DNA of 64,000 nucleotides. Source: Zunongwangia profunda SM-A87 (GTDB taxonomy: Bacteria > Bacteroidota > Bacteroidia > Flavobacteriales > Flavobacteriaceae). A program made the position numbers and the translations under genes. Positions 1 to 64,000 of the stretch are shown here, in pieces. The DNA lies in assembly GCF_000023465.1 (NCBI RefSeq), contig NC_014041.1, positions 4,703,501 to 4,767,500 of the forward strand. The letters run 5' to 3'. A model generated the notes under the pieces. The model did not search any database. It saw only the letters and a list, made by a program, of their open reading frames with translations, and had not been told where the DNA came from. Numbering within the stretch: position 1 is the stretch's first letter; every line of letters begins with the position of its first letter.

Positions 1-1282
1 GTGACAGGCCTTTGCTTAAATACCTCTCCATGTTCTCTACCACTACAATGGCATCATCTACTACAATCCCTATGGCAAGTACCAGCCCAAATAAGGTTAA
101 CGTATTTAGCGAAAAACCGATGGCCTGCATTACTGCAAAGGTTCCAATTAAGGAAACAGGTATGGCTAATATTGGTATAACGGCGGCCCGCCAAGATTGG
201 AGAAATAGCAAAATAACAAAGATTACCAGTAAAATGGCTTCAAAAATTGTGTGATATACTTCGTCAATAGATTTCTGAATAAACTTTGTAGGGTTATAGG
301 CGATATCATAATTAAGGTCTTCAGGAAAACGTTCTGAAAGTGTCTTCATTTTTTCCTGAATCTCATGAGCTGTTTCCAATGCATTTCCACCCGGTTGTTG
401 AAAAACAGGCATCGCAATAGCAGGCTTTTTCCCCAGATAGCCTCGTGTGGTATAATTTTGGGCGCCCAGCTCTGCTCTCCCTATATCTTTTAGGCGTACA
501 ATACGCCCGTCATTATCTTTTATTATAACATCTTCAAATTGCTGTGGCGAAACAAGTTTTCCCTGAGTTTGAATATTAATTTCAAAGGCAGACTGATTTC
601 CCGAAGGTAAAGTGTTCAAAGTTCCTCCTGCTATCTGAACATTCTGAGCTCTTAATGCTGCAACAACTTCAGCCGCAGTAAGATCAAGACTTGCGATTTT
701 ATCAGGATCCAGCCAGATGCGCATGGCGTATTCTGCTGCCCCAAAAAGTTGAATATCCCCAATTCCTTTAATACGGGCCAATTCGTCACGAAGCTGTAAT
801 ACGGCATAATTTGCCATATAAGTTTGATCATAAGTCTCTTCTGGAGAATAAAGGTTGATTACCATAAGCATATCAGGAGAAACTTTTCTGGTGGTCACTC
901 CCAGCCTTCTAACCGACTCCGGCAAACGCGGCTCTGCTATGGCTACACGGTTTTGCACCTGTACCTGTGCTTTATCCAAATCTGTCCCAAGCTTAAATGC
1001 TATTTGTACAATAACCCGACCATCTGCAGAAGACTGGGAAGTCATATAGATCATGTCTTCCACCCCATTAATCTCTTTTTCGATTGGAGCAGCAACGGTT
1101 TCAGATAAAGTTTTGGCATTGGCGCCGGGATAGCTTGCAACTACTTCAATGGTGGGGGGAGCTACATCCGGAAATTGTGAGGTGGGTAAGGACACATATG
1201 CCAAGCCACCAACGATAAGTATAAGCACACTTAGGACAGCGGCAAAAATAGGCCGCTTTATAAATATTTGACTGAATTTCAT
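1..1282 (-). CDS. RND efflux pump inner-membrane subunit (partial, N-terminal part)
   Basis: The frame is open from an ATG at 1282 to the left edge, giving about 427 residues of an AcrB/MexB-type HAE1 transporter, usually about 1050 aa. It starts with MKFSQIFIKRPIFAAVLSV, the usual first transmembrane helix. The large periplasmic porter loop follows, and the visible part ends in TM2-TM4 with the proton-relay motif VVDDAIVVVEN, whose two Asp residues match the AcrB pair. It pumps drugs or other amphiphiles out of the inner membrane and periplasm using proton motive force. The adaptor gene lies 168 bases upstream on the same strand, so the two probably form one efflux operon; an outer-membrane TolC-like gene would be expected beyond the left edge. 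The substrate cannot be told from sequence. Confidence 0.93.
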   Translation of the reverse strand, partial: MKFSQIFIKRPIFAAVLSVLILIVGGLAYVSLPTSQFPDVAPPTIEVVASYPGANAKTLSETVAAPIEKEINGVEDMIYMTSQSSADGRVIVQIAFKLGTDLDKAQVQVQNRVAIAEPRLPESVRRLGVTTRKVSPDMLMVINLYSPEETYDQTYMANYAVLQLRDELARIKGIGDIQLFGAAEYAMRIWLDPDKIASLDLTAAEVVAALRAQNVQIAGGTLNTLPSGNQSAFEINIQTQGKLVSPQQFEDVIIKDNDGRIVRLKDIGRAELGAQNYTTRGYLGKKPAIAMPVFQQPGGNALETAHEIQEKMKTLSERFPEDLNYDIAYNPTKFIQKSIDEVYHTIFEAILLVIFVILLFLQSWRAAVIPILAIPVSLIGTFAVMQAIGFSLNTLTLFGLVLAIGIVVDDAIVVVENMERYLSKGLS

Positions 1283-1450
1283 AGAATTTTAATTTTGGCG
1301 AAACACTCCCTTATTCTCTATTTGGTTTATAAAGTTTTAAGGGAATAGCTAATATCCAGCAAAGGATGTGATATGTTCTTAAATCATGCTGTTTCAAATC
1401 TTAGCAGTTGATCTAACGTATCGAATACTTACATGATTTGAGAGGTTGAT

Positions 1451-2641
1451 TTATTTTTTTTGATCCGGTAAAGAGATGTCTACCACTTTTGGCGAAACCG
1501 GCATTCCAGGCCTTATCTTTTGAAGATTATTAATAATAAGTTGATCCTTTGGCTGAAGACCGCTACGAACAATACGTAAACCATTAGAATGTAATGGTCC
1601 TAAAGTAAGGTTTCGACTACTCACTTTATGTTCTTCATCTAACACATATACATATCTAAGGGACTGATTTGTTCCAATAATCTCGTCTGGGATCATAAGC
1701 GCCTTATGCTCTTCACTTCCAGAAATCCTGGCTTTTCCAAACATTCCAGGTTCCAGTAAGTGATCATTGTTATCCATAACGGCACGACTTTCTATCGTTC
1801 CCGATTGTTCATCTATTTCGTTATCCACAAAGTCTAATAATGCGGTGTGCATAAATTGTTCTTCATCAGAAAGTTTGATCATTACAGGTATCCCTTCAGA
1901 TCTAGCATTGCCGCGCTTACCTTCTTTGGCCAGACGTACATATTTAAGATATTCCGATTCACTCTCGGTGAAATAAAAATGGATAGGACTGGTCGCGACG
2001 ATTGTGGTGAGTAGGGTTGAATTTGCACTGCCACCATCGATGATGTTTCCTTCATTCACTTTATCCCTACTTACCAAACCTGAAATAGGCGCTTTTACTT
2101 CTGTAAATTCCAGATTTAATTTTGCATGATCCACACTGGCAGCTGCCAATTCTAAACTTGCCCTGGCATGAACAAAAGCTTGCTTACGGCGGTCATATTC
2201 TTCAGTGGATAATGCACCGGTTTCTTTTAAAGATTCAACTCTGTTGTAATTATCCTCGGCAGTTTTTAAACTGGCTAAAGCCTGCTCATAACCCGCTTTT
2301 GCCCTTTCTAGCTCAATACGAAACGGTCTTTGATCAATAACAAACAAAACCTGCCCTTTTTCTACCATTTGTCCATCACTAAAATTGACCTTTTCTAAAA
2401 AGCCACTTACCCTTGCACGAACCTCAACTCGATTACTAGCTTCAAAACGTCCTGAATATTCGTCCCATTCAGTGATTTTATCGTACACAGGCGTAGCAAC
2501 CTGAACCTCTAGAGCAGAAGAATCAACCTGAGTTATATTTTCCTCCTCTTTTGTTGTAAATGCCAGGATGATCAATAAAACGATGATGCCGGAAATGGCA
2601 AAAAATCCAATTTTTTTAGTATTAAAATTTAAATTCATCAT
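1451..2641 (-). CDS. RND efflux periplasmic adaptor (MFP/HlyD family)
   Basis: The 396-aa product has an N-terminal membrane anchor at about residues 8-28, followed by the barrel-sandwich (lipoyl) half-motifs around NRVEVRARVSGFLEKV and APISGLVSRDKVNEG. An alpha-helical hairpin (about 120-185) and a beta-barrel/membrane-proximal domain follow. This is the AcrA/MexE layout at the usual length. It links the inner-membrane RND pump encoded just downstream to an outer-membrane channel. Its ATG start sits 344 bases downstream of the CstA gene end, so it is probably the first gene of the efflux operon. No regulator gene is visible next to it. Confidence 0.92.
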   Translation of the reverse strand: MMNLNFNTKKIGFFAISGIIVLLIILAFTTKEEENITQVDSSALEVQVATPVYDKITEWDEYSGRFEASNRVEVRARVSGFLEKVNFSDGQMVEKGQVLFVIDQRPFRIELERAKAGYEQALASLKTAEDNYNRVESLKETGALSTEEYDRRKQAFVHARASLELAAASVDHAKLNLEFTEVKAPISGLVSRDKVNEGNIIDGGSANSTLLTTIVATSPIHFYFTESESEYLKYVRLAKEGKRGNARSEGIPVMIKLSDEEQFMHTALLDFVDNEIDEQSGTIESRAVMDNNDHLLEPGMFGKARISGSEEHKALMIPDEIIGTNQSLRYVYVLDEEHKVSSRNLTLGPLHSNGLRIVRSGLQPKDQLIINNLQKIRPGMPVSPKVVDISLPDQKK

Positions 2642-2985
2642 GGTGACTTTGATTTATATATTAGAATTTCGAAGCAAAATTAGGACAAGAGGTCACCTGA
2701 TTAGTAACCAATACTTTTCCTAAAATGACCAAAATCTAATATTGTCTTATAATATGATGAATTATGTCATAACTTCTACCTTGCACTAATAACTGACAGC
2801 AGCTATATACTTAATTATTTGGTATCATAAGCAACTTTTTTATCCATTAACCTAAATGATAACTACCCCGGTTTTGGCACCAAAGACTAACATGCTTATT
2901 AAAAAAAACAGTATTTGTATATGGATAAACAGGCGCAACATACTCAAAATCAAAGTATATTCGTAAAGAAAGCAGTATATTGCTT
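2642..2985. other. Intergenic region upstream of the efflux operon
   Basis: No gene is visible in these 344 bases. The part next to the adaptor gene must carry the efflux promoter; short repeated elements such as TTAGTAACCAATAC are visible, but no operator can be assigned. Near 2968-2992 a weak AT-rich hairpin (AAAGCA...TGCTTT on the minus strand) could end transcription of the CstA gene. Confidence 0.5.
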
Positions 2986-4416
2986 TTATTTTGAACTAAA
3001 ATTTATATGCTTTTTTATATCCGATCCTAAATGGAGGAGTATTGCACAGAAAAGTGCAAAGCCAATACCAATCCATTTGCTCAATGTCATACCCAGCCCA
3101 AATCCAAGATCACTATCATAAAAAATATAAGTAATCACTACACTGGTTATAAAGACTGCCGGTACGAGCGGAATCCAGTAATAATTCCCCTGCCTGTAAA
3201 GATAAGCCGTACCCGTCCACAGTGCAATAGCAGCCGTAACCTGATTCGCCCAGGAAAAATAACGCCATAACATATCGAAATCGACTACGGTAAGTAACAG
3301 AAAAGAAACTGCAAAAATTGGTATCGCAATCATAAACCGATTTTTAAGTTCTTTCTGCGGCCGTTTAATGTATTCTGCGACAATCATACGCGCCGCTCTA
3401 AATGAAGTATCCCCAGAGGTAATGGGTAATACGATAATTCCTATCACGGCAATAGTCCCGCCTATAGAACCCAGTATTATTGTAGCCAAATGGTTTACCA
3501 CTAAACCGGGGCCACCATCTTGTATAAGCTGGTATATTTCCTGCTGGTCTGTTATTGTCATTGCCGCTGCCGCCCAGACCATAGCTATAACCCCTTCGGC
3601 GATCATCATCCCATAAAATACGTAACGCCCGTCCTTCTCATTATTAAGTGTTCTGGAAATTATAGGGGATTGTGTTGCATGAAATCCCGAAAGAGCTCCG
3701 CAGGATATGGTAAGAAAAATTAACGGATAATAGGGAATATTATCGGGGTGCAAATTTTCAAAATCAATTTCAGGTATGGAATTACTACTAAAAAATATTC
3801 CAATCCCAATACCCAGTGCACTTAATAAAAGCATAGCACCCAGAAAAGGGTATATGCGACCTATAATCTTATCAATAGGTAATATCGTAGCAATGGTATA
3901 ATAAAGAAAAATTGCCGCTGTGATAAGCATTAGGGTTTGCTGGCTACCGTCTAATAATTCACTAATCATCTCTGATGGTGCTACTACAAACACGGTTCCT
4001 ACCAGTAAAAGTAGCAATAAGGCAAAAAGGTTCACCAGATGACTAAAAGGTTTACCGATATATTTCGCCGCAAGCGCGGGAAGTTGCAAACCTTTGTTCC
4101 TTACCGATATCATTCCGGTAAGATAATCATGTACCCCACCCGCAAAAATACATCCCAGTACGATCCATAAAAAGGCTACCGGCCCGTAAAGTGCTCCAAG
4201 GATAGGCCCAAAAATGGGTCCCACACCAGCAATATTGAGCAATTGTATAAACGCATTTTTTTGCTTTTTTAGGGGTATAAAATCTACTCCATCGTTTTCG
4301 GTATGAGACGGAGTATCTTGCTCGTTGTCCCTAGCTCCAAATATTTTTTCTACGAATTTGCCATAAGTAAAATATCCCAGGATTAGTAAAAGGATAGAAA
4401 CGATAAATGTGAACAT
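2986..4416 (-). CDS. cstA: CstA-family carbon starvation / pyruvate transporter
   Basis: This is a 476-aa polytopic membrane protein with the CstA signature around GVGPIFGPILGALYGPVAF, preceded by the family's N-terminal helix and followed by GGVHDYLTGMISVRNKG. It is shorter than E. coli CstA (about 700 aa) but matches the short form common in Bacteroidota. CstA and BtsT import pyruvate and possibly peptides under carbon limitation. It is flanked by about 300-base gaps on both sides, so it is probably monocistronic. Substrate specificity is inferred from the family only. Confidence 0.9.
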   Translation of the reverse strand: MFTFIVSILLLILGYFTYGKFVEKIFGARDNEQDTPSHTENDGVDFIPLKKQKNAFIQLLNIAGVGPIFGPILGALYGPVAFLWIVLGCIFAGGVHDYLTGMISVRNKGLQLPALAAKYIGKPFSHLVNLFALLLLLLVGTVFVVAPSEMISELLDGSQQTLMLITAAIFLYYTIATILPIDKIIGRIYPFLGAMLLLSALGIGIGIFFSSNSIPEIDFENLHPDNIPYYPLIFLTISCGALSGFHATQSPIISRTLNNEKDGRYVFYGMMIAEGVIAMVWAAAAMTITDQQEIYQLIQDGGPGLVVNHLATIILGSIGGTIAVIGIIVLPITSGDTSFRAARMIVAEYIKRPQKELKNRFMIAIPIFAVSFLLLTVVDFDMLWRYFSWANQVTAAIALWTGTAYLYRQGNYYWIPLVPAVFITSVVITYIFYDSDLGFGLGMTLSKWIGIGFALFCAILLHLGSDIKKHINFSSK

Positions 4417-4567
4417 GGATATAGCAGTATTTTAGTGCACAAAATAACCTTATATTTAGTCTCTTGCAAATACATTTAATTTTAAATTCCAGCGATAAAA
4501 TTTAGAATAATCTCGAAAGAAGAAGATTAGGTAGTCCAAAAAGAGGCTATAGACAAGTTTACGATTT

Positions 4568-4603
4568 ATATTCTTTAAAAATAATCTTATTTTTAAAGAA
4601 TAT
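4568..4603. repeat. Perfect 17-bp-arm AT-rich palindrome
   Basis: The arms 4568-4584 and 4587-4603 are perfectly complementary over 17 bases around a 2-base centre (TC). The left arm contains TTCTTTAAAAATAA. There is no GC core, so it is a poor intrinsic terminator. It could extrude as a cruciform, bind a protein, or act as an RNA end for cstA or the MFS operon. Its role is unknown. Confidence 0.75.
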
Positions 4604-4680
4604 TTAGAGTCTTTTAATAAAAAGATAAAGTGATTGATCATACATTGATAGTTTTCCCTATCAAATAGCTACGTATTTTT

Positions 4681-4709
4681 TGAGCCGAATAGACATTCTA
4701 ATCGGCTCA
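4681..4709 (-). promoter_or_regulatory. Orphan Fic-type palindromic operator (TGAGCCGA n13 TCGGCTCA)
   Basis: TGAGCCGA at 4681-4688 and TCGGCTCA at 4702-4709 form an inverted repeat with a 13-base spacer, preceded on the plus strand by TTTTTT. The same element, with the same spacing and flanks, lies upstream of the intact Fic gene at 47076-47104. Here it is followed on the minus strand by a degraded -7-like box (GCTATTTG, against TATATTTG at the Fic copy) and no gene. It is probably the leftover promoter-operator of a lost gene, or a second target of the same regulator. Confidence 0.55.
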
Positions 4710-4715
4710 TGCTCA

Positions 4716-5879
4716 TTATTTATAACTTCTATTTTTCTTTTGAAAGATAAAATATACAGAAAATACATATACTGCACTTAATACCAACAATCCAAAACTT
4801 GCTAATATTCCAAATGCACTATTTAATATACCCATTAATGGCGGAATAATCGCTCCCCCAACAACAGCCATAATCATTAATCCTGAAATTTCGTTTGCCC
4901 TGTTTGGTATTTGACTTATAGTTAAAGAAAAAACTAAAGGGAAAAGATTTCCAGAACTTAGTCCTATCAAGAAAATACTAACTTTTGTAAACGTAGGATT
5001 TGGTGAAAATATGAGGAATACTAAAAATAGTACAGTGCTTAGTGCAGACCATAGTAAGAATTTATAATTATCGATTTTACTAAGTAGCATTGCTCCACCA
5101 AAACGACTAATCATTAAAGAGGTAAAGTAAATGCTAATGCCAAGGGACGCATTTTCTAAAGAGACGCCAAACCTTTCTACTAAAAGATTTTGGATGTTTG
5201 TATTCATCCCCACATCAAGCCCCACAATTAAAAAAATAGCTAATACCATACTCAAGACAAAAGGATCCTTAAGTAATTTAATAGAGCTGGAAAAAGAAGC
5301 TTTGACCATCGACTCACTTTCTTCAATTGAGGTAAGACCAAGACCTATTCCTGTAAGAATTGAGATGATACCATAAACCAGAAAAACAAGCTTCCAATCT
5401 CCAAACAGGCTTACCATATATGTAACGATAATTGGACCAAAAAGAGAACTTAGTGCTTTGATAAACTGAGATAAACTCATAAAACTTGCAAACTTCTTAT
5501 CACTTACCACATCTTTTAAAAGAGGATTAGAAGCAACCTGAATTATAGTATTACCTACTCCTAATAGAATAAAAGACCCTAATAGGGTAATATAGGTATA
5601 TACGATAAAAGGAATAAACATACCTATACCTGTAAGCGCAATACCCGTTAATAATAATTTTCTTTTTCCGTAATTATGCTGTAGGATACCTATAGGTATA
5701 GAGAGAAAAAAGAACCAAATAAATACCATAGAAGGTATTAATTGAGCTGTTTCTGGAGAAAGATCAAAATCCCGTTGTGCATAGCCTGTACTTACTCCAA
5801 CAATGTCGACAAACCCCATAACGACATAGGTAAATAAAACGGGGAATAAAGCTTTATAATTTAGTGTATTAGTTGCCAT
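4716..5879 (-). CDS. MFS sugar transporter (FucP/GluP-like)
   Basis: The 387-aa product has about 12 hydrophobic segments and the sugar-MFS N-terminus VLFTYVVMGFVDIVGVSTGY, close to the Bacteroidota FucP/NagP/GluP group. It would carry a monosaccharide, here most likely mannose, across the inner membrane with protons or sodium. Its start overlaps the stop of the ROK kinase by one base (TAATG), so the two are translationally coupled at the 3' end of the mannan PUL operon. Mannose specificity is inferred from the neighbours (GH76, GH92, mannose-6-P isomerase), not from residues. Confidence 0.88.
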   Translation of the reverse strand: MATNTLNYKALFPVLFTYVVMGFVDIVGVSTGYAQRDFDLSPETAQLIPSMVFIWFFFLSIPIGILQHNYGKRKLLLTGIALTGIGMFIPFIVYTYITLLGSFILLGVGNTIIQVASNPLLKDVVSDKKFASFMSLSQFIKALSSLFGPIIVTYMVSLFGDWKLVFLVYGIISILTGIGLGLTSIEESESMVKASFSSSIKLLKDPFVLSMVLAIFLIVGLDVGMNTNIQNLLVERFGVSLENASLGISIYFTSLMISRFGGAMLLSKIDNYKFLLWSALSTVLFLVFLIFSPNPTFTKVSIFLIGLSSGNLFPLVFSLTISQIPNRANEISGLMIMAVVGGAIIPPLMGILNSAFGILASFGLLVLSAVYVFSVYFIFQKKNRSYK

Positions 5880-6787
5880 TACATCAGTTTTATTATTGGG
5901 GTTATCTCTTTGTAATAGTGATCATCTAATAAAATAGCACTACCAATAACAGCCGATTGTTCACCAAATTCCGATATTTCAATATTAATTTGAGGAAGTT
6001 GTTTGCTTAACGAGCTTTCAAAATATGGATAAGCTTTTGAGATATTGCCTCCTAAAACTAAAACCTCTGCATTAAACTTTTTCAAAAAAGGCGCTAAAAA
6101 AAGCCCCAGATCTTTTCCGAATTGATCCATAGTGTTTTGTGCAAATTCATCTTCTCTAGCCAGTTCAGAAATCCTACGGACATTCGTCACACTCTTACCT
6201 GTACGCTCTTTATAATCACGAAGAATCCCCCGAGTAGAAAAAAGCTCATCTGCTACTTTTCCTTTATACAATTGATTATATAAAAAGCCCCCCTTGGGCA
6301 CCCTATCATCTTCAATTATAGGCTTGCCAGAGGCCAAAAAACTGGCCCCAAGCCCCGTTCCTAATGTAATGGCCACCACCCGCCTATAATCCCTGGCACA
6401 TCCAATCATCGCTTCTGCAATCGAGAACGCAGTGGCATCATTTATAAATCGAATTTTAGAAGGATCAATTTTTAAGTGTCTTGCAAGTTCATTTCGGATA
6501 TCCACCTTATAAAGGGCACTTAATTTATCTACATTTTCTATAAGACTTATACCGTTATAATAATCAAAAGGGCCAGGCATAGCAACACCAACACCTTCAA
6601 CTTTAACATCTACCTTCTTCCTACAGGAATCAATGGCGCTAGCCCATGCCTCGATGATTTCATTTTTTGATCCCCTGGAATTTACTTTTCGGTAGATTAA
6701 ACTGTCTGTAGCTATGGATTTACTGGTATGGTCATAAATACACGCAGTAATATGACTTCCCCCAATATCAACTCCTATACTATGCAT
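5879..6787 (-). CDS. ROK-family sugar kinase, probably mannokinase/glucokinase
   Basis: The 302-aa product has the ASKHA ATP-binding signature GVDIGGSH near the N-terminus, the phosphate loop ITLGTGLGASFL near residue 140, and the C-terminal VLGGNISKA adenosine motif. The zinc-binding CxCGxxGCxE motif of many ROK proteins is absent, as in other Bacteroidota members. It would phosphorylate the imported hexose at C6. Placed between a sugar porter and mannose-6-phosphate isomerase, it most likely makes mannose-6-phosphate. It starts 48 bases downstream of the isomerase gene. Confidence 0.88.
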   Translation of the reverse strand: MHSIGVDIGGSHITACIYDHTSKSIATDSLIYRKVNSRGSKNEIIEAWASAIDSCRKKVDVKVEGVGVAMPGPFDYYNGISLIENVDKLSALYKVDIRNELARHLKIDPSKIRFINDATAFSIAEAMIGCARDYRRVVAITLGTGLGASFLASGKPIIEDDRVPKGGFLYNQLYKGKVADELFSTRGILRDYKERTGKSVTNVRRISELAREDEFAQNTMDQFGKDLGLFLAPFLKKFNAEVLVLGGNISKAYPYFESSLSKQLPQINIEISEFGEQSAVIGSAILLDDHYYKEITPIIKLM

Positions 6788-6835
6788 TATTTTTTTAAGA
6801 TTAATAGTTTAACTTTTACAGTGATACCTCAACTG

Positions 6836-8605
6836 TTATTTGATAAAGGCTTTTATAAGTTTTATAGGCTTATCGGTTAGATTTTCAATCGTATAGTTTC
6901 CTACAATAGCGGGCATTATAAAAGACTCTGCATAACTGAATAAAAAGCTCTTTTCCGAAGTCTTTATTAGCATTTTTTGCCCTTCTACCAGGCTTAAAAT
7001 ATGTGTTTTGTTCTCGGTATCTATATTTACTTTGGTATTTATTGTATAACGATGCACGTCGTATAAATGCTCGGAATGTGTAGCCAGATGTTCTAAGATA
7101 TAATTCTTATTTTCCTCCAGAATCTCTGGTGATGCAATAAGTTCTTTAGCCACGCTTTCTCCAGAACGTTCGAAAACCAAATTATCCATTCCCCGTTCTA
7201 TATTGATTGGTCTTGGCTTTCCATCCAGGTCTAACCTAAGCCAATCATACATTTTGAATGTATAAATGTATGGTGTAGAACTAATCTCTAAAACCAGATT
7301 ATCTGTCCCAGAGCCATGTATTGTTCCCGGTGGGATTAAATAAAGGCCATGCTTTTTGGCATCAAAAGCCTGTACGTATTTAAGAATATCCAATTCTTTA
7401 TTAAGCCGAACGCTTTCTTCCAAAGCATGTTGAAAACCAGATGGAGTGACCCCTTCCTGAAAACCTAAATAAACCTGTGCATTATTTTTTCTATCCAGTA
7501 TGTAATAGGTTTCTTCCTGGGTAATATTTTCTCCGAAATGTTCCTTCATATATTGCTTTTGAGGATGACATTGAATGGATAGGTTTCCTCCATCAAAAGT
7601 GTCCAGAAAGTCAAAGCGTATAGGGAATTCGTACTGATAAGTTTCGAAATCATCACCAAGGATTTTACTACCTGCATGATACATCAAAAAGTCAAAAGAA
7701 AATTCTAGTAAATACCCGGAACTTTCAAAAATAACGCCGTTTTCGGGAACGATAAGTTCAAAGGACCAGGCATAATTGATCACATCTTCCGAAAGGCCTT
7801 TAATATGCTTTTCTATCCAGTGTCCTCCCCATGCACCGGGTTCGAACCATGGTCTAACTCTAATTGGATTTTTCACATATTCCTGAATGCCTTTTCTCCA
7901 ATTATCCCCGGTCATCCAGGTTATTTCTATAGATCGTTGGCCATCGATCATAAAATCAATCCTATCCTTAAGAGCATTTTTATGTTTGTTTAGCACGACC
8001 CAATCCACAAAATAAAATCTTTTGTACATCTTTTTAGGATGAAAAGATTTTGAAGCTCCCAGGTTAAGTACTGCCCCCGCTCTAGAGCGGTACTGGATTT
8101 CATTCTTACTTACTTCCACAAAAAGATTCACTCCTTCCACTGGTACAAGTGCTGCTCCTGTTCCATAAAAAATAATTGGATTTTTACCCGTAGTTTTACT
8201 TAATGCTTCTAATTTAGAAGGATCAAAAAAATCAATCAAATCGAGGGTACTTAGCTTTCCAAATACCGGATCATCTCCACCTAAAAAAGGGGCTACCAGT
8301 GTATCGATCTCTTTTTCTTCTTTTAAAGCGTTTTCTACATTTATCCATTGGGCCTGGATATCCAGATTACTAAAGGCTTCGTTAAGTTGGTGCTTTACAG
8401 CTTCAAAAATCACCCCCACATAACCGTCTATTTTGAGTACCGGAATACCTACTAGCGACTTGGCTAACGAATCATACCCACAGTTAATGGTGCTATCACC
8501 AATATTAAAGGAAGGATAGATATTGTATCCTTCTCTTTCATCCTTGTCTTTAACCGGTAATTCGATTTGACTTGTTTCTCTAATTTCCCTTTTTAAATCA
8601 ATCAT
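6836..8605 (-). CDS. manA: Class I mannose-6-phosphate isomerase, long form
   Basis: This 589-aa protein is longer than E. coli ManA (391 aa). The first ~250 residues form a divergent cytosolic domain with IPVLKIDGYVGVIFEAV, reminiscent of a P-loop kinase fold but lacking a clear P-loop. The C-terminal half begins at VRPWFEPGAWGGHWI (about 250) and has the metal-site QCHP (about 345-348), the downstream Glu in ETYYIL (about 365) and the YLIPPGTIHGSG cupin strand. It would interconvert mannose-6-P and fructose-6-P, linking mannan breakdown to glycolysis. Only 3 bases separate it from the GH76 gene, so it belongs to the same operon. The N-terminal extension is known in Bacteroidota, but its job is unclear to me. 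Confidence 0.88.
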   Translation of the reverse strand: MIDLKREIRETSQIELPVKDKDEREGYNIYPSFNIGDSTINCGYDSLAKSLVGIPVLKIDGYVGVIFEAVKHQLNEAFSNLDIQAQWINVENALKEEKEIDTLVAPFLGGDDPVFGKLSTLDLIDFFDPSKLEALSKTTGKNPIIFYGTGAALVPVEGVNLFVEVSKNEIQYRSRAGAVLNLGASKSFHPKKMYKRFYFVDWVVLNKHKNALKDRIDFMIDGQRSIEITWMTGDNWRKGIQEYVKNPIRVRPWFEPGAWGGHWIEKHIKGLSEDVINYAWSFELIVPENGVIFESSGYLLEFSFDFLMYHAGSKILGDDFETYQYEFPIRFDFLDTFDGGNLSIQCHPQKQYMKEHFGENITQEETYYILDRKNNAQVYLGFQEGVTPSGFQHALEESVRLNKELDILKYVQAFDAKKHGLYLIPPGTIHGSGTDNLVLEISSTPYIYTFKMYDWLRLDLDGKPRPINIERGMDNLVFERSGESVAKELIASPEILEENKNYILEHLATHSEHLYDVHRYTINTKVNIDTENKTHILSLVEGQKMLIKTSEKSFLFSYAESFIMPAIVGNYTIENLTDKPIKLIKAFIK

Positions 8606-8608
8606 TTT

Positions 8609-9817
8609 TTATTGGTTTTCGTAAATAGCAATTCTTCCAAAAGCTTCTACCAGGGCCGCCTGATGTAGCAACCAGTAAAATCTCCCTTCGTTGTTTCCAG
8701 ACCAATCTTCATAAAACTGACCTTCGTTATTCCTGGCATTTTCCCATGCATAATCCATATTATCTTTAAATACCTCTACATAATCTTTAGTTTTGGAATC
8801 ATATTGCGATAATTGAATATAAGCTGTAAGCAACTCTACATTAAACCATGAATCATTAGGAGGATAAAATATCCTTCCGTTAGTCACCTTTGTAAATTTA
8901 GAGTGGGCAGATCTAGCCGTAGTAACGGCTTCATCTAAATATTCCTGATCGTCACTGATTTCGTAAAGATTTACGGCAGACATTATCATCATGGCCGCAT
9001 TGTATGTCCATTTTGTGGTATTTATTTGCTCAGACCCAATATTGATATCGTTCCAATATAAATTATCAGAAGGATCGCGAAGAGTGGTATACGTCCATTC
9101 ATAAACCCTCTTGGCAAAAGTTAAATAGGCTTCATTATTGGTTAACTGATACATTTTTGAAGTCACATAAGCAGCATATGCACTGGTGTTGGCTGCTTTC
9201 ATACAATTAGGACCGTTCGTACAGTTATCTGATTGTCCTTCAAACCAATATAAGCCACCCCCCATTCTGGAATCTTCTCCAGACATAATAAAGTCGGTAA
9301 CTGTCTTCGCCCGCTCCAGATAAAAAGACTCGTTAGTAAGCTCATAGGCATTAATAAGCTCCATGGCTACGATTGCACTATCATCATAATAATGATCGGT
9401 AGCACCCCCAGAAACAGGGTAAGCCTGATAGGTAGGTAGATAATCACGATTGTCGTAATACTCTTCAAGTCCTGTAAATTGTTTATCTAAAATCTCACGA
9501 TCATAGCCCAACTCATATAGAACGTTTCCTGCTGTGAGCATCCCTACATATGGCCAAAGATAACTATACTCCCGATCTCCGTTTTGTTCTGGAAAATTTT
9601 CTTTATATAAATCGCCTTTCTTATATAATTGCTGAATCATCTCGTAAGTGGCAAAAGCTTTTTCTTTGTAGCTCAATTCTTCACCCTCATCGGGATTTTC
9701 ATTTTGTCCGTCATCACCCGGGTTGTCTACCATTTGGTCTTGTATGGAAGGTTCGCTGTTACAGCTAAAAACACTTAACAACATTAGGTAAATAACCCCT
9801 AATACTTTCGTTTTCAT
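8609..9817 (-). CDS. GH76 alpha-1,6-mannanase lipoprotein
   Basis: The 402-aa product has a lipoprotein signal (lipobox SVFSC, Cys19) and an acidic linker rich in D/E/N/G to about residue 50, typical of surface export in Bacteroidota. An (alpha/alpha)6 GH76 domain follows. The family's paired catalytic aspartates are visible in DHYYDDSAIVA (D145-D146). The enzyme would cut the alpha-1,6-mannan backbone of yeast-type mannan at the cell surface. It lies between susE and manA with 3-4 base gaps. The family call is strong; the exact substrate is inferred. Confidence 0.9.
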   Translation of the reverse strand: MKTKVLGVIYLMLLSVFSCNSEPSIQDQMVDNPGDDGQNENPDEGEELSYKEKAFATYEMIQQLYKKGDLYKENFPEQNGDREYSYLWPYVGMLTAGNVLYELGYDREILDKQFTGLEEYYDNRDYLPTYQAYPVSGGATDHYYDDSAIVAMELINAYELTNESFYLERAKTVTDFIMSGEDSRMGGGLYWFEGQSDNCTNGPNCMKAANTSAYAAYVTSKMYQLTNNEAYLTFAKRVYEWTYTTLRDPSDNLYWNDINIGSEQINTTKWTYNAAMMIMSAVNLYEISDDQEYLDEAVTTARSAHSKFTKVTNGRIFYPPNDSWFNVELLTAYIQLSQYDSKTKDYVEVFKDNMDYAWENARNNEGQFYEDWSGNNEGRFYWLLHQAALVEAFGRIAIYENQ

Positions 9818-9821
9818 ATTA

Positions 9822-11060
9822 TTATTGGTTTAATTGAAATTCATGATAATAATGTTCTGCCTTGGGGTCAAAAACTATTCTCACCGTAAAAGCTTGTCCG
9901 TTAAATCGATCGGCAAATTTCCATGCCCCTTGCCAGTATTCTGCATCCGGCCCAAGAAAATATACATTATGATAATAGGCTGGTTCTCCTCCATTGGGCC
10001 TTGCATTATATGCATCGAGACCTGCTACCAAAGAGCCATTCATATCTGGATTATGAAAACTACCTATATATGATGTTTGATTTTCTCCTAAAGTAAAACT
10101 AAAGCGGTAGCGTTCTTCCTCCCATCCAAGCCAGGATGGTGCTTCTGGTGCTCCGGGAGTTAAAAATTCGAAATAGGCGTCATCGGCTTCAAAAGTATGA
10201 TTCCCTATATAATTCAAATTCGCTTTTACCACCTGATTAGCAATAATATATAATTGAACATTCGATATTGGGGTAAAACTAATGGTGGATTGTGACAAAT
10301 TCATTCTCACTCTGTACACTCCTTCTTCCAGATCAAAACTTGAAGCCTGGTCTCCTCCTCTAATTTTACCTTCTTCATTAATATAATAATAGCTTAAACC
10401 CTCGGCATTAAGCGAGTTGTTGTTTGCTATATGAAACTCGCCAGGGCTAAGCTTCGTAATCGATTCGAATACTCCTGGCTGGATGTTCTGATGCGGCAGC
10501 TCACTGGATATTTCTTTAAAGGCGATTGCGTTTTCAATATTCTCAGATTCTGTAGCCGATCCATAGATATACATATATTCCGGGAATATAGCCAATCCTT
10601 CCGGCCGGCTAAGTTGAACACTGGCCTGAGTATCAAAACGCAATCTGTTATAACTGCTTAACACTTCTACTGTCCATATAATTTCTCCGGTTTCAAGTTG
10701 AGCAATACCGGCCTGAGCAGCCATTACATTTAGGCGCGCAGCACTTGCTGTATAAGAGGAAGCACTACCACCATTATCTGATGTCGCTGCAAACAAAGGT
10801 TCGCTAAAATCGCCATCCTTTTCATCAAATAAAATACGGTAGCTCAAAGCTCCCCCATCTGCAGCTTTTGCCGGGGTCCAGGAAAAGCTAATTCGGTCGT
10901 CATTTTCAACATCTAATACAATTGTAGCGTTACTTTCGGGAAACACAAGATTTCCCATTTCAACGATCTCGGGATTTAGATCATAATCTTCCTCATCGCA
11001 TGATGATAATGTACATACCAATAGCAGTACAATCATCATTCTATTTAATAATGCTTTCAT
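9822..11060 (-). CDS. susE: SusE/SusF-like outer-membrane glycan-binding lipoprotein
   Basis: The 412-aa product has a lipobox ending at Cys21 (CTLSSC), an N-terminal SusE Ig-like domain (FSWTPAKAADGGALSYRILF) and two later beta-rich carbohydrate-binding repeats, such as EEGVYRVRMNLSQSTISF. Such proteins sit on the cell surface and hold glycan for the SusCD importer. The gene directly follows susD (its start overlaps the susD stop by one base) and precedes GH76. Sequence is poorly conserved in this family, so the call rests on order, length and the SusE N-domain. Confidence 0.82.
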   Translation of the reverse strand: MKALLNRMMIVLLLVCTLSSCDEEDYDLNPEIVEMGNLVFPESNATIVLDVENDDRISFSWTPAKAADGGALSYRILFDEKDGDFSEPLFAATSDNGGSASSYTASAARLNVMAAQAGIAQLETGEIIWTVEVLSSYNRLRFDTQASVQLSRPEGLAIFPEYMYIYGSATESENIENAIAFKEISSELPHQNIQPGVFESITKLSPGEFHIANNNSLNAEGLSYYYINEEGKIRGGDQASSFDLEEGVYRVRMNLSQSTISFTPISNVQLYIIANQVVKANLNYIGNHTFEADDAYFEFLTPGAPEAPSWLGWEEERYRFSFTLGENQTSYIGSFHNPDMNGSLVAGLDAYNARPNGGEPAYYHNVYFLGPDAEYWQGAWKFADRFNGQAFTVRIVFDPKAEHYYHEFQLNQ

Positions 11061-12631
11061 TACCAGTTTGGGTTTTGAGTTAAGTTGTTATTGATATCTC
11101 TTTCACTTTGTGGAATGGGCCATAGATAGTGCCTGGAAGGATCAAATGTTCTTAAGCTAACTCTTATATATCCGTCATCTGCTGTAGATTCATCGGTTTT
11201 TATACCATGCGTCCAGCCTTCCAGAACATCTTCTGCAATTTTCCATCTGCGAATATCAAAGAATCTATGTCCGGCCTCAAAGGCTAATTCAATTCTGCGT
11301 TCGTTTCTTACAATTTCTCTTAATACGTCTTGATTAGTGCCCGGAAATTCTAAAGCAGCTCCCTGTAGTCCTGCACGTTCTCGAAGAGCACGGATAGTGG
11401 TATTCCAATCCTGCTCATTAAATTCTCCCAGTTCAATTTTAGCTTCGGCATAATTTAATAGTACCTCGGCATAACGAATTAAAATAAGGTTCAATCCCGA
11501 ATTTGTTTGATTACGCGCCATAGGATCATAAAATTTATGCACATAATATCCGGTTGGAGTAGAATTAGAGGAATAATTTAAACCGTCTGGAGCAACTCCG
11601 GGAGCGGTATTGATCGTGACTTGATTTCCGTCGAAACCGGTCATTTGATAACCATCATAAATAATAGTGGCTTTTAATCGCGGATCCCTATTTTGGTAAG
11701 GGGCATCTTCATCATAATTTGCCATTGGATCATCGATAGCATACCCGTTAAGGGTAGGATAACTGTCTACCAGTTCCTGTAATGGCGAGAAGTTTGCATA
11801 TCCTCCCAGACTAGGAGGAATCAATGAATATTGTATATTATGTTCTCTGTCTACCGGCACGTACTGCAAGCTTAAAATAATCTCGTTGGCAGTTTCATTT
11901 TCTGTTTTAAAAAGTGCTCCATAATCCGGAAATAAGGTGTATTCTCCTAAAAGTTCTTGAGCCAAACTTGCTGCCTCCTGATACTCTTCATGATATAAAT
12001 GAATTCGAGATGTTAGCGCTATTGCTGCTCCCCTTGTGATCCTCCCATTCTCTTCGTTAGAATAGGTTCGTGGTAATTCCTCTATAGCCTGATTTAATTC
12101 GCTATAGATAAAAGACAATATAGTCGCTTCATCTGTTCTTTCTAAATTCAAAGATTCCTCGATGCTAATTTCATCAGTAATAAAAGGGACATCACCATAG
12201 AGTTCTGTCAAATAAAAATAATGTAACGCCCGAATAAATCTGGCCTGTCCTTTAAACGAAACACGTTGTTCTTCGGTAATTTCAGACACGTTATCAATAT
12301 TATTAAAGAAGATATTCGTTCTGCGGATAGCTTCGTACCTACCAGACCAAACACCGGTCACCACACCATTGGTGGGCCCATAGCTCCCGCTGGCAATATT
12401 CCTGTACTCTTCTCTGCCTTTGGTATACGCATCGTCAGAAAGTGAATTCAGGAAAAGGTATTGGTCGGCATTCATGAGATCGGCATAGATTGCGTTTAAA
12501 TAAACATTTGCATCCTCCTCTGTTTGCCAAAAGGTTAATTCACTTTGAGAATCATAAGGAGTAAGGTCCAGATCTGAACTACAGCTAACTTGCATAGCTA
12601 TAGCTATAAGTATTATTATTCTTTTCATCAT
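11060..12631 (-). CDS. susD: SusD-family glycan-binding lipoprotein (mannan PUL)
   Basis: The 523-aa product has a lipobox at Cys17 (MQVSC), the N-terminal DLTPYDSQSELTFWQTEEDA segment, SusD TPR-like helices (GQARFIRALHYFYLTELYGD) and the C-terminal RagB/SusD hallmark NERRIELAFEAGHRFFDIRRW followed by PIPQSERDINNNLTQNPNW. It forms the lid of the SusC channel and binds mannan oligosaccharides. susC ends 8 bases upstream and susE starts at its stop codon, so the core order is susC-susD-susE. Confidence 0.95.
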   Translation of the reverse strand: MMKRIIILIAIAMQVSCSSDLDLTPYDSQSELTFWQTEEDANVYLNAIYADLMNADQYLFLNSLSDDAYTKGREEYRNIASGSYGPTNGVVTGVWSGRYEAIRRTNIFFNNIDNVSEITEEQRVSFKGQARFIRALHYFYLTELYGDVPFITDEISIEESLNLERTDEATILSFIYSELNQAIEELPRTYSNEENGRITRGAAIALTSRIHLYHEEYQEAASLAQELLGEYTLFPDYGALFKTENETANEIILSLQYVPVDREHNIQYSLIPPSLGGYANFSPLQELVDSYPTLNGYAIDDPMANYDEDAPYQNRDPRLKATIIYDGYQMTGFDGNQVTINTAPGVAPDGLNYSSNSTPTGYYVHKFYDPMARNQTNSGLNLILIRYAEVLLNYAEAKIELGEFNEQDWNTTIRALRERAGLQGAALEFPGTNQDVLREIVRNERRIELAFEAGHRFFDIRRWKIAEDVLEGWTHGIKTDESTADDGYIRVSLRTFDPSRHYLWPIPQSERDINNNLTQNPNW

Positions 12632-12639
12632 TTACCTTT

Positions 12640-15600
12640 TTAGAAATTGATATTTAATCCTAGTGAGAAAACTCTGGTTACGGGATATACACGACCGCTG
12701 GATCCAACACTTTCTGGATCTACGCCCAAATCATTTAACGGACTAAAAGTTAAGAGGTTTAAACCTGTTAAGTATAAGCGCGTACTTTCCAAACCAATAT
12801 TATGTACTGCCGCATCGGGTAAAGTATATCCTATCTGAAGATTTTTAATTCTCAGGTATTGCGCGTCGTAGATATAAAAATCAGATTTAGCCGCATTATT
12901 TACTGATTCTGCACCTACTGTTAATCTGGGGTAAGAAGCATCTAAATTTTCTGGTGTCCAACGATCTAAATGACGCTCAAAAACGGGACCTTCATTGTTA
13001 TTATGGAAAGCCTCTACGATTTCGCCACGAAGCCATTGTTGCCGTTTACCTACTCCCTGAATAAATACTGAAAAATCAAAACCATTCCAATCCATGGCAT
13101 AAGTCGCTCCAAAAGTATATCGGGGAAAAGCATTTCCTAAGATGAATCTATCATTTTCATAATCAATCTCTCCGTCGCCATTACGATCTAAATATTTAAT
13201 ATCTCCCGGTTTTACATTTGATGAAAAAATAGGGGTAGCACTATTATTGATCTCTTCTTCTGAATTAAAAAATCCATCAGCTTTTAGGGCATAATAAGAG
13301 TTGATCGCATAGCCTTCCCTTAAAATCGTATTAACATCGAAACCATTGATAAACTCTCGTCCTCTTAGATCTTCTATTTCATTCCTATTATCAGAAATAT
13401 TGAAATTAAAAGAATGGTTTACAGCACCCGTTTCAAACTGATAGTTCATGCTTAATTCCCATCCCCTGTTTCTCACAGAACCGGCATTTTGAAATGGTTG
13501 TCCCAAACCATAGGTTGCCGGAACAGGAAGCTGTAATAAAATATCTTCAGTAAGATTATCAAAAACCTCAAAAGTGACATCAAGCTTTCTTTTAAAAAAC
13601 GATAAGTCTATCCCCAGGTTTTTCATAGTTGATGTTTCCCAGGTTCTATTTTGATTAGAAACCGAATAATAAGCTCCAGAAACACCTACACCTCCAAAAC
13701 TATATACATTTCTACCGGTGCCCACTAAACTTTGGTAACCATATAGATCGCTAATATCCTGATTCCCTAATTGTCCCCATGAAGCTCTAATCTTTGCGAA
13801 AGAAACCACATCCTCTAAAGGAGTAAAGAAGTTTTCTTCACTTAAAATCCATCCGGCGGAAACCGATGGGAATACTCCCCAACGTTTTGCTTCAGCAAAC
13901 CTTGAAGAACCATCATATCTTAAATTGGCTTTTAGCAAATACTTATCATCAAAAGTATATCCTATTTTACCAAAAACAGATTGAATAGCCCATTCATTTC
14001 CCGATCCATTTGCACTTTGCAAATCTCCTGCGTTATCGATAACTCCAAAATCATTACCAGGGATATCAATTCCTGTTACTCCAAAATATTCTTCTTTATA
14101 TTTCTCTGATGAACCTCCCAGAAGCAAGTCGAAATCGTGCTTCTCTGCAAAGGTTTTAGTATATGTCGCTGTAATAAAGGGATTAAGATATAGGGACCTG
14201 TTATAACTATCTGTTACCGAATTTTGGTTGTTTCCTCCTCCCGGATAGGCAAATTCTATAGCCTTTCGAAACTGATGGGTTTTGTTACTGGTTATATTCC
14301 CTCCTAAAACTGCTTTAAGTACCAGATCTTCAATTGGCTTATACTCCAGACTAAAATTACCCAGAAATTCATCGTTTTGCGTATTGGTAACGCCTCCCTG
14401 CTCTAATTGCGCCAGTGGATTACTATTACTTCCACTCGATAAGGTGTAGTTTCCGTTTTCATCTACAATATTATAAATAGGCGGCATACGAACGGTTGGC
14501 TCTATAATCCACTCTTCAAAATAAGCATGATCTTTTATATCATTTCGGGCGAAAGACATTCGACCACCCATTTTGAATTTATCATTAATTTCTTTTTCTA
14601 AATTAATCCTGGCATTGTAACGTTGATAGCCGTAATCAGGACCTTTAAACAAGCTTTCCTGATCTAAGTATCCCAGAGAAACTAAATAATTTAGTCCATT
14701 ATCAGCTCCGCTCATGGATAGGTTATGATTATTTTGCAAAGCGATATCCTTATAAATTTCCCGGTTCCAGTTTACATCCGGACCGTTTTCCTTAAAATTT
14801 AAAATCTGTTCTGGTGTAAAGGCCGGCGCCATACCTGAATTAATTAAAGCCTCATTTCTTAAGGTAGCATATTCCCAGGAGGAAGCAAATTTCGGGAAAT
14901 TTGTAGGTTCCTGGATTCCAAACATGGTTTGATATGTAAAGCGTGGTTTCCCTTTTTTCCCATTTTTTGTAGTGACTAAAATAACGCCATTAGCCGCCCT
15001 GGATCCATATATAGCAGCCGATGCGGCATCTTTTAGTACACTTATGCTCTCAATATTACTGGGATTAATATTGTTTAAAGAACTAATCACTCCATCTACT
15101 ACAATTAATGGTGTATTCCCGTTGATGGTACTAATTCCACGAATATTAATCTGCGGAATGGATCCCGGCTTAGAAGTAGTATTCTGGATAATCAAGCCCG
15201 AAGATTCCCCCTGTAACGCCTGATATGAGTTCGTTACCGGCTTTCCCTCTATAGCCTTTTCATCAATAGTACTTACCGCCCCAGTAAGATTGGCCCTTTT
15301 TTCGGTACCATAACCAACAACTACTACGTCGTCCAGTTGATTTAAATCACTTTCAAGCAAAATCTCATAATTTTGTTGATCAGCGCTTATAGCTACTTCC
15401 TTTGTCCGGTACCCCACAAAACTTACCACCAACACATTTTGGAGGTTAGGATCAACTCTTAGACTAAACTGGCCCTCAAAATCTGTAGTGGTACCATTAT
15501 TAGTTCCTTTGATTATGACTGAAGCCCCTGGTAAAGCACCAGATTCATCACTCACTGTTCCTTTTATCTCGATCTCCTGCGAAAACGATTTATAAAAAAG

Positions 15601-15645
15601 AAGTAAAAAGAAAATCAGAATTACATGCGCATATTTATTTTTCAT
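12640..15645 (-). CDS. susC: SusC-family TonB-dependent receptor (mannan PUL)
   Basis: The 1001-aa outer-membrane transporter has a signal peptide (to about SFSQ), a carboxypeptidase-D-like regulatory domain (IKGTVSDESGALPGASVIIK), a TonB box-like VVVVGYGTEKR, a plug domain (about 115-230) and a 22-strand barrel ending in RVFSLGLNINF. Length is normal for SusC. It imports mannan oligosaccharides with energy from TonB-ExbBD. A 16-bp palindrome matching the GntR operator lies 20 bases before its start, which suggests direct control by the regulator at 18.2-19.0 kb. Confidence 0.96.
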   Translation of the reverse strand: MKNKYAHVILIFFLLLFYKSFSQEIEIKGTVSDESGALPGASVIIKGTNNGTTTDFEGQFSLRVDPNLQNVLVVSFVGYRTKEVAISADQQNYEILLESDLNQLDDVVVVGYGTEKRANLTGAVSTIDEKAIEGKPVTNSYQALQGESSGLIIQNTTSKPGSIPQINIRGISTINGNTPLIVVDGVISSLNNINPSNIESISVLKDAASAAIYGSRAANGVILVTTKNGKKGKPRFTYQTMFGIQEPTNFPKFASSWEYATLRNEALINSGMAPAFTPEQILNFKENGPDVNWNREIYKDIALQNNHNLSMSGADNGLNYLVSLGYLDQESLFKGPDYGYQRYNARINLEKEINDKFKMGGRMSFARNDIKDHAYFEEWIIEPTVRMPPIYNIVDENGNYTLSSGSNSNPLAQLEQGGVTNTQNDEFLGNFSLEYKPIEDLVLKAVLGGNITSNKTHQFRKAIEFAYPGGGNNQNSVTDSYNRSLYLNPFITATYTKTFAEKHDFDLLLGGSSEKYKEEYFGVTGIDIPGNDFGVIDNAGDLQSANGSGNEWAIQSVFGKIGYTFDDKYLLKANLRYDGSSRFAEAKRWGVFPSVSAGWILSEENFFTPLEDVVSFAKIRASWGQLGNQDISDLYGYQSLVGTGRNVYSFGGVGVSGAYYSVSNQNRTWETSTMKNLGIDLSFFKRKLDVTFEVFDNLTEDILLQLPVPATYGLGQPFQNAGSVRNRGWELSMNYQFETGAVNHSFNFNISDNRNEIEDLRGREFINGFDVNTILREGYAINSYYALKADGFFNSEEEINNSATPIFSSNVKPGDIKYLDRNGDGEIDYENDRFILGNAFPRYTFGATYAMDWNGFDFSVFIQGVGKRQQWLRGEIVEAFHNNNEGPVFERHLDRWTPENLDASYPRLTVGAESVNNAAKSDFYIYDAQYLRIKNLQIGYTLPDAAVHNIGLESTRLYLTGLNLLTFSPLNDLGVDPESVGSSGRVYPVTRVFSLGLNINF

Positions 15646-15665
15646 AATTAGCTACAATTAAGTTC

Positions 15666-15681
15666 ATATGTCTATACATAT
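15666..15681 (-). promoter_or_regulatory. Predicted GntR operator upstream of susC
   Basis: ATATGTCTATACATAT is a perfect inverted repeat apart from its 4-base centre and contains GTCTATAC, an exact match to the HutC/UTRA-GntR core GTnTAnAC. A near-identical palindrome lies upstream of GH92 (18122-18137) and a GTTTACAC core lies upstream of the GntR gene. Its position just 20 bases before the susC ATG suits repression. Confidence 0.7.
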
Positions 15682-15705
15682 TTAAATTATTAATTTTTCC
15701 AAGAA

Positions 15706-18063
15706 TTATTCTGTCTTAAACAAATTTCGATTAGGTTGGTCTCCCATTACAAATTCCAGTGTTGCACCTTTTTTAAGCGTAGATAGCGGTACGCTATTTT
15801 CCTTTAAGGGTTCTCCATTAAGTTTCACTGATTGTACATAATAGTTATTTGGCTTATTATTCTTAGTTTCTATCACTATGCGATGGCCATAACCATTCTC
15901 AATCTGGATATTATCAAACATTGGGCTTCCAATTTGAAAAGATGGATTTGTCTCGGTAAGTCCCTTTACGTCAAACAACCCCATTGAAGACATCACATAC
16001 CATGATCCAAGTTGTCCCTGATCTTCATCCTGACCGTAGCCGTATCCATGAATACCCTCTGTCCCGTAAAACTCATCACAAATTTTTCGCACCCATTTTT
16101 GGGTAAGCCAGGGATGATCGGTAAAATTAAACAACCAGGAGATATGTAGATTGGGTTGATTTCCCTGATTATAAAGGTATTTCACTCCTGCAAAGGCATC
16201 GATCTCTTCTCCGCCAAATTTTGTTTTTTCAGAAACGCTAAATATAGAATCCAGACGTTTTACAAATTTTTCTTCTCCCATCTTTGCCACTAACTCTTCT
16301 GGAGCGTGTGGCACATAAAAAGTATACTGCCAGGCGTTACCTTCCTGAAAACCTGCCCAGGGTTCAAAAGGATCAAATTCTTGCAAAAATTCTCCTGAGG
16401 CCAATTTAGGTCGAACAAAATCTATATGATCATCATAGACATTCTTCCAGTTATCTGAAAGTTTCATGAGCTCTTTATACTCCTTGTCTTTCCCTAAAGC
16501 TTTGGCAAACTGGGCTACGGCATAGCTACTATAACTATATTCCAAAGCATGAGAAACTGAAAAGCCAGATCCATTGGGATTGGTATCCCAACCTGGAACG
16601 TAGTTGATATACCCCTGATTCACAAATTGTCCAAGATCGGTTTTTCCAGCACCTTCATTTCTATTAAGGTATTTAGTTTCGTTTTCATATGCCGCCTTAA
16701 ATGCCAATTCAACATCGTAATCTCGTATACCGGCCTGATATGCAGAAGCAATCACAAGACCTACAAAATTAGTCCCTACTCCCGAAACAAATTTTGAATT
16801 CGCAAGACCATCACCAAGCCATCCGGAATTCTTATAGACCAATAAATGACTCTGTACATAATCATTAAAATATTCTGGCCAGGCCAAAGCCCATAGCTGC
16901 GTTAAATTCCAATACGCACCCCAAACCGAATCTGTATTGTAAAATTTAAACTTAGGCTTCCCATTTTCATCCATAGGAATTTGCCCTATACTACCATCAT
17001 TCTCTGGAAAAGCACCATTGATATCACTGGCAAGACCTCTACCCAAAAGGGCATGATATAAACCGGTATAAAATTTTGTTTTATTTTGCTTGGAGCTATC
17101 GGTAATTTTAATTTTACTTAACTCTTCAGCCCATATTTTCTCTGCTCTGTTTTTCGCTGTACTAAAATCAAGATCCTTAGCTTCTTTAGCAAAATTCAAT
17201 CTTGCATTTTCAATTGAAGTATAAGAAAATCCTGTTTTAATCACGATCTCTTCTTTATCTTCGGTATTGAATTTTAGATATAATCCGGCTCCTTTCCCCT
17301 GTATTTCATTTTTATCTTCAACCACCTTTTCTGATTGAAACACGCCCGTTGCTACCGGTTTTTTATTTACCGAACCGGAAAAATACATTCGAACTTCGCC
17401 ATTTGGCTGGTATTTTTTTACATATTCCGGATAGGTAATTACCCAACCCTCAATCGTATTTGTTGCTTTATCAAACCATACCTTAGCATCTTTTACTTCT
17501 CCACTCTCTCCCAGCTTATTACCGATATCAAAAATAAGATATGCACTATCGCTCTTAGGAAAGGTATATTTCTGGAATCCTACCCGCTCTGTAGCAGTAA
17601 GGGCTACATCGATATCGTAATCTTTTAATCGTACCTGATATGATCCCGGTCTTGCTATTTCATCATTTTTATCAAATCTTGACCTATAGCCCTCATCGGG
17701 ATGTTCCAGACTACCCGGTGTGGTTTTTAGCTCTCCGGTCATCGCTGTAAATAAAAATCCTCCAATCTGAAATTCATGAAGATTAGCAAAACCTTCTATA
17801 CTTTGATGGCGCTCATCATAGCCTACAGCCTCCCATCCCTGCTCGTTCCCATAACTACCGTTAGTAGACGGACCCAATTTTGCCATTCCAAACGGAACTG
17901 CAGCAGGAGTATAGAAGAACCAACGGCTATGTGCAGTACCTATATTAGGATCTACATATACGCTAACATCTGCTGTATCCTTTTCGTTCAAATTATTAGA
18001 AGTTGGATGCTTTCCACAGCTCATAACAATTAACAGAAGACCTATAAAAGTTATTTTATTCAT
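15706..18063 (-). CDS. GH92 exo-alpha-mannosidase lipoprotein
   Basis: The 785-aa product has a lipobox at Cys16 (VMSC), the GH92 N-domain start (VYVDPNIGTAHSRWFFYTPA) and the C-terminal catalytic motif GYGQDEDQGQLGSWYVMSS, which holds family active-site acids. GH92 enzymes are calcium-dependent, inverting alpha-mannosidases that trim alpha-1,2-, 1,3- or 1,6-linked mannose. Most act on the side chains of yeast mannan or on N-glycans in the periplasm. The gene is first in the run, 60 bases before susC, with its own operator-like site 58 bases before its start. Linkage specificity cannot be read from sequence. Confidence 0.95.
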   Translation of the reverse strand: MNKITFIGLLLIVMSCGKHPTSNNLNEKDTADVSVYVDPNIGTAHSRWFFYTPAAVPFGMAKLGPSTNGSYGNEQGWEAVGYDERHQSIEGFANLHEFQIGGFLFTAMTGELKTTPGSLEHPDEGYRSRFDKNDEIARPGSYQVRLKDYDIDVALTATERVGFQKYTFPKSDSAYLIFDIGNKLGESGEVKDAKVWFDKATNTIEGWVITYPEYVKKYQPNGEVRMYFSGSVNKKPVATGVFQSEKVVEDKNEIQGKGAGLYLKFNTEDKEEIVIKTGFSYTSIENARLNFAKEAKDLDFSTAKNRAEKIWAEELSKIKITDSSKQNKTKFYTGLYHALLGRGLASDINGAFPENDGSIGQIPMDENGKPKFKFYNTDSVWGAYWNLTQLWALAWPEYFNDYVQSHLLVYKNSGWLGDGLANSKFVSGVGTNFVGLVIASAYQAGIRDYDVELAFKAAYENETKYLNRNEGAGKTDLGQFVNQGYINYVPGWDTNPNGSGFSVSHALEYSYSSYAVAQFAKALGKDKEYKELMKLSDNWKNVYDDHIDFVRPKLASGEFLQEFDPFEPWAGFQEGNAWQYTFYVPHAPEELVAKMGEEKFVKRLDSIFSVSEKTKFGGEEIDAFAGVKYLYNQGNQPNLHISWLFNFTDHPWLTQKWVRKICDEFYGTEGIHGYGYGQDEDQGQLGSWYVMSSMGLFDVKGLTETNPSFQIGSPMFDNIQIENGYGHRIVIETKNNKPNNYYVQSVKLNGEPLKENSVPLSTLKKGATLEFVMGDQPNRNLFKTE

Positions 18064-18121
18064 TTTAGATATTAATTAGAAGTTGGATACCCAAGATATA
18101 TTAAATAATACATTAATGTTC

Positions 18122-18137
18122 ATATGTACAAACATAT
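18122..18137 (-). promoter_or_regulatory. Predicted GntR operator upstream of GH92
   Basis: ATATGTACAAACATAT has the same arms as the susC operator (ATATGT/ACATAT), and the surrounding GTTCATATGT...ACATATTTA is shared by the two sites. The core is GTACAAAC, one base off GTnTAnAC. It lies 58 bases upstream of the GH92 start. Confidence 0.68.
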
Positions 18138-18236
18138 TTATAATATTTGAATTAATAAATATAATAAGGCTATTTTTTTCACATCCTACAAATATTAGAT
18201 GTAAATATTTAACAAAATAGCACTTTAATACGCTTT

Positions 18237-18977
18237 TTAACGACTACTTTCTACTGTAAAGAAAAAGCTATCTGCTTTATAATAGCCTAAATTATACTCT
18301 ATAGGACGTTCTCCCTGGTCGAAAACAAAGCGTTTTCTAAACAAGACTGGAGCATTCTCCTTTATCTGAAGTTTTTCACAAATCAAAGCTTTGGCTGCAG
18401 TGGCACTTATTTCTTCTTTGGAAATAGTAGCCACTACTGAATAGTCATGTTCCAGCATCTCATAAAGGGGTCGGGTAAAATCTTCTTCTCCGTTTAAACC
18501 AATTCTTGGATGAAAATAAGACACAAAATAAACAAAAGGCTCGTCGGGTTTACCTCTCACTCTTTCCATTTTCAATACTTTACGATTAAGGTCGATTTCA
18601 AAAAACTCGGCTAACTCATGATCTGCTTCTACCCAACTTAAATGCAGTTCATAGTTTTTAATAGGGATGCCTCTTAAACGCATTTCCTGAGAAAAACTCA
18701 GCCAGTTATTAGACTTAGAGCTTACGGGCTTTGGTGCTACTTTGGTTCCGGCTCTCTTTTTTCTTATCAAAAGCCCTTCAAAAACTAATTTTTTAATAGC
18801 CTGTCTTACAGTAGACCGTGAAATGGCTAACTTTTTTGAAAGCTCTACCTCGCTAGGGAGTATTTTCCCGTTTTTATATTCCTCTTCTTCAATAAGTTCA
18901 CGTAACAATTCTTCTACTTGTGCATGAAGTGGTACAGGACTTTTATGGTCGATATTAAATTTCATATTTCTATCCAT
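18237..18977 (-). CDS. GntR/HutC-type regulator with UTRA ligand domain
   Basis: About 246 aa if started at the ATG at 18977 (a TTG at 18992 and an ATG at 18965 are alternatives). The N-terminal winged helix (about 5-75) holds LPSEVELSKKLAISRSTVRQAIKKL, the GntR recognition segment. The UTRA sensor domain (about 95-240) begins near SFSQEMRLRGIPI and ends ERPIEYNLGYYKADSFFF. UTRA repressors are usually released by a sugar phosphate or similar small effector; mannose-6-phosphate is a reasonable guess. Matching palindromes upstream of itself, GH92 and susC suggest that it controls the whole mannan PUL and itself. Confidence 0.92.
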   Translation of the reverse strand: MDRNMKFNIDHKSPVPLHAQVEELLRELIEEEEYKNGKILPSEVELSKKLAISRSTVRQAIKKLVFEGLLIRKKRAGTKVAPKPVSSKSNNWLSFSQEMRLRGIPIKNYELHLSWVEADHELAEFFEIDLNRKVLKMERVRGKPDEPFVYFVSYFHPRIGLNGEEDFTRPLYEMLEHDYSVVATISKEEISATAAKALICEKLQIKENAPVLFRKRFVFDQGERPIEYNLGYYKADSFFFTVESSR

Positions 18978-19019
18978 GGAATCAGAATACAATACTACTA
19001 ATTTTTAATAAGTAATAAT

Positions 19020-19027
19020 GTTTACAC
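19020..19027 (-). promoter_or_regulatory. Predicted GntR autoregulatory core site
   Basis: GTTTACAC matches the GTnTAnAC core and lies about 43 bases before the regulator's ATG. Its flanks (TGT...ACA) keep the dyad, but the longer ATATGT arms of the other two sites are missing, so it would be a weaker site. Confidence 0.5.
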
Positions 19028-19090
19028 ATAATCCAATTACAATAGATCAGTAGAGATCACTCCAATATAGTGTATAAATTAGAATAAAAA

Positions 19091-19120
19091 GCTTTTTGCC
19101 CTTTGCCGGTCTGGACGAGA
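19091..19120 (-). repeat. tRNA-Asp-3'-end-like fragment, candidate att repeat (left copy)
   Basis: Read on the minus strand it contains TCTCGTCCAGACCGGCAAAG, close to the T-arm/acceptor end of Bacteroidota tRNA-Asp (CCCGTCCAGACCGC). It matches 24 of 30 bases of a same-orientation copy at 36237-36266. No full tRNA is present. It could be an attachment-site remnant, left by an integration event or present in an ancestral insertion site. Confidence 0.45.
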
Positions 19121-19271
19121 TTATATTTATAAATTCATATGCCTTTACAATTTAATTCAAACATTATAATCTCGTGATAGCAAAAGTTTTGAACTATCGA
19201 TTAAATTACTCGTTCGGATTTTTTTAATCTCTTTGTCCTAGAGATTTTCTTGTAAGCTTCCTGTACAGACG

Positions 19272-20675
19272 CTACTGATAGATTCTATCCACCGATGCTC
19301 CTGGGTCATGCTCTTCTTCCATCCATTTTTTTAATTTAGTACCATATTCTTTTACCTTATCGGCATAAGCGGGATTTGTAGCAAGATTATTAAGTTCATA
19401 GGGGTCTTTTTCGAGATCATAAAATTCTAAAGAAGGTCGTCTTACAATGCGTTCTGACAATATTTTAGCCTGTTCTGAATGATTAGCCTTTTCTTTCCAT
19501 GAAGCCCATACCACACCTTTTTCATTATCATTCATGGTGTATTTTATCTTGTATTCTCTTTCTGGAGTCAAATTTTCTATAAGCTTATATCTTTTGCTTC
19601 TTATACCCCGTATTGGATATGCTGGTCCTTCAGGAATATTATTATGAATCCCATAGGCGAAATCCCTATGAGATGCCGAGGAATTTTCTAAAACATCCAG
19701 AAAACTTTTCCCATCAAGCTTTTCAACAGGATCACCTCCAGCGATATCAATCAATGTGGGCAACATATCTTCATACTGTACAATGGCATCGGTCGAGGAA
19801 TTGGCTTCTACTTTCTTATTCCATTTAACGATCATTGAACTTTTTTGTCCCTGATCCCAAAGTGTCCATTTACCTCCCGGAAATTTGGGGCCCTGTTCTC
19901 CTAAAAAGATAACGATAGTATTATCGTATTGCCCTTCATCTTTCAACATTTGCATAACATCTCCTACCTGATTATCAAGCTTGCGCACCTCTGCCAAATA
20001 TTTAGTGTAATCTTCCCGGGTCTCAGGAGTATCCACATAATTTGGCGGAAGCACTAAACTATCGGCATTAAACTCACCCGGGTTACCCACAGTCCATGGT
20101 GCATGTGGGTTAATACTCATCACAAATAAACAAAAAGGGTCTGCCGAATTCCTTACCAGGGATCGAATGCCATTTAAAGAATAGTCATCGCTTAACGACA
20201 CACAACTGGTTTCAAATCCCTCTATAATCTCAAAAGGATAAATAGATTTTGGCCGGGTACAATCATTTTTACCTGTTAGGGCCACTCTATACCCTAAATC
20301 GCCCAAATAATGACCTACACTTTTAATACTATCATACACATTTTTATGATTCTGAAACGCTCCATGACTCATTGGGTAGCGCCCTGTAAATAAGGAGGCC
20401 CTGGTAGGCACACACATGGCTTCCGAGCAAATCATATTGTTAAATTTCATTCCTTGATTTGCAAGCTCATCAATATTTTTAGTATTTATATTCTCACCTC
20501 CATAACAGCTAAGCTGCCCACTATCAAGGTCATCTGCCATGATAATGACAAAATTAGGCCGTAAATTCCCTTTAGACTGTTTGTTTACCTCCTGTCCTTT
20601 TAAATTACCGCCTATAAATAAAACAAAAACGCCTAAAAAAATTAAACTCGTTATTTTTAAAATTTTCGAACTCAT
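19272..20675 (-). CDS. Secreted S1-family sulfatase
   Basis: The 467-aa product has an N-terminal signal or anchor (LIFLGVFVLFIGGNLKGQ), the metal-site Asp pair in IIMADDLD (about 48-49) and the formylglycine motif CVPTR (Cys88 to Arg92) followed by ASLFTGRYP. This C-x-P-x-R form is matured by an anaerobic- or FGE-type enzyme encoded elsewhere. It would remove sulfate from a sulfated glycan in the periplasm. It lies between the two PULs, convergent with neither, with 279 bases to the GntR gene and its own upstream gap. Which glycan it serves is unknown; sulfated marine mannan is one option. Confidence 0.93.
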   Translation of the reverse strand: MSSKILKITSLIFLGVFVLFIGGNLKGQEVNKQSKGNLRPNFVIIMADDLDSGQLSCYGGENINTKNIDELANQGMKFNNMICSEAMCVPTRASLFTGRYPMSHGAFQNHKNVYDSIKSVGHYLGDLGYRVALTGKNDCTRPKSIYPFEIIEGFETSCVSLSDDYSLNGIRSLVRNSADPFCLFVMSINPHAPWTVGNPGEFNADSLVLPPNYVDTPETREDYTKYLAEVRKLDNQVGDVMQMLKDEGQYDNTIVIFLGEQGPKFPGGKWTLWDQGQKSSMIVKWNKKVEANSSTDAIVQYEDMLPTLIDIAGGDPVEKLDGKSFLDVLENSSASHRDFAYGIHNNIPEGPAYPIRGIRSKRYKLIENLTPEREYKIKYTMNDNEKGVVWASWKEKANHSEQAKILSERIVRRPSLEFYDLEKDPYELNNLATNPAYADKVKEYGTKLKKWMEEEHDPGASVDRIYQ

Positions 20676-20990
20676 AATTCATAATTTAAGCTCCACCTGT
20701 TTGGTCTCAGCATAGCCATATAAATGCTCCAATTTACTATTTTATCTTGAGATAAGTTATAGTCTAAAAGAAAGCGCTGTTTATCACTCGATGAGCATTT
20801 CCAATATTAGAAATATACCACAGTCTAAGGTATTGAGAAATGTAAAGCACTCCATAAAGCTTAGACTGCCTAAACCGGAGCAATTTAATTTGAATATAGT
20901 AGGAATAGAAGTTCTTATTCTTCATATTAAGACAATAAAAAAAGCGAAAGATCGATCTTTCGCTTTTCAATAATAATTGTTTAGGACTGG
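20676..20990. other. Gap between OMP remnant and sulfatase
   Basis: No gene seen; short frames on both strands at 20764-20973 mirror each other and look like chance. The gap holds the strong terminator at 20940-20967 and whatever promoter serves the sulfatase. Confidence 0.6.
20940..20967 (-). terminator. Intrinsic terminator after the OMP remnant
   Basis: AAAGCGAAAGATC and GATCTTTCGCTTT form a perfect self-complementary 26-base palindrome (20941-20966). On the minus strand it is followed directly by a run of seven T. It lies 24 bases past the stop of the beta-barrel fragment. Confidence 0.85.
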
Positions 20991-21329
20991 TTAAAATTTA
21001 TAACCAATTCTGATATTTAAGGTATTTAAACGAGCTTTTATATCATCAAAATAATCATCACCAGAATAACGGTTTGTAGCTTCGAAAGCATACCTTGCAT
21101 CAAGGAAAAAATGCTCATCAATATGGTATCCAACTCCAAAAGCAGCATCTAACCCAACAGTATTGATGTTTACATCCTCTAGAATGAAGTTAGCCTGAGG
21201 TCCCGCCTGAACAAAAAATCCCGAATCTTCAATATAATACTGTGCTAGTACTGGGACAGTAAGAAAACTGGTTTCTTTTATTCTCATATAATTTGCAGAA
21301 GGTCCTATATGCCAATTTCCATCTTTATA
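20991..21329 (-). pseudogene. C-terminal remnant of an outer-membrane beta-barrel protein
   Basis: Only the last ~113 residues are open (the first Met in frame is at 21287). They show porin-like strands, PQANFILEDVNINTVGLDAA and the terminal aromatic signature LNIRIGYKF. In-frame sequence continues upstream of the Met (DGNWHIGPSANY) and then hits a stop, with no signal peptide. A member of the PorT/OMP_b-brl family would be about 170-220 aa. The intact terminator behind it suggests that a once-expressed gene lost its 5' half. Confidence 0.7.
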
Positions 21330-21397
21330 CTATTTAATGCTAAAATCCAAGCTTAAGATTTATATGAAGTATTGATCCCCTACTCCATACAATTAAA

Positions 21398-24322
21398 TCA
21401 ACTTTTTAAGCTTTCAAAAAACTCCATTAGATTATCATCATGTTCCAGGTTCAATTTTTTTCGCAACCTGTATCTTGCTGTTTCTACTCCTCTAATAGAA
21501 ATTCCTAATAATGGAGCAATATCCTTATTGGATAATTCCATTTTGATGAATGCTGATAGCCGTAATTCTTTTTTGGAAAGATTAGGGATTTTTTGTTTCA
21601 GGTTTGTAAAGAATTCATGGTGAACACTTTCAAAATTGCTATCAAAAACCTGCAAATATTGCTCATCAATATTGTTTCTGTGCATTTTCTTAAAGATCTC
21701 AAGAATCTTTTGATTGGATTGTTTATTTTTTGAAATCTGTTTAAGTTCCTTTAAATCTTCCTGAAGTTGATCGAAAAAATTCTTTTTATTAACTAATAGC
21801 ATGGTGTAATTAGCTAATTCCTTACTTTTTTCAATAATATCTCGCTGTAGATGTTTTTTATCCCTTTCAATTTTCTCTTTATCCTGCTCTAATTTTAACT
21901 GATTAATTTCTAGCTGAAGTAATTTATTTGCTCGTTGTTCTTTAAGTATAGACTTTTGATTTTCTTTCTTTATTTTTCTCGCAAGCAATTGCTGTCCGGT
22001 TATAAGGAGTAATAGAAAAATTATTGCATAACCTACATAGGCCATACCACTTTGATACCATTTTGGGCGTATATAAAATTGATAAGAAGCGATTTTTGAT
22101 TCGTTGCCCAATACGTTTTTACTTTTAACCTTAAACACATAATTACCAGGCGTTAATAAACTATATTCTTTAAAAGCTAAGTGTTGCCAACTCGACCAAT
22201 CCTTATCTACATCTTCCAGCTTATAGCTAAATTTTATATTTTGATTATTCACCATAGATGGTGTGGCAAAAGAGAATTTTATACTATTTAAATTATTGGG
22301 AATTTCGACGATAGAATCTTTATCAACAGGAAGGTTTACAGTATTTTGATCCCTATAATAGGTAATCTTTGTAAAAAAAGTTTTCACCCCCTCTTGCCTA
22401 ATGGTATTAGATAAATCATATAAGAATAATCCGTTATGGGTACCCACTAATAAGCTATTTTCCGATAAGGGCGTTATAGACTCCATTCCACGATTAAATG
22501 TCCCCTTGGTTTGAAGAAAAATATCACTTTGTATTTTGGGATTATTTGAATTTGTTAGAAAAAAACCCAGCTCATCATCCTGAACTACCCAAGTTTTATC
22601 TTTAGCATCAATAATTGTTCTGGGATTTCTTGTCGTATCTATGATCTTGTTAATGGGCTTATAAGGCTTAAATCTCTTGTCATACTCATCAAACTTATAA
22701 ACTCCGTTATTCGTAGAAAATACTGTTTCATCCTGCCATTTAAATACATTAATATTGAATTTTGCAGGTAATCCGTTTTTCTCCGTAAAATGATCAATAG
22801 CAATCGCCCTTTCCAGTTGCTTATCCAAAGTTATCCTATACACTCCTTTATAACCATGACATATCCAAAATACATTGGGATTATGAGTTGCTAAAATATC
22901 CCTTGAAGATTCGTCGAAACCCTGTACTTTATTTCGAATGATCCAATTGCCATTTTCATTTTTGAGTATATAAATACCTTCATAGGTACACACTAGATAT
23001 GTATTAGGATAGTTTTTAAGCTTAATAGTTTTCCAAACCCCATTAACACCACCTATTCTTTCAGAAGTAAAATCACGGGTAAGCTTAAACAGACCTTTAT
23101 CATGATTAATAAAAAGTTCACCATTTAACTCATTAAAACTCCAGGCCTGGCCAGGGATATCATTTAATTTTTTAAATGAATTGGGATTGATGTTTTGATT
23201 CAACAAGTCTGAATAATATATCCCTTTATTGGTAGCCACATAAAAATAATCTTTATCCCAGTAGGTATCATAAACAGAAGCCTGATTAAAAATGGTGGTT
23301 CTTGGACTGTTATAATTAAGAAATTCCAGTCCGCTATCCAATAAAGCCCATACGTTACCATTACTTGTTTTATACAAGTTTAATACTGTTTTATCATTTG
23401 CACTGTTGATGGAACTTATGTGATATCCTGCCTCCTCTTTCTTTAATACTTTGATGCCCTGACTTAAAGTACCTAATAAAACACTGCTAGGATCTAACTT
23501 TAAGACTGAAATAATTTGATCATTAGAATCTTCGAAAATCGACTGTTTAAGACTTAAAGATTTTTGATTGGTTTCAAAAATTTTACCGTTTGAGGTAATG
23601 AGATCAAAATTATCAGATATATAAACAATGGAGTAATTATCAATAGCTTCTGCAGAAAAATATTCTGAAATCTGGTTTTTGTCCAAGTTTAATTCATAAA
23701 GTCCTTCATTAGCATCCTGAACAAAATATCTGTCCCCAACAAGAAAAGATTTTATAAACGAATTTTTAGAAGGAATTTGAGTAACATTCCCATTTTCTAA
23801 AACGAATAATTTTTTAAAACTTCTAAAAATAACGCGTTCCTTAATAACATCAATTTGCCAGATATTTTCAAAAGACACATTCTGTAATTGCAAACTTTCT
23901 TTTAGTGATATAAAACGATAATCGCCAAATTCGTTATGCTTTATATAACCTAATTCGTTATAACCTCCTGCATAAATAGTCCCATCCGCCCCTTTAGCCA
24001 AACTTCGCACCGAAGAAGAATTTGTTAAATGTACGGTCGTCCAGTGGCTACCGTCAAATATTAAAATTCCGTCGTTATTTCCAAAATACATCACCGCTTC
24101 GGCATCTTCGGTTACACTCCAAAACTGGGAGTCTGCATTAAAATCCTGCTGGCTATAATAATCGATATTCGGATTTTTAGACAGGTCTATTACTGGAACT
24201 GGGGATAAATTATTCTGAGCTGATATTGTATAATGATCACTAAAAACTCCATAAAATAAGAACAGAAATACTGTCAGATAATCAAAAACAAAGTCGTTAA
24301 TCTTAAAATTTTCAGATTTCAT
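21398..24322 (-). CDS. Membrane-bound Y_Y_Y-domain sensor with LuxR-type HTH
   Basis: The 974-aa product has an N-terminal signal or anchor, a long Reg_prop-type beta-propeller (about 55-640), a Y_Y_Y domain (about 665-745), one transmembrane helix (about 760-777), a charged coiled coil (about 780-850), and a C-terminal HTH (about 913-965: KKELRLSAFIKMELSNKDIA then GISIRGVETARYRLRKKL). It resembles a hybrid two-component PUL sensor with the histidine kinase and receiver missing, so the periplasmic glycan sensor is tied directly to the DNA-binding domain. It is divergent from susC of PUL 2 across a 288-base gap and probably activates it. How a membrane-anchored HTH reaches DNA (tethered binding or proteolysis) is not visible. 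Confidence 0.9.
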   Translation of the reverse strand: MKSENFKINDFVFDYLTVFLFLFYGVFSDHYTISAQNNLSPVPVIDLSKNPNIDYYSQQDFNADSQFWSVTEDAEAVMYFGNNDGILIFDGSHWTTVHLTNSSSVRSLAKGADGTIYAGGYNELGYIKHNEFGDYRFISLKESLQLQNVSFENIWQIDVIKERVIFRSFKKLFVLENGNVTQIPSKNSFIKSFLVGDRYFVQDANEGLYELNLDKNQISEYFSAEAIDNYSIVYISDNFDLITSNGKIFETNQKSLSLKQSIFEDSNDQIISVLKLDPSSVLLGTLSQGIKVLKKEEAGYHISSINSANDKTVLNLYKTSNGNVWALLDSGLEFLNYNSPRTTIFNQASVYDTYWDKDYFYVATNKGIYYSDLLNQNINPNSFKKLNDIPGQAWSFNELNGELFINHDKGLFKLTRDFTSERIGGVNGVWKTIKLKNYPNTYLVCTYEGIYILKNENGNWIIRNKVQGFDESSRDILATHNPNVFWICHGYKGVYRITLDKQLERAIAIDHFTEKNGLPAKFNINVFKWQDETVFSTNNGVYKFDEYDKRFKPYKPINKIIDTTRNPRTIIDAKDKTWVVQDDELGFFLTNSNNPKIQSDIFLQTKGTFNRGMESITPLSENSLLVGTHNGLFLYDLSNTIRQEGVKTFFTKITYYRDQNTVNLPVDKDSIVEIPNNLNSIKFSFATPSMVNNQNIKFSYKLEDVDKDWSSWQHLAFKEYSLLTPGNYVFKVKSKNVLGNESKIASYQFYIRPKWYQSGMAYVGYAIIFLLLLITGQQLLARKIKKENQKSILKEQRANKLLQLEINQLKLEQDKEKIERDKKHLQRDIIEKSKELANYTMLLVNKKNFFDQLQEDLKELKQISKNKQSNQKILEIFKKMHRNNIDEQYLQVFDSNFESVHHEFFTNLKQKIPNLSKKELRLSAFIKMELSNKDIAPLLGISIRGVETARYRLRKKLNLEHDDNLMEFFESLKS

Positions 24323-24610
24323 GCATTAAAATTAACAAATACTGAATCAAAATTATATTTACAAAGCCTGCTAATATAGTTTTTACCAATTAAATAACGA
24401 TAAAAATTAAAAAATAATTTACTGTTTAATAGTTATTTACAATAATTGAAGTAGTAAAAAAGTAATGTTAATTTAATGTGAAGTATTTGAAATGTATTAT
24501 AAAATTTAAGCTTCAAAACATCGATTTATACTTTTCCATCATCATTTAAAACAAAATCGAAATCGTTATAGTCTATTGGTTTGATAAATTTCACTTGAAA
24601 TCTATCAATA

Positions 24611-27574
24611 ATGAAAACGATTGAAATCATTAAAATTTATAATATGGGATTAAAGAATTATTTACTTTTTTGTTTTTCCTTAATTGGATTTTATGCCTGG
24701 TCACAAAAAGAGATTACAGGAACAGTTAAAGAGGAAGCTACGGGCTTACCTATACCTGGTGTAAATGTTATTGTAAAAGGAACAGCGAACGGCGTGGTCA
24801 CCGATTTTGACGGAAATTATAGTATTAATGCATCCTCTAACGACATTTTGGCTTTTTCTTATGTTGGTTTTTTATCTCAAGAAATTACGGTAGGTAATAA
24901 AACGAGTATAAATGTAAGTTTAGCAGAAAATGCCGAAGCCTTATCCGAAATTATAGTTATTGGCTACGGTGCTCAAAAAAGAGAGGATATTACCGGTGCA
25001 GTGGGGGTCATTAATGCTGATGAAACTTTTGAGGATCGGCCTAACAATGATTTGGGATCATTAATACAGGGACAGGCAGCCGGTGTTCAGGTTTTAAAAA
25101 GTTCTGGAAAACCTTCTGCAGGTTTTAATATTAGGGTACGTGGAACCAGTTCTATAGATGGTAATAGTGACCCATTATATGTGATTGATGGTGTTCCTAC
25201 ACAGGATACCCGCTCTTTAAACCCATCGGATATTGAAAGCATATCCATATTAAAAGATGCTTCATCTGCCGCTATCTATGGTGCGCAGGGAGCCAACGGT
25301 GTGGTTTTAATAACCACAAAACAGGGAAAATCTGAAAAGGCTGCATTTCAGTTTGATTCCTATGTCGGTATTTCTGAAGTATGGAAAACCCAAAAAGTTT
25401 TAAATGCAGAACAGTATCGCGATTTAATGACCGAATTAGGCAAAAACACTGATTGGAGCCAGTACAACCAAAATACAGATTGGCAGGATAAAATTTTTGA
25501 AGAAGGATTATCTCAAAATTATCAGTTAGCCGTTTCTGGAAATAATAACGGAACGCAATATTATATTTCGGGAGGTTACCTTAGTCAGGAAGGCGCGGTA
25601 AGAAGTGCTGAAATGGAACGTTATAGTTTTAAAACCAATTTATCCAAAGAAATAAATAGCTGGATAAAGATTGGTACCAATATCAATTACACCCATTATA
25701 CAGATGTAGATGTGACCGATAATTCTGCGGTTAATCAAGGTGGGGTTTTATTAGGAGTATTAGCTACCCCTCCAAATATAGGGATATATAGAGAAGACGG
25801 TTCTTATACCAGTAACCCATTTCAGGATTGGGAAAATCCGTTTTCAAGCACAGATGCTGCAGATAGGAGATATAAAAACCAAAGATTATTGGGAAATATT
25901 TATACCGAAGTGAAATTCTTAAAAGACTTTACTTTTAAAACCAATTTCGGAATCGATTTTAATGCAGACCGTAATGATTATTTCCTGGATCCATTTACCA
26001 CTAGTTACGGGCGTGCGACCAACGGTATTGGACGTTATAATACAAATATTAATAATTACTTTATATGGGACAATACCCTTAGATATAACCACAGCTTTGG
26101 GGATCATAAACTGGAAGCCCTTGTAGGGAGTGTTTTCCAGAAAAACCGATGGGAAAACAGTAGCATCGAAAGAAGAAATTTTGCCAGTGCAGAAATTACT
26201 ACTCCGGGAGCCGGATCTGAAATCATAAGCGCGAATGCCGGCAAAAGCGAAAAAACAAATGCGTCGTTTATTTCCAGAATAAACTATGACTTCAAAAAAA
26301 GATACTTATTAACAGCCAATTTTAGAGCTGATGGCTCTAGTTCTTTTGGGCCTGCTAACAAATGGGGATATTTTCCATCCTTCTCTGCCGGATGGAGAAT
26401 TTCCAGAGAGGCTTTCCTGGAAGATGTAGAAAATTTATCTGAACTAAAACTAAGAGCCGGCTGGGGGATCGTTGGTAACGACACCGGAGGTTATGCATAT
26501 CTTGCAAGGGTAGGATCTGGAGGAAATTACCCTATTGGAGGGCAAACAATGCCGGGAACTTACCCCGTCACTATTGCGAATGACGATTTAAAATGGGAAG
26601 AATCTGAGCAAACGAATATCGGTATAGATTTAGGTTTATACAATGGGAATATTACCTTTTCTGTAGATGCATATTTAAAAAAGAACTACGACCTTCTTTT
26701 AAATAATCCGCTACCAACCGGAACCGGATTTAGTTCTGCCATCCAAAACGTAGGGGAAATTCAAAATAAAGGATTGGAATTTCAATTAAACACGGTAAAC
26801 ATAACTACAGATAATTTCTCGTGGACCACTTCTGCAAATCTTTCCTTAAACCGAAATGAGGCTAAATATATTGTTGGGCAGGTAATTACCCGAGGGGATG
26901 TGGCCAGTAGAGGTAATGTAAGTTTAATTAAAGAAGGAAAAGCCTTAGGTACATTTTACGGGTATCAATGGGGCGGTGTAGATCCACAAACAGGAGATGT
27001 TTATTACATCGATCAAAATGGCGAAAGTACATTTAATCCTACAGCAGATGATCGACGAATTATTGGCGACCCTAACCCAGATTTTATTTATAGTTTGGGG
27101 AATACGCTATCCTATAAAGATTTCAGTTTAAATATTTTCTTACAGGGATCTCAAGGGAATGATGTCTTTAATGCAACCCGTTTACAGATGGAAGCAATGG
27201 TAGACTCTAAAAACCAATTAGCTTCTGTAAATAATAGATGGAGACAACCGGGAGATATTACTAATATCCCAAGAGCTTTAGAAGGTGATACCAAAAACTC
27301 AAGACTTTCAACACACTATGTTGAGGATGGTTCATATTTAAGATTTAAAGCGGTAAGCTTAAGCTATAATCTTCCCGCACCACTGCTGAATAAATTGAAT
27401 CTAAGCACATTGAAGCTCTATTTAACAGGCGAGAATTTAATTACGATTACAGATTATTCCGGTTTTGATCCTGAAGTTAATGCCTTTGGAGGCAATACAG
27501 CAGTACAGGGGGTAGACTTTGGTACCTATCCGCAAACCAGAAACGTAATTTTAGGAATGAATGTTAGATTTTAA
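24611..27574 (+). CDS. susC: SusC-family TonB-dependent receptor (beta-glucan PUL)
   Basis: 987 aa from the ATG at 24611; the ATG at 24644 (MGLKNYLLFCFSLIGFYAWS) gives a cleaner signal peptide and may be the true start. A CarboxypepD_reg-like domain (ITGTVKEEATGLPIPGVNVI), a TonB-box region (IIVIGYGAQKRED), a plug (about 130-240) and a barrel ending in RNVILGMNVRF are all present. It imports oligosaccharides freed by the surface enzymes of this locus. susD follows after a 14-base gap; the sensor gene is divergent upstream. Confidence 0.95.
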   Translation: MKTIEIIKIYNMGLKNYLLFCFSLIGFYAWSQKEITGTVKEEATGLPIPGVNVIVKGTANGVVTDFDGNYSINASSNDILAFSYVGFLSQEITVGNKTSINVSLAENAEALSEIIVIGYGAQKREDITGAVGVINADETFEDRPNNDLGSLIQGQAAGVQVLKSSGKPSAGFNIRVRGTSSIDGNSDPLYVIDGVPTQDTRSLNPSDIESISILKDASSAAIYGAQGANGVVLITTKQGKSEKAAFQFDSYVGISEVWKTQKVLNAEQYRDLMTELGKNTDWSQYNQNTDWQDKIFEEGLSQNYQLAVSGNNNGTQYYISGGYLSQEGAVRSAEMERYSFKTNLSKEINSWIKIGTNINYTHYTDVDVTDNSAVNQGGVLLGVLATPPNIGIYREDGSYTSNPFQDWENPFSSTDAADRRYKNQRLLGNIYTEVKFLKDFTFKTNFGIDFNADRNDYFLDPFTTSYGRATNGIGRYNTNINNYFIWDNTLRYNHSFGDHKLEALVGSVFQKNRWENSSIERRNFASAEITTPGAGSEIISANAGKSEKTNASFISRINYDFKKRYLLTANFRADGSSSFGPANKWGYFPSFSAGWRISREAFLEDVENLSELKLRAGWGIVGNDTGGYAYLARVGSGGNYPIGGQTMPGTYPVTIANDDLKWEESEQTNIGIDLGLYNGNITFSVDAYLKKNYDLLLNNPLPTGTGFSSAIQNVGEIQNKGLEFQLNTVNITTDNFSWTTSANLSLNRNEAKYIVGQVITRGDVASRGNVSLIKEGKALGTFYGYQWGGVDPQTGDVYYIDQNGESTFNPTADDRRIIGDPNPDFIYSLGNTLSYKDFSLNIFLQGSQGNDVFNATRLQMEAMVDSKNQLASVNNRWRQPGDITNIPRALEGDTKNSRLSTHYVEDGSYLRFKAVSLSYNLPAPLLNKLNLSTLKLYLTGENLITITDYSGFDPEVNAFGGNTAVQGVDFGTYPQTRNVILGMNVRF

Positions 27575-27588
27575 AATTGATTATGATT

Positions 27589-29070
27589 ATGAAAAATATA
27601 AAGCAATACATAATGATTTCATTAGTAGCAGGAACTTTGGTTTCCTGTAATGATGAACTGGACATAAAACCAATTTCTGAAGAAACAGCAGCCTCAGCCT
27701 ACGCTACAGGTCCGCAAATACAGGCGGCATTAACAGGGGTGTATGAATCTTTTCAATCTTCAGATTATTATATCTGGGATAGGGTGATCTATCAGGATGT
27801 AAGATCGGATAATCACTATGCAGGTGGTGACAATCCCGAAATTTATCAATTTGACCGTATAGATATCACACCCACAAACGGCAGAATTTACGGGATGTGG
27901 GGAAATGTTTATAACGCCATATCCAAAGCCAATGTCGTTTTAGAAAATGCCCCCTTAGTAGAAAATAGAATCACCGAAGAAGAACGTGAACACATTTTAG
28001 GGCAGGCTTATTTTTTACGGGCTTATCATTATTTTACCCTTGTAAAAAATTTTGGTGATGTACCATTATACCTGGAGTTTATAAGCACTACCGACCCTTC
28101 GATGACTAGAAAACCAAGAGCCTCGGTAGACGAAGTGTATACCCAAATCATGGCCGATTTAGAGGAAGCTTTAACGCGCTTACCCGATGATTATGGTAAT
28201 GACGCGAGCGTAAATAAAGCCAGAGCCACAAAAGGCGCAGCGAATGCACTTTTAGCCAAAGTTTATGCACAAATGCCAAATCCAGATTACAACAAAGTTT
28301 TAGAGCACACCAACGCAGTAATTAACAGCCCTGCAGGGTATACCCTACTCGCTAATTATGCCGAATTATTTGATGGAAATCATTATAATAATTCAGAATC
28401 TATTTTAGAAATTCAGTTTTTAGGAGGCGACGAAGGAAACTGGGCGCCACAAATGCAATTACCGCCTTCTATTAGTGGTGACAGCTGGAGAAAATTTGTC
28501 ACTCCGTCTAAAGATTTAGTGGCGGCTTTTGATGCCGAAGGTGATAACATTCGTAAAAATGCAACCGTACTTTTTGAAAAAGTTTCCTGGATCGATGAGT
28601 ATTGGGGAAATGCCCCTAACAGTAGTGTTGCTTTTGCATATAAATGGAAAAATGCCAGCGCCTGGGCAAGTGCAGATAACGAATACTTACTTCGCTTAGC
28701 CGATATCATATTACTAAAAGCCGAAGCTTTAAACGAATTAGGGCAAACAGACCAAGCTGTAGAACTAGTGAATATCATTAGAAATCGAGCTGAATTAGAG
28801 CCGCTAACTGCAGGAGAAACAGCCTCTCAAAATACAATGAGGGAAGCTATTTTAAAAGAGCGGCGATTAGAACTTGCTCAAGAAGCTAAACGTTGGGACG
28901 ATTTAATTAGATATAACAAAGCTATTGAAGTTATGAATAGTGTAGATGATATCGATTTAAGTACTGGCCAACCGGTAAATTACAGTGTAACCGAAAAAGA
29001 TCTGTTATTACCAATTCCCCAAAACGAGATCGATAGAAACCCTAATCTTACACAAAATCCTGGATACTAA
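27589..29070 (+). CDS. susD: SusD-family glycan-binding lipoprotein (beta-glucan PUL)
   Basis: About 493 aa from the ATG at 27589; upstream TTG and ATG codons at 27577 and 27583 are possible. It has a lipobox (LVSC), SusD helices (HILGQAYFLRAYHYFTLVK) and the C-terminal hallmark KERRLELAQEAKRWDDLIRY with PIPQNEIDRNPNLTQNPGY. It is the substrate lid of the SusC partner. The next gene (GH30) starts 1 base after the stop, so transcription and probably translation are coupled. Confidence 0.94.
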   Translation: MKNIKQYIMISLVAGTLVSCNDELDIKPISEETAASAYATGPQIQAALTGVYESFQSSDYYIWDRVIYQDVRSDNHYAGGDNPEIYQFDRIDITPTNGRIYGMWGNVYNAISKANVVLENAPLVENRITEEEREHILGQAYFLRAYHYFTLVKNFGDVPLYLEFISTTDPSMTRKPRASVDEVYTQIMADLEEALTRLPDDYGNDASVNKARATKGAANALLAKVYAQMPNPDYNKVLEHTNAVINSPAGYTLLANYAELFDGNHYNNSESILEIQFLGGDEGNWAPQMQLPPSISGDSWRKFVTPSKDLVAAFDAEGDNIRKNATVLFEKVSWIDEYWGNAPNSSVAFAYKWKNASAWASADNEYLLRLADIILLKAEALNELGQTDQAVELVNIIRNRAELEPLTAGETASQNTMREAILKERRLELAQEAKRWDDLIRYNKAIEVMNSVDDIDLSTGQPVNYSVTEKDLLLPIPQNEIDRNPNLTQNPGY

Positions 29071-29071
29071 A

Positions 29072-30520
29072 ATGAAGAAGATATTAATAACTATAGTAAT
29101 TGCAGCTACATTAATTGGCTGTTCAGATGATGATCAGAAAAGTTACCCGCCACCAACAACCGGTGGTAGCGGTAACGAAGTTGGAACGGCACAAATTTGG
29201 GTTACCAGTGGCGATGAGAGCAGGTTGCTTTCAGCACAAGATCATCTAAGTATTATTGATAATAAGGAGACATCATACCCTTCCATCACAATTAATGAAA
29301 CTGAACAAATGCAGGAAATAGAAGGGTTCGGAGCAGCTTTAACCGGTTCTTCTGCTTATGTGATTAATAATTTAAGTACTGCACAAAAAAACAGTTTGCT
29401 TTCCGATTTGTTTGATGTAGAAAGTGGAGCGGGAATGAGTTATTTACGATTAACCATTGGAGCTTCAGATTTTTCCTTGGAAGATTTTACTTACGACGAT
29501 ATGCCGCAAGGACAGGAGGATCCTAACCTGGATAATTTTTCTATTGCCCATGATGAAATGCATGTAATTCCCGTAGCAAATGATATTTTAAGTATTAACC
29601 CGGAAGTAAAATTTATGGGAAGTCCTTGGAGTGCTCCTGCTTGGATGAAAGATAATGAAAGTTTATACGGAGGAAAATTAGAAGAACAATGGTATGCAAC
29701 CTACGCCAATTATTTTGTTGAATACATTCAGGCTTTTGAAAATCATGGAATTCCAATTGATGCGATTACTCCACAAAATGAACCTCTACATACTTCAGGT
29801 TATCCAACCATGCGTATGGAAGCTCAGGAGCAAGCTAACTTTATAAAAAATGCATTAGGACCTGCTTTTGAAGGAGCAAATATTTCAACAAAAATTATTG
29901 CTTACGATCATAATTTTGATGAAGCAGGTTACCCAATGACCGTCTTAGGCGATGGAGAAGCTAATCCTTACGTCTCAGGCAGTGCATTTCACGCTTATGC
30001 CGGAGATGTTAGTGCGATGTCACAAGTTCACAATGCTTACCCAGACAAAGGACTTTATTTTACGGAAATTTCCGGAGGAGAATGGAGTATCGATTTTTCC
30101 AGCAACCTAAGATGGTATGTTCAGAATATTTTAATGGGTTCTACCAAAAACTGGTCTAAAAACGCTTTGTTTTGGAATTTGGCCCTCAATGAAAATCATG
30201 GACCTACCAATAATGGTTGCCAAGATTGTAGAGGAGTGGTTACCATTAATTCTTCAGGAGAAATAGAAAAAAATGAAGAATACTATGCGATAGCTCATTT
30301 TTCAAAATTTGTAAGACCGGGTGCACATCGAATTGGCTCTTCAAATTTTGATGATAATTCAGGCTTAGACGGTATTGCTTTTCAGAATCCTGATGGGAGT
30401 AAAGCATTAATAGTACTTAATGAAACTCCAACTTCAAAGACATTTTCTGTGATTATGGGAGAGAATAGATTTGATTATACCCTTTCTTCAGAAAGTGTAG
30501 CCACCATCACGTGGGAATAA
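29072..30520 (+). CDS. GH30 glycosidase lipoprotein, probable endo-beta-1,6-glucanase
   Basis: The 482-aa product has a lipobox at Cys17 (LIGC) and a short D/P/G-rich linker, then the GH30 (beta/alpha)8 barrel with GSPWSAPAWMKDN, the acid/base Glu in TPQNEP (E237) and the nucleophile Glu in LYFTEISGGEW (E332). A C-terminal beta domain follows. Subfamily GH30_3 enzymes cut beta-1,6-glucan (pustulan, yeast wall); GH30_1 members act on glucosylceramide-type links. Pairing with a second GH30 and a GH3 favours beta-1,6-glucan. The acidic linker after Cys suggests a surface location, so it would make the first cut. Confidence 0.88.
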   Translation: MKKILITIVIAATLIGCSDDDQKSYPPPTTGGSGNEVGTAQIWVTSGDESRLLSAQDHLSIIDNKETSYPSITINETEQMQEIEGFGAALTGSSAYVINNLSTAQKNSLLSDLFDVESGAGMSYLRLTIGASDFSLEDFTYDDMPQGQEDPNLDNFSIAHDEMHVIPVANDILSINPEVKFMGSPWSAPAWMKDNESLYGGKLEEQWYATYANYFVEYIQAFENHGIPIDAITPQNEPLHTSGYPTMRMEAQEQANFIKNALGPAFEGANISTKIIAYDHNFDEAGYPMTVLGDGEANPYVSGSAFHAYAGDVSAMSQVHNAYPDKGLYFTEISGGEWSIDFSSNLRWYVQNILMGSTKNWSKNALFWNLALNENHGPTNNGCQDCRGVVTINSSGEIEKNEEYYAIAHFSKFVRPGAHRIGSSNFDDNSGLDGIAFQNPDGSKALIVLNETPTSKTFSVIMGENRFDYTLSSESVATITWE

Positions 30521-30538
30521 AACTAAAAATTTAGAAAG

Positions 30539-32278
30539 ATGAAAAAATATTATAGCTATATACTTATTTGTTTATCGGTTTTCGGGCTATTGAGCTGTGA
30601 AAATGATGATAACTTAGACCCTATTGGGAATTGGGAATTGTCTCAACCCGAATTAATTTCACCTGAAGAAGGAGAAGAACTATTGCTTCAGGAAGATCGG
30701 GCTAATGAAAAATTTTATTTTGAATGGCAAGAAGCGGTTTCTACTGCAGGATTTCAGGTTCGTTATGAACTTCAGATCGATACCTTAGGTAGCGAAGATC
30801 ATGATTCACCAATTATCAGTGTGAAATCTGATAATAACGGAAAAGCAACTTCAGCAAGCATTCAGGCTTCAGATTTAGATTTAGCGTTATCCTACGCTGG
30901 TTATCCAGCTAATGAATCTTCAGAATTAGAATGGACGGTGGTAGCGATTTGTCAAGATACCAAAACTTATGCTACGAGAACCTTAAGTGTTACTCGATTT
31001 GAAAATGAATATGTTCCTAATCAATTGTTTATAGCTGGGAGTGCTACAGAAGTAGGGAATGATATTTCAGCAGCGATTCCTATGCGTAATTTACAAAATG
31101 CCTCAGGAGCGGCCACTTCTATTTTTGAAGCTTATACTTCTTTAGAAGCAGGGCAAACTTTTAGTATATATAGTCGCCAAGAATTGCCAGCACATATCTA
31201 TGGAGGTGAAGAAGGAGTTATCGAGAAGAACGGAAACCCTATTGCAGTAGAAGAAAGCGGAGAATACAGAATTACCGTAAACTTAAACGATAATACCTAT
31301 ACGCTTTGGAAAATAGAGCATTGGAGTATTGTAGGAAGCGTTATTCCAAATGCTTGGGATGGTGACGAACCTTTGGAATATATGGGTAATGGTGTTTGGG
31401 AAACAACGATGTTTTTAACAGTACCAAATGGAGAAACAACCGGAGCTTTTGTTTTCAGGGCTAACCAAGATTGGGGGTATTTATTGAAGCGAATTCAGGG
31501 AACTTCCAATGAACTTTATATGGAGTCTCAAGCCGGTGAGGCAGGAATAAACATCGAAGATATTCCATTGAATAATTCTGGAGAATTTACCGTTACCTTA
31601 GATTTATCTGGCGATACCTACACTTATAATTTAGAGAGTAATTTAAGTGCTCCTTCAGAAACCCCTTCAAGTTTGTTTTTATTAGAAAACGGAACTTCGA
31701 TTGCTCAATTCTCTTTAGAGGGTGATACGTTCACTTCAGCATACCTTCCATTACAAGCCGGAGTAAGTTATTCATTAAATAGTGCGGAAGATGGTACGGG
31801 TACTTCTTACTTCACCTCGAATATCATTGGCGCTACCGATAGCCCTGATGGTGATAGTGTTGCTGCCGGAATGTCCTTTGTAGAAGGAGCGGGTGAGTTT
31901 AGCGTAGATCATGATCAGGCGTATAAACTAACTTTTAATTTTGCAACAGGAAGTGGAAGTTGGCAATATTACAACCTTAAACTTTTCCATTGGGATCCAA
32001 GTAATTGGGATGGTCGTAATGAATTTGCAATGACTTATGTGCATCCTATGCAATTCACGACTACCCAAAATTTAGAAGCAGGATACAACCTAAAATTTAA
32101 TTCGCCTTGGGACGTACAGTTTGGTACTCCTGAAGGTGGTGATAATTCGTTGATGAGTGGAGCGTTAGTAAATGGTGGTGGCGATTTAAACCCCATCACC
32201 CAATCAGGAAGCTATCAAGCTAATATCACTGTAGATACAACATACTCCAATGCAACTTTCGAAATTATAGCCGAATAA
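30539..32278 (+). CDS. susE: SusE/SusF-like surface glycan-binding lipoprotein
   Basis: The 579-aa product has a lipobox at Cys20 (GLLSC) followed by the ENDDN acidic export signal. A SusE Ig domain comes next (PISVKS region, FYFEWQEAVSTAGFQVRYEL), then several SusF-type starch-binding-like repeats (GEYRITVNLNDNTYTLWKIE, GEFTVTLDLSGDTYTY). It probably binds beta-glucan at the surface. It lies between the two GH30 genes. The family is weakly conserved; the call rests on architecture and place. Confidence 0.82.
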   Translation: MKKYYSYILICLSVFGLLSCENDDNLDPIGNWELSQPELISPEEGEELLLQEDRANEKFYFEWQEAVSTAGFQVRYELQIDTLGSEDHDSPIISVKSDNNGKATSASIQASDLDLALSYAGYPANESSELEWTVVAICQDTKTYATRTLSVTRFENEYVPNQLFIAGSATEVGNDISAAIPMRNLQNASGAATSIFEAYTSLEAGQTFSIYSRQELPAHIYGGEEGVIEKNGNPIAVEESGEYRITVNLNDNTYTLWKIEHWSIVGSVIPNAWDGDEPLEYMGNGVWETTMFLTVPNGETTGAFVFRANQDWGYLLKRIQGTSNELYMESQAGEAGINIEDIPLNNSGEFTVTLDLSGDTYTYNLESNLSAPSETPSSLFLLENGTSIAQFSLEGDTFTSAYLPLQAGVSYSLNSAEDGTGTSYFTSNIIGATDSPDGDSVAAGMSFVEGAGEFSVDHDQAYKLTFNFATGSGSWQYYNLKLFHWDPSNWDGRNEFAMTYVHPMQFTTTQNLEAGYNLKFNSPWDVQFGTPEGGDNSLMSGALVNGGGDLNPITQSGSYQANITVDTTYSNATFEIIAE

Positions 32279-32299
32279 AAATTAATTTCCTTAAACTTT

Positions 32300-32335
32300 C
32301 CTAAGCAGATGACTTTAGCCAATCATCTGCTTAGG
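32300..32335 (+). terminator. 13-bp hairpin between susE and second GH30
   Basis: CCTAAGCAGATGA (32300-32312) pairs perfectly with TCATCTGCTTAGG (32323-32335) around a 10-base loop. It is followed by TATTTT rather than a strong T run. It may partly end transcription or protect or process the mRNA, giving less transcript for the two downstream glycosidases. Confidence 0.6.
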
Positions 32336-32350
32336 TATTTTACATAAACG

Positions 32351-33790
32351 ATGAAAAAAATACTTCAACAATATACAGGAGTAGCTTTAGGATTTTTACT
32401 AATGGCCAGTATGCATTCTTGTAAAGATTCTAAAACAATTTCCTCAAAAGAAAAAAACAGACCCGTAGGTAAGGTTTATGTTACAACGCTCGATCAATCC
32501 CAATTATTAGCCGAAAGTGAACTTTATCAAACCCAAAGTAAAAGTTCAGAACAATTACCGGTCATCCAAATTAATCCAGGGAAAACCTATCAGAAAATGG
32601 ATGGCTTTGGGTATACCTTAACCGGCGGTAGCGCGATGCATATCCACAACATGAAGGATGATGCACGTCACGCTTTATTAAAAGAATTATTTGGAAGAGA
32701 TGCTAGTAGTATTGGAGTGAGCTATTTACGTATAAGTATTGGCGCTTCAGATTTAGACGAAGCACCATTTTCCTATGATGATTTAGCGGAAGGTGAAACC
32801 GATAAAAACCTCGAACATTTTTCTTTAGCAAACGATACACTTCATTTAATTCCGGTGCTAAAAGAAATTATTAAAATTCAGCCGAATATTAAAATTTTAG
32901 GTTCTCCTTGGTCACCACCAAAATGGATGAAAACCAATAACGATACTCGCGGTGGAAGCTTAAAAGAAGAATTTTACGATAGTTATGCCAGGTATTTTGT
33001 TAAATATATTGAAGCTATGAAGGCTGAAGGGATTACTATTGATGCAATTACGGTACAAAACGAACCTTTACATCCCGGTAACAATCCGAGTTTGTTAATG
33101 GAAGCCGAACAGCAAAAAGAATTTGTAAAAAATCATTTAGGACCGGTTTTCGAAGAAAATAATATCAACACCAAGATTATTGTTTACGACCATAATGCCG
33201 ATCGTCCCGATTACCCTATCACGATTTTAAACGATTCGGTTGCCGCCCAATACATTGATGGTGCTGCTTTTCATTTATACGGTGGTGAAGTTGATGCCAT
33301 TTCTAAAGTACACGAAGCGCACCCGGATAAAAATTTGTATTTCACCGAACAATGGGTAGGAGCTCCCGGTGATTTTGCCAAAGAAATGAATTGGCATACC
33401 GAAAATTTAATTATTGGGGCTACCAGAAACTGGTGTAAAACAGTTTTGGAGTGGAACCTTGCTGCCGACGAAAATCAAGAGCCCCATACCGATCGGGGTG
33501 GTTGTGATCGTTGTTTAGGCGCTATCACTATTAAAGGTGATAAAGTTATAAGAGAACCGGCATATTATATTATAGCTCAGGCTTCAAAATTTGTAACTCC
33601 GGGCTCTGTAAGAATTGAATCTAACCTACTCAAAGATTTACCAAATGTAGCTTTTAGGACTCCTAAAGGTACGATTGTAGTGATTGTACAGAATAAAAAT
33701 AAAAAAGAACAATCGTTTCTGTTTCAATTAGAAAATGAAACCCTCGAAGTGAAATTACCAGCACAATCCGTTGGTACATATGTCATTTAA
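32351..33790 (+). CDS. Second GH30 glycosidase lipoprotein
   Basis: The 479-aa product has a lipobox at Cys24 (MHSC) without the acidic export stretch of the first GH30 (KDSKTISSKEK follows), so it may face the periplasm. Its barrel motifs GSPWSPPKWMKTN, the acid/base in TVQNEP (E238) and the nucleophile in YFTEQWVG (E333) are intact. It is clearly a paralogue of the 29.1-kb enzyme, at similar length and with the same motif order, so the pair probably arose by duplication and then split between surface and periplasm or between substrate sizes. Confidence 0.88.
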   Translation: MKKILQQYTGVALGFLLMASMHSCKDSKTISSKEKNRPVGKVYVTTLDQSQLLAESELYQTQSKSSEQLPVIQINPGKTYQKMDGFGYTLTGGSAMHIHNMKDDARHALLKELFGRDASSIGVSYLRISIGASDLDEAPFSYDDLAEGETDKNLEHFSLANDTLHLIPVLKEIIKIQPNIKILGSPWSPPKWMKTNNDTRGGSLKEEFYDSYARYFVKYIEAMKAEGITIDAITVQNEPLHPGNNPSLLMEAEQQKEFVKNHLGPVFEENNINTKIIVYDHNADRPDYPITILNDSVAAQYIDGAAFHLYGGEVDAISKVHEAHPDKNLYFTEQWVGAPGDFAKEMNWHTENLIIGATRNWCKTVLEWNLAADENQEPHTDRGGCDRCLGAITIKGDKVIREPAYYIIAQASKFVTPGSVRIESNLLKDLPNVAFRTPKGTIVVIVQNKNKKEQSFLFQLENETLEVKLPAQSVGTYVI

Positions 33791-33813
33791 AAACCCCAAA
33801 AACTATAAACTTT

Positions 33814-36114
33814 ATGAAATTAAATTCATTATTTCTAGGAGTATTTTTATGCTTAGGAAATTTAGTCCAAGCACAACTAAACAGTACCGTTCACGATAAA
33901 GAAATCGAGTCGTTAATCGATAAGATGACCATCGAAGAAAAAGTAGGGCAGATGACCCAAATTACTCTAGATGTCATCACTAAAGGAGAAGATATTTATT
34001 CCAGTTACGAACCTTTTGAATTAGATCAAGATTCGTTAAATAAAGCTTTGGTCGATTATCATATTGGTTCAGTTTTAAATACCGCTAATAACCGTGCCCT
34101 CACACCGCAAAAATGGTATTCCTTAATTAGTCAGATTCAAGAAACAGCCTTAAAAGATCGGTTAGAAATTCCCGTGTTATACGGAGTAGATATGATTCAC
34201 GGTGCCACCTATACCGTGGGTGCAACCATGTTTCCACAGCAAATAGGGCAGGCTGCTACCAGAAATCGGGATTTAGTAAGAAGAGGCGCAGAAGTTACTG
34301 CTTACGAAACTAGAGCCAGTAGTATTTCGTGGAATTTTTCTCCGGTATTAGATTTAGGGATGGATCCTCGATTTCCTAGAATTTGGGAATCGTTTGGAGA
34401 AGATCCTTATTTAATTTCAGAATTAGGCGTAGAAATGATCAATGGTTATGAAGGGGAAGATAATGACCTTTCAAATCCTGAACACGTAGCTAGTTCACTG
34501 AAGCATTTTCTAGGCTATCACGCAGCCACTTCAGGAAAAGATAGAACACCTTCTTACATTCCAACTTCAGCATTACGCGAATATCATTTACCGGCTTTTA
34601 AAGCAGCGGTTGACGCCGGAGCACATACAGTAATGGTGAACAGTGGTATTATTAACGGAATTCCGGTACACGCTAATAAAAACTTATTGACTGGTTTGCT
34701 GAAAAATGAATTAAACTTTAAAGGTATAGTGGTAACCGATTGGGCAGATATTGAAAATTTAAATCGCCGGGATCGAATTGCTAAAGACGATAAAGAAGCA
34801 GTGATGATGGCGATAAATGCCGGAATTGATATGTCGATGGTTCCTTACAAATACGAAGTTTTTTACAATAGTTTGGTAGAATTGGTCAACGAAGGAAAAG
34901 TAAAAGAAGAACGAATTAATGATGCGGTACGAAGAATTTTACGGGTAAAATTTGCATTGAATTTATTTGAGCATCCTACCACAAATCCTAAAGATTATCC
35001 TGAATTTGGTAGTGAAGCATTTGAAAAAGCAGCTTACCATACCGCAGCAGAGTCGATTACCTTATTAAAAAACGAAGAAAATATTCTTCCTTTAAAAAAG
35101 AATACCAAGATTTTAGTCACTGGACCTAATGCTAATACTATGCGAACTTTAAATGGGGCGTGGACGTATTCTTGGCAAGGTGAAAAAACTCCGGAGTATG
35201 CGCAGGAATATAACACGATTTTCGAAGCGCTTCAGCAAAAAGGAAAGAAAAAGAATATTACCTATGTTCCCGGAGTTAGTTATAAAATGGACGGAAAATA
35301 CTATGAGCAAGCTCCAGATCAGTTAGAAAAAGCGGTTGCAGAAGCTAAAAAAGCAGATGTAGTGATTTTATGTTTAGGAGAAAATACCTATACCGAAAAA
35401 CCCGGAGACCTCAATGATTTATACTTAAACGAACATCAGATAGCATTAGCCAAAAAAGTAGCTGCTACCGGAACTCCTGTAATTTTAGTGTTGAATGAAG
35501 GCCGACCACGAATTATTAGTCATATTGAACCAGCTATGCAGGCGGTAGTGCAAACCTATTTGCCAGGAAATTTTGGGGGCGATGCGCTAGCCGATATTTT
35601 ATATGGTGAGGTAAACCCTTCCGGGAAGTTGCCTTATACCTACCCACGCTATCCCAATGCTACAATTGGTTATATCCATAAACCTTCCGAAGAACAAAAG
35701 AAAGCCGAAGGGGTTTATAATTATGAAGCCGATTACAATCCACAATACCGGTTTGGTGATGGCTTAAGCTATACCACTTTTGACTATTCAGATTTAAAAA
35801 TCAATAAAACCGAAATTGGAGTAGGAGAGGATTTGGAAATTTCTGTTAAAGTGACGAATACTGGAAATCGTAAAGGGAAAGAAGTGGTAGAGCTTTATAC
35901 CTCAGATTTGTATGCCAGCAAAATCACACCCGATGTAAAACGCTTACGAAGGTTTACCAAAATAGAATTAGCCCCTAAAGAATCCAAAACCATCAACTTT
36001 ATAATTTCTACCGATGATTTAAAATATGCCGATAACCATGGCGAGAGTATTTTGGAACCCGGAGAATTCAAAATTTTAATTAAAGATTTAGAAGAAAGCT
36101 TTTTGGTGAATTAG
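33814..36114 (+). CDS. bglX: GH3 beta-glucosidase (BglX-like)
   Basis: The 766-aa product has a cleavable signal peptide (LCLGNLVQAQ). The GH3 N-domain holds LYGVDMIHGATYTVGATMFP and the nucleophile Asp in GIVVTDWADI (D309), followed by the GH3 C-domain (AAESITLLKNEENILPL) and a fibronectin-III-like end (LEISVKVTNTGNRKGKEVVELY). It would release glucose from the short beta-glucan oligomers made by the GH30 enzymes in the periplasm. It is last in the operon and followed by two hairpin terminators. Confidence 0.94.
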   Translation: MKLNSLFLGVFLCLGNLVQAQLNSTVHDKEIESLIDKMTIEEKVGQMTQITLDVITKGEDIYSSYEPFELDQDSLNKALVDYHIGSVLNTANNRALTPQKWYSLISQIQETALKDRLEIPVLYGVDMIHGATYTVGATMFPQQIGQAATRNRDLVRRGAEVTAYETRASSISWNFSPVLDLGMDPRFPRIWESFGEDPYLISELGVEMINGYEGEDNDLSNPEHVASSLKHFLGYHAATSGKDRTPSYIPTSALREYHLPAFKAAVDAGAHTVMVNSGIINGIPVHANKNLLTGLLKNELNFKGIVVTDWADIENLNRRDRIAKDDKEAVMMAINAGIDMSMVPYKYEVFYNSLVELVNEGKVKEERINDAVRRILRVKFALNLFEHPTTNPKDYPEFGSEAFEKAAYHTAAESITLLKNEENILPLKKNTKILVTGPNANTMRTLNGAWTYSWQGEKTPEYAQEYNTIFEALQQKGKKKNITYVPGVSYKMDGKYYEQAPDQLEKAVAEAKKADVVILCLGENTYTEKPGDLNDLYLNEHQIALAKKVAATGTPVILVLNEGRPRIISHIEPAMQAVVQTYLPGNFGGDALADILYGEVNPSGKLPYTYPRYPNATIGYIHKPSEEQKKAEGVYNYEADYNPQYRFGDGLSYTTFDYSDLKINKTEIGVGEDLEISVKVTNTGNRKGKEVVELYTSDLYASKITPDVKRLRRFTKIELAPKESKTINFIISTDDLKYADNHGESILEPGEFKILIKDLEESFLVN

Positions 36115-36136
36115 TTGTACCAAAAAAATCCATTAG

Positions 36137-36169
36137 AAAACGGGCAGATCTAAGAATCTGCCTCGTTTT
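36137..36169 (+). terminator. Terminator after GH3
   Basis: AAAACGGGCAGAT pairs with ATCTGCC-T-CGTTTT (one bulged T) around a short loop, 23 bases after the GH3 stop. The 3' arm ends in TTTTA. It closes the PUL 2 operon. Confidence 0.8.
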
Positions 36170-36213
36170 ATGGGATTGATGGGAATCAATCTCAAAAGTT
36201 GGGGTATACAATA

Positions 36214-36243
36214 AAAAAGCCTTTCATTACTGAAAGGCTTTTT
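36214..36243 (+). terminator. Perfect 12-bp-stem terminator
   Basis: AAAAAGCCTTTC and GAAAGGCTTTTT pair perfectly around ATTACT, with the T run built into the stem. It works in either direction. It directly abuts the tRNA-like fragment, as terminators often do beside a tRNA gene in this group. Confidence 0.88.
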
Positions 36244-36282
36244 GCAATCTTGCGATCTGGACGAGACTCGAACCAAACTCGT
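36237..36282 (-). repeat. tRNA-Asp-3'-end-like fragment, candidate att repeat (right copy)
   Basis: On the minus strand, TTCGAGTCTCGTCCAGATCG resembles the T-loop and acceptor 3' strand of tRNA-Asp (TTCGAGTCCCGTCCAGACCG). ACGAG at 36278-36282 would be the T-stem partner, but 5 extra bases (TTTGG) intervene, and no anticodon or D arm follows. 36237-36266 matches the left copy at 19091-19120 in 24 of 30 bases. It is best read as a decayed integration site. Confidence 0.5.
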
Positions 36283-36367
36283 AAATATTTGATTATTAGC
36301 TATTTAATCGAAAAGATAATTCTATATACACCGAATTCAGCACCCTTTAACAAACTTTAACATTAAT

Positions 36368-36460
36368 TCAAGTGAATTTTCGCTCATAATGTATAATTCG
36401 CCCACCCCCTTGTGGTTTCAAAATTCCTTTAGAAGCCATATCCTGTAATCTCGTGTGCCC
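36368..36460 (-). pseudogene. Relic of a Fic-protein C-terminal winged helix
   Basis: Minus-strand sequence reads RD, then after a one-base deletion near 36447, QDMASKGILKPQGGGRIIHY. The intact Fic protein at 45.9-47.0 kb has RDLQDMTSKGILKPQGGG followed by RSVHYELN. Nucleotide identity to that gene is plain along this stretch and stops outside it. Only the last ~30 codons survive. It shows that a second Fic-wHTH gene, or a copy of this one, once stood here. Confidence 0.75.
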
Positions 36461-36475
36461 GTCATTTAAGAATGA

Positions 36476-36658
36476 TTAACTTCTTATGTTTCAAGACATA
36501 GTTTTGCAACACATGCTTTACTTAAAAATGTTCCATTGATGGCAATTTCCTCGATGTTAGGACACTCCAAAATCAATACTACTCAAATTTATTTAAAGTC
36601 TTTACCTACCAATATTTTAGATCAGTACCAAGAGGAAATGAATAAGGTTTTTAATTAA
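36476..36658 (+). pseudogene. C-terminal relic of a tyrosine recombinase/integrase
   Basis: The frame reads [20 protein letters not shown] then [20 protein letters not shown] and ends KVFN. It has the catalytic RHSFATH box, LGHSKINTT (H of the second box) and the nucleophile Tyr in TQIYLKSL. There is a stop just before LTSY and no N-terminal SAM-like or core-binding domain, so it is a broken gene of about 60 codons. It belongs to the Bacteroidota mobile-element integrase group. It ends 8 bases into the convergent CPBP gene and sits beside the tRNA-like repeat, as an integrase would. Confidence 0.82.
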
Positions 36659-37511
36659 TTGATGTAATACTACTTTCTCTATTTTTATAGCGATATATTA
36701 TAAAAACTACAGCAATTATTTGAAGAATACTTGCCAATATCGAGCCTTCAAAACCAAAGTTGCCTCCGTTGAATAGATTAGGGGAATCTCTCGAGATTCT
36801 CAGTACTGAATACATACTTTGTCCACTTACATTAAATCCTAATAAACTCTGAAAAAAGTTCCAACTAAAATGTAATGCAATAGGCAACCAAAGATTTTTA
36901 GTATAAGCATAAGATATACCTAAAAAAATTCCGGCAATAAAAATATTGATCAATCCTAATAAACTTAAGTTAGGGTTGAAAGCATGTAATAACGAGAATA
37001 TTAATGCTGTAATCACTAGTGCAAAATACTTACCAAAGGAATCCATTAGGTTTTTTTGAATATATCCTCTGCAAAAAATTTCTTCTTTAAGTGCCACAAT
37101 AATGAATAATAACATAGCAATTAAAAACTCTTTGAAGTTCCAGTTTATAGTCTCAAGGCTAATCTCTCCCAGTGCTAATAAAATTCCAAAACCTAAAATT
37201 ATGATCCCTGCTCCTAGAGCAAGACCAATTATAATATCCTTTGCTCTATTTTTTAAATGTAAACCAATGTCTACAAACCTTTCTTTATCCACCCTAAGTA
37301 CGAAAATCCAGACAACAACTAAAGTACCTAAGAAAGAGAAAAATGAAATAATAAGTTTTTGGCTAGATGTTTTAACGCCTGTTTCAAGGGATTTTAATTC
37401 TATACCCAAAATGGAAGCTCCTATAATTTCAAAAACTCCAACTATAAATAAAAATGGAATTATAATTAATAAAATTCTTCCCCATCCAGGAAGTTTGCTA
37501 TTTTGAGACAT
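36651..37511 (-). CDS. CPBP-family intramembrane protease (possible immunity), 286 aa
   Basis: A polytopic protein with the Abi/CAAX signature [14 protein letters not shown] (EExxxR) near residue 145, then [10 protein letters not shown] and LHFSWNFFQ, the other two metal-site regions. CPBP proteins include Rce1-like proteases and bacteriocin self-immunity proteins. It is last of the minus-strand peptide-export group, 17 bases after the aspartyl-protease gene. Its C-terminal third ([29 protein letters not shown]) closely resembles the CPBP protein at 42.0 kb, so the two are paralogues. Immunity is an inference from context. Confidence 0.85.
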
Positions 37512-37528
37512 ATAAAATAATTTAAAAT

Positions 37529-38764
37529 TTATTTTCCTTTAAAAAGATATGCGCTCTTAAGCTTATATTGCTTCGAGGTATCTTTATCTATAATTCTTAA
37601 TTCTACGATGTTATTATTATATAATAAGGACTGTGCACGACAAAAGTCTATATTGCTTTTTATAATTAATCCATTCACTGCAACAAGTTTCTGGCCGAGT
37701 TCAATTCCTATTTTTTGAGCTGGAGAATCTTCAATTAATGTAGATATGTATGCTGATTCATGTTGCGAATCAAATTTTACATGGACACCAAACATCTTAT
37801 CCATAAAATCAATACTGTCCTTTGGAGATAATATAAGCTTATCATCTTTCCAGCTAATGGTTGTTTTAAATTTTTTAAAAAAACCTAAGCCCAGTAAGTT
37901 TAAATCACCCTTGCGAGAACTTGTAGGAAAATTATTTACTTCGAAGCTTGTATTTGAAAATTTCAATGTATCCAGTAAATAAATCTTTTCTTGAGCTACT
38001 GTTTTTGATTGCTCACCAAGACCATGTGATCCCTCTCCAAATATAGTTTTCGATCTTAGAATCAAAGAGTCTCTAATAATTAGATTTTCATTCAGACTTA
38101 GATGCCCACTATTCCCAAGATCTACAGACACTTCGATATCTTTCGATTTATGAGATATCCTTACCGGAATATGCAATTGATGTCCATAAGAGTTCTGTTC
38201 CAAATCGAACTGTAGATCTGAAGAAGAAATTTTTTGATCACTTAGCTCTTTGGTAACTATAAGTACTTGCTTTTCAAAATCAATTTGCCAAACCATATGC
38301 CTCATAACGCCAATTCCAATAATACCATAAGCATCCGGGCATTGATTATTAATTGAAGTAACCTGAAAATTAAGGTCGGTAAGTTTTAAGTTGCCTATCT
38401 CCAATTGATCGACCTCTTTAATTTCGGACCAAAAAAAGTTACCAGAAGATCCAAAGCTTGGGGTGTAGCCATTATCATTTAAATCGAAATCATCCTCAAA
38501 ACGCTCGAAAACAACATTAGAAGCTCCGCTGTCTAAAATAAAAGGATAGGTCTTTTTTTCTTTCCCAGAACCTACATCAATGAGAATATGGCCGGAATTG
38601 GACAAACGAAATGGAATAGTGTCATGAGTTCCGTGAAATTCAAGTTTAGCATCAGATAACTCCGATAAACCTGAAGTAAAATAGAAAATAGAACCTATGA
38701 GTACAATGAGAACTAAAATGGTGGCAAAAAATCCCCATTTTAATATTTTGATTATAAATTTCAC
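37529..38764 (-). CDS. Membrane-anchored retropepsin-like aspartyl protease with PDZ domain
   Basis: 411 aa from a GTG start at 38764 (no ATG nearby). An N-terminal transmembrane helix (about 9-31) is followed by a pepsin-like pair: ILDSGASNVVF (D-S-G) in lobe 1 and VDLGNSGHLSL in lobe 2. A C-terminal PDZ domain (about 325-405: GVHVKFDSQHESAYIS, GQKLVAVNGLIIKS) completes it. This layout is known in Bacteroidota as aspartyl protease-PDZ proteins. It is packed between the C39 exporter (23 bases) and a CPBP gene (17 bases). It may trim or degrade exported peptides, or act in immunity; its real role is unknown. Confidence 0.8.
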   Translation of the reverse strand: MKFIIKILKWGFFATILVLIVLIGSIFYFTSGLSELSDAKLEFHGTHDTIPFRLSNSGHILIDVGSGKEKKTYPFILDSGASNVVFERFEDDFDLNDNGYTPSFGSSGNFFWSEIKEVDQLEIGNLKLTDLNFQVTSINNQCPDAYGIIGIGVMRHMVWQIDFEKQVLIVTKELSDQKISSSDLQFDLEQNSYGHQLHIPVRISHKSKDIEVSVDLGNSGHLSLNENLIIRDSLILRSKTIFGEGSHGLGEQSKTVAQEKIYLLDTLKFSNTSFEVNNFPTSSRKGDLNLLGLGFFKKFKTTISWKDDKLILSPKDSIDFMDKMFGVHVKFDSQHESAYISTLIEDSPAQKIGIELGQKLVAVNGLIIKSNIDFCRAQSLLYNNNIVELRIIDKDTSKQYKLKSAYLFKGK

Positions 38765-38787
38765 CTATCTTTAATTTAATCTATTTT

Positions 38788-40956
38788 TTATAGGGCATAC
38801 TGTTCTATTATTGGAAATTGTTGCTTCCATAGTTGATAATATTTATCCCGTTTTTCGAATAAACTTTCATGGTTCCCTTCTTCAATTACTTTCCCTTCTT
38901 CCAGAACTACTATTTTGTCAGCATTAACTACGGTGCTCAATCTGTGGGCGATTATAATTATTGTTTTATTTTGTTTACGCAGTTCATCTATGGTATTTTG
39001 AATATAATTTTCAGAAGAACTATCTAAAGATGATGTAGCTTCATCTAATACTAATATCTCAGGATTTTTATAAAGGGCTCTGGCAATAGCAATACGTTGT
39101 TTTTGACCTCCAGAAAGGCTTGCTCCATTTTCACCGAGATAAGTATTGAATCCATTTGGCAATTTTTCAATAAAATCTATAATACCTATAGACTGACATA
39201 TATTAATTATGCGTTGCATGTGAGGCTGAAATTCTCCAACCGCAATATTTTCAATAACATTACCCGCAAATAAATCTATTTTTTGAGGTACAACACTAAC
39301 TAAATTTCTTAAACTTTCATTTTCGATATATTTTAAATCATTTTTTCCTATATAAATATGACCATTTTGTATAGGATAGATATTTTGCAATAATGAAATT
39401 AGTGTGCTTTTTCCAGATCCACTTTCTCCAACAATTGCTGTAATCTCGCCTTTTAATATATTTAAATTGAAATTTTTGAAAACATCTACCCGGCTACCAT
39501 ATCTAAAATCAACATTCTTAAACATGATATCACCAATCATATCAGGCTCCAATTTCATTTTATTTTCTGCTTCTTCCCTTTCTAAATCCATAATCTCGAA
39601 AAGACGATCTGCTGCTATTAAGGCATTTTGTATTTGTTTATTCGCCCCAATTAATTCGGCGACAGGACCTGTTAAATAGCCTACAATTGCATAAAAGGAT
39701 AATAACTCTCCTGCGGTAATTTCCTGATTGATGACAAAATAGGAACCTGTCCAAAGCAAGATTATGGTAAAAACACGGGCAATAAACTGAGAGCCCGTAG
39801 AAGAGAATATACTATTTAAAGCAGATTTATAGCCTGTTTGGAGTAAACTTACAAAACGAGTTTCCGTTTTTATATTTGAAAAATCTTCAATCCCAAATCT
39901 CTTTATTGTACCTACGCTATTTAAGGATTCTACCAGCTGACTTTCTAAATCCGCTGATTTTTCCATAACATTACGTTCTACTTTCTTATTCAATTTATTG
40001 GTAATTAAATAAACTATGCCATAGAAAGGAATGATTAAGGTCATTATTAACGCCAGTTTCCAATAAAATGTAAACATTAGCGCAAAAGAAAAAATAACTA
40101 TTAAAACGTTTACGGTTAAATTAAGCGCAACCCCATTTATAAAGTTTCTGATTTTTACAGCATCATTGATTCTTGAAATAATTTCCCCAACTCTCATGGT
40201 ATCGAAAAACTGCTGTGGTAATTTTAATAAATGCTTATAATAACCAAGGATTAATCTGACATCAATTTGTTGTCCGGTTTTAACCAAAAAAACGTCTTTA
40301 AATATACTTATCACTATTTGCAATGCTAACAGAATAAGCATAATTATGCTTAAAAGATTAAGCAAATTGATATTACCACCTACCAGAACATAATCAGTAA
40401 TTTTTTGAATATAAATGGATGTTGAAAAACCTAACAAAGTATAGACAAGAGCGCCAAAAAAAGCCTGAACAAGCACAAACTTATGGGGTTTTAATAGAAA
40501 CCAAAATCGCTTAAAAACCGATACTTTTTCATTCCTCGATGTAAATTCCTCGTTAGGTAGTAGAAGTACTAAAACACCCGTCCACTCTTTTTTAAATTCC
40601 TCATGGGATTTTTTATGAAATTTCCCATCCCCGGGATCCATAATTTTCACATAAGATTTAGTGACCTCGTAAATAACCACATAATGCTGTAATCGTTCTT
40701 TTACGATTATATGAGCGATGGCAGGTTTGGGAATTTTATACAAACTATCAAAATCACCACGAACACCTTTAGCCTCAAAGCCTAATTTTTTAGCGGCTTC
40801 AAGTAACCCCAATACATTAGTTCCTTTTTTATCGGTACTAGCATATTGTCTTATACGGGCAATAGGTGTTTCTAATTTATAATGTGCAGAAATTGAAGCG
40901 AGACATGCAGCACCACAATCTGTAATGTCGTGCTGCTTTATAGTAATTTTTGGCAT
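38788..40956 (-). CDS. Peptidase-containing ABC transporter (C39, bacteriocin-type exporter)
   Basis: The 722-aa product has an N-terminal C39 Cys-protease domain (KQHDITDCGAACLASI with Cys14; His in QHYVVIYE; Asp in IMDPGDG), then an ABC transmembrane domain of six helices (about 160-450). The ATPase that follows has Walker A GESGSGKST, signature LSGGQKQR and Walker B ILVLDEAT. Such PCATs cleave double-glycine leaders while exporting the mature peptide. Two GG-leader peptides and an HlyD adaptor are encoded 2-4 kb upstream on the same strand, completing the pathway except for a TolC-like channel. A 1.07-kb gap before it means that it probably has its own promoter. Confidence 0.95.
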   Translation of the reverse strand: MPKITIKQHDITDCGAACLASISAHYKLETPIARIRQYASTDKKGTNVLGLLEAAKKLGFEAKGVRGDFDSLYKIPKPAIAHIIVKERLQHYVVIYEVTKSYVKIMDPGDGKFHKKSHEEFKKEWTGVLVLLLPNEEFTSRNEKVSVFKRFWFLLKPHKFVLVQAFFGALVYTLLGFSTSIYIQKITDYVLVGGNINLLNLLSIIMLILLALQIVISIFKDVFLVKTGQQIDVRLILGYYKHLLKLPQQFFDTMRVGEIISRINDAVKIRNFINGVALNLTVNVLIVIFSFALMFTFYWKLALIMTLIIPFYGIVYLITNKLNKKVERNVMEKSADLESQLVESLNSVGTIKRFGIEDFSNIKTETRFVSLLQTGYKSALNSIFSSTGSQFIARVFTIILLWTGSYFVINQEITAGELLSFYAIVGYLTGPVAELIGANKQIQNALIAADRLFEIMDLEREEAENKMKLEPDMIGDIMFKNVDFRYGSRVDVFKNFNLNILKGEITAIVGESGSGKSTLISLLQNIYPIQNGHIYIGKNDLKYIENESLRNLVSVVPQKIDLFAGNVIENIAVGEFQPHMQRIINICQSIGIIDFIEKLPNGFNTYLGENGASLSGGQKQRIAIARALYKNPEILVLDEATSSLDSSSENYIQNTIDELRKQNKTIIIIAHRLSTVVNADKIVVLEEGKVIEEGNHESLFEKRDKYYQLWKQQFPIIEQYAL

Positions 40957-42028
40957 ATTTTTTTAAATATTTCGCATAGATAGGAAAGTCCACTGCAGAA
41001 TGTTTGCAGGGAATTATAAATATTGAATAAATGAATTGCTTAAAATTTCAATGGTATTCCTGAACGAAGTTAACAGGAATTTCCGCCTAATTAAAAAATG
41101 GCAATATTTATAAAAATTTTGATTATCCGTAATTTGTAATATTTCGTTTTTTCTTCCTTCCGGACTTGATCCGGAATCTCATACTGTAGTAAGAAACAAG
41201 CTATTGTAGTGAGACCGTGAATCAAGTTCAGGGTTACAAAACGTGATTATAATCTATTGCGGACATTCAATAAAAATTTAACACAAATCAGAATAATAAA
41301 CGGCGGAGGATGAAATTATTTTAAAAAATTTGTAATGGCTATAAATTCAAAGTAAGATAAGGCATTTAGAATAAATTCAAGCACACATAAGATGTATGTC
41401 TATGCAAGCTTGGAATCCTAATAATATCATGCAAACGGGACAATATGAAATCCTATTTTTTGAAGTTCATTAAAATCAAGGTTAGTAAGGATTGTATAAC
41501 TCATTAAGCATATAAAAAGTAAAGATAGAAAACCAGAAGTCACTTTAACCGCAGAGGTGTTGGTAATTTGGAAAGTATTATTATCATCATTAATAAATCT
41601 AAAGCCCTAAGATCAAAAAAAATCAAACTTTTGGGATTGAAATAGAAATGCATTATTATTACTTCATATAGCCACACTAATGTCCATCATATTCTCTACA
41701 GCACTGAGAATTTCCATCATAAGTGATTCTATTTATTAACTCAAAAGAGTTGTTGAAAAAAATTTGTATTCAAGTGCAGAATTATATCGTAACAGAAGTT
41801 CAAAAGTTTCTTTGAAAATAATATTTAGTACCTCTCCCACCACTTCCGTTTCGAAGACAAAGGCTCAGTTTTATATATTAATTTTGAAAAGTGATTTTCT
41901 CAGGAATGAAGTTTGCATTAAACTGTTTTAAACAAATTTTGAAAGCTTATTCTTTCTTCTAAATTAAAAGGGACTTATAATACTAGAGGATAAACGCTAA
42001 AGATCTTTACAGTATGTACCTGTCTAAT
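40957..42028. other. 1.07-kb AT-rich gap with no confident gene
   Basis: I see no gene on either strand; the longest frames are under 40 codons or have no start. It contains the imperfect inverted-repeat element at 41161-41230. The segment between two genes of one system looks like decayed DNA, possibly former peptide or immunity genes, but no homology can be shown by eye. Promoter elements for the exporter must lie in the first ~150 bases. Confidence 0.6.
41161..41230. repeat. Imperfect ACTTGAT inverted repeat (REP-like)
   Basis: The left end CGGACTTGATCCGGAATCTC and the right end (reverse complement TGAACTTGATTCACGGTCTC) share 13 of 20 bases, including ACTTGAT and TCTC. Between them lie ATACTGTAGT and CTATTGTAGT. 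GC is higher than in the surroundings. This is the look of a dispersed intergenic palindromic element; copy number in the genome is unknown. Confidence 0.45.
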
Positions 42029-42643
42029 TTATTTATTTCGTAAAAAAGAATTCAAACCTGAAAATTTGGTAACAAATAAGAGTATTATAAATATTATAAC
42101 TCGGGAGTAAAAACTCCAAATTCCTCCTTCAAAACCATATGCTCCACCATTTAAATACTCTAATGAGTGAAAATTAGTGACGAATATACTGTAATAAGCA
42201 CTCCCACTCATTGGGATACCAAAGAAAATTTGAGTATAGTTCCAACCAAAATGTAAGCCAAAAGGTAACCATATCTCTTTTGTTTTTACAAAAGCATAAG
42301 AATAAATAATACCTCCAAGAAAATGAGAAATCAATGCGATTATTGTAATATAAGAATTCCCTAAATGTACCAATGAAAAGATTAGGCTTCCAACCAGAAT
42401 TGCAAGCCAATTAAGCTTAAATGCTTTAATTAAAAAAGTTAGCAAAACGAATCGAAAGATAACTTCCTCAAAAAAACCAGTTGCTATTGAGCTTAAAAAT
42501 GGATGAATCAATAATGATATATCCTTACAACCTATAGTATAAATTGAGGCAAGCCCCAGTAATTTTTGCAAGAAAATATTTACTAGAATCGAAGCAAATG
42601 CTATAAATGAGCCAGCTAAAAAAAAAAATAATTTAGACTTCAC
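42029..42643 (-). CDS. CPBP-family intramembrane protease (possible immunity), 204 aa
   Basis: GTG start at 42643. The short polytopic protein has FFEEVIFRFVLL (EExxxR), SLVHLGNSY and LHFGWNYTQIFFG as the three conserved CPBP blocks. It lies directly downstream of the two GG-peptide genes, behind their terminator, so it may be expressed by read-through. It is a clear paralogue of the 36.7-kb CPBP protein (both have a YLNGG/FNGG-GFEG segment). One CPBP gene per peptide would fit a self-immunity role. Confidence 0.83.
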   Translation of the reverse strand: MKSKLFFFLAGSFIAFASILVNIFLQKLLGLASIYTIGCKDISLLIHPFLSSIATGFFEEVIFRFVLLTFLIKAFKLNWLAILVGSLIFSLVHLGNSYITIIALISHFLGGIIYSYAFVKTKEIWLPFGLHFGWNYTQIFFGIPMSGSAYYSIFVTNFHSLEYLNGGAYGFEGGIWSFYSRVIIFIILLFVTKFSGLNSFLRNK

Positions 42644-42697
42644 TGTAATCTTTGCTTTCTTATGTACGTTTAGAGTCTTTTCAATTTAAATAAAAAT

Positions 42698-42758
42698 AAC
42701 AGGAGTCTCCTTAATTTTAACCTACCATTTGAAAAGCTAAAATAAGGAGAATCCTGTT
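42698..42758 (-). terminator. Long-stem terminator after GG-peptide genes
   Basis: AACAGGA, CTCCTTA and further bases (42698-42720) pair with TAAGGAG and TCCTGTT (42742-42758), with one small internal mismatch. On the minus strand the stem is followed by ATTTTTATTT. It ends 22 bases downstream of the second peptide gene's stop. Confidence 0.82.
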
Positions 42759-42780
42759 AGAAGTCAATTCCTGACTCGTT

Positions 42781-42963
42781 TTATAATATACCTGGTCTAT
42801 AAGGCATTCCACTCTCAATACGACGTGCCTGATCGTCAGCATATGATTGGAAAGCATAGCCTAAAAACTTAAACACGGCTTCAGTTACACCATCTCCCCC
42901 ATTAATTTCCATTAGATTTTCCTCATTAAGAGTAGTCAAATTCATATCGTTTAATATTTTCAT
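42781..42963 (-). CDS. Double-glycine leader peptide (bacteriocin-like) A
   Basis: This is a 60-aa peptide. The leader is MKILNDMNLTTLNEENLMEINGG, with the usual L(-12)xxL/E(-8)xxM/L(-4)xx-GG pattern; a predicted 37-residue product DGVTEAVFKFLGYAFQ... follows, amphipathic at first and then charged. It lacks cysteines, so no lanthionine or disulfide is expected. It would be cleaved after GG and exported by the C39 ABC protein. The peptide gene B lies 19 bases upstream, and the terminator 22 bases downstream. The antimicrobial or signalling role is inferred. Confidence 0.85.
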   Translation of the reverse strand: MKILNDMNLTTLNEENLMEINGGDGVTEAVFKFLGYAFQSYADDQARRIESGMPYRPGIL

Positions 42964-42982
42964 TTTTTGATTATTTAAAATT

Positions 42983-43168
42983 TTATCTTGCAGCTTTTGC
43001 AGCTTCCATTCCTTCTTTAAATGCTTCTACGTTGGCATCCCAATCAGCAACTACATTATATGCAAAAGTAGCCACGGCTGCTTGCCAAAGCCAAGAATAG
43101 CCTCCATTTATTTCTTTACTGTGTTCAGTGCTTAAGGATTGAACACCGAAACTTTCTAAATTTTTCAT
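42983..43168 (-). CDS. Double-glycine leader peptide (bacteriocin-like) B
   Basis: This is a 61-aa peptide. The leader SFGVQSLSTEHSKEINGG ends in GG at residues 22-23, then a product of about 38 residues starts YSWLWQAAVATFAYNVVADW and ends in an Ala/Lys-rich helix (FKEGMEAAKAAR). The leader core (L-S/T-x-E...EINGG) matches peptide A, so both serve the same exporter. No cysteine is present. Two adjacent GG peptides of unlike cores suggest a two-peptide bacteriocin or two independent signals. Confidence 0.85.
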   Translation of the reverse strand: MKNLESFGVQSLSTEHSKEINGGYSWLWQAAVATFAYNVVADWDANVEAFKEGMEAAKAAR

Positions 43169-43221
43169 TAAAATTATAGTTTTAAATTAATAGATTTGAT
43201 AAACATTTTCTGCGCAGAATG

Positions 43222-43563
43222 TTATTTGTTATAAAAGTAAGGTTGGTCACCGCACAAACCTTGCAGCGAAAAACTTTTTCCAGAAAAATAAGAACCAGCA
43301 AAAATTTCTGTCAACTCATTATCACTAATTACAGCAACTGAAATATTTACTTTTAGATCAAAACTATTGCAATAGTAGTAAGTCTTACTTCTTCTACTAT
43401 AGCAAATATCTGCCTGATAATCTTTAAGCTGCTCTATCAAATTATATACAAGCCTTTCACTCACATTCATCTTATTTGAAATTTCCTTTGGAGAGCCTGT
43501 ATTTTCCATTTCAATCATTTCATGTAATTGCTGCAAGCGCTCTAAATTTTTGATCGTTTTCAT
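43222..43563 (-). CDS. Small HTH protein linked to GG peptides
   Basis: The 113-aa product has an N-terminal helix-turn-helix at about 8-50 (MIEMENTGSPKEISNKMNVS then ERLVYNLIEQLKDY), of the HTH_11/DeoR-like kind. A short C-terminal part follows with YYYCNSFDLKVNISVAVIS. It lies 53 bases before the peptide genes and 22 bases after the HlyD gene on the same strand. Homologues beside GG peptides are common in Flavobacteriia as far as I recall, but no function is assigned. It may regulate peptide genes. Confidence 0.7.
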   Translation of the reverse strand: MKTIKNLERLQQLHEMIEMENTGSPKEISNKMNVSERLVYNLIEQLKDYQADICYSRRSKTYYYCNSFDLKVNISVAVISDNELTEIFAGSYFSGKSFSLQGLCGDQPYFYNK

Positions 43564-43585
43564 AGGTTAATTATAAGAATTGTGG

Positions 43586-44731
43586 TTATACATTAGCCGG
43601 ATTTACCCAGTCATCTACTTTATCATATAATAATTGATATAGAGTCCTTTTTGTAATTAAGAAGCGAGAGGTAAAAGTCATTCCTTTCTTTAGCTCACCT
43701 TTTACTCCATTTTTAAGCTTTAAATGTTTCTCCTCAATTTTACACCTAATTTTAAATAATGGGGTATTATCCATAAGCTCAATATCCTTATTAATTTCCA
43801 AAATTTCACCATGAGCTAAACCCCATTGATTATAGTTATACGCGTCAATTTGAAATATCACCTGGTTGGTTTTATCAATTAAACCAATATCAGATGGAGA
43901 TATATAACATTCAGCAATTAAGTCTGAAGAAGGTGAAATCTCAGCTAACTGTGTACCTTGGGATATAAAGCTTCCTTGCGATAAATATCGAGTATTCATC
44001 AAAGTACCAGTTACTGGAGCTGTAATAAAATACTGCGATTTATTTTGAAGAAGTTGCTTGGTATTACTTTGAATATCTTCTAACTTGTCATTATAACTTA
44101 TTAATTGTGATTGCCACTTATTTTTTTGCTGACTTTTTAAAGTCTGTATATTACTCTTAGTTAGATTATACTCAGATTCTATATTTTCGAACTCAGAAGC
44201 TGCGATAACTCCCTTATTAAATAGTGTTTTATGACGTATAAACTTTTTCTCTAAACGATCAAGTTTCGTTTGAGCTTCTATAAGTAATTGTTCATATTCC
44301 AGAAAATCTGACCGATATTTATTAGATGAAATTCGAGAAAGAATCGGATTATTATAGGCTAAAAGATATCTCAGATCTTTTTGGTATTCTTTAATCTCTA
44401 CTATTTGATCTCGAGAAAAACTGAGTTGTTCATCAATAATTGTACTTTCAATAAAAAGAAGGGTATCCCCTTTTTTTACAGTCTTATTATTCTCAATATT
44501 AGAATAGACAACTCTACCCGAGTTGATTGAACTGACACTACTTCTTTCTAAATTTGGTTTTATAATTCCTTGGCTGGAAGTATAAACATCAACTTTTATA
44601 AAAGGTAAGGAAACCAGACCACCAATTATTAAAAGAAGTAATAAACTATAAATTATTTTACTCTTTACAGTATGCCTGAATTTAAAAACCTCAGCAGTAT
44701 TCTCTATAATTTCTTTCGGAAAAATTTTCAC
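43586..44731 (-). CDS. HlyD-family secretion adaptor for GG peptides
   Basis: 381 aa from a GTG start. A cytoplasmic N-tail, one transmembrane helix (about 27-48), lipoyl half-motif (SSQGIIKPNLERSSV region, INSGRVVYSNIENNKTVKKG), a long coiled coil (about 105-215), a second half-motif (ITAPVTGTLMNTRYLSQGSF) and a beta-barrel domain are present. It bridges the C39 ABC exporter to an outer-membrane TolC-like channel. It heads the minus-strand run adaptor-HTH-peptides; a 17-bp palindrome shared with the regulator lies 126 bases before its start. Confidence 0.9.
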   Translation of the reverse strand: MKIFPKEIIENTAEVFKFRHTVKSKIIYSLLLLLIIGGLVSLPFIKVDVYTSSQGIIKPNLERSSVSSINSGRVVYSNIENNKTVKKGDTLLFIESTIIDEQLSFSRDQIVEIKEYQKDLRYLLAYNNPILSRISSNKYRSDFLEYEQLLIEAQTKLDRLEKKFIRHKTLFNKGVIAASEFENIESEYNLTKSNIQTLKSQQKNKWQSQLISYNDKLEDIQSNTKQLLQNKSQYFITAPVTGTLMNTRYLSQGSFISQGTQLAEISPSSDLIAECYISPSDIGLIDKTNQVIFQIDAYNYNQWGLAHGEILEINKDIELMDNTPLFKIRCKIEEKHLKLKNGVKGELKKGMTFTSRFLITKRTLYQLLYDKVDDWVNPANV

Positions 44732-44856
44732 AAGTACCGGGATTTAGATTGATTCAACCTCTTTTTTGTAAGTTTAAACCTTAAAAAAAGGTTAAAAAGC
44801 TGATCGCAATCTAAAAAAACACAACACATCTTAAGCTTGATAAAACCACGTTATTA

Positions 44857-44873
44857 ATGTGGTTTTACCACAT
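44857..44873 (-). promoter_or_regulatory. Shared 17-bp palindrome upstream of the secretion operon
   Basis: ATGTGGTTTTACCACAT: arms ATGTGGT/ACCACAT around TTT. The identical 17 bases occur at 45821-45837 upstream of the LytTR gene. A further AAAACCAC half-element lies just before it at 44842-44849. The position (126 bases before the adaptor start) suits an activator or repressor site. Confidence 0.7.
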
Positions 44874-44889
44874 TTAACAAATGAGTGAA

Positions 44890-45120
44890 TCAAGTAAATA
44901 ACGGTATACTTTGGTTTTGAGGGAGATATGTTTGTATTAATTTTTTTAGTATAGCTTTTAAAATGCGAGGCGATATATAACCACTCTTCCTAGCTTTTTC
45001 AAGCAATGCTTCATCTCCTCCTTGTTTAACGTACATAATCTCCTTTAGTCTTCTTTTTCGATCTTCTACCGCCCTTAGGGAAAGAGGAACATCAAGGGGA
45101 TATATCTTTGGTTTTGGTAC
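44890..45120 (-). pseudogene. Out-of-frame C-terminal extension of the LytTR regulator
   Basis: One base off the frame of the upstream gene, an open frame runs from 45120 to a TGA at 44890-44892. It reads KIYPLDVPLSLRAVEDRKRR, later GGDEALLEKARKSGYISP and LKAILKKL. It has no start codon of its own near its beginning, and its first residues complete the LytTR beta-strand that the upstream frame breaks off. The frames overlap only in 45095-45120, so one frameshift there would join them into a protein of about 287 aa. Frameshift mutation, sequence error or programmed shift are all possible. Confidence 0.65.
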
Positions 45121-45754
45121 TTAAAATGCATATTTGCTTGCCAAAACTTATTTTAGAGATATACTTAGAATTGACAATATATTTATGGTGAATTCGTACG
45201 AAGTTTTCTGACAAGGCATCTTCGAAAGTTTTGAGGGTTTTAAAGGCACTTATACGCCTGTTATCGCACAAAACGAAATCAGTAGTGTTATTATCAGCTT
45301 CAAGATAAATGATATCATTAGTTTTTATTAAAGTGTAATCTTTATATGATTTCAAACAAATAGTCTTCTCCGAATTTTCCCGCTCCTTATTTAATAAAAT
45401 TCCTAAAGCCGTTTTTCGCAATTCAGCTTCCTCTCCAGGTTTCAATAGAAAGTCATAAAATTTATTCTTTATAGCCATATATGCTTTTAGCATCTCTACA
45501 GAAAGTGCTACAAAAAGAATTTCTTTTCCGCTAAATTCCTGAACTTCTTTACAAAATGAATAGGGACTTCCATTGCAACATTGTTGATCAACATTTATAA
45601 ATAAAATATCAGGATGATATTTTAGAATGGGGTTCATTGATTTCTCGAAACTTTCACTTAAACCGACACAGTGGTAATCATCGTACTCTCCAAATACTTC
45701 TTGGATCATACGTATCATATTCTTATCAGATTCTATTATATAGTAAGAAAGCAA
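45092..45754 (-). CDS. LytTR-type response regulator, apparently frameshifted
   Basis: The 220-aa product starts at a TTG (45754); a stop lies directly upstream and the receiver fold begins at once (YYIIESDKNM), so no better start exists. The receiver domain (about 1-120) has the phospho-Asp candidate in ILFINVD and FLLKPG as the Lys-Pro switch. The LytTR DNA-binding domain (about 130-220) has DIIYLEADNNTTDFVL, NFVRIHHKYIVNSKYI and then breaks off at LSTKTKDISP, before its last strand, which continues one frame over. It lies upstream of the GG-peptide operon and probably controls it. No histidine kinase is nearby. Confidence 0.82.
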   Translation of the reverse strand: MLSYYIIESDKNMIRMIQEVFGEYDDYHCVGLSESFEKSMNPILKYHPDILFINVDQQCCNGSPYSFCKEVQEFSGKEILFVALSVEMLKAYMAIKNKFYDFLLKPGEEAELRKTALGILLNKERENSEKTICLKSYKDYTLIKTNDIIYLEADNNTTDFVLCDNRRISAFKTLKTFEDALSENFVRIHHKYIVNSKYISKISFGKQICILSTKTKDISP

Positions 45755-45813
45755 TCAGAAAGTTTTTTACAAAACTAGTCCTCACTTAGAAATGTTTACC
45801 TTGGTTTTATACC

Positions 45814-45844
45814 ATAAATTATGTGGTTTTACCACATAATTTAT
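45814..45844 (-). promoter_or_regulatory. Extended palindrome upstream of the LytTR gene
   Basis: Arms of 14 bases (ATAAATTATGTGGT and its complement) flank a TTT centre, a perfect 31-base dyad whose core is the same 17 bases as at 44857-44873. A second looser dyad, TGGTTTTATACCA, adjoins it at 45802-45814. It lies 60 bases before the regulator's start and suggests autoregulation together with the secretion operon. Confidence 0.72.
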
Positions 45845-45919
45845 TTAACCGTTCAATTGTAGTTCAGAGGCAATAATCCAATTCATTGATAGAATAGTTC
45901 TGCTAACAATAAATTGACT

Positions 45920-47029
45920 TCAAAATTTGTTAACTTTTAAATTCAGCTCATAATGTACACTTCGTCCACCTCCTTGAGGTTTCAAGATACCTTTAGAAGT
46001 CATATCCTGTAAATCTCGGGTGGCGGTGGCTTTTGAAGTTTTGGTTATTGATATATATTTCTTTGCAGTCATTCCTCCTTCAAAACCTTCAACACCTTTT
46101 TCGAACATTTTTAAGATCACTTTTAACTGGCGATCATTTAAATTCTCCCGATGTTGATCCAGAAATTTTGCTTTTTTTAGAATAAATCGAATAAATGCTT
46201 TAGCATTTTTCTGGGCGGTCAAGATAGTCTTACAGAAATAAACAATCCAATCCGTGATATTCAGAGAGCGCTGAGCCATTTTTAAGGCTTGGTAATACTC
46301 TGCTTTATTTTGTTCGATTGCAGTGGATATACTTAATACTAATACTCTACCTAAAGATTCCGAAAGACATTTATCAGCTATGGCTCTACCTATACGTCCA
46401 TTTCCATCTTCAAAAGGATGTATCGTTTCAAAATACAAATGAGCGATAGCTGTTTTAATCAATGAACTTCTAATATCACTATTTTCAATATCAAATTCCT
46501 TGTACCAATGTATGAACTGTTTCATCTCCATAGGAACACGATGAGATGGAGGAGCTTCGTAATGAATTTCTTCTCTCCCGTATCTCCCTGATACTATAAG
46601 CATGGGTTCCTCTCCAGATTGATAAGTCCCTGCCTGATTATACCTGGATCTGCTAAATAACATCGCATGCCATCCCTTAATTAATCGCTCGCTTAGAGGT
46701 TCGGAAAAGTTTTCTCTTACCTCCACCATTAATTCTGCAATTCCCCTGGCATTGATATCTCTAATAGTAGCACCATCTTCAATACCCAATCGATTTTTGA
46801 TCGATGACATTACATCCTGACGAATGTAATATTCCCCTTCAATCGCTGAAGTTTTAATGGCCTCATCGATCATAAATTGTATAATCGCATCTTGTCTAAA
46901 GTCAGAAGGCAGGCTATCTATAATCCCTTTGACTTCACCCGTCTCTGAAGCGAATTCAATCACAATATCATCGATAGCTTTCGACTTATAGTCAAAAGAA
47001 GGCCAATTTTCAAGTTGCCAGTTATACAT
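45920..47029 (-). CDS. fic: Fic-family AMP transferase with C-terminal winged helix
   Basis: 369 aa from the ATG at 47029 (MYNWQLENWPSF, the typical start of this group); a TTG at 47038 is less likely. The N-terminal DUF4172-type domain carries the inhibitory motif TSAIEGE (class II, T60/E64), then the Fic core HPFEDGNGRIGR (about 204-215) and a C-terminal winged helix (MTAKKYISITKTSKATATRD then LKPQGGGRSVHYEL). It would AMPylate a target and be held off by its own inhibitory helix. The wHTH and the palindromic promoter element just upstream point to self-regulation. A relic of its 3' end lies at 36.4 kb. Confidence 0.93.
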   Translation of the reverse strand: MYNWQLENWPSFDYKSKAIDDIVIEFASETGEVKGIIDSLPSDFRQDAIIQFMIDEAIKTSAIEGEYYIRQDVMSSIKNRLGIEDGATIRDINARGIAELMVEVRENFSEPLSERLIKGWHAMLFSRSRYNQAGTYQSGEEPMLIVSGRYGREEIHYEAPPSHRVPMEMKQFIHWYKEFDIENSDIRSSLIKTAIAHLYFETIHPFEDGNGRIGRAIADKCLSESLGRVLVLSISTAIEQNKAEYYQALKMAQRSLNITDWIVYFCKTILTAQKNAKAFIRFILKKAKFLDQHRENLNDRQLKVILKMFEKGVEGFEGGMTAKKYISITKTSKATATRDLQDMTSKGILKPQGGGRSVHYELNLKVNKF

Positions 47030-47057
47030 ATGAGCCAAATAAACACATTATTCGAAT

Positions 47058-47104
47058 CAAATATATAGGTTTTTTTGAGCCGAATAATCAGAATAATCGG
47101 CTCA
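47058..47104 (-). promoter_or_regulatory. Fic promoter (-7 box) with palindromic operator
   Basis: On the minus strand a TATATTTG box (47058-47065), a perfect TAnnTTTG -7 element, is preceded by the dyad TGAGCCGA n13 TCGGCTCA (47076-47104). The dyad covers the -20 to -50 zone, where a bound repressor would block polymerase. The spacer itself is dyadic (AATAATC/GAATAA). The same element stands orphaned at 4681-4709. Confidence 0.72.
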
Positions 47105-47160
47105 TACTTCTTTATAAGCAATTGAAATCGATGAAGAACTTTAAACACATTACTATTAAA

Positions 47161-47182
47161 ACCACACTATAATGTGATTTTT
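47161..47182 (+). promoter_or_regulatory. HipB operator 1 (predicted)
   Basis: This 22-base sequence contains the near-palindrome CACACTATAATGTG and is repeated exactly at 47222-47243, 61 bases away centre to centre. Tandem operators before a hipB gene are usual. A third, degenerate inverted copy (CATTATAAAGTGTG) overlaps 47285-47298. Confidence 0.72.
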
Positions 47183-47221
47183 AAGAGAAAATTGAATAAG
47201 CTCTTCGAAAAAACTAAAAAT

Positions 47222-47243
47222 ACCACACTATAATGTGATTTTT
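47222..47243 (+). promoter_or_regulatory. HipB operator 2 (predicted)
   Basis: Exact second copy of the 22 bases at 47161-47182, ending 66 bases before the hipB ATG. Two identical copies in a short, otherwise unlike spacer argue for a protein-binding site and cooperative repression by HipB. Confidence 0.72.
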
Positions 47244-47309
47244 TATGTATTTTTATATTGATCAGCAATAACTGGATTGATATCCATTATAAAGTGTGAA
47301 AAAAAGGGT

Positions 47310-47552
47310 ATGAAGGAAAATAAAGAAAATTTTTCAAGTAATATGACAGCAATAAAAGACATTGGGCAAGCTTTACAAGAGCGACGTCATCATATGCATA
47401 TTACCCAAAAACAATTAGCAGATATGGCGGATATTGGGATCAATACCCTTTATAAGATTGAAACGGGCCAGGCTAATCCTACAATTGAAAGTTTACAAAA
47501 AATAGCAGATGTTCTAGGTATGGAAATAAGTCTTCAGATCAAGAAAATATAA
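47310..47552 (+). CDS. hipB: HipB-like Xre antitoxin/repressor
   Basis: 80 aa from the ATG at 47310; a longer frame from a TTG at 47277 would run through an operator-like repeat and is unlikely. The HTH_3 domain LADMADIGINTLYKIETGQA is typical of HipB. It would bind the operators upstream and, in a HipBST system, help regulate rather than alone neutralize the kinase. hipS starts 7 bases after its stop. Confidence 0.9.
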   Translation: MKENKENFSSNMTAIKDIGQALQERRHHMHITQKQLADMADIGINTLYKIETGQANPTIESLQKIADVLGMEISLQIKKI

Positions 47553-47559
47553 ATCTTAA

Positions 47560-47889
47560 ATGAGAAAGGCAAGGGTATTATACAAAGGCAAAGAGGCAGG
47601 AATTTTAACACAACAAGATAATGGTGATTTTAGCTTTCATTATCTCGATAGCTGGTTAGCCGATCCTGCAAATCCGTCCATAAGTCTGACCTTACCACGC
47701 ACCCAGGAAGAATATCACGCAGAGCATTTATTTCCTTTTTTTTATCATATGCTTCCTGAAGGAGCAAATCGGCAAATGGTATGTACTATGAACCGTTTAG
47801 ATTCTGATGATTACTTTGGAATCCTGCTAAATACTGCGAGATATGATACCGTAGGAGCCGTCACTATTCATAAAATAACAGCAGAATAA
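47560..47889 (+). CDS. hipS: HipS-like small antitoxin (HipA N-subdomain 1)
   Basis: The 109-aa product is equivalent to the N-terminal subdomain of HipA (VLYKGKEAGILTQQDNGDFS, then PSISLTLPRTQ and FPFFYHMLPEGANRQ). In HipBST systems this split piece is a separate protein that neutralizes HipT. It sits between hipB and the kinase; its stop overlaps the hipT start by one base (TAATG). It could be mistaken for a broken hipA, but length, order and intact ends fit HipS. Confidence 0.88.
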   Translation: MRKARVLYKGKEAGILTQQDNGDFSFHYLDSWLADPANPSISLTLPRTQEEYHAEHLFPFFYHMLPEGANRQMVCTMNRLDSDDYFGILLNTARYDTVGAVTIHKITAE

Positions 47890-48872
47890 TGAAAATTAAT
47901 CATTGTCCAGGAACCCTGGCACCAGGATATCATACCTACAGCAGGAACTGTTTAAAACGTGTATTTGATGGACGTAAAGTTTCTCATATACTTCCATATG
48001 AAGCACCAAATTCCGATCAACCTAGTGATCAATTATTTCAGGATAATCAAAAGAGAATTTCAATATCTGGCGTGCAGGAGAAGTTTTCCGTACTCTTAGA
48101 AAAAAATAAATTAAGACTAATTCATGAGGAAGAACAAGGTACTTATATTTTAAAACCCATCCCGATGCATGGGAAAAAACGTGATCAAATGCCAGCAAAT
48201 GAACACCTGACGATGCAAATTGCCCGGCAGGTATATGGTATTGAGACCGCAGAGAATGCGCTTATATTTTTTAAAAATGAAGCTCCGGCTTATATCACCA
48301 GGCGTTTTGATATAAATGCCGATGGTTCAAAAAAAGCAAAAGAAGATTTTGCGACCCTTGCTGGCAAAACACCACAAACTCATGGAGAGCATTATAAATA
48401 TGAAGGCCATTATCTAGAGCTCTTTGACCTAATGAAAAAATTTTTACCCGCATATCGAGTTGAAGTTCCAAAACTCTTTAAGCTGTTAGTTTTCAATTAT
48501 CTGTTTTCAAATGGAGACGCTCATTTAAAAAACTTTGCTGTTTTGGAAACACCATTGGGCGATCACCGCTTAAGTCCAGCCTATGATTTACTCAATACAC
48601 GAATACATGTAGAGGATAGTGACTTTGCATTAGAAGATGGGCTGTTACCCAAACATTTAGCACAAACAACTACAGCCAATCAATTTAAAATACTAGCGCA
48701 GCAAGTAGAGCTCACAGATAAGCAATTTCATACGATCACGGAAGAGATGCTCAAAAATTCAGACAAGGTTATTACTTTCACCAAATCATCTCTTCTATCT
48801 GAAGCTACGCAAAGAAACTATATTCAAGATTACCAATATAGATTAAAGCAATTACAAAAAATTTACACATAA
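47889..48872 (+). CDS. hipT: HipT-like serine/threonine kinase toxin
   Basis: The 327-aa product is a HipA-type kinase core lacking the N-subdomain. The Gly-rich loop region RISISGVQEKFSVLL carries the SIS pair (about residues 58-60), equivalent to the autophosphorylated serines of HipT. Lys89 in YILKPIP, catalytic NGDAHLKNF (D210) and YDLLN (metal Asp) are intact, so it should be active. E. coli HipT phosphorylates tryptophanyl-tRNA synthetase; the target here is unknown. It forms a three-gene operon with hipB and hipS. Confidence 0.9.
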   Translation: MKINHCPGTLAPGYHTYSRNCLKRVFDGRKVSHILPYEAPNSDQPSDQLFQDNQKRISISGVQEKFSVLLEKNKLRLIHEEEQGTYILKPIPMHGKKRDQMPANEHLTMQIARQVYGIETAENALIFFKNEAPAYITRRFDINADGSKKAKEDFATLAGKTPQTHGEHYKYEGHYLELFDLMKKFLPAYRVEVPKLFKLLVFNYLFSNGDAHLKNFAVLETPLGDHRLSPAYDLLNTRIHVEDSDFALEDGLLPKHLAQTTTANQFKILAQQVELTDKQFHTITEEMLKNSDKVITFTKSSLLSEATQRNYIQDYQYRLKQLQKIYT

Positions 48873-49323
48873 GAGAAAAACACACCATTATAAAAACTGG
48901 TAGTAATGCTGAACTTCATTATAGACCTAACCTCAAATAATAAGGAATGCTTATAAAAAAGAATGGCTTTAATTACTTCTCTTTCCACTTATTTCACTCT
49001 TATCATTTATTATTAGCCTCAAACTTGTTCATCTATGGAACACTGCTTTAAAGTTTCACCAGTTTTATTTCAACCGCCAAAAAATTTAAAAAATAAAAAA
49101 GTGTCAGTTTTGGATTTTTTTTTTAGTTTTTGCTTCTACCGTACTTCTTTCTTCAAAGTTAGAGCAATAGTGATTTTGAATAATATCTATTTAAAAGCAC
49201 AGTACCGCTACTTGTCCACTGCCTGTTCATATATGAGACATGTTTAAAAAGGTTTATGTATTGTTTATTATTAACGTTTAATAAAAGAGACCAATTTTTG
49301 AACAGCAGCTGTCCAGAATTTGA
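48873..49323. other. Gap between hipBST and the mobilization module
   Basis: No gene seen; a 70-codon frame at 49035-49247 is Phe- and Lys-rich noise. Near the right end the sequence CCAATTTTTGAACAG...CTGTTCAATTTTTGATCAG makes an inverted or repeated structure that straddles the stop of the 49.3-kb gene and could end its transcription. The boundary between the toxin-antitoxin locus and the mobile module probably lies in here, but no direct repeat was found. Confidence 0.5.
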
Positions 49324-49653
49324 TCATTCCCTGTTCAATTTTTGATCAGCAAGGGTATCAAATCTGAACATGTTCACAACTGAGCCTATTTTTGGGCTAC
49401 TAGAGGGATGGTATTGGAGATACCCCCAATGTTTAAGCTCTCGAACTAACTTATGATACGTTGTCCGGGAGCGTATTTTAGCCAATCCCCTTACCTGCTG
49501 ACTATTGATCATCAAATTCCGGGGAAAATGCTTTTGATTCCACAGCTCAAAAAAGGCCAGGTATAAGCTACGATGTGATACGCCGATGCGATCATCTTTT
49601 GCAAATCTCCGAAGCACGGCATTAAGATGTCTTATATAATTTACCTCACTCAT
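49324..49653 (-). CDS. Small winged-helix protein of the mobilization module
   Basis: The 109-aa product has a predicted winged helix (about 10-95: NSQQVRGLAKIRSRTTYHKL, LKHWGYLQYHPSSSP). Its ATG overlaps the stop of mobC by four bases (ATGA), so it is translated with it. Proteins like it accompany mobC in Bacteroidota integrative elements; it may regulate mobilization. I cannot name the family. Confidence 0.72.
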   Translation of the reverse strand: MSEVNYIRHLNAVLRRFAKDDRIGVSHRSLYLAFFELWNQKHFPRNLMINSQQVRGLAKIRSRTTYHKLVRELKHWGYLQYHPSSSPKIGSVVNMFRFDTLADQKLNRE

Positions 49654-51254
49654 TTCTTTTGAATTTCTGTGGTAATAATCGTCTTCACTTCCCGGTATAT
49701 TTTCTGAAAATTCGATTCCAATTCTTCCTGACTTACTTCATGTTTAGGAGTAGGCAGTTCTTTTGACCATTGGGGAGCTGCGAATTTCACTTTTCGATCT
49801 TTGCCATCTGAGAAGGTCACAAACTGTCCCGGTTTCAATCGAAAGAAAAGATCTGCCCTGATTTTAGCCACTTCACGTTCACTTTTGGTAGTTCGGGTAT
49901 CAAAATTCAGATTATCACTTTTACTCACGCTAATACTCTTACGCTTTACAATCTCAAAGAAACTTTCGTAGTATTTCGCGGTTTCCGGATCATTCACCTT
50001 TCCGAAAAATTGGTAAGACAGATTACTCAGAATAGCTTTTCCTGCCTCCCTACCGTAGAGGATATCATTCTGGATCTTATCCTGGATCACATAAACGGTC
50101 GAAATATTATAGCTTCTTAGGGTGGCGGGAATACGTTGCATATTCAACAGCCGGATCGTAGAAGCCTCTTCCACAAGAATAAAAGATCCCAGGCGATCAT
50201 GCACACTCATTTGTTTGGTGATACTATGAATAACGGTGGCGATGATGGGCGAATAGGCCGATTCAAATTTTGGATTATTCACTACGGAGATCACTCCCGG
50301 ATTTTCTGCATTATTAATATCCAGGGGAATTTCATCTTCAGAAAGCACCATAAAGATCCGTTGGGTACTAATCTTTTTAAAAGCATTAGAAAGGGTACTT
50401 TTTACCGCTGCGGTCTGGCTTTCCGGCTCTACCCCATTAATAAAGGCATTGGCCATCGCCTTTGATGTAAAATTAGAACTCAACAATTCTATCAGTTCAT
50501 AGGTGGTACATTGTTGGAATATGGCAATCATATGAGGAAGGGTACAATAATGAGGATAATCGGTTTTTAGTTTCCAGATCAGCCCTCCGATGATTCCTTC
50601 CGCAGCATCATTAAAAAACTTGGAACTGCCTGAATAACCACTTTCTTTTTTCTCCAATAAATTTTCCAGAAGCACCCTTGAAATCTCATTGACGCTTTCT
50701 TCATCCAGCATATACCGCGGAGCAATAGGATTCACTTTATGAAATACCCGATCAAAAGAAATCAGGTAAAAAGGGAGCTTACTTTCTTTAAATAAAGGAT
50801 AGGCAATTCTGGAGAGTTCAAAATTTTTATAGTCATGGATAATTCCACTAAAGCTATGACGGCTAAAATGTTTAAGAAATTGCGCCACCACACTTTCAGT
50901 CTTTCCACTTCCAGCCGCACCGATAATGGACACCCCGCGACGAATATCTTTTAATTTCATGGAACCAGAAGAAAGAGGCATCCGAAAAGCATATTGTTTT
51001 TCCGGTTTTCCTGTCCCAACCTGGAATAATAATTCATATAGGAGTGCATTTATGATCATTAGGGGCATTACTATACGCGAGCCCACCAGCACTAGCATAT
51101 CAAAATCAAAACCTTTTGAAAAGCTAATTAATAACAGGGTAAAAATATAGCCGAGATTAATCGCATTTCCCCATGGCGTATTTTTAAGCGAGAAGTAGAA
51201 GATAATCGCTGATCCAGCGATAAAAAAAATAAGGATATATAAATTAACAACCAT
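49650..51254 (-). CDS. mobC: MobC/TraG-type coupling protein (VirD4-like ATPase)
   Basis: The 534-aa product has two N-terminal membrane helices (about 3-22 and 30-75), Walker A GAAGSGKTES (about 112-121) and a Walker B-like SFILVEEAST near 355. Other TraG/VirD4 features include GIIHDYKNFELSRIAYPLF and the sensor TVYVIQDKIQND. It would bring the relaxase-DNA complex to a type IV secretion channel supplied by another element. It follows the relaxase after 12 bases. Confidence 0.9.
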   Translation of the reverse strand: MVVNLYILIFFIAGSAIIFYFSLKNTPWGNAINLGYIFTLLLISFSKGFDFDMLVLVGSRIVMPLMIINALLYELLFQVGTGKPEKQYAFRMPLSSGSMKLKDIRRGVSIIGAAGSGKTESVVAQFLKHFSRHSFSGIIHDYKNFELSRIAYPLFKESKLPFYLISFDRVFHKVNPIAPRYMLDEESVNEISRVLLENLLEKKESGYSGSSKFFNDAAEGIIGGLIWKLKTDYPHYCTLPHMIAIFQQCTTYELIELLSSNFTSKAMANAFINGVEPESQTAAVKSTLSNAFKKISTQRIFMVLSEDEIPLDINNAENPGVISVVNNPKFESAYSPIIATVIHSITKQMSVHDRLGSFILVEEASTIRLLNMQRIPATLRSYNISTVYVIQDKIQNDILYGREAGKAILSNLSYQFFGKVNDPETAKYYESFFEIVKRKSISVSKSDNLNFDTRTTKSEREVAKIRADLFFRLKPGQFVTFSDGKDRKVKFAAPQWSKELPTPKHEVSQEELESNFQKIYREVKTIITTEIQKK

Positions 51255-51266
51255 AACAGATAGGTT

Positions 51267-52292
51267 TTAATAGCCGATAGAACTAGCTTTTATACCGGCT
51301 TCGATTATTTTTTTAAGTTGTTTATATGCAAACCCCACTTTACTTTGGGGCAGATGCAAAGCAGGCAATTGCATTCCTGCTTGTCGGATCATTTTAAAGG
51401 CAATTTTTTTCTCGTTAAGCCTGAGACGCCTTAAGGACAAAAAGTATTGTTTAGGATTTTTACTCAGTAGTTTTCGCGCTGAGTAGCTTTCCACATAATT
51501 TCGATTGTACTTAAACATCTTATCAAAAGCCATTTCCGAATGCTGAAAAAACCGATCCCGTTCAAATCCCCGTTTCACCAATTTCCCATGCATCTTTACT
51601 TCGGAAGCCTTATACTTACTCCCCGGAGACAAGCTATAGGAGTTGGAGGCATCTTTACGACTTACGATAATATGGATATGGCTTTGCAGGCCTTCCTTTT
51701 TCATTCCCGGTTCCACCATCTGTCCCCTAATCTTATAGGGAGCCTCCCGGATCAGCTTTTGAATCTCATTCTCAATTTTTTGAGTATTTCCGGAAATCTC
51801 TCCGCGTGCTACTTTTCGAAGCTCATTTTTAAGATGTGCTATTTGTTTTGCATAGGGTTTATTCTCCCGAATGGCAATATCATTAGTCTTGTAAGATCGT
51901 TCCTGTTCAATTTTCGCGAAATACTTAATATCATCAATAGAAACCGGGCGACCGTTTATTTCCCGATGAAAAGAACTCGCATATTCTTTCATGGCTTCCC
52001 GAACAAAAGCTTTAAGTTTTTCAGGATTGCTGTGAATATGTTGTAATTCATAACGGCTGGGATTAATAGTAATCGAATAATATTTAGGCTCTTTCAACTT
52101 TAGTTTATCTGTATTCCCATCAATCTCTTTAATCACCTGGAAAGGTTTGATCCCATCCTCGTGCTGATTAAAGAAAAACTCTTTTTCCGATAGATCTTTT
52201 CCCTGGTTTTCTTTTTCCAGATAGTTCACAAAATCCCCTGCACTTTGAGAAAAAGCGCCACCAAGTTTTTGAGGGGAGATGGTGATATACAT
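51267..52292 (-). CDS. mobB: MobB-type relaxase (DUF5712-like)
   Basis: The 341-aa product begins MYITISPQKLGGAFSQSAGD. The metal-binding HxH motif appears in QSHIHIIVSRKD (about 208-219) and a Tyr-rich N-region (KLKEPKYYSITINPSRYEL) carries candidate nucleophile tyrosines. The family relaxases nick oriT and pilot the strand during transfer. The gene is between the BtgA-like gene (12 bases) and mobC (12 bases). Confidence 0.87.
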   Translation of the reverse strand: MYITISPQKLGGAFSQSAGDFVNYLEKENQGKDLSEKEFFFNQHEDGIKPFQVIKEIDGNTDKLKLKEPKYYSITINPSRYELQHIHSNPEKLKAFVREAMKEYASSFHREINGRPVSIDDIKYFAKIEQERSYKTNDIAIRENKPYAKQIAHLKNELRKVARGEISGNTQKIENEIQKLIREAPYKIRGQMVEPGMKKEGLQSHIHIIVSRKDASNSYSLSPGSKYKASEVKMHGKLVKRGFERDRFFQHSEMAFDKMFKYNRNYVESYSARKLLSKNPKQYFLSLRRLRLNEKKIAFKMIRQAGMQLPALHLPQSKVGFAYKQLKKIIEAGIKASSIGY

Positions 52293-52304
52293 ATCAAAAG
52301 CTTC

Positions 52305-52832
52305 TTAAGATTTCCGTTTAATGGCTATTTTAAATTGTTCAAATTCCGTTCTGGGGATATTTAATTTCAGATAATCCGCTCCAAAGGCGTTGCCTTTAAT
52401 TTCCACTTGTTGAAGCAGGTATTCCAAATCTTTCTGGGTGGCTTTTAAGGCCTCCTGCAACCGGGAGATTTCCAATTCCAATTGTTCCCGGCTTTGCTCA
52501 CCCGTTGCAGTTTTTTTATTTTTTTCTTTGATTGATGCTGCTGGTAAGTTGCGACCTTCCAATAATAATTCCAGCATCAGGAATCCCGGTTTTGTTTGGG
52601 TCTTTTCAATATTTTTCAGGATAGCGATCACCGCATCAATTCTTTTCTTGATAAGTTGTTCAAGGCTCACTTTGGAGGGCACTAGAGTTTCAAAAGGCGA
52701 GAGGTTATTTTTCTCAAAAAAGTCTAGGATCAAATCCAAAGTTTGGGACTGATTCGAGTTATTTTTCTTTGAAAACTCCCGAAACCTATTCGCGGTATGA
52801 GCTTTCACTTGAAGTCTGGATTTTGCGGTCAT
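52305..52832 (-). CDS. BtgA/BfmA-family mobilization accessory protein
   Basis: The 175-aa product has an N-terminal ribbon-helix-helix-like region (RLQVKAHTANRFREFSKKNN then SQTLDLILDFFEKNNLSPF), a basic middle, and a coiled-coil C-terminus (LELEISRLQEALKATQKDLE). BtgA/BfmA proteins bind oriT and assist the relaxase. It is first in the mob operon and adjoins the large noncoding gap to its right, where oriT should be. Confidence 0.84.
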   Translation of the reverse strand: MTAKSRLQVKAHTANRFREFSKKNNSNQSQTLDLILDFFEKNNLSPFETLVPSKVSLEQLIKKRIDAVIAILKNIEKTQTKPGFLMLELLLEGRNLPAASIKEKNKKTATGEQSREQLELEISRLQEALKATQKDLEYLLQQVEIKGNAFGADYLKLNIPRTEFEQFKIAIKRKS

Positions 52833-53017
52833 GGCTACTCTTTTTAGTTTTAGTGGCTATCCTCTTCCTGTATTTTCGGGGGTTTTAAGAGTATTGTATC
52901 CATTGGGGTGGCTACTTTTCTGCTTTAAAATTTTCCAACACACCGAAAAACGGGCTTTTGACGCCTAATAAATCGAACAACACCGTGAAACGTGTTACCC
53001 TCTTGCTATTCGATTTC

Positions 53018-53033
53018 GTCCCGAACACGGGAC
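53018..53033. repeat. GC-rich hairpin, candidate oriT part
   Basis: GTCCCG-AACA-CGGGAC, a perfect 6-bp stem with a 4-base loop, 186 bases upstream of the btgA-like start in otherwise AT-rich DNA. A second dyad is nearby at 53090. Neither is followed by a T run on the plus strand. Relaxase sites often adjoin such stems. Confidence 0.45.
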
Positions 53034-53089
53034 AAAATTTTCATACGTATTGGTTTGCACCAAGCGCATTCTTGGAATAGCATTGAAAA

Positions 53090-53118
53090 ATTCCCCGGCC
53101 AATTATGATCCGGGGAAT
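53090..53118 (-). terminator. 9-bp GC-rich stem, terminator-like on minus strand
   Basis: ATTCCCCGG pairs with CCGGGGAAT around an 11-base loop. On the minus strand it is followed by TTTTTC, so it can end a transcript entering the mob region from the right, or be part of oriT. Confidence 0.5.
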
Positions 53119-53896
53119 ACAAAAAAAGTGAAAGTCAAATCTGAAGATTAATGCTGCCGACAAAAAAACAGGATATCAACACTTTAATTTACAAAATATA
53201 TAAATTCATATAACATGAATTCAACATTTGATTTACTATGAATTGGTGCTATTTGTAGTAAAATCAGGGAAATCTGAGAAATTCAAAAAATTACGGCGGC
53301 AGATTTTCAGTGTTCAGCAAGCAATACCCGATCAAAATTGAACATCAATTCAAGAATTTCAATTCATCAAAATACCTCAAAAAGATCAATTGTTTTTTCA
53401 AAAAGATTTACTCTTATGTCCAGTACCTTTTACTTTTTTAATGCACCATCTTTTATAACATCCTAATTGATAAAATTTAAAAAGTGAAGGCTTCTGAAGT
53501 GCAAGATCTTTTCCAAAGGACTATCAAAATTTCCTATGAAGATCGGATATCTATAAGAAGTAGAATTTTGATCAAGCGGACGTCATCAAAAAATTTCTAA
53601 TGCAATGTAGCCTTTCGATTTTTCATCGGGGAGCGCAATGGAGGTCTAAATTTCTTCGATGGGGTCCAAGTTTTTTATAGTGAAGCGCTTTTCCCGAAAT
53701 GAAGCTTTTGCGAAATGTAGTGGGAATGTGCTGCCCCCCTCCAGGTTTATTGTTTTTAATAGATCCGGCATAATAACTAGAAACTTAGTTATTTTAATAG
53801 TAAATCTTACGCTTATAAAAACTAAAATTTTAGTTTTGTTGCACCTAATCATTATTTCGTTAATTTGTATTAGCCTACAAAAATGGAATAATTCAA

Positions 53897-53920
53897 AAAG
53901 GGAGCTTTACGGCTCCCTTT
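53897..53920 (-). terminator. Terminator after radC
   Basis: AAAGGGAGC and GCTCCCTTT form a 9-bp stem with a 6-base loop, 22 bases past the radC stop, with a T run on either strand. It insulates radC from the noncoding gap. Confidence 0.8.
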
Positions 53921-53942
53921 ATTTTTCTTAAGTAATTTAGTA

Positions 53943-54386
53943 TTATAAAATTCCTTCATCCGCAAAACTCAGGTAATTTCCTTCGCTGTTAATGATCAGG
54001 TGATCCAGTAGTTTAATATCCAGAAAATCACAAGCTTTTTGAATTTTGGAGGTCAGTTTTTTATCGACCTGACTGGCCTGTAATTTCCCGGAGGGGTGAT
54101 TATGGCAAACAATAATCGCGGTGGAAAGACTTTTCAGAATTAGTGCAAACATAATTCGTATATCTACTAAGGTCGCGTTAATTCCCCCGGTGGAGATCTG
54201 ACAAATCCCTTTAACGATATTAGAATTATTAAGGAGCATTACTTTAAAAGATTCCTGTAGTTGAATTTCATTTTTATCCCAATTCGAATAGTAAATATTC
54301 GCTGCATCCTGGCAGCAGGTAATTTTGGGACAGTTAGAAATTGTTATCCGGTCTTTGTAACATAGTTTTATTTCGTTAACTTTCAT
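53943..54386 (-). CDS. radC: RadC-family JAB-domain protein of mobile elements
   Basis: The 147-aa product has the JAMM metal site HNHPSG (H95, H97) with a later Asp (SQVDKKLTSK, D107) and the upstream Glu in LQESFKVMLLN. It lacks the N-terminal HhH region of long RadC. Such short forms are found almost only on mobile elements in Bacteroidota; their biochemical role is unsettled despite the old DNA-repair name. It follows ssb by 160 bases. Confidence 0.88.
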   Translation of the reverse strand: MKVNEIKLCYKDRITISNCPKITCCQDAANIYYSNWDKNEIQLQESFKVMLLNNSNIVKGICQISTGGINATLVDIRIMFALILKSLSTAIIVCHNHPSGKLQASQVDKKLTSKIQKACDFLDIKLLDHLIINSEGNYLSFADEGIL

Positions 54387-54405
54387 AATGATAAGTTTTA
54401 ATATT

Positions 54406-54437
54406 AGGGGTGTACATTCTGGTTAGGATACACCCCT
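54406..54437 (+). terminator. Hairpin between ssb and radC
   Basis: AGGGGTGTA and TACACCCCT form a 9-bp stem; the T run (TTTTTT) follows on the plus strand only, although no plus-strand gene ends here. In the radC leader it may act as an mRNA structure instead. Confidence 0.55.
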
Positions 54438-54498
54438 TTTTTAATGATATTGATTAAATTTATAGATCTAAGCTTTAGGCTTAAGATTATCTCTCATA

Positions 54499-54532
54499 AA
54501 ACAAGGATTAGAAAGACTTCTTGTCCTTGTTT
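54499..54532 (-). terminator. Terminator after ssb
   Basis: AAACAAGGA pairs with TCCTTGTTT (9 bp). On the minus strand the stem ends in TTT and is followed by ATG. It lies 15 bases past the ssb stop. Confidence 0.6.
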
Positions 54533-54546
54533 TTCTAAGCCTTTTA

Positions 54547-54885
54547 TTAATCCTTACTACCTAAGAGTAGAATTTCACTGACTAAAATTTCGGTCACATA
54601 GCGTTTATTACCTTCCTTATCTTCGTAGGATCTGGAAATCAGTTTCCCCTCGATAGCAATTTCCTTTCCTTTTGGCACATAGTTTTCGATAAGCTCGGCC
54701 TGTTTATTCCAAGCAACAAGGCTATGCCATTGGGTATCCTGAACGGATTCCCCTTTTTGGTTTCTGTAATGGTCATTGGTAGCAAGACTTAAACGCGCCA
54801 CTTTTTTGGAGGATTCAAGATTGGTAATTTCAGGAGTGTTTCCCACATTTCCGATGAACTGAACTTTGTTTCTAATAGTACTCAT
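54547..54885 (-). CDS. ssb: Single-stranded DNA-binding protein (element-encoded)
   Basis: 112 aa from the ATG at 54885 (MSTIRNKVQFIGNVGNTPEI, the normal SSB start); a longer frame from 54930 adds an unlikely 15 residues. The OB fold is complete (VARLSLATNDHYRN, DTQWHSLVAWNKQAELIENY, GKEIAIEGKLISRSYEDKEG), but the acidic C-terminal tail that docks partner proteins is missing: it ends ILVSEILLLGSKD. That is usual for element-borne SSBs. It probably protects transferred single strands. Confidence 0.92.
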   Translation of the reverse strand: MSTIRNKVQFIGNVGNTPEITNLESSKKVARLSLATNDHYRNQKGESVQDTQWHSLVAWNKQAELIENYVPKGKEIAIEGKLISRSYEDKEGNKRYVTEILVSEILLLGSKD

Positions 54886-54930
54886 AATAAAAAGATTTAG
54901 GAGTCTACCCCAAGGCAGACGGTTACACAT

Positions 54931-55457
54931 AAATTGAACTAGTTTGAAAAAAATGATTTACTTATTATATCCGGAAGCGTTTTTCTTTCTTTTGATTTTT
55001 TAGTTTTCTTTCCGAATAGATATGTAGCTGTTGATTTCATATTGAACTTTTTTGATTTACTTCCCATAGTGCCGTATAGCTGTTATCTTTTTTTGATGCT
55101 TACACGATTCAATATTTTGGATTGATAAGTACTTATAAAAGCGAGTGTAGTGAGCGGCTTATGCAGTGCGGTTCAACTCCAAAATATTGGTGTTTTGCAA
55201 CCCAAAAAAAGAACGCTAAGGGCAACTGAAGTGAATTAAAAACCGGGTAGGAAGAAACAGTAACATAGACGGAAGTGAAATTAAATGGAATTGAAGCATT
55301 CCTATATTAAATCTCATTACATAATACTAAAATTCTAATCCTGTAAGAATCATCGAAAAAACAGAGATAAGACCGTAAAGAATTGATAATAAAATAAATA
55401 CTTATCTTTAGAGAAGCACCTCCACTTTTTATAACACTGTAGTCTTAGTCATTGGGT
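54931..55457. other. Gap before the NERD gene, with a long inverted repeat
   Basis: No gene seen. 55110-55189 holds a 12-bp inverted repeat (see separate entry). The last ~150 bases, AT-rich, must contain the NERD promoter. The first part, with T-rich tracts on the plus strand, lies upstream of ssb and should hold its promoter. Confidence 0.5.
55110..55189. repeat. 12-bp inverted repeat enclosing a structured 56-base loop
   Basis: CAATATTTTGGA (55110-55121) pairs with TCCAAAATATTG (55178-55189). The loop contains the 12-base palindrome ATAAGTACTTAT (55125-55136) and a GC-richer GCGAGTGTAGTGAGCGGC. It may be a replication/transfer site or a small structured RNA of the element. Confidence 0.5.
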
Positions 55458-56222
55458 ATGGAACTCACTTTCCTTCTTATCATTTTTATGGTCTTTTTCG
55501 TAGGTTCTGACTTTGTCATGAATGTGGCCATTCCAAGAATGAAAGGAAATTATGGAGAAAGAAGAGTTGCCGCAAAACTTCGAAGACTTCATAAAAGGGA
55601 TTATATTGTGCTAAACAATATTCTTCTACAAACTGGGGATAGCAGTTCCCAAATAGACCATATCGTTATTTGTTCTTCAGGTATTTTTGTCATTGAAACA
55701 AAACATTATAAAGGTTGGATTCACGGACATCAAAAATCTGATTATTGGAGCCAGACCATTTTCAAGCATCATACCAAGTTTAAAAATCCCATTCGACAAA
55801 ATTGGACTCATGTATTTGCTTTAAAAAAGTTTCATCCGAACTTTCAGAAACTAAAATACTATCCTATTGTTGTTTTTTCTGGACGTGCCCGTTTGAGAAA
55901 TGTAACGTCAGAACTGCCTGTATTATATCGGTGGCAACTTATACGATACATTAGAACAGAAAATAATCAGAATCGATTATCACCAGACCAAAGGCTATGG
56001 ATCGCAGAAACCATTAAATCCAAAAATTTAAAAAGAAGAAAAGATCGGAAAAATCATAACCGCAAGGTTAAAAGGGGGATTAAAGACCGTAAAATCAAGG
56101 CACATTTAAACATCTGTCCAAGGTGTCAAGGTGATTTATTGTTAAAAGAAGGGCGCTATGGTAACTTCTACGGGTGTTCTAATTACCCCAACTGCACTTA
56201 CACCAAAAGCCTTAGATCGTAG
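55458..56222 (+). CDS. NERD-domain protein with topoisomerase-type zinc ribbon
   Basis: 254 aa from the ATG at 55458 (a TTG lies 6 bases before). It has an N-terminal membrane helix (about 1-20) and the NERD nuclease-related domain (about 30-150): NYGERRVAAKLRRL, DSSSQIDHIVICSSGIFVIE and TKHYKGWIHG, with D/E/K residues in the PD-(D/E)xK pattern. A basic linker is followed by a C-terminal zf-C4_Topoisom ribbon (CPRCQGDLLLKEGRYGNFYG, CSNYPNCTYTKS). NERD proteins are predicted membrane-linked nucleases, frequent on mobile elements, perhaps in defence or DNA processing. It is the only plus-strand gene of this block. Confidence 0.88.
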   Translation: MELTFLLIIFMVFFVGSDFVMNVAIPRMKGNYGERRVAAKLRRLHKRDYIVLNNILLQTGDSSSQIDHIVICSSGIFVIETKHYKGWIHGHQKSDYWSQTIFKHHTKFKNPIRQNWTHVFALKKFHPNFQKLKYYPIVVFSGRARLRNVTSELPVLYRWQLIRYIRTENNQNRLSPDQRLWIAETIKSKNLKRRKDRKNHNRKVKRGIKDRKIKAHLNICPRCQGDLLLKEGRYGNFYGCSNYPNCTYTKSLRS

Positions 56223-56297
56223 TTGATTTTCAATGACCAAGCCTAAATATTTCTGTTCATCATAATTCCAGTTGTCTTCATCCTTCATACCTCAATG

Positions 56298-56397
56298 CCT
56301 AAAAAAAGGGAAGGTTTTTGTTGTATATGCTGCCTGCATTTAGTGAGTGCCATTGAGACCTCACCTTACGGGTGTACAAGCACCCTCATTTTTAATT
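56298..56397 (-). ncRNA. Candidate guide RNA downstream of the dCas12f-like gene
   Basis: Directly after the dCas12f stop, the minus strand reads through three short stems: GGGTG-CTTGTA-CACCC (56370-56385), GTGAG...CTCAC (56343-56364) and ATGC-AGGCA-GCAT (56327-56339). It then reaches ATATACAAC, like the AAC ends of Cas12f repeat scaffolds, and a 23-base non-structured stretch starting AAAAACCTTCCC and running into seven T. TnpB and Cas12f guides commonly lie 3' of the protein gene in this orientation. The last stretch would be the guide. No second repeat is present, so this is a single-guide layout. Function is inferred from position and structure. Confidence 0.5.
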
Positions 56398-57495
56398 TTA
56401 ATCCACGATAAGTTCAATTCCGGCTTTTTCGGCCTTGTATTTTATTTTGGTCATCAGCTCATAATAATTCCAATTCCTTAAAACAAATCCGTCTTCTTTG
56501 GCGATTTCCATTTTATCTTCCTGATTTAATAAAATAAGTGTCCCGGCTTCATGTTTAATACAAAAATCAATAAGCTTTCGGCTGTATACATGCAAGCGGT
56601 TACTAACATAGTTTTTTTCTTTTTCGTGAAATCTCTCTACTGCTTTTGTTTTGCGTTTACGACCTTTTCCTGATCTACAATAGGCAGTAGCATTTTGCGC
56701 CCTTTTTAAAGCAGCCTGTATGGCTAGTCTTCTATATAAAAACTCTTCCCGACTGCCGATACTAAGTGTTGCTTTTCTGGATTTTACTATAATAGGATGT
56801 TCAAGGGATAAGGAAGCTTCTGCAATGACTTCTGGTTTTAGGTTATGCTTTTCTTTCGCGACTTCAAATACGGCCAACCAATAAATTTTTCCTTTATTCA
56901 ACTGAATTTTAGAAGTACATAGCTTTATGTTTCCGGCTACTACCTGTTCCAGCAAGCTTCGTTTATCAGTATAATCCTTTCCTAAATAGGTTTTAAAAGG
57001 GATGGAAAATAGACGAAAGCAAAATGCTTTTTTTTCTTTTTTATAGGATAATCCATGAATACCTATCGTTCCAAATGGAAAAGGAATATCCCTTCTAAAA
57101 TTTGCAAGCGAGCGCTCTCCCCTCCTATATTGTACCAAGTTTTTACTAAAATTATTCATGATATTATAATTCATATTGGCTAAAATGTTGGTTGGGACCT
57201 CACCTTTAAAACGATCAGATACCACCCGGTAGGTACAATTGCTCTTTGAACGATTGAGTATGCCGTCTTCAGCTTTTTTTTCATCCACCAGCCTATATCT
57301 TATACCTTCCGATAAATAAAAAAAGTCCTTAATCATTTCCTGAATATACTGGTGGGTAACAATAAGGTTACCCGCCCTATAGCTTCGGTTTTGCCAACGG
57401 TATAGGGTATCAAGAGCCTCTTTTCTTTCTTCTTTGTTAGGCGCATCCACCAGTAGCTGGATCTTTCGGGTGAGTTTTATAGTTTCTTTTCCCAT
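56398..57495 (-). CDS. Nuclease-dead Cas12f/TnpB-like RNA-guided DNA-binding protein
   Basis: The 365-aa product has a TnpB/Cas12f C-terminal layout. The bridge-helix block GKGRKRKTKAVERF (about 277-290) and EKNYVSNRLHVYSRKLIDF are well kept, as is LRNWNYYELMTKIKYKAEKA near the end. The RuvC-I Asp position reads SLSLEHPIIV (Ser228 where DxG is expected), the RuvC-II Glu position reads ILLNQED, and the protein stops at ELIVD, before the zinc finger and RuvC-III Asp. So it should bind guide RNA and DNA but not cut. It starts 2 bases after the sigma-factor stop. I recall such dCas12f-sigma(E) pairs being reported as RNA-guided transcription activators in Bacteroidota. A plain decayed transposase is less likely, given the open frame and tight pairing. 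Confidence 0.8.
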   Translation of the reverse strand: MGKETIKLTRKIQLLVDAPNKEERKEALDTLYRWQNRSYRAGNLIVTHQYIQEMIKDFFYLSEGIRYRLVDEKKAEDGILNRSKSNCTYRVVSDRFKGEVPTNILANMNYNIMNNFSKNLVQYRRGERSLANFRRDIPFPFGTIGIHGLSYKKEKKAFCFRLFSIPFKTYLGKDYTDKRSLLEQVVAGNIKLCTSKIQLNKGKIYWLAVFEVAKEKHNLKPEVIAEASLSLEHPIIVKSRKATLSIGSREEFLYRRLAIQAALKRAQNATAYCRSGKGRKRKTKAVERFHEKEKNYVSNRLHVYSRKLIDFCIKHEAGTLILLNQEDKMEIAKEDGFVLRNWNYYELMTKIKYKAEKAGIELIVD

Positions 57496-57497
57496 GA

Positions 57498-58274
57498 TTA
57501 AGCAGATTGTTGTTGTTTATGTTTGCTTTGTAAAAGCTTATAAGCAGTCATAAATTCCTTGTGGACTTCCTTTTGGGATAGTTGCAATTCTTCTGCAATA
57601 GCCGCAAAAGAATAGTGCATTTCATTCCGTAGCTGTAAGACTTTTTCTTGTTCCCTGGTTATTCTAGTATTTTTCTTTACTTGAATTTGATCAGGTTTTG
57701 AACCCAAATTGCTCCCTTGGTGAATAATCTTTTTAATATCGTCAATCGCTCTTTTTACCTCATTGCTGGTATAGGTAGTGCTTGTTCCCATAAGCTCAGC
57801 AATATTTTTATACTGAAAACCGTATTTTAAGCAGAGTTCAATTAGATATCTTCTTTCCGGCCTGAGTAAAGGAAAAACACACTTTATTCGGTCAAGAGCT
57901 TTTTGGTTGGCTTCCTGATCTTTTAGATGCTCATCTTCTGACTCCGGGTCATAGCCATGTATATATTCCTGGTAGTTCTCGTAATTATCCAAGCTGTTGA
58001 TGTTCCGGTGAAAATTATTCCTGGGTCGGATATAGTAATAGCTACAATCCCGTTTCATCACATGAAGAAGGAAGTAGAGCATATGTTTAGGATCTTCTAT
58101 ATGATCTCTTTTCTCCCATAATTTTAGGAACGTATCCTGAAGAATGCTCTCAATAACAAATTCATCCTTAATTAACTGCTTCCCCATCCAAAAGAGCTTA
58201 TGCTGATATCGGGCATAAATAAACTCCATGGCATCAGGATGCCCTTCTTTTAAAAGTTTAAACTCACGTTCCAT
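57498..58274 (-). CDS. Sigma-70-family (ECF-like) factor with extra C-terminal HTH, dCas12f partner
   Basis: 258 aa from the ATG at 58274 (a TTG at 58280 is the only longer option). Region 2 (about 1-85) has FIYARYQHKLFWMGKQLI and SILQDTFLKLWEKRDHI. Region 4 (about 135-180) has RRYLIELCLKYGFQYKNIAE and TSNEVKRAIDDIKK. After a basic linker (about 185-200) comes a second sigma4-like HTH: REQEKVLQLRNEMHYSFAAI then LQLSQKEVHKEFMTAYKLL. Ordinary ECF factors (about 170-200 aa) lack this extra domain, and no anti-sigma gene is nearby. With the dead-Cas12f gene 2 bases downstream, the likely job is to recruit RNA polymerase to a guide-chosen site. The extra HTH could be the docking part; that is inference. 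Confidence 0.85.
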   Translation of the reverse strand: MEREFKLLKEGHPDAMEFIYARYQHKLFWMGKQLIKDEFVIESILQDTFLKLWEKRDHIEDPKHMLYFLLHVMKRDCSYYYIRPRNNFHRNINSLDNYENYQEYIHGYDPESEDEHLKDQEANQKALDRIKCVFPLLRPERRYLIELCLKYGFQYKNIAELMGTSTTYTSNEVKRAIDDIKKIIHQGSNLGSKPDQIQVKKNTRITREQEKVLQLRNEMHYSFAAIAEELQLSQKEVHKEFMTAYKLLQSKHKQQQSA

Positions 58275-58412
58275 AGCCAACAGTTTTTAATGTTGGATGG
58301 GATTTTCGAATAGGTACTGTACTAATAAATAGTAAGAGTATAGCGGTGTGGAGTATAGTTTTCATAATTTGCTGTGGTTTTGGTTGTCTTTAATTAGTTT
58401 ATGAAACCATAG

Positions 58413-58466
58413 GCCTTCCCGAAAAAGCCGTTAAACTTAGGGAAAGGCTTATGCTTGAGGGAAGGC
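58413..58466 (-). repeat. Nested GCCTTCCC inverted repeats
   Basis: GCCTTCCC (58413-58420) pairs with GGGAAGGC (58459-58466), enclosing AAGCC/GGCTT (58425-58429/58446-58450) and a third copy, GGGAAAGGC. Outside lie AGCC and GGCT. This could be a structured leader RNA or a protein site upstream of the sigma gene. CCTTCCC also occurs in the predicted guide at 56.3 kb, but flanking bases differ. Confidence 0.45.
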
Positions 58467-58643
58467 TTTCTGGCTTCTAGCCTAGACTAAATGGCTAATT
58501 CATTAAACGGTGGTTTGTTTCTTCTTATAGGTTTGGTTTTAAATCTCAAAGAATTTTACATGATAAATTCAATTATGAAATTATGGTTTAACGTAAAAGG
58601 CTGTACTTGTAGTTGTTGGATAAAGATATAAATAATTTCTTTT

Positions 58644-58665
58644 TTGTTGTAATATACACCAACAA
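58644..58665 (+). promoter_or_regulatory. Possible operator of the Xre gene
   Basis: TTGTTG and CAACAA form a 6-bp dyad with a 10-base spacer 45 bases before the Xre ATG. A short helix-turn-helix protein often represses its own promoter through such a dyad. Confidence 0.35.
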
Positions 58666-58709
58666 TATTTTTGATTTTTTTACTCATCTTAGGTGTAGAA
58701 AGGGCTAAG

Positions 58710-58949
58710 ATGCAAAACGAGAAAGATAAAGTTGATTTTTTAATCCAATTTGGTTCTAATTTTGGTAAAATTAGAAAAATGAAAAACTTAAGTTTTAGGG
58801 CTCTTTCCCAAAAATGTGATTTAGACTACGCTGATCTTAATAAAATTGAGAAAGGAAAAAGGAATATTACTCTTACTACTATAGCTGAACTAGCAAGAGG
58901 ACTCAATGTACATCCTAAAGAATTATTCGATTTTGATTTCACGCCTTAA
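58710..58949 (+). CDS. Small Xre-family regulator
   Basis: 79 aa from the ATG at 58710 (MQNEKDKVDFLIQFGSNFGK); the frame also opens from a TTG at 58671. The HTH_3 domain is complete (LSFRALSQKCDLDYADLNKI then EKGKRNITLTTIAELARGL). It lies 300 bases before cas9 and divergent from the sigma/dCas12f operon. It may control itself or a neighbour; no toxin partner is seen. Confidence 0.85.
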   Translation: MQNEKDKVDFLIQFGSNFGKIRKMKNLSFRALSQKCDLDYADLNKIEKGKRNITLTTIAELARGLNVHPKELFDFDFTP

Positions 58950-59069
58950 TTATGGCATAAAAATTATTGAATAATATTAAAGCAATCTTGAGTAACAATT
59001 TTAAAATCCCGCCTACCCCTTCATCTAAAAATCAAAATCTCCTTCTAGTTCTTAAAATATAACTGCTAT

Positions 59070-59152
59070 AAAAAAGGTGACAAAAATGAATCTGCCACCT
59101 TGAATGTTTTCACAACGGAATAATCCTTATTGTGAATTGCTTTCAGAATTAT
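59070..59152 (-). ncRNA. tracrRNA of the type II-C CRISPR-Cas system
   Basis: Minus-strand order: an anti-repeat CTGAAAGCAATTCACAA (59130-59146), the nexus part AAGGATTATTCCGTTGTG (59111-59128) with GAAAACATTCAAGG, then an 8-bp terminator stem AGGTGGCA...TGTCACCT (59075-59100) and six T. The anti-repeat complements GTTGTGAATTGCTTTCA-type repeats of Bacteroidota II-C systems. It is divergent from cas9, 100-180 bases upstream. RNA length would be about 80 nt. The 5' end is set from the -7 box just upstream. Confidence 0.88.
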
Positions 59153-59156
59153 AAAC

Positions 59157-59164
59157 CAAATATA
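59157..59164 (-). promoter_or_regulatory. -7 box of the tracrRNA promoter
   Basis: TATATTTG on the minus strand is an exact TAnnTTTG match. It would start transcription at about 59150, just before the anti-repeat. No clear -33 TTTG is seen at the usual spacing. Confidence 0.6.
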
Positions 59165-59250
59165 CAAAACTTTTCTAAAGGCATTTATGGGAAACCGTAA
59201 TCCAACTAAAAATTTTATTGTTAAATTTAAAATGTTAAAAAATTAAGAGA

Positions 59251-62200
59251 ATGAAAAGAATTCTTGGATTGGATTTGGGTACGAACTCCATTGGCTGGGC
59301 ATTGGTAAATGAAGCAGAAAACGAAAAAGAAATTTCAAAAATCATAAAGCTTGGGGTACGCGTTAATCCCTTGACAATTGATGAAAAAACCAATTTTGAA
59401 AAAGGTCGCCCGTTATCAACCAATGCAGACCGGACATTAAAACGAGGAGCTCGCCGTAATTTGCAACGCTATAAATTAAGAAGAGAAAATCTTATTGAAA
59501 TTCTAATAGATAATCACATTATTACTAAAGAGACGCCGCTTACCGAAATAGGAAAAGGCACAACATACCAAACACTCTCTTTAAGAGCTAAGGCTGTAAG
59601 AGAGCGAATTGATTTAGAAGATTTTGCAAAAGTCCTTTTAGCCATCAATAAAAAAAGGGGGTATAAAAGTAGTAGAAAGGCTAGTAATGATGAAGAAGGA
59701 CAAGCAATTGATGGAATGGCAATAGCAAAAGAACTCTACGAGCGAGGTATTACACCAGGACAATACGTTCTTGAATTGCTTGAAAATGATAGAAAATATA
59801 TCCCGGATTTTTATCGCTCAGATTTAAAACAAGAATTCAATAAGATTTGGAACAATCAAAAAACATTTTACCCTGAAATTTTAACGGATGAATTATTTAA
59901 AGAATTAGATGGCAAAAATAAATCTCAAACTTGGGCGATTTGCCAAAAACCTTTTAATATAAAGGGAATCAAGCGTATTACAAAAGGAAGAGAAAAAACT
60001 ATCGAAAACTATCATTGGAGAGTAAAAGGATTGTCGGGTAAGTTAAATTTAGAAAAACTAGCCATTATCTTACAAGAAATCAACAACGATATAAATCAAT
60101 CAAGTGGTTATTTAGGGGGTATTTCAGATAAAAGTAAAAAGCTATACCTTAATAAAGAAACTGTAGGAGAATTCCTTTATAAACAAATAGCAAAAAATCC
60201 GCACACCTCACTCAAAAATCAGGTTTTCTATCGTCATGACTATTTAGATGAATTTGAACAAATTTGGAAAACCCAATCAAATTTCAATGCCAATTTAACA
60301 GATGAATTAAAACAAGAAATAAGAGATGTTATTATTTTCTATCAACGCAAAATAAAATCTCAAAAATCACTGATAAGCTTCTGCCAGTTTGAAAGTTGGG
60401 AACAAGAATATTTTGATAAAGAAACAGGGAAAACTAAAACAAGAACCGTGGGTAGACGTGTTATCCCTAAATCTTCACCCCTATTTCAAGAATTCAAGAT
60501 ATGGCAGAATCTAAATCATTTAGTATTTACAAATAGTGAAACCGATGAAAAGATTGAAATTAAAGAAGTGGAACAAGAAATACGAAAAGAACTTTTCGAG
60601 GAACTGAATCTACGGGGAGACTTAAACCCAAATGATCTCCTTAAAATCTTAAGATCTCAATTCAAAATTGGTAAGCTAAGTAATTGGAAATGCAATTTTG
60701 AAAAGATTGAAGGGAATAGAACAAATGCGGCACTTTTCAATATCTATCAAAAAATATCAGATTTTGAAGGCTATGGAATTGATTGGAATAAATCAAACGC
60801 AAAAAAAATTAGAAAGGAATTAAAAGCTACTTTTCCCGAAATAGGAATAGATGCTTCTATTTTAGAATTTGATGCTTACAAAAAACAACTTACCAACCAA
60901 TCCAGCTATGAATTGTGGCATTTATTATATTCGGCTGAAGAAGATTTTAAAATTTCCGAACAGGATAAATTAATATACGGAAATTCTAGTGTTTCATTAA
61001 AGAAAAAGCTTCACCTAAAGTTTGGCTTCAATCCAGAATATGCAAAAATGCTGGCTAATTTATCTCTGATGTCGGACTACGGAAACTTATCTGCTAAGGC
61101 CATTAAAAAAATTCTCCCTTATTTAGAAGATGGTCATCTATATTCTGAAGCTTGTAGGTTAGCCGGTTATAATCATTCTAAAAGTTTGACAGCAGAAGAG
61201 TTAGAAAAATTTGAGCCAAAAGCTAAACTCGATTTACTTAAAAAGAATAGTCTTCGCAATCCTGTTGTCGAGAAAATTTTAAACCAAATGGTGAACGTCG
61301 TAAATCAAGTTATTGATACCTATGGAAAACCAGATGGCGTTAGGATAGAATTAGCTAGAGAATTGAAAAAATCAGCAAAAGAAAGAGCTGAAATGACTAA
61401 AGGGATTGCAGATGGTACTAGAAGAAATGAGGAAATCAAAAAGATCATAACTCAAAAATTTGGAATCCCAAATCCTACGAAGTCAGATTTAGTACGTTAT
61501 CGACTATGGCAGGAACTAGAATCTAGAGGGTATAAAGACATATTTACCGACAAATATATAAGCCCAGATAAAATATTTTCAAGCGAAATAGATATAGAGC
61601 ATATCATTCCAAAAGCATTGCTTTTTGATGACTCATTTTCAAATAAAACATTATCCTTTAGGAATGTTAACCTAAAAAAAGCAAACCGTACTGCTTTAGA
61701 CTTTATCACACAAGATTATCAGTCAAATGTAGAAGCATACAAAGAACGTGTGGAAACTTGGAATAAGGATAACCATATTTCAAAAGGCAAGAGAAATAAA
61801 CTACTAATGTCTCTCAAAGATATTCCTGATGGATTTATAGAGCGTGATCTAAGAAATAGCCAATATATAGCCCGCAAAGCGAAAAGGATGCTTTATGAAG
61901 TATTCCCAAATGAAGTTTTAGCTACTTCTGGAAGTATTACCGATAAGTTAAGAAGTGACTGGGATTTAATCAATGTAATGAAAGAGTTGAACCTGCCCAA
62001 ATATAAAGCACTGGGGTTAACGGAATATGAAGAACGGCTTGATAAGGGAACGGAAGAACTATTTAAACACGAAGTAATAAAAGATTGGACAAAACGTAAT
62101 GACCACAGGCATCACGCTATGGATGCATTAGCAGTTGCTTTCACCACACATAATCATATTCAATATATAAATAACCTCAATGCCAGAAAGGATATTACTC

Positions 62201-63417
62201 AGGACAATCATCCTATTATAAAAAATATTGAAAATCTTATTACAGAGGTAAATTCAAAAGGAAAACGTGTTTTCAAAGCACCTATGAGTAGTTTTCGTGA
62301 AAGCGCAAAAGAACAAATTGAAGCTATACTAGTAAGTTTTAAAAATAAAAATAAGGTTGTAACTAAAAATATAAACCAAACTAAAAAAGAAGGAGGATTT
62401 AATTACCAAAATGCCAAAACTCCCAGAGGTCAATTGCACAAAGAGACCATATATGGAAAGTCAAAACAACCACTAGAAAAACCTGTAAAAATAAATAATA
62501 GGTTTTGCAAGAAGCAGGTAGGTTTAATAATTAATTTTAAAGAGCAAGAAGCTGTATTGCACCACCTTAAAAAATACGATAATAACGAAAAAATAGCCTT
62601 TAGCAATAAAACCCTTAAAAGTGATCCTATCCAAGTTAATGGAAGTCCTCTTAGAGAAGTGAAGATTTTTGAAGAGATCTTCACGATTCGTAAAGATATA
62701 AATCCAGATAATTTTAAAACTCAAAAACATCTAGATAAAATTATTGATAAAGGCATTAAAGAGGTAATGAAGAAGCGTTTAGAAGAATACAATGGTGACT
62801 TTAAAACAGCTTTTTCAGATTTAGATAAAAATCCTATTTGGTTAAATCAATCTAAAGGCATAACCATCAAAAGAGCTACAATTTCAGGAGTTACCAATGC
62901 AGAACCTTTACATCAAGCCAAAGATCATTTAGGAAATATAATTTTGGACGATAACGGAAAAGAAATTCCTATTGATTATGTAAGTACAGGTAATAATCAT
63001 CATGTAGCCATTTATCAAGATGAGAGTGGTAATCTTCAAGAAGAAGTAGTTTCTTTTTATGAGGCTGTTATACGTAAAAATCAAGACCAGCCAATTATAA
63101 AAAAACGGCATCCAAAAGGGTGGAAATTTTTGTTCACGATGAAGCAAAACGAAATGTTTGTTTTTTCTTCAGAAAATTTTAATCCGAGTGAGATTGATCT
63201 ATTGGATGAAAAAAATGCTGCTATTATAAGCCCTAACTTATTTAGGGTTCAAAAAATTGCAACAAAAAATTATATGTTTAGGCATCACCTAGAAACAGAG
63301 GTCACCAATAATTTAGATTTTACGTATAGACATTTCCAAGCAACCGAATGGCTAAGAAATTTGTGTAAAGTTAGAATAGATCATATTGGCAGAATTGTAC
63401 AAATAGGAGAATATTAA
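59251..63417 (+). CDS. cas9: Cas9, type II-C
   Basis: The 1388-aa product has RuvC-I ILGLDLGTNSIGWALV (D8), an Arg-rich bridge helix (TLKRGARRNLQRYKLRREN), RuvC-II IELARELK (E700), HNH DIEHIIPKALLFDDSFSN (D781, H784) and RuvC-III HRHHAMDALAVAF (H955, D958). All catalytic residues are intact, so it should be an active RNA-guided nuclease. The ~300-residue C-terminal PAM-interacting part is Lys-rich. It resembles the long II-C Cas9s of Bacteroidota. cas1 begins 6 bases after its stop and the tracrRNA is divergent upstream. The PAM cannot be read from sequence. Confidence 0.98.
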   Translation: MKRILGLDLGTNSIGWALVNEAENEKEISKIIKLGVRVNPLTIDEKTNFEKGRPLSTNADRTLKRGARRNLQRYKLRRENLIEILIDNHIITKETPLTEIGKGTTYQTLSLRAKAVRERIDLEDFAKVLLAINKKRGYKSSRKASNDEEGQAIDGMAIAKELYERGITPGQYVLELLENDRKYIPDFYRSDLKQEFNKIWNNQKTFYPEILTDELFKELDGKNKSQTWAICQKPFNIKGIKRITKGREKTIENYHWRVKGLSGKLNLEKLAIILQEINNDINQSSGYLGGISDKSKKLYLNKETVGEFLYKQIAKNPHTSLKNQVFYRHDYLDEFEQIWKTQSNFNANLTDELKQEIRDVIIFYQRKIKSQKSLISFCQFESWEQEYFDKETGKTKTRTVGRRVIPKSSPLFQEFKIWQNLNHLVFTNSETDEKIEIKEVEQEIRKELFEELNLRGDLNPNDLLKILRSQFKIGKLSNWKCNFEKIEGNRTNAALFNIYQKISDFEGYGIDWNKSNAKKIRKELKATFPEIGIDASILEFDAYKKQLTNQSSYELWHLLYSAEEDFKISEQDKLIYGNSSVSLKKKLHLKFGFNPEYAKMLANLSLMSDYGNLSAKAIKKILPYLEDGHLYSEACRLAGYNHSKSLTAEELEKFEPKAKLDLLKKNSLRNPVVEKILNQMVNVVNQVIDTYGKPDGVRIELARELKKSAKERAEMTKGIADGTRRNEEIKKIITQKFGIPNPTKSDLVRYRLWQELESRGYKDIFTDKYISPDKIFSSEIDIEHIIPKALLFDDSFSNKTLSFRNVNLKKANRTALDFITQDYQSNVEAYKERVETWNKDNHISKGKRNKLLMSLKDIPDGFIERDLRNSQYIARKAKRMLYEVFPNEVLATSGSITDKLRSDWDLINVMKELNLPKYKALGLTEYEERLDKGTEELFKHEVIKDWTKRNDHRHHAMDALAVAFTTHNHIQYINNLNARKDITQDNHPIIKNIENLITEVNSKGKRVFKAPMSSFRESAKEQIEAILVSFKNKNKVVTKNINQTKKEGGFNYQNAKTPRGQLHKETIYGKSKQPLEKPVKINNRFCKKQVGLIINFKEQEAVLHHLKKYDNNEKIAFSNKTLKSDPIQVNGSPLREVKIFEEIFTIRKDINPDNFKTQKHLDKIIDKGIKEVMKKRLEEYNGDFKTAFSDLDKNPIWLNQSKGITIKRATISGVTNAEPLHQAKDHLGNIILDDNGKEIPIDYVSTGNNHHVAIYQDESGNLQEEVVSFYEAVIRKNQDQPIIKKRHPKGWKFLFTMKQNEMFVFSSENFNPSEIDLLDEKNAAIISPNLFRVQKIATKNYMFRHHLETEVTNNLDFTYRHFQATEWLRNLCKVRIDHIGRIVQIGEY

Positions 63418-63423
63418 AAAGTA

Positions 63424-64000
63424 ATGATTAAACGCACGTTGTTTTTCGGTAATCCGGCTTATTTAAGTACCAAAAATGAGCAATTAGTAGTTAATTTTCC
63501 TGAAGAGGAAAAGCAAGAAAAAACAATCCCTATTGAAGATTTGGGCTTTGTAGTATTAGAAAATCAACAAATTACCCTAACCAGTGGTTTGCTAATGAAG
63601 CTTGTGCAAAATAAAACGGCCGTCATCACCTGCGATAAACAACACCTGCCCTGCTCTTTGTTACAACCCTTAGTAGGGCATACCGAACAAACAGTGCGCT
63701 ACCGGCATCAATTGGATGCCAGCATTCCCCTAAAAAAACAATTGTGGCAACAAACAGTAGCTTCAAAAATTAGCAATCAAGCTGCCCATTTAAAGTTTTT
63801 AGGCAAATACAGTCTAAAACTGGAACGCTGGAGTAAAGAGGTAAAAAGCGGAGATACCCAAAATCACGAAGCCATTGCTGCTGCCCATTATTTTCAGAAT
63901 CTTTTCGATATTAAAGGTTTTAGCCGAAATCAAAAAGGCATTCCTCCTAACAATCTATTAAACTATGGTTATGCTATTTTAAGGGCTGTTGCAGCAAGAG
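63424..64000 (+). CDS. cas1: Cas1, type II (partial, N-terminal ~192 aa)
   Basis: The frame is open from an ATG at 63424 to the right edge. It starts MIKRTLFFGNPAYLSTKNEQ, with the beta-domain EDLGFVVLENQQITLTSGLL and the start of the alpha-domain (QKGIPPNNLLNYGYAILRAV with NxxLNYGY, the family hallmark). It would integrate new spacers with Cas2. It lies 6 bases after cas9 in the same operon; the rest of cas1, cas2 and the array lie beyond the window. Confidence 0.96.
   Translation, partial: MIKRTLFFGNPAYLSTKNEQLVVNFPEEEKQEKTIPIEDLGFVVLENQQITLTSGLLMKLVQNKTAVITCDKQHLPCSLLQPLVGHTEQTVRYRHQLDASIPLKKQLWQQTVASKISNQAAHLKFLGKYSLKLERWSKEVKSGDTQNHEAIAAAHYFQNLFDIKGFSRNQKGIPPNNLLNYGYAILRAVAAR

Follow-up and report, generated by a model that had tools for sequence, protein, structure and literature searches.

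The window, by which we mean the whole analysed stretch of 64,000 nucleotides, derives from Zunongwangia profunda SM-A87, whose genome (5.13 Mb) has two copies of the operon described here, the second one at 5.06 Mb, and whose nearest named relative is Zunongwangia atlantica (92%). The operon, encoded on the minus strand, consists of a sigma factor gene and, after it, the gene of a nuclease-dead Cas12f-like protein (dCas12f); behind the latter comes a structured stretch ending in ATATACAAC. The unit and the features around it are:

56300-56319, minus strand: predicted guide AAAAACCTTCCCTTTTTTTA, placed by its position after the conserved scaffold and by promoter matches, its first 12-13 nt being identical to two susC promoters
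56320-56400, minus strand: guide-RNA scaffold ending in ATATACAAC and overlapping the dCas12f stop codon (covariance model R1, covarying pairs)
56398-57495, minus strand: nuclease-dead Cas12f-like protein, 365 aa (PDB 9n9c "Nuclease-deactivated Cas12f", residues 1-364, E 1e-175; alignment of 25 members)
57498-58280, minus strand: sigma-70 family (ECF-type) factor, 260 aa (Pfam and NCBIfam matches; RpoE chain of PDB 9n9q, E 1.1e-86)
58264-58365, minus strand: short susC-like leader ORF, 33 aa, MKTILHTAILLLFISTVP..., overlapping the sigma start, in an upstream region homologous to susC promoters
58436-58450, minus strand: second related site AAGCCTTTCCCTAAG in the operon's own upstream region
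58454-58470, minus strand: possible self-site G-AAAGCCTTCCCTCAAG in the same upstream region, mismatching the present guide
58671-58949, plus strand: divergent Cro/C1-type HTH regulator, 92 aa (Pfam HTH_3; homologue in 15 of 81 loci)
49650-51254: MobC/VirD4-like protein, below cut-offs
51267-52292: MobB relaxase, over cut-off
52305-52832: BfmA-type protein, over cut-off

The sigma factor and the 365-aa Cas12f-like protein, which the first-pass annotation of this DNA had placed 2 bases apart on one strand, are indeed separated by that gap (ORFs 57498-58280 and 56398-57495, both on the minus strand). The sigma ORF begins with TTG, an ATG at 58274 being compatible too, and its product, which matches chain C ("RpoE") of 9n9q, comprises region 2, region 4 and an extra C-terminal region-4-like HTH (Pfam, NCBIfam). 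The two genes are linked in homologues as well: in 73 of 79 related loci, a count that leaves out L090-L092, dCas12f begins 1-2 bases after the end of an ORF that is at least 200 aa long, and sigma homology is present in 78 of 81. Within the order to which the window organism belongs, a relative is encoded in 12 of 296 genomes. Judged by its solved relatives 9n9c, 9n9m and 9n9q, the window locus is a member of the already known dCas12f-sigma(E) kind of RNA-guided transcription system, in accordance with the membership proposed in the annotation.

Among these relatives the dCas12f-RpoE system of Flagellimonas (Allomuricauda) taeanensis (PDB 9n9c, 9n9m, 9n9o, 9n9q; locus L022) has a dCas12f of the same length that is 70% identical end to end, the same sigma partner and the same scaffold RNA directly behind the gene; the sequence printed in the PDB is the protein encoded in L022 (compared by eye). 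The two systems differ in their guides and in what lies upstream of sigma, a structured leader in F. taeanensis and a copy of a susC-type promoter in the window. Entry 9n9q contains dCas12f, RpoE and RNA polymerase alpha, and the RNA polymerase alpha of the window genome finds its best match in 9n9p and 9n9q. Recruitment of RNA polymerase and promoter-independent start would be expected in Z. profunda by homology, through 9n9q.

The RuvC site of the window protein is not intact. The RuvC aspartate of active Cas12f (VGVDLGINIP) aligns to a serine in EASLSLEHP, and this serine, S228, is invariant in all 25 aligned members. The second-motif Glu of active Cas12f falls in an alignment gap, and the family has L-x-N-Q-E-D there, whose acidic pair sits nearby, unaligned. 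Of the outcomes that would have refuted the reading of the annotation, neither intact RuvC residues nor unlinked genes are seen. The protein was also said to end ahead of the zinc finger and RuvC-III, and both are missing, since the match to the Cas12f TNB domain covers just positions 1-20 of 60, weakly (E 0.11, below cut-off), and the protein stops there. The best Foldseek matches were two entries released on 2025-12-24, 9n9m ("dCas12f-gRNA-DNA complex (partial R-Loop)") and 9n9c ("dCas12f-gRNA complex"); as the structure model is of low confidence (mean pLDDT 66, pTM 0.41), this match rests largely on sequence. The Cas12f nucleases of type V-F CRISPR are homologous to the window protein (PDB 9nzo and 8hr5, E 1.4e-45 and 2.4e-23), but they have an active RuvC nuclease, whereas the window protein is without the RuvC aspartate and the C-terminal zinc finger/RuvC-III, and its guide RNA is encoded directly behind the gene.

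The structured stretch 3' of dCas12f, proposed earlier as an adjacent guide RNA, is both conserved and covarying. The segment 56320-56400(-) scores 92.7 bits with a covariance model that was trained on the window sequence among others, and three of its 17 consensus pairs show two-sided changes, the best one being G-C in 19 sequences, A-U in 11 and G-U in one. The model was built from 31 sequences, 51 of the 80 named loci being independent of its building, and a covariance search located the scaffold immediately 3' of dCas12f in every one of the 81 related loci. At gathering scores the window has no match to any Rfam family. The predicted guide starts right after ATATACAAC and runs from 56319 downwards, with AAAAACCTTCCC first and then T's. 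There is one scaffold RNA within the window, and behind its guide lies a possible remnant of a second unit (15 of 17 bases, equalled in 11 of 1000 shuffles).

Predicted targets of this guide were found among the susC genes of the same genome, for which 700 bp upstream of each of all 56 were taken. Two of the 56 regions match the guide, over 13 and 12 nt, 84 and 85 bp upstream of the susC start codon; the 12/12 match is absent from the other 54 and from the antisense strand of the susC upstream regions. Among 300 dinucleotide shuffles of 55 susC regions, an exact match was seen in 0.01 regions on average and in no more than one region per shuffle. Outside the guide itself the exact 12-mer occurs seven times in the genome; two of these copies precede susC, and the other five fall on the sense or antisense strand of genes or open frames. 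Of the core CCTT(T)CCC there are four occurrences in the zone from 60 to 120 bp before the ATG (3355 bp in all), none on the antisense strand of that zone, and two in the remaining 35200 bp. All four core-bearing susC genes head operons with an M16 peptidase; SusD at these operons was confirmed by Pfam in one case and read from the sequence in the others. The core site marks a subset of such operons, because three more susC genes with a same-strand M16 gene 2-3 kb downstream are without it. The housekeeping box TAnnTTTG is absent within 250 bp before all four core-bearing genes, which is uninformative because it is likewise absent before 44 of 51 other susC genes. As a separate observation, an inverted repeat precedes susC (L185, L186, L320, L321), with CCTTCCC at 79-85 bp and GGGAAGG at 53-55 bp before the ATG, inside AAACCAC-type direct repeats. 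The two susC genes within the window (12640-15645 and 24611-29070, among the 56) have no guide core before their starts.

Short matches alone are uninformative, because a looser core pattern occurs 139 times genome-wide against 147 in the control; a pattern of G plus 12 bases with one mismatch shows no excess either (15 against 19 in the reversed control). Tested dCas12f-sigma(E) homologues reportedly have a 5'-G motif before the target and start at a fixed distance. As for the minimal 5'-G motif put forward in the annotation, the two strongest susC matches are preceded by A and C, and a G stands only before the self-site, which mismatches the guide. A target inside the window was considered and rejected, the best match other than the guide having 3 mismatches in 20, near 2345, after C or A and within the ORF 1451-2641. 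The two guides of the second operon copy have no exact target, and a scan for places with up to two mismatches to a guide of this copy yielded no target either (18 places, the guide itself included, against 37 in the reversed control).

We consider it highly probable that the scaffold and the genes of sigma and nuclease-dead Cas12f make up a single dCas12f-sigma(E) unit, predicted to start transcription at the promoters of susC-susD-M16 peptidase operons that the predicted guide matches over 12-13 nt. By analogy with the solved relatives, dCas12f would bind the RNA encoded behind its gene, open DNA at the guide match with no cutting and bring its partner sigma together with RNA polymerase, and transcription would start a set distance downstream of the match. 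It is in this sense that we infer, for Z. profunda, binding of RNA and of the target, activation, and feedback on the operon itself. The predicted and likely outcome is an RNA-guided switching-on of two nutrient-uptake operons in the same genome. What is new here, for a sigma-dCas12f system, is a natural guide together with probable native targets and a probable regulon of susC-susD-M16 peptidase uptake operons; the guides differ between genomes, and through the likely native targets the role of these systems becomes directly testable. A literature search on susC-susD-M16 operons found no report.

The region upstream of the sigma gene is itself homologous to the two susC promoters (E 5.5e-8 and 3.5e-7), and the conserved blocks that it has in common with them extend outside the guide match. 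This could be attributed to the sigma factor alone reading a shared susC-type promoter, the likeness of the guide having come about incidentally when the operon copied that promoter, but we regard such an explanation as improbable. The guide sits behind dCas12f, outside the promoter copy, and it fits the susC sites better, over 12-13 nt, than the operon's own copy, G-AAAGCCTTCCC, which has one inner mismatch to the present guide when the guide is read from its second A; the scaffold is moreover kept in all 81 loci, and the solved relative binds guide RNA and DNA. It should be noted that the promoters are homologous to one another, hence not independent cases. If initiation is RNA-guided, as we prefer to read the locus, the operon appears to have captured a target promoter and may drive itself, a feedback made plausible by the copy of the susC promoter in front of the sigma operon. 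Self-matching as a rule of the family was rejected: a match of 10-12 nt within 450 bp upstream of sigma is present in 18 of 61 loci with a readable guide (antisense maximum 7), and 43, the window among them, have less; the count leaves out 18 loci, 15 in which the pattern missed the guide RNA and three with no sigma ORF of 200 aa. The divergent HTH regulator at 58671-58949 is a possible candidate for a regulator of the sigma-dCas12f operon.

TldR proteins are flagellin repressors without a sigma partner; in the window a sigma gene adjoins, and the matches lie before susC rather than flagellin genes. They are described as RNA-guided repressors derived from nuclease-dead TnpB relatives, acting on flagellin (PMC13418256); they resemble the window system in being RNA-guided, nuclease-dead TnpB/Cas12 relatives that act on transcription and differ from it in target and in partner. 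A system that binds the susC promoters yet represses them in the manner of these proteins, its sigma factor having another role, is to our mind no more probable than the action of sigma alone, as 73 of 79 loci have a sigma gene next to dCas12f, and RpoE and RNA polymerase alpha accompany the relative in 9n9q.

Guides and promoters were also compared in relatives, whose susC promoters had been chosen by similarity to those of the window. The first guide of Z. atlantica, AAAGCCTTTCCCC, has a 13-nt match at one of the three susC promoters fetched from that species, and the guide of Salegentibacter sp. 24, AAAGCCTTCCCT, a 12-nt match at the one fetched from its genome. The Salegentibacter guide also matches promoters of other genomes (11-12 nt) and the sigma upstream regions of the window and of Z. 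atlantica (12 nt), and the window guide agrees with the Salegentibacter promoter in 13 of 14 positions, the same as at home. These comparisons are suggestive of co-adaptation of guides and promoters across genomes, not proof of it. For the guide of F. taeanensis no target was accepted; it is found exactly solely at itself, and of six places with one mismatch five lie inside ORFs and one 320 bp before a small ORF.

In 14 of 81 loci the guide RNA is present in two or three copies. The window genome has three scaffold copies, of which the window contains one and the second operon two. The additional copy of L023 sits before dCas12f, that of L032 matches weakly and in part, and L031 has one of its three copies at a distance of 5 kb. 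A fragment corresponding to dCas12f residues 340-365 (71-92% identical, tblastn) precedes the extra copies in two of seven multi-copy arrays, both from Salegentibacter, and similar, more decayed pieces of dCas12f could be seen by eye ahead of other extra copies. The extra guide RNAs likely arose by tandem duplication of the 3' end of dCas12f together with its RNA. The genome of Salegentibacter sp. 24 (G298; L352, L363, L370) has 13 scaffold matches at E 1 or better, several of them in tandem arrays with differing guides.

In Chryseobacterium and other Flavobacteria many guides begin with GGCGTGGG, and the same guide start recurs inside a structured leader of about 150 nt, containing GGCGTGGGCT, which lies upstream of sigma-dCas12f operons and of susC-type genes (L326, L330, L346, L342, L022 and others; alignment A6). 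In L326, L330 and L346 the genes behind it read as susC-type. The alignment of this leader (22 sequences) has 35 pairs, eight of them with two-sided changes, and no Rfam family reaches E 0.5 at the element in the loci searched. By eye, two pairing partners are available to the GGCGTGG of the leader, a GCTCACG upstream of it and a CCACGCC further on that stands before a T run. In these relatives, as distinct from the window, an RNA-guided start past the first arm of the leader would skip such a terminator, because GGCGTGG has these alternative partners and one of them, CCACGCC, precedes the T run.

That the guide RNA acts on mRNA, CCTTCCC pairing with the GGGAAGG arm before susC and altering folding or termination, is the least probable of the alternatives, for although all four core-bearing susC regions carry both arms and other Flavobacteria have the guide sequence within a covarying structured leader, the exact identity over 12-13 nt is with the upstream arm in sense orientation, as for a DNA target, and the solved relative has an R-loop structure. 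Returning to RNA-guided initiation at a DNA target, we tentatively suggest, as a scenario that is somewhat doubtful as a whole, that multi-guide regulons are written by the operons themselves. Tandem duplication would copy the 3' end of dCas12f along with its guide RNA, the copies would drift to new guides, and guides and susC promoters would co-evolve; in the clade of the window the operon would have captured its target susC promoter and become self-driving, and in other Flavobacteria the guide would match a structured leader that susC-type genes share with the sigma operon, and initiation guided by RNA within this leader would skip the built-in terminator.

The unit had further been described as carried near a mobilization module that could move it between hosts. 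The mobilization genes are present, about 3.5-8 kb from the sigma-dCas12f unit, but their relatives lie near only three of 64 related loci of more than 20 kb (fetched 10 kb flanks, E 1e-8 or better), on which ground mobilization was rejected as a conserved partner, and a travelling regulator is only a guess for the window copy. A type II CRISPR locus is situated about 1 kb from the operon (window 59251-63417, continuing in L373, G000:C1:4766500-4774500), with cas9, ORFs reading as cas1 and cas2, and, behind cas9 (L373), an array of 28 repeat copies about 77 bp apart. On the other side, convergent to the guide RNA, a NERD-domain protein with a topoisomerase-type zinc ribbon is encoded at 55452-56222 of the window.
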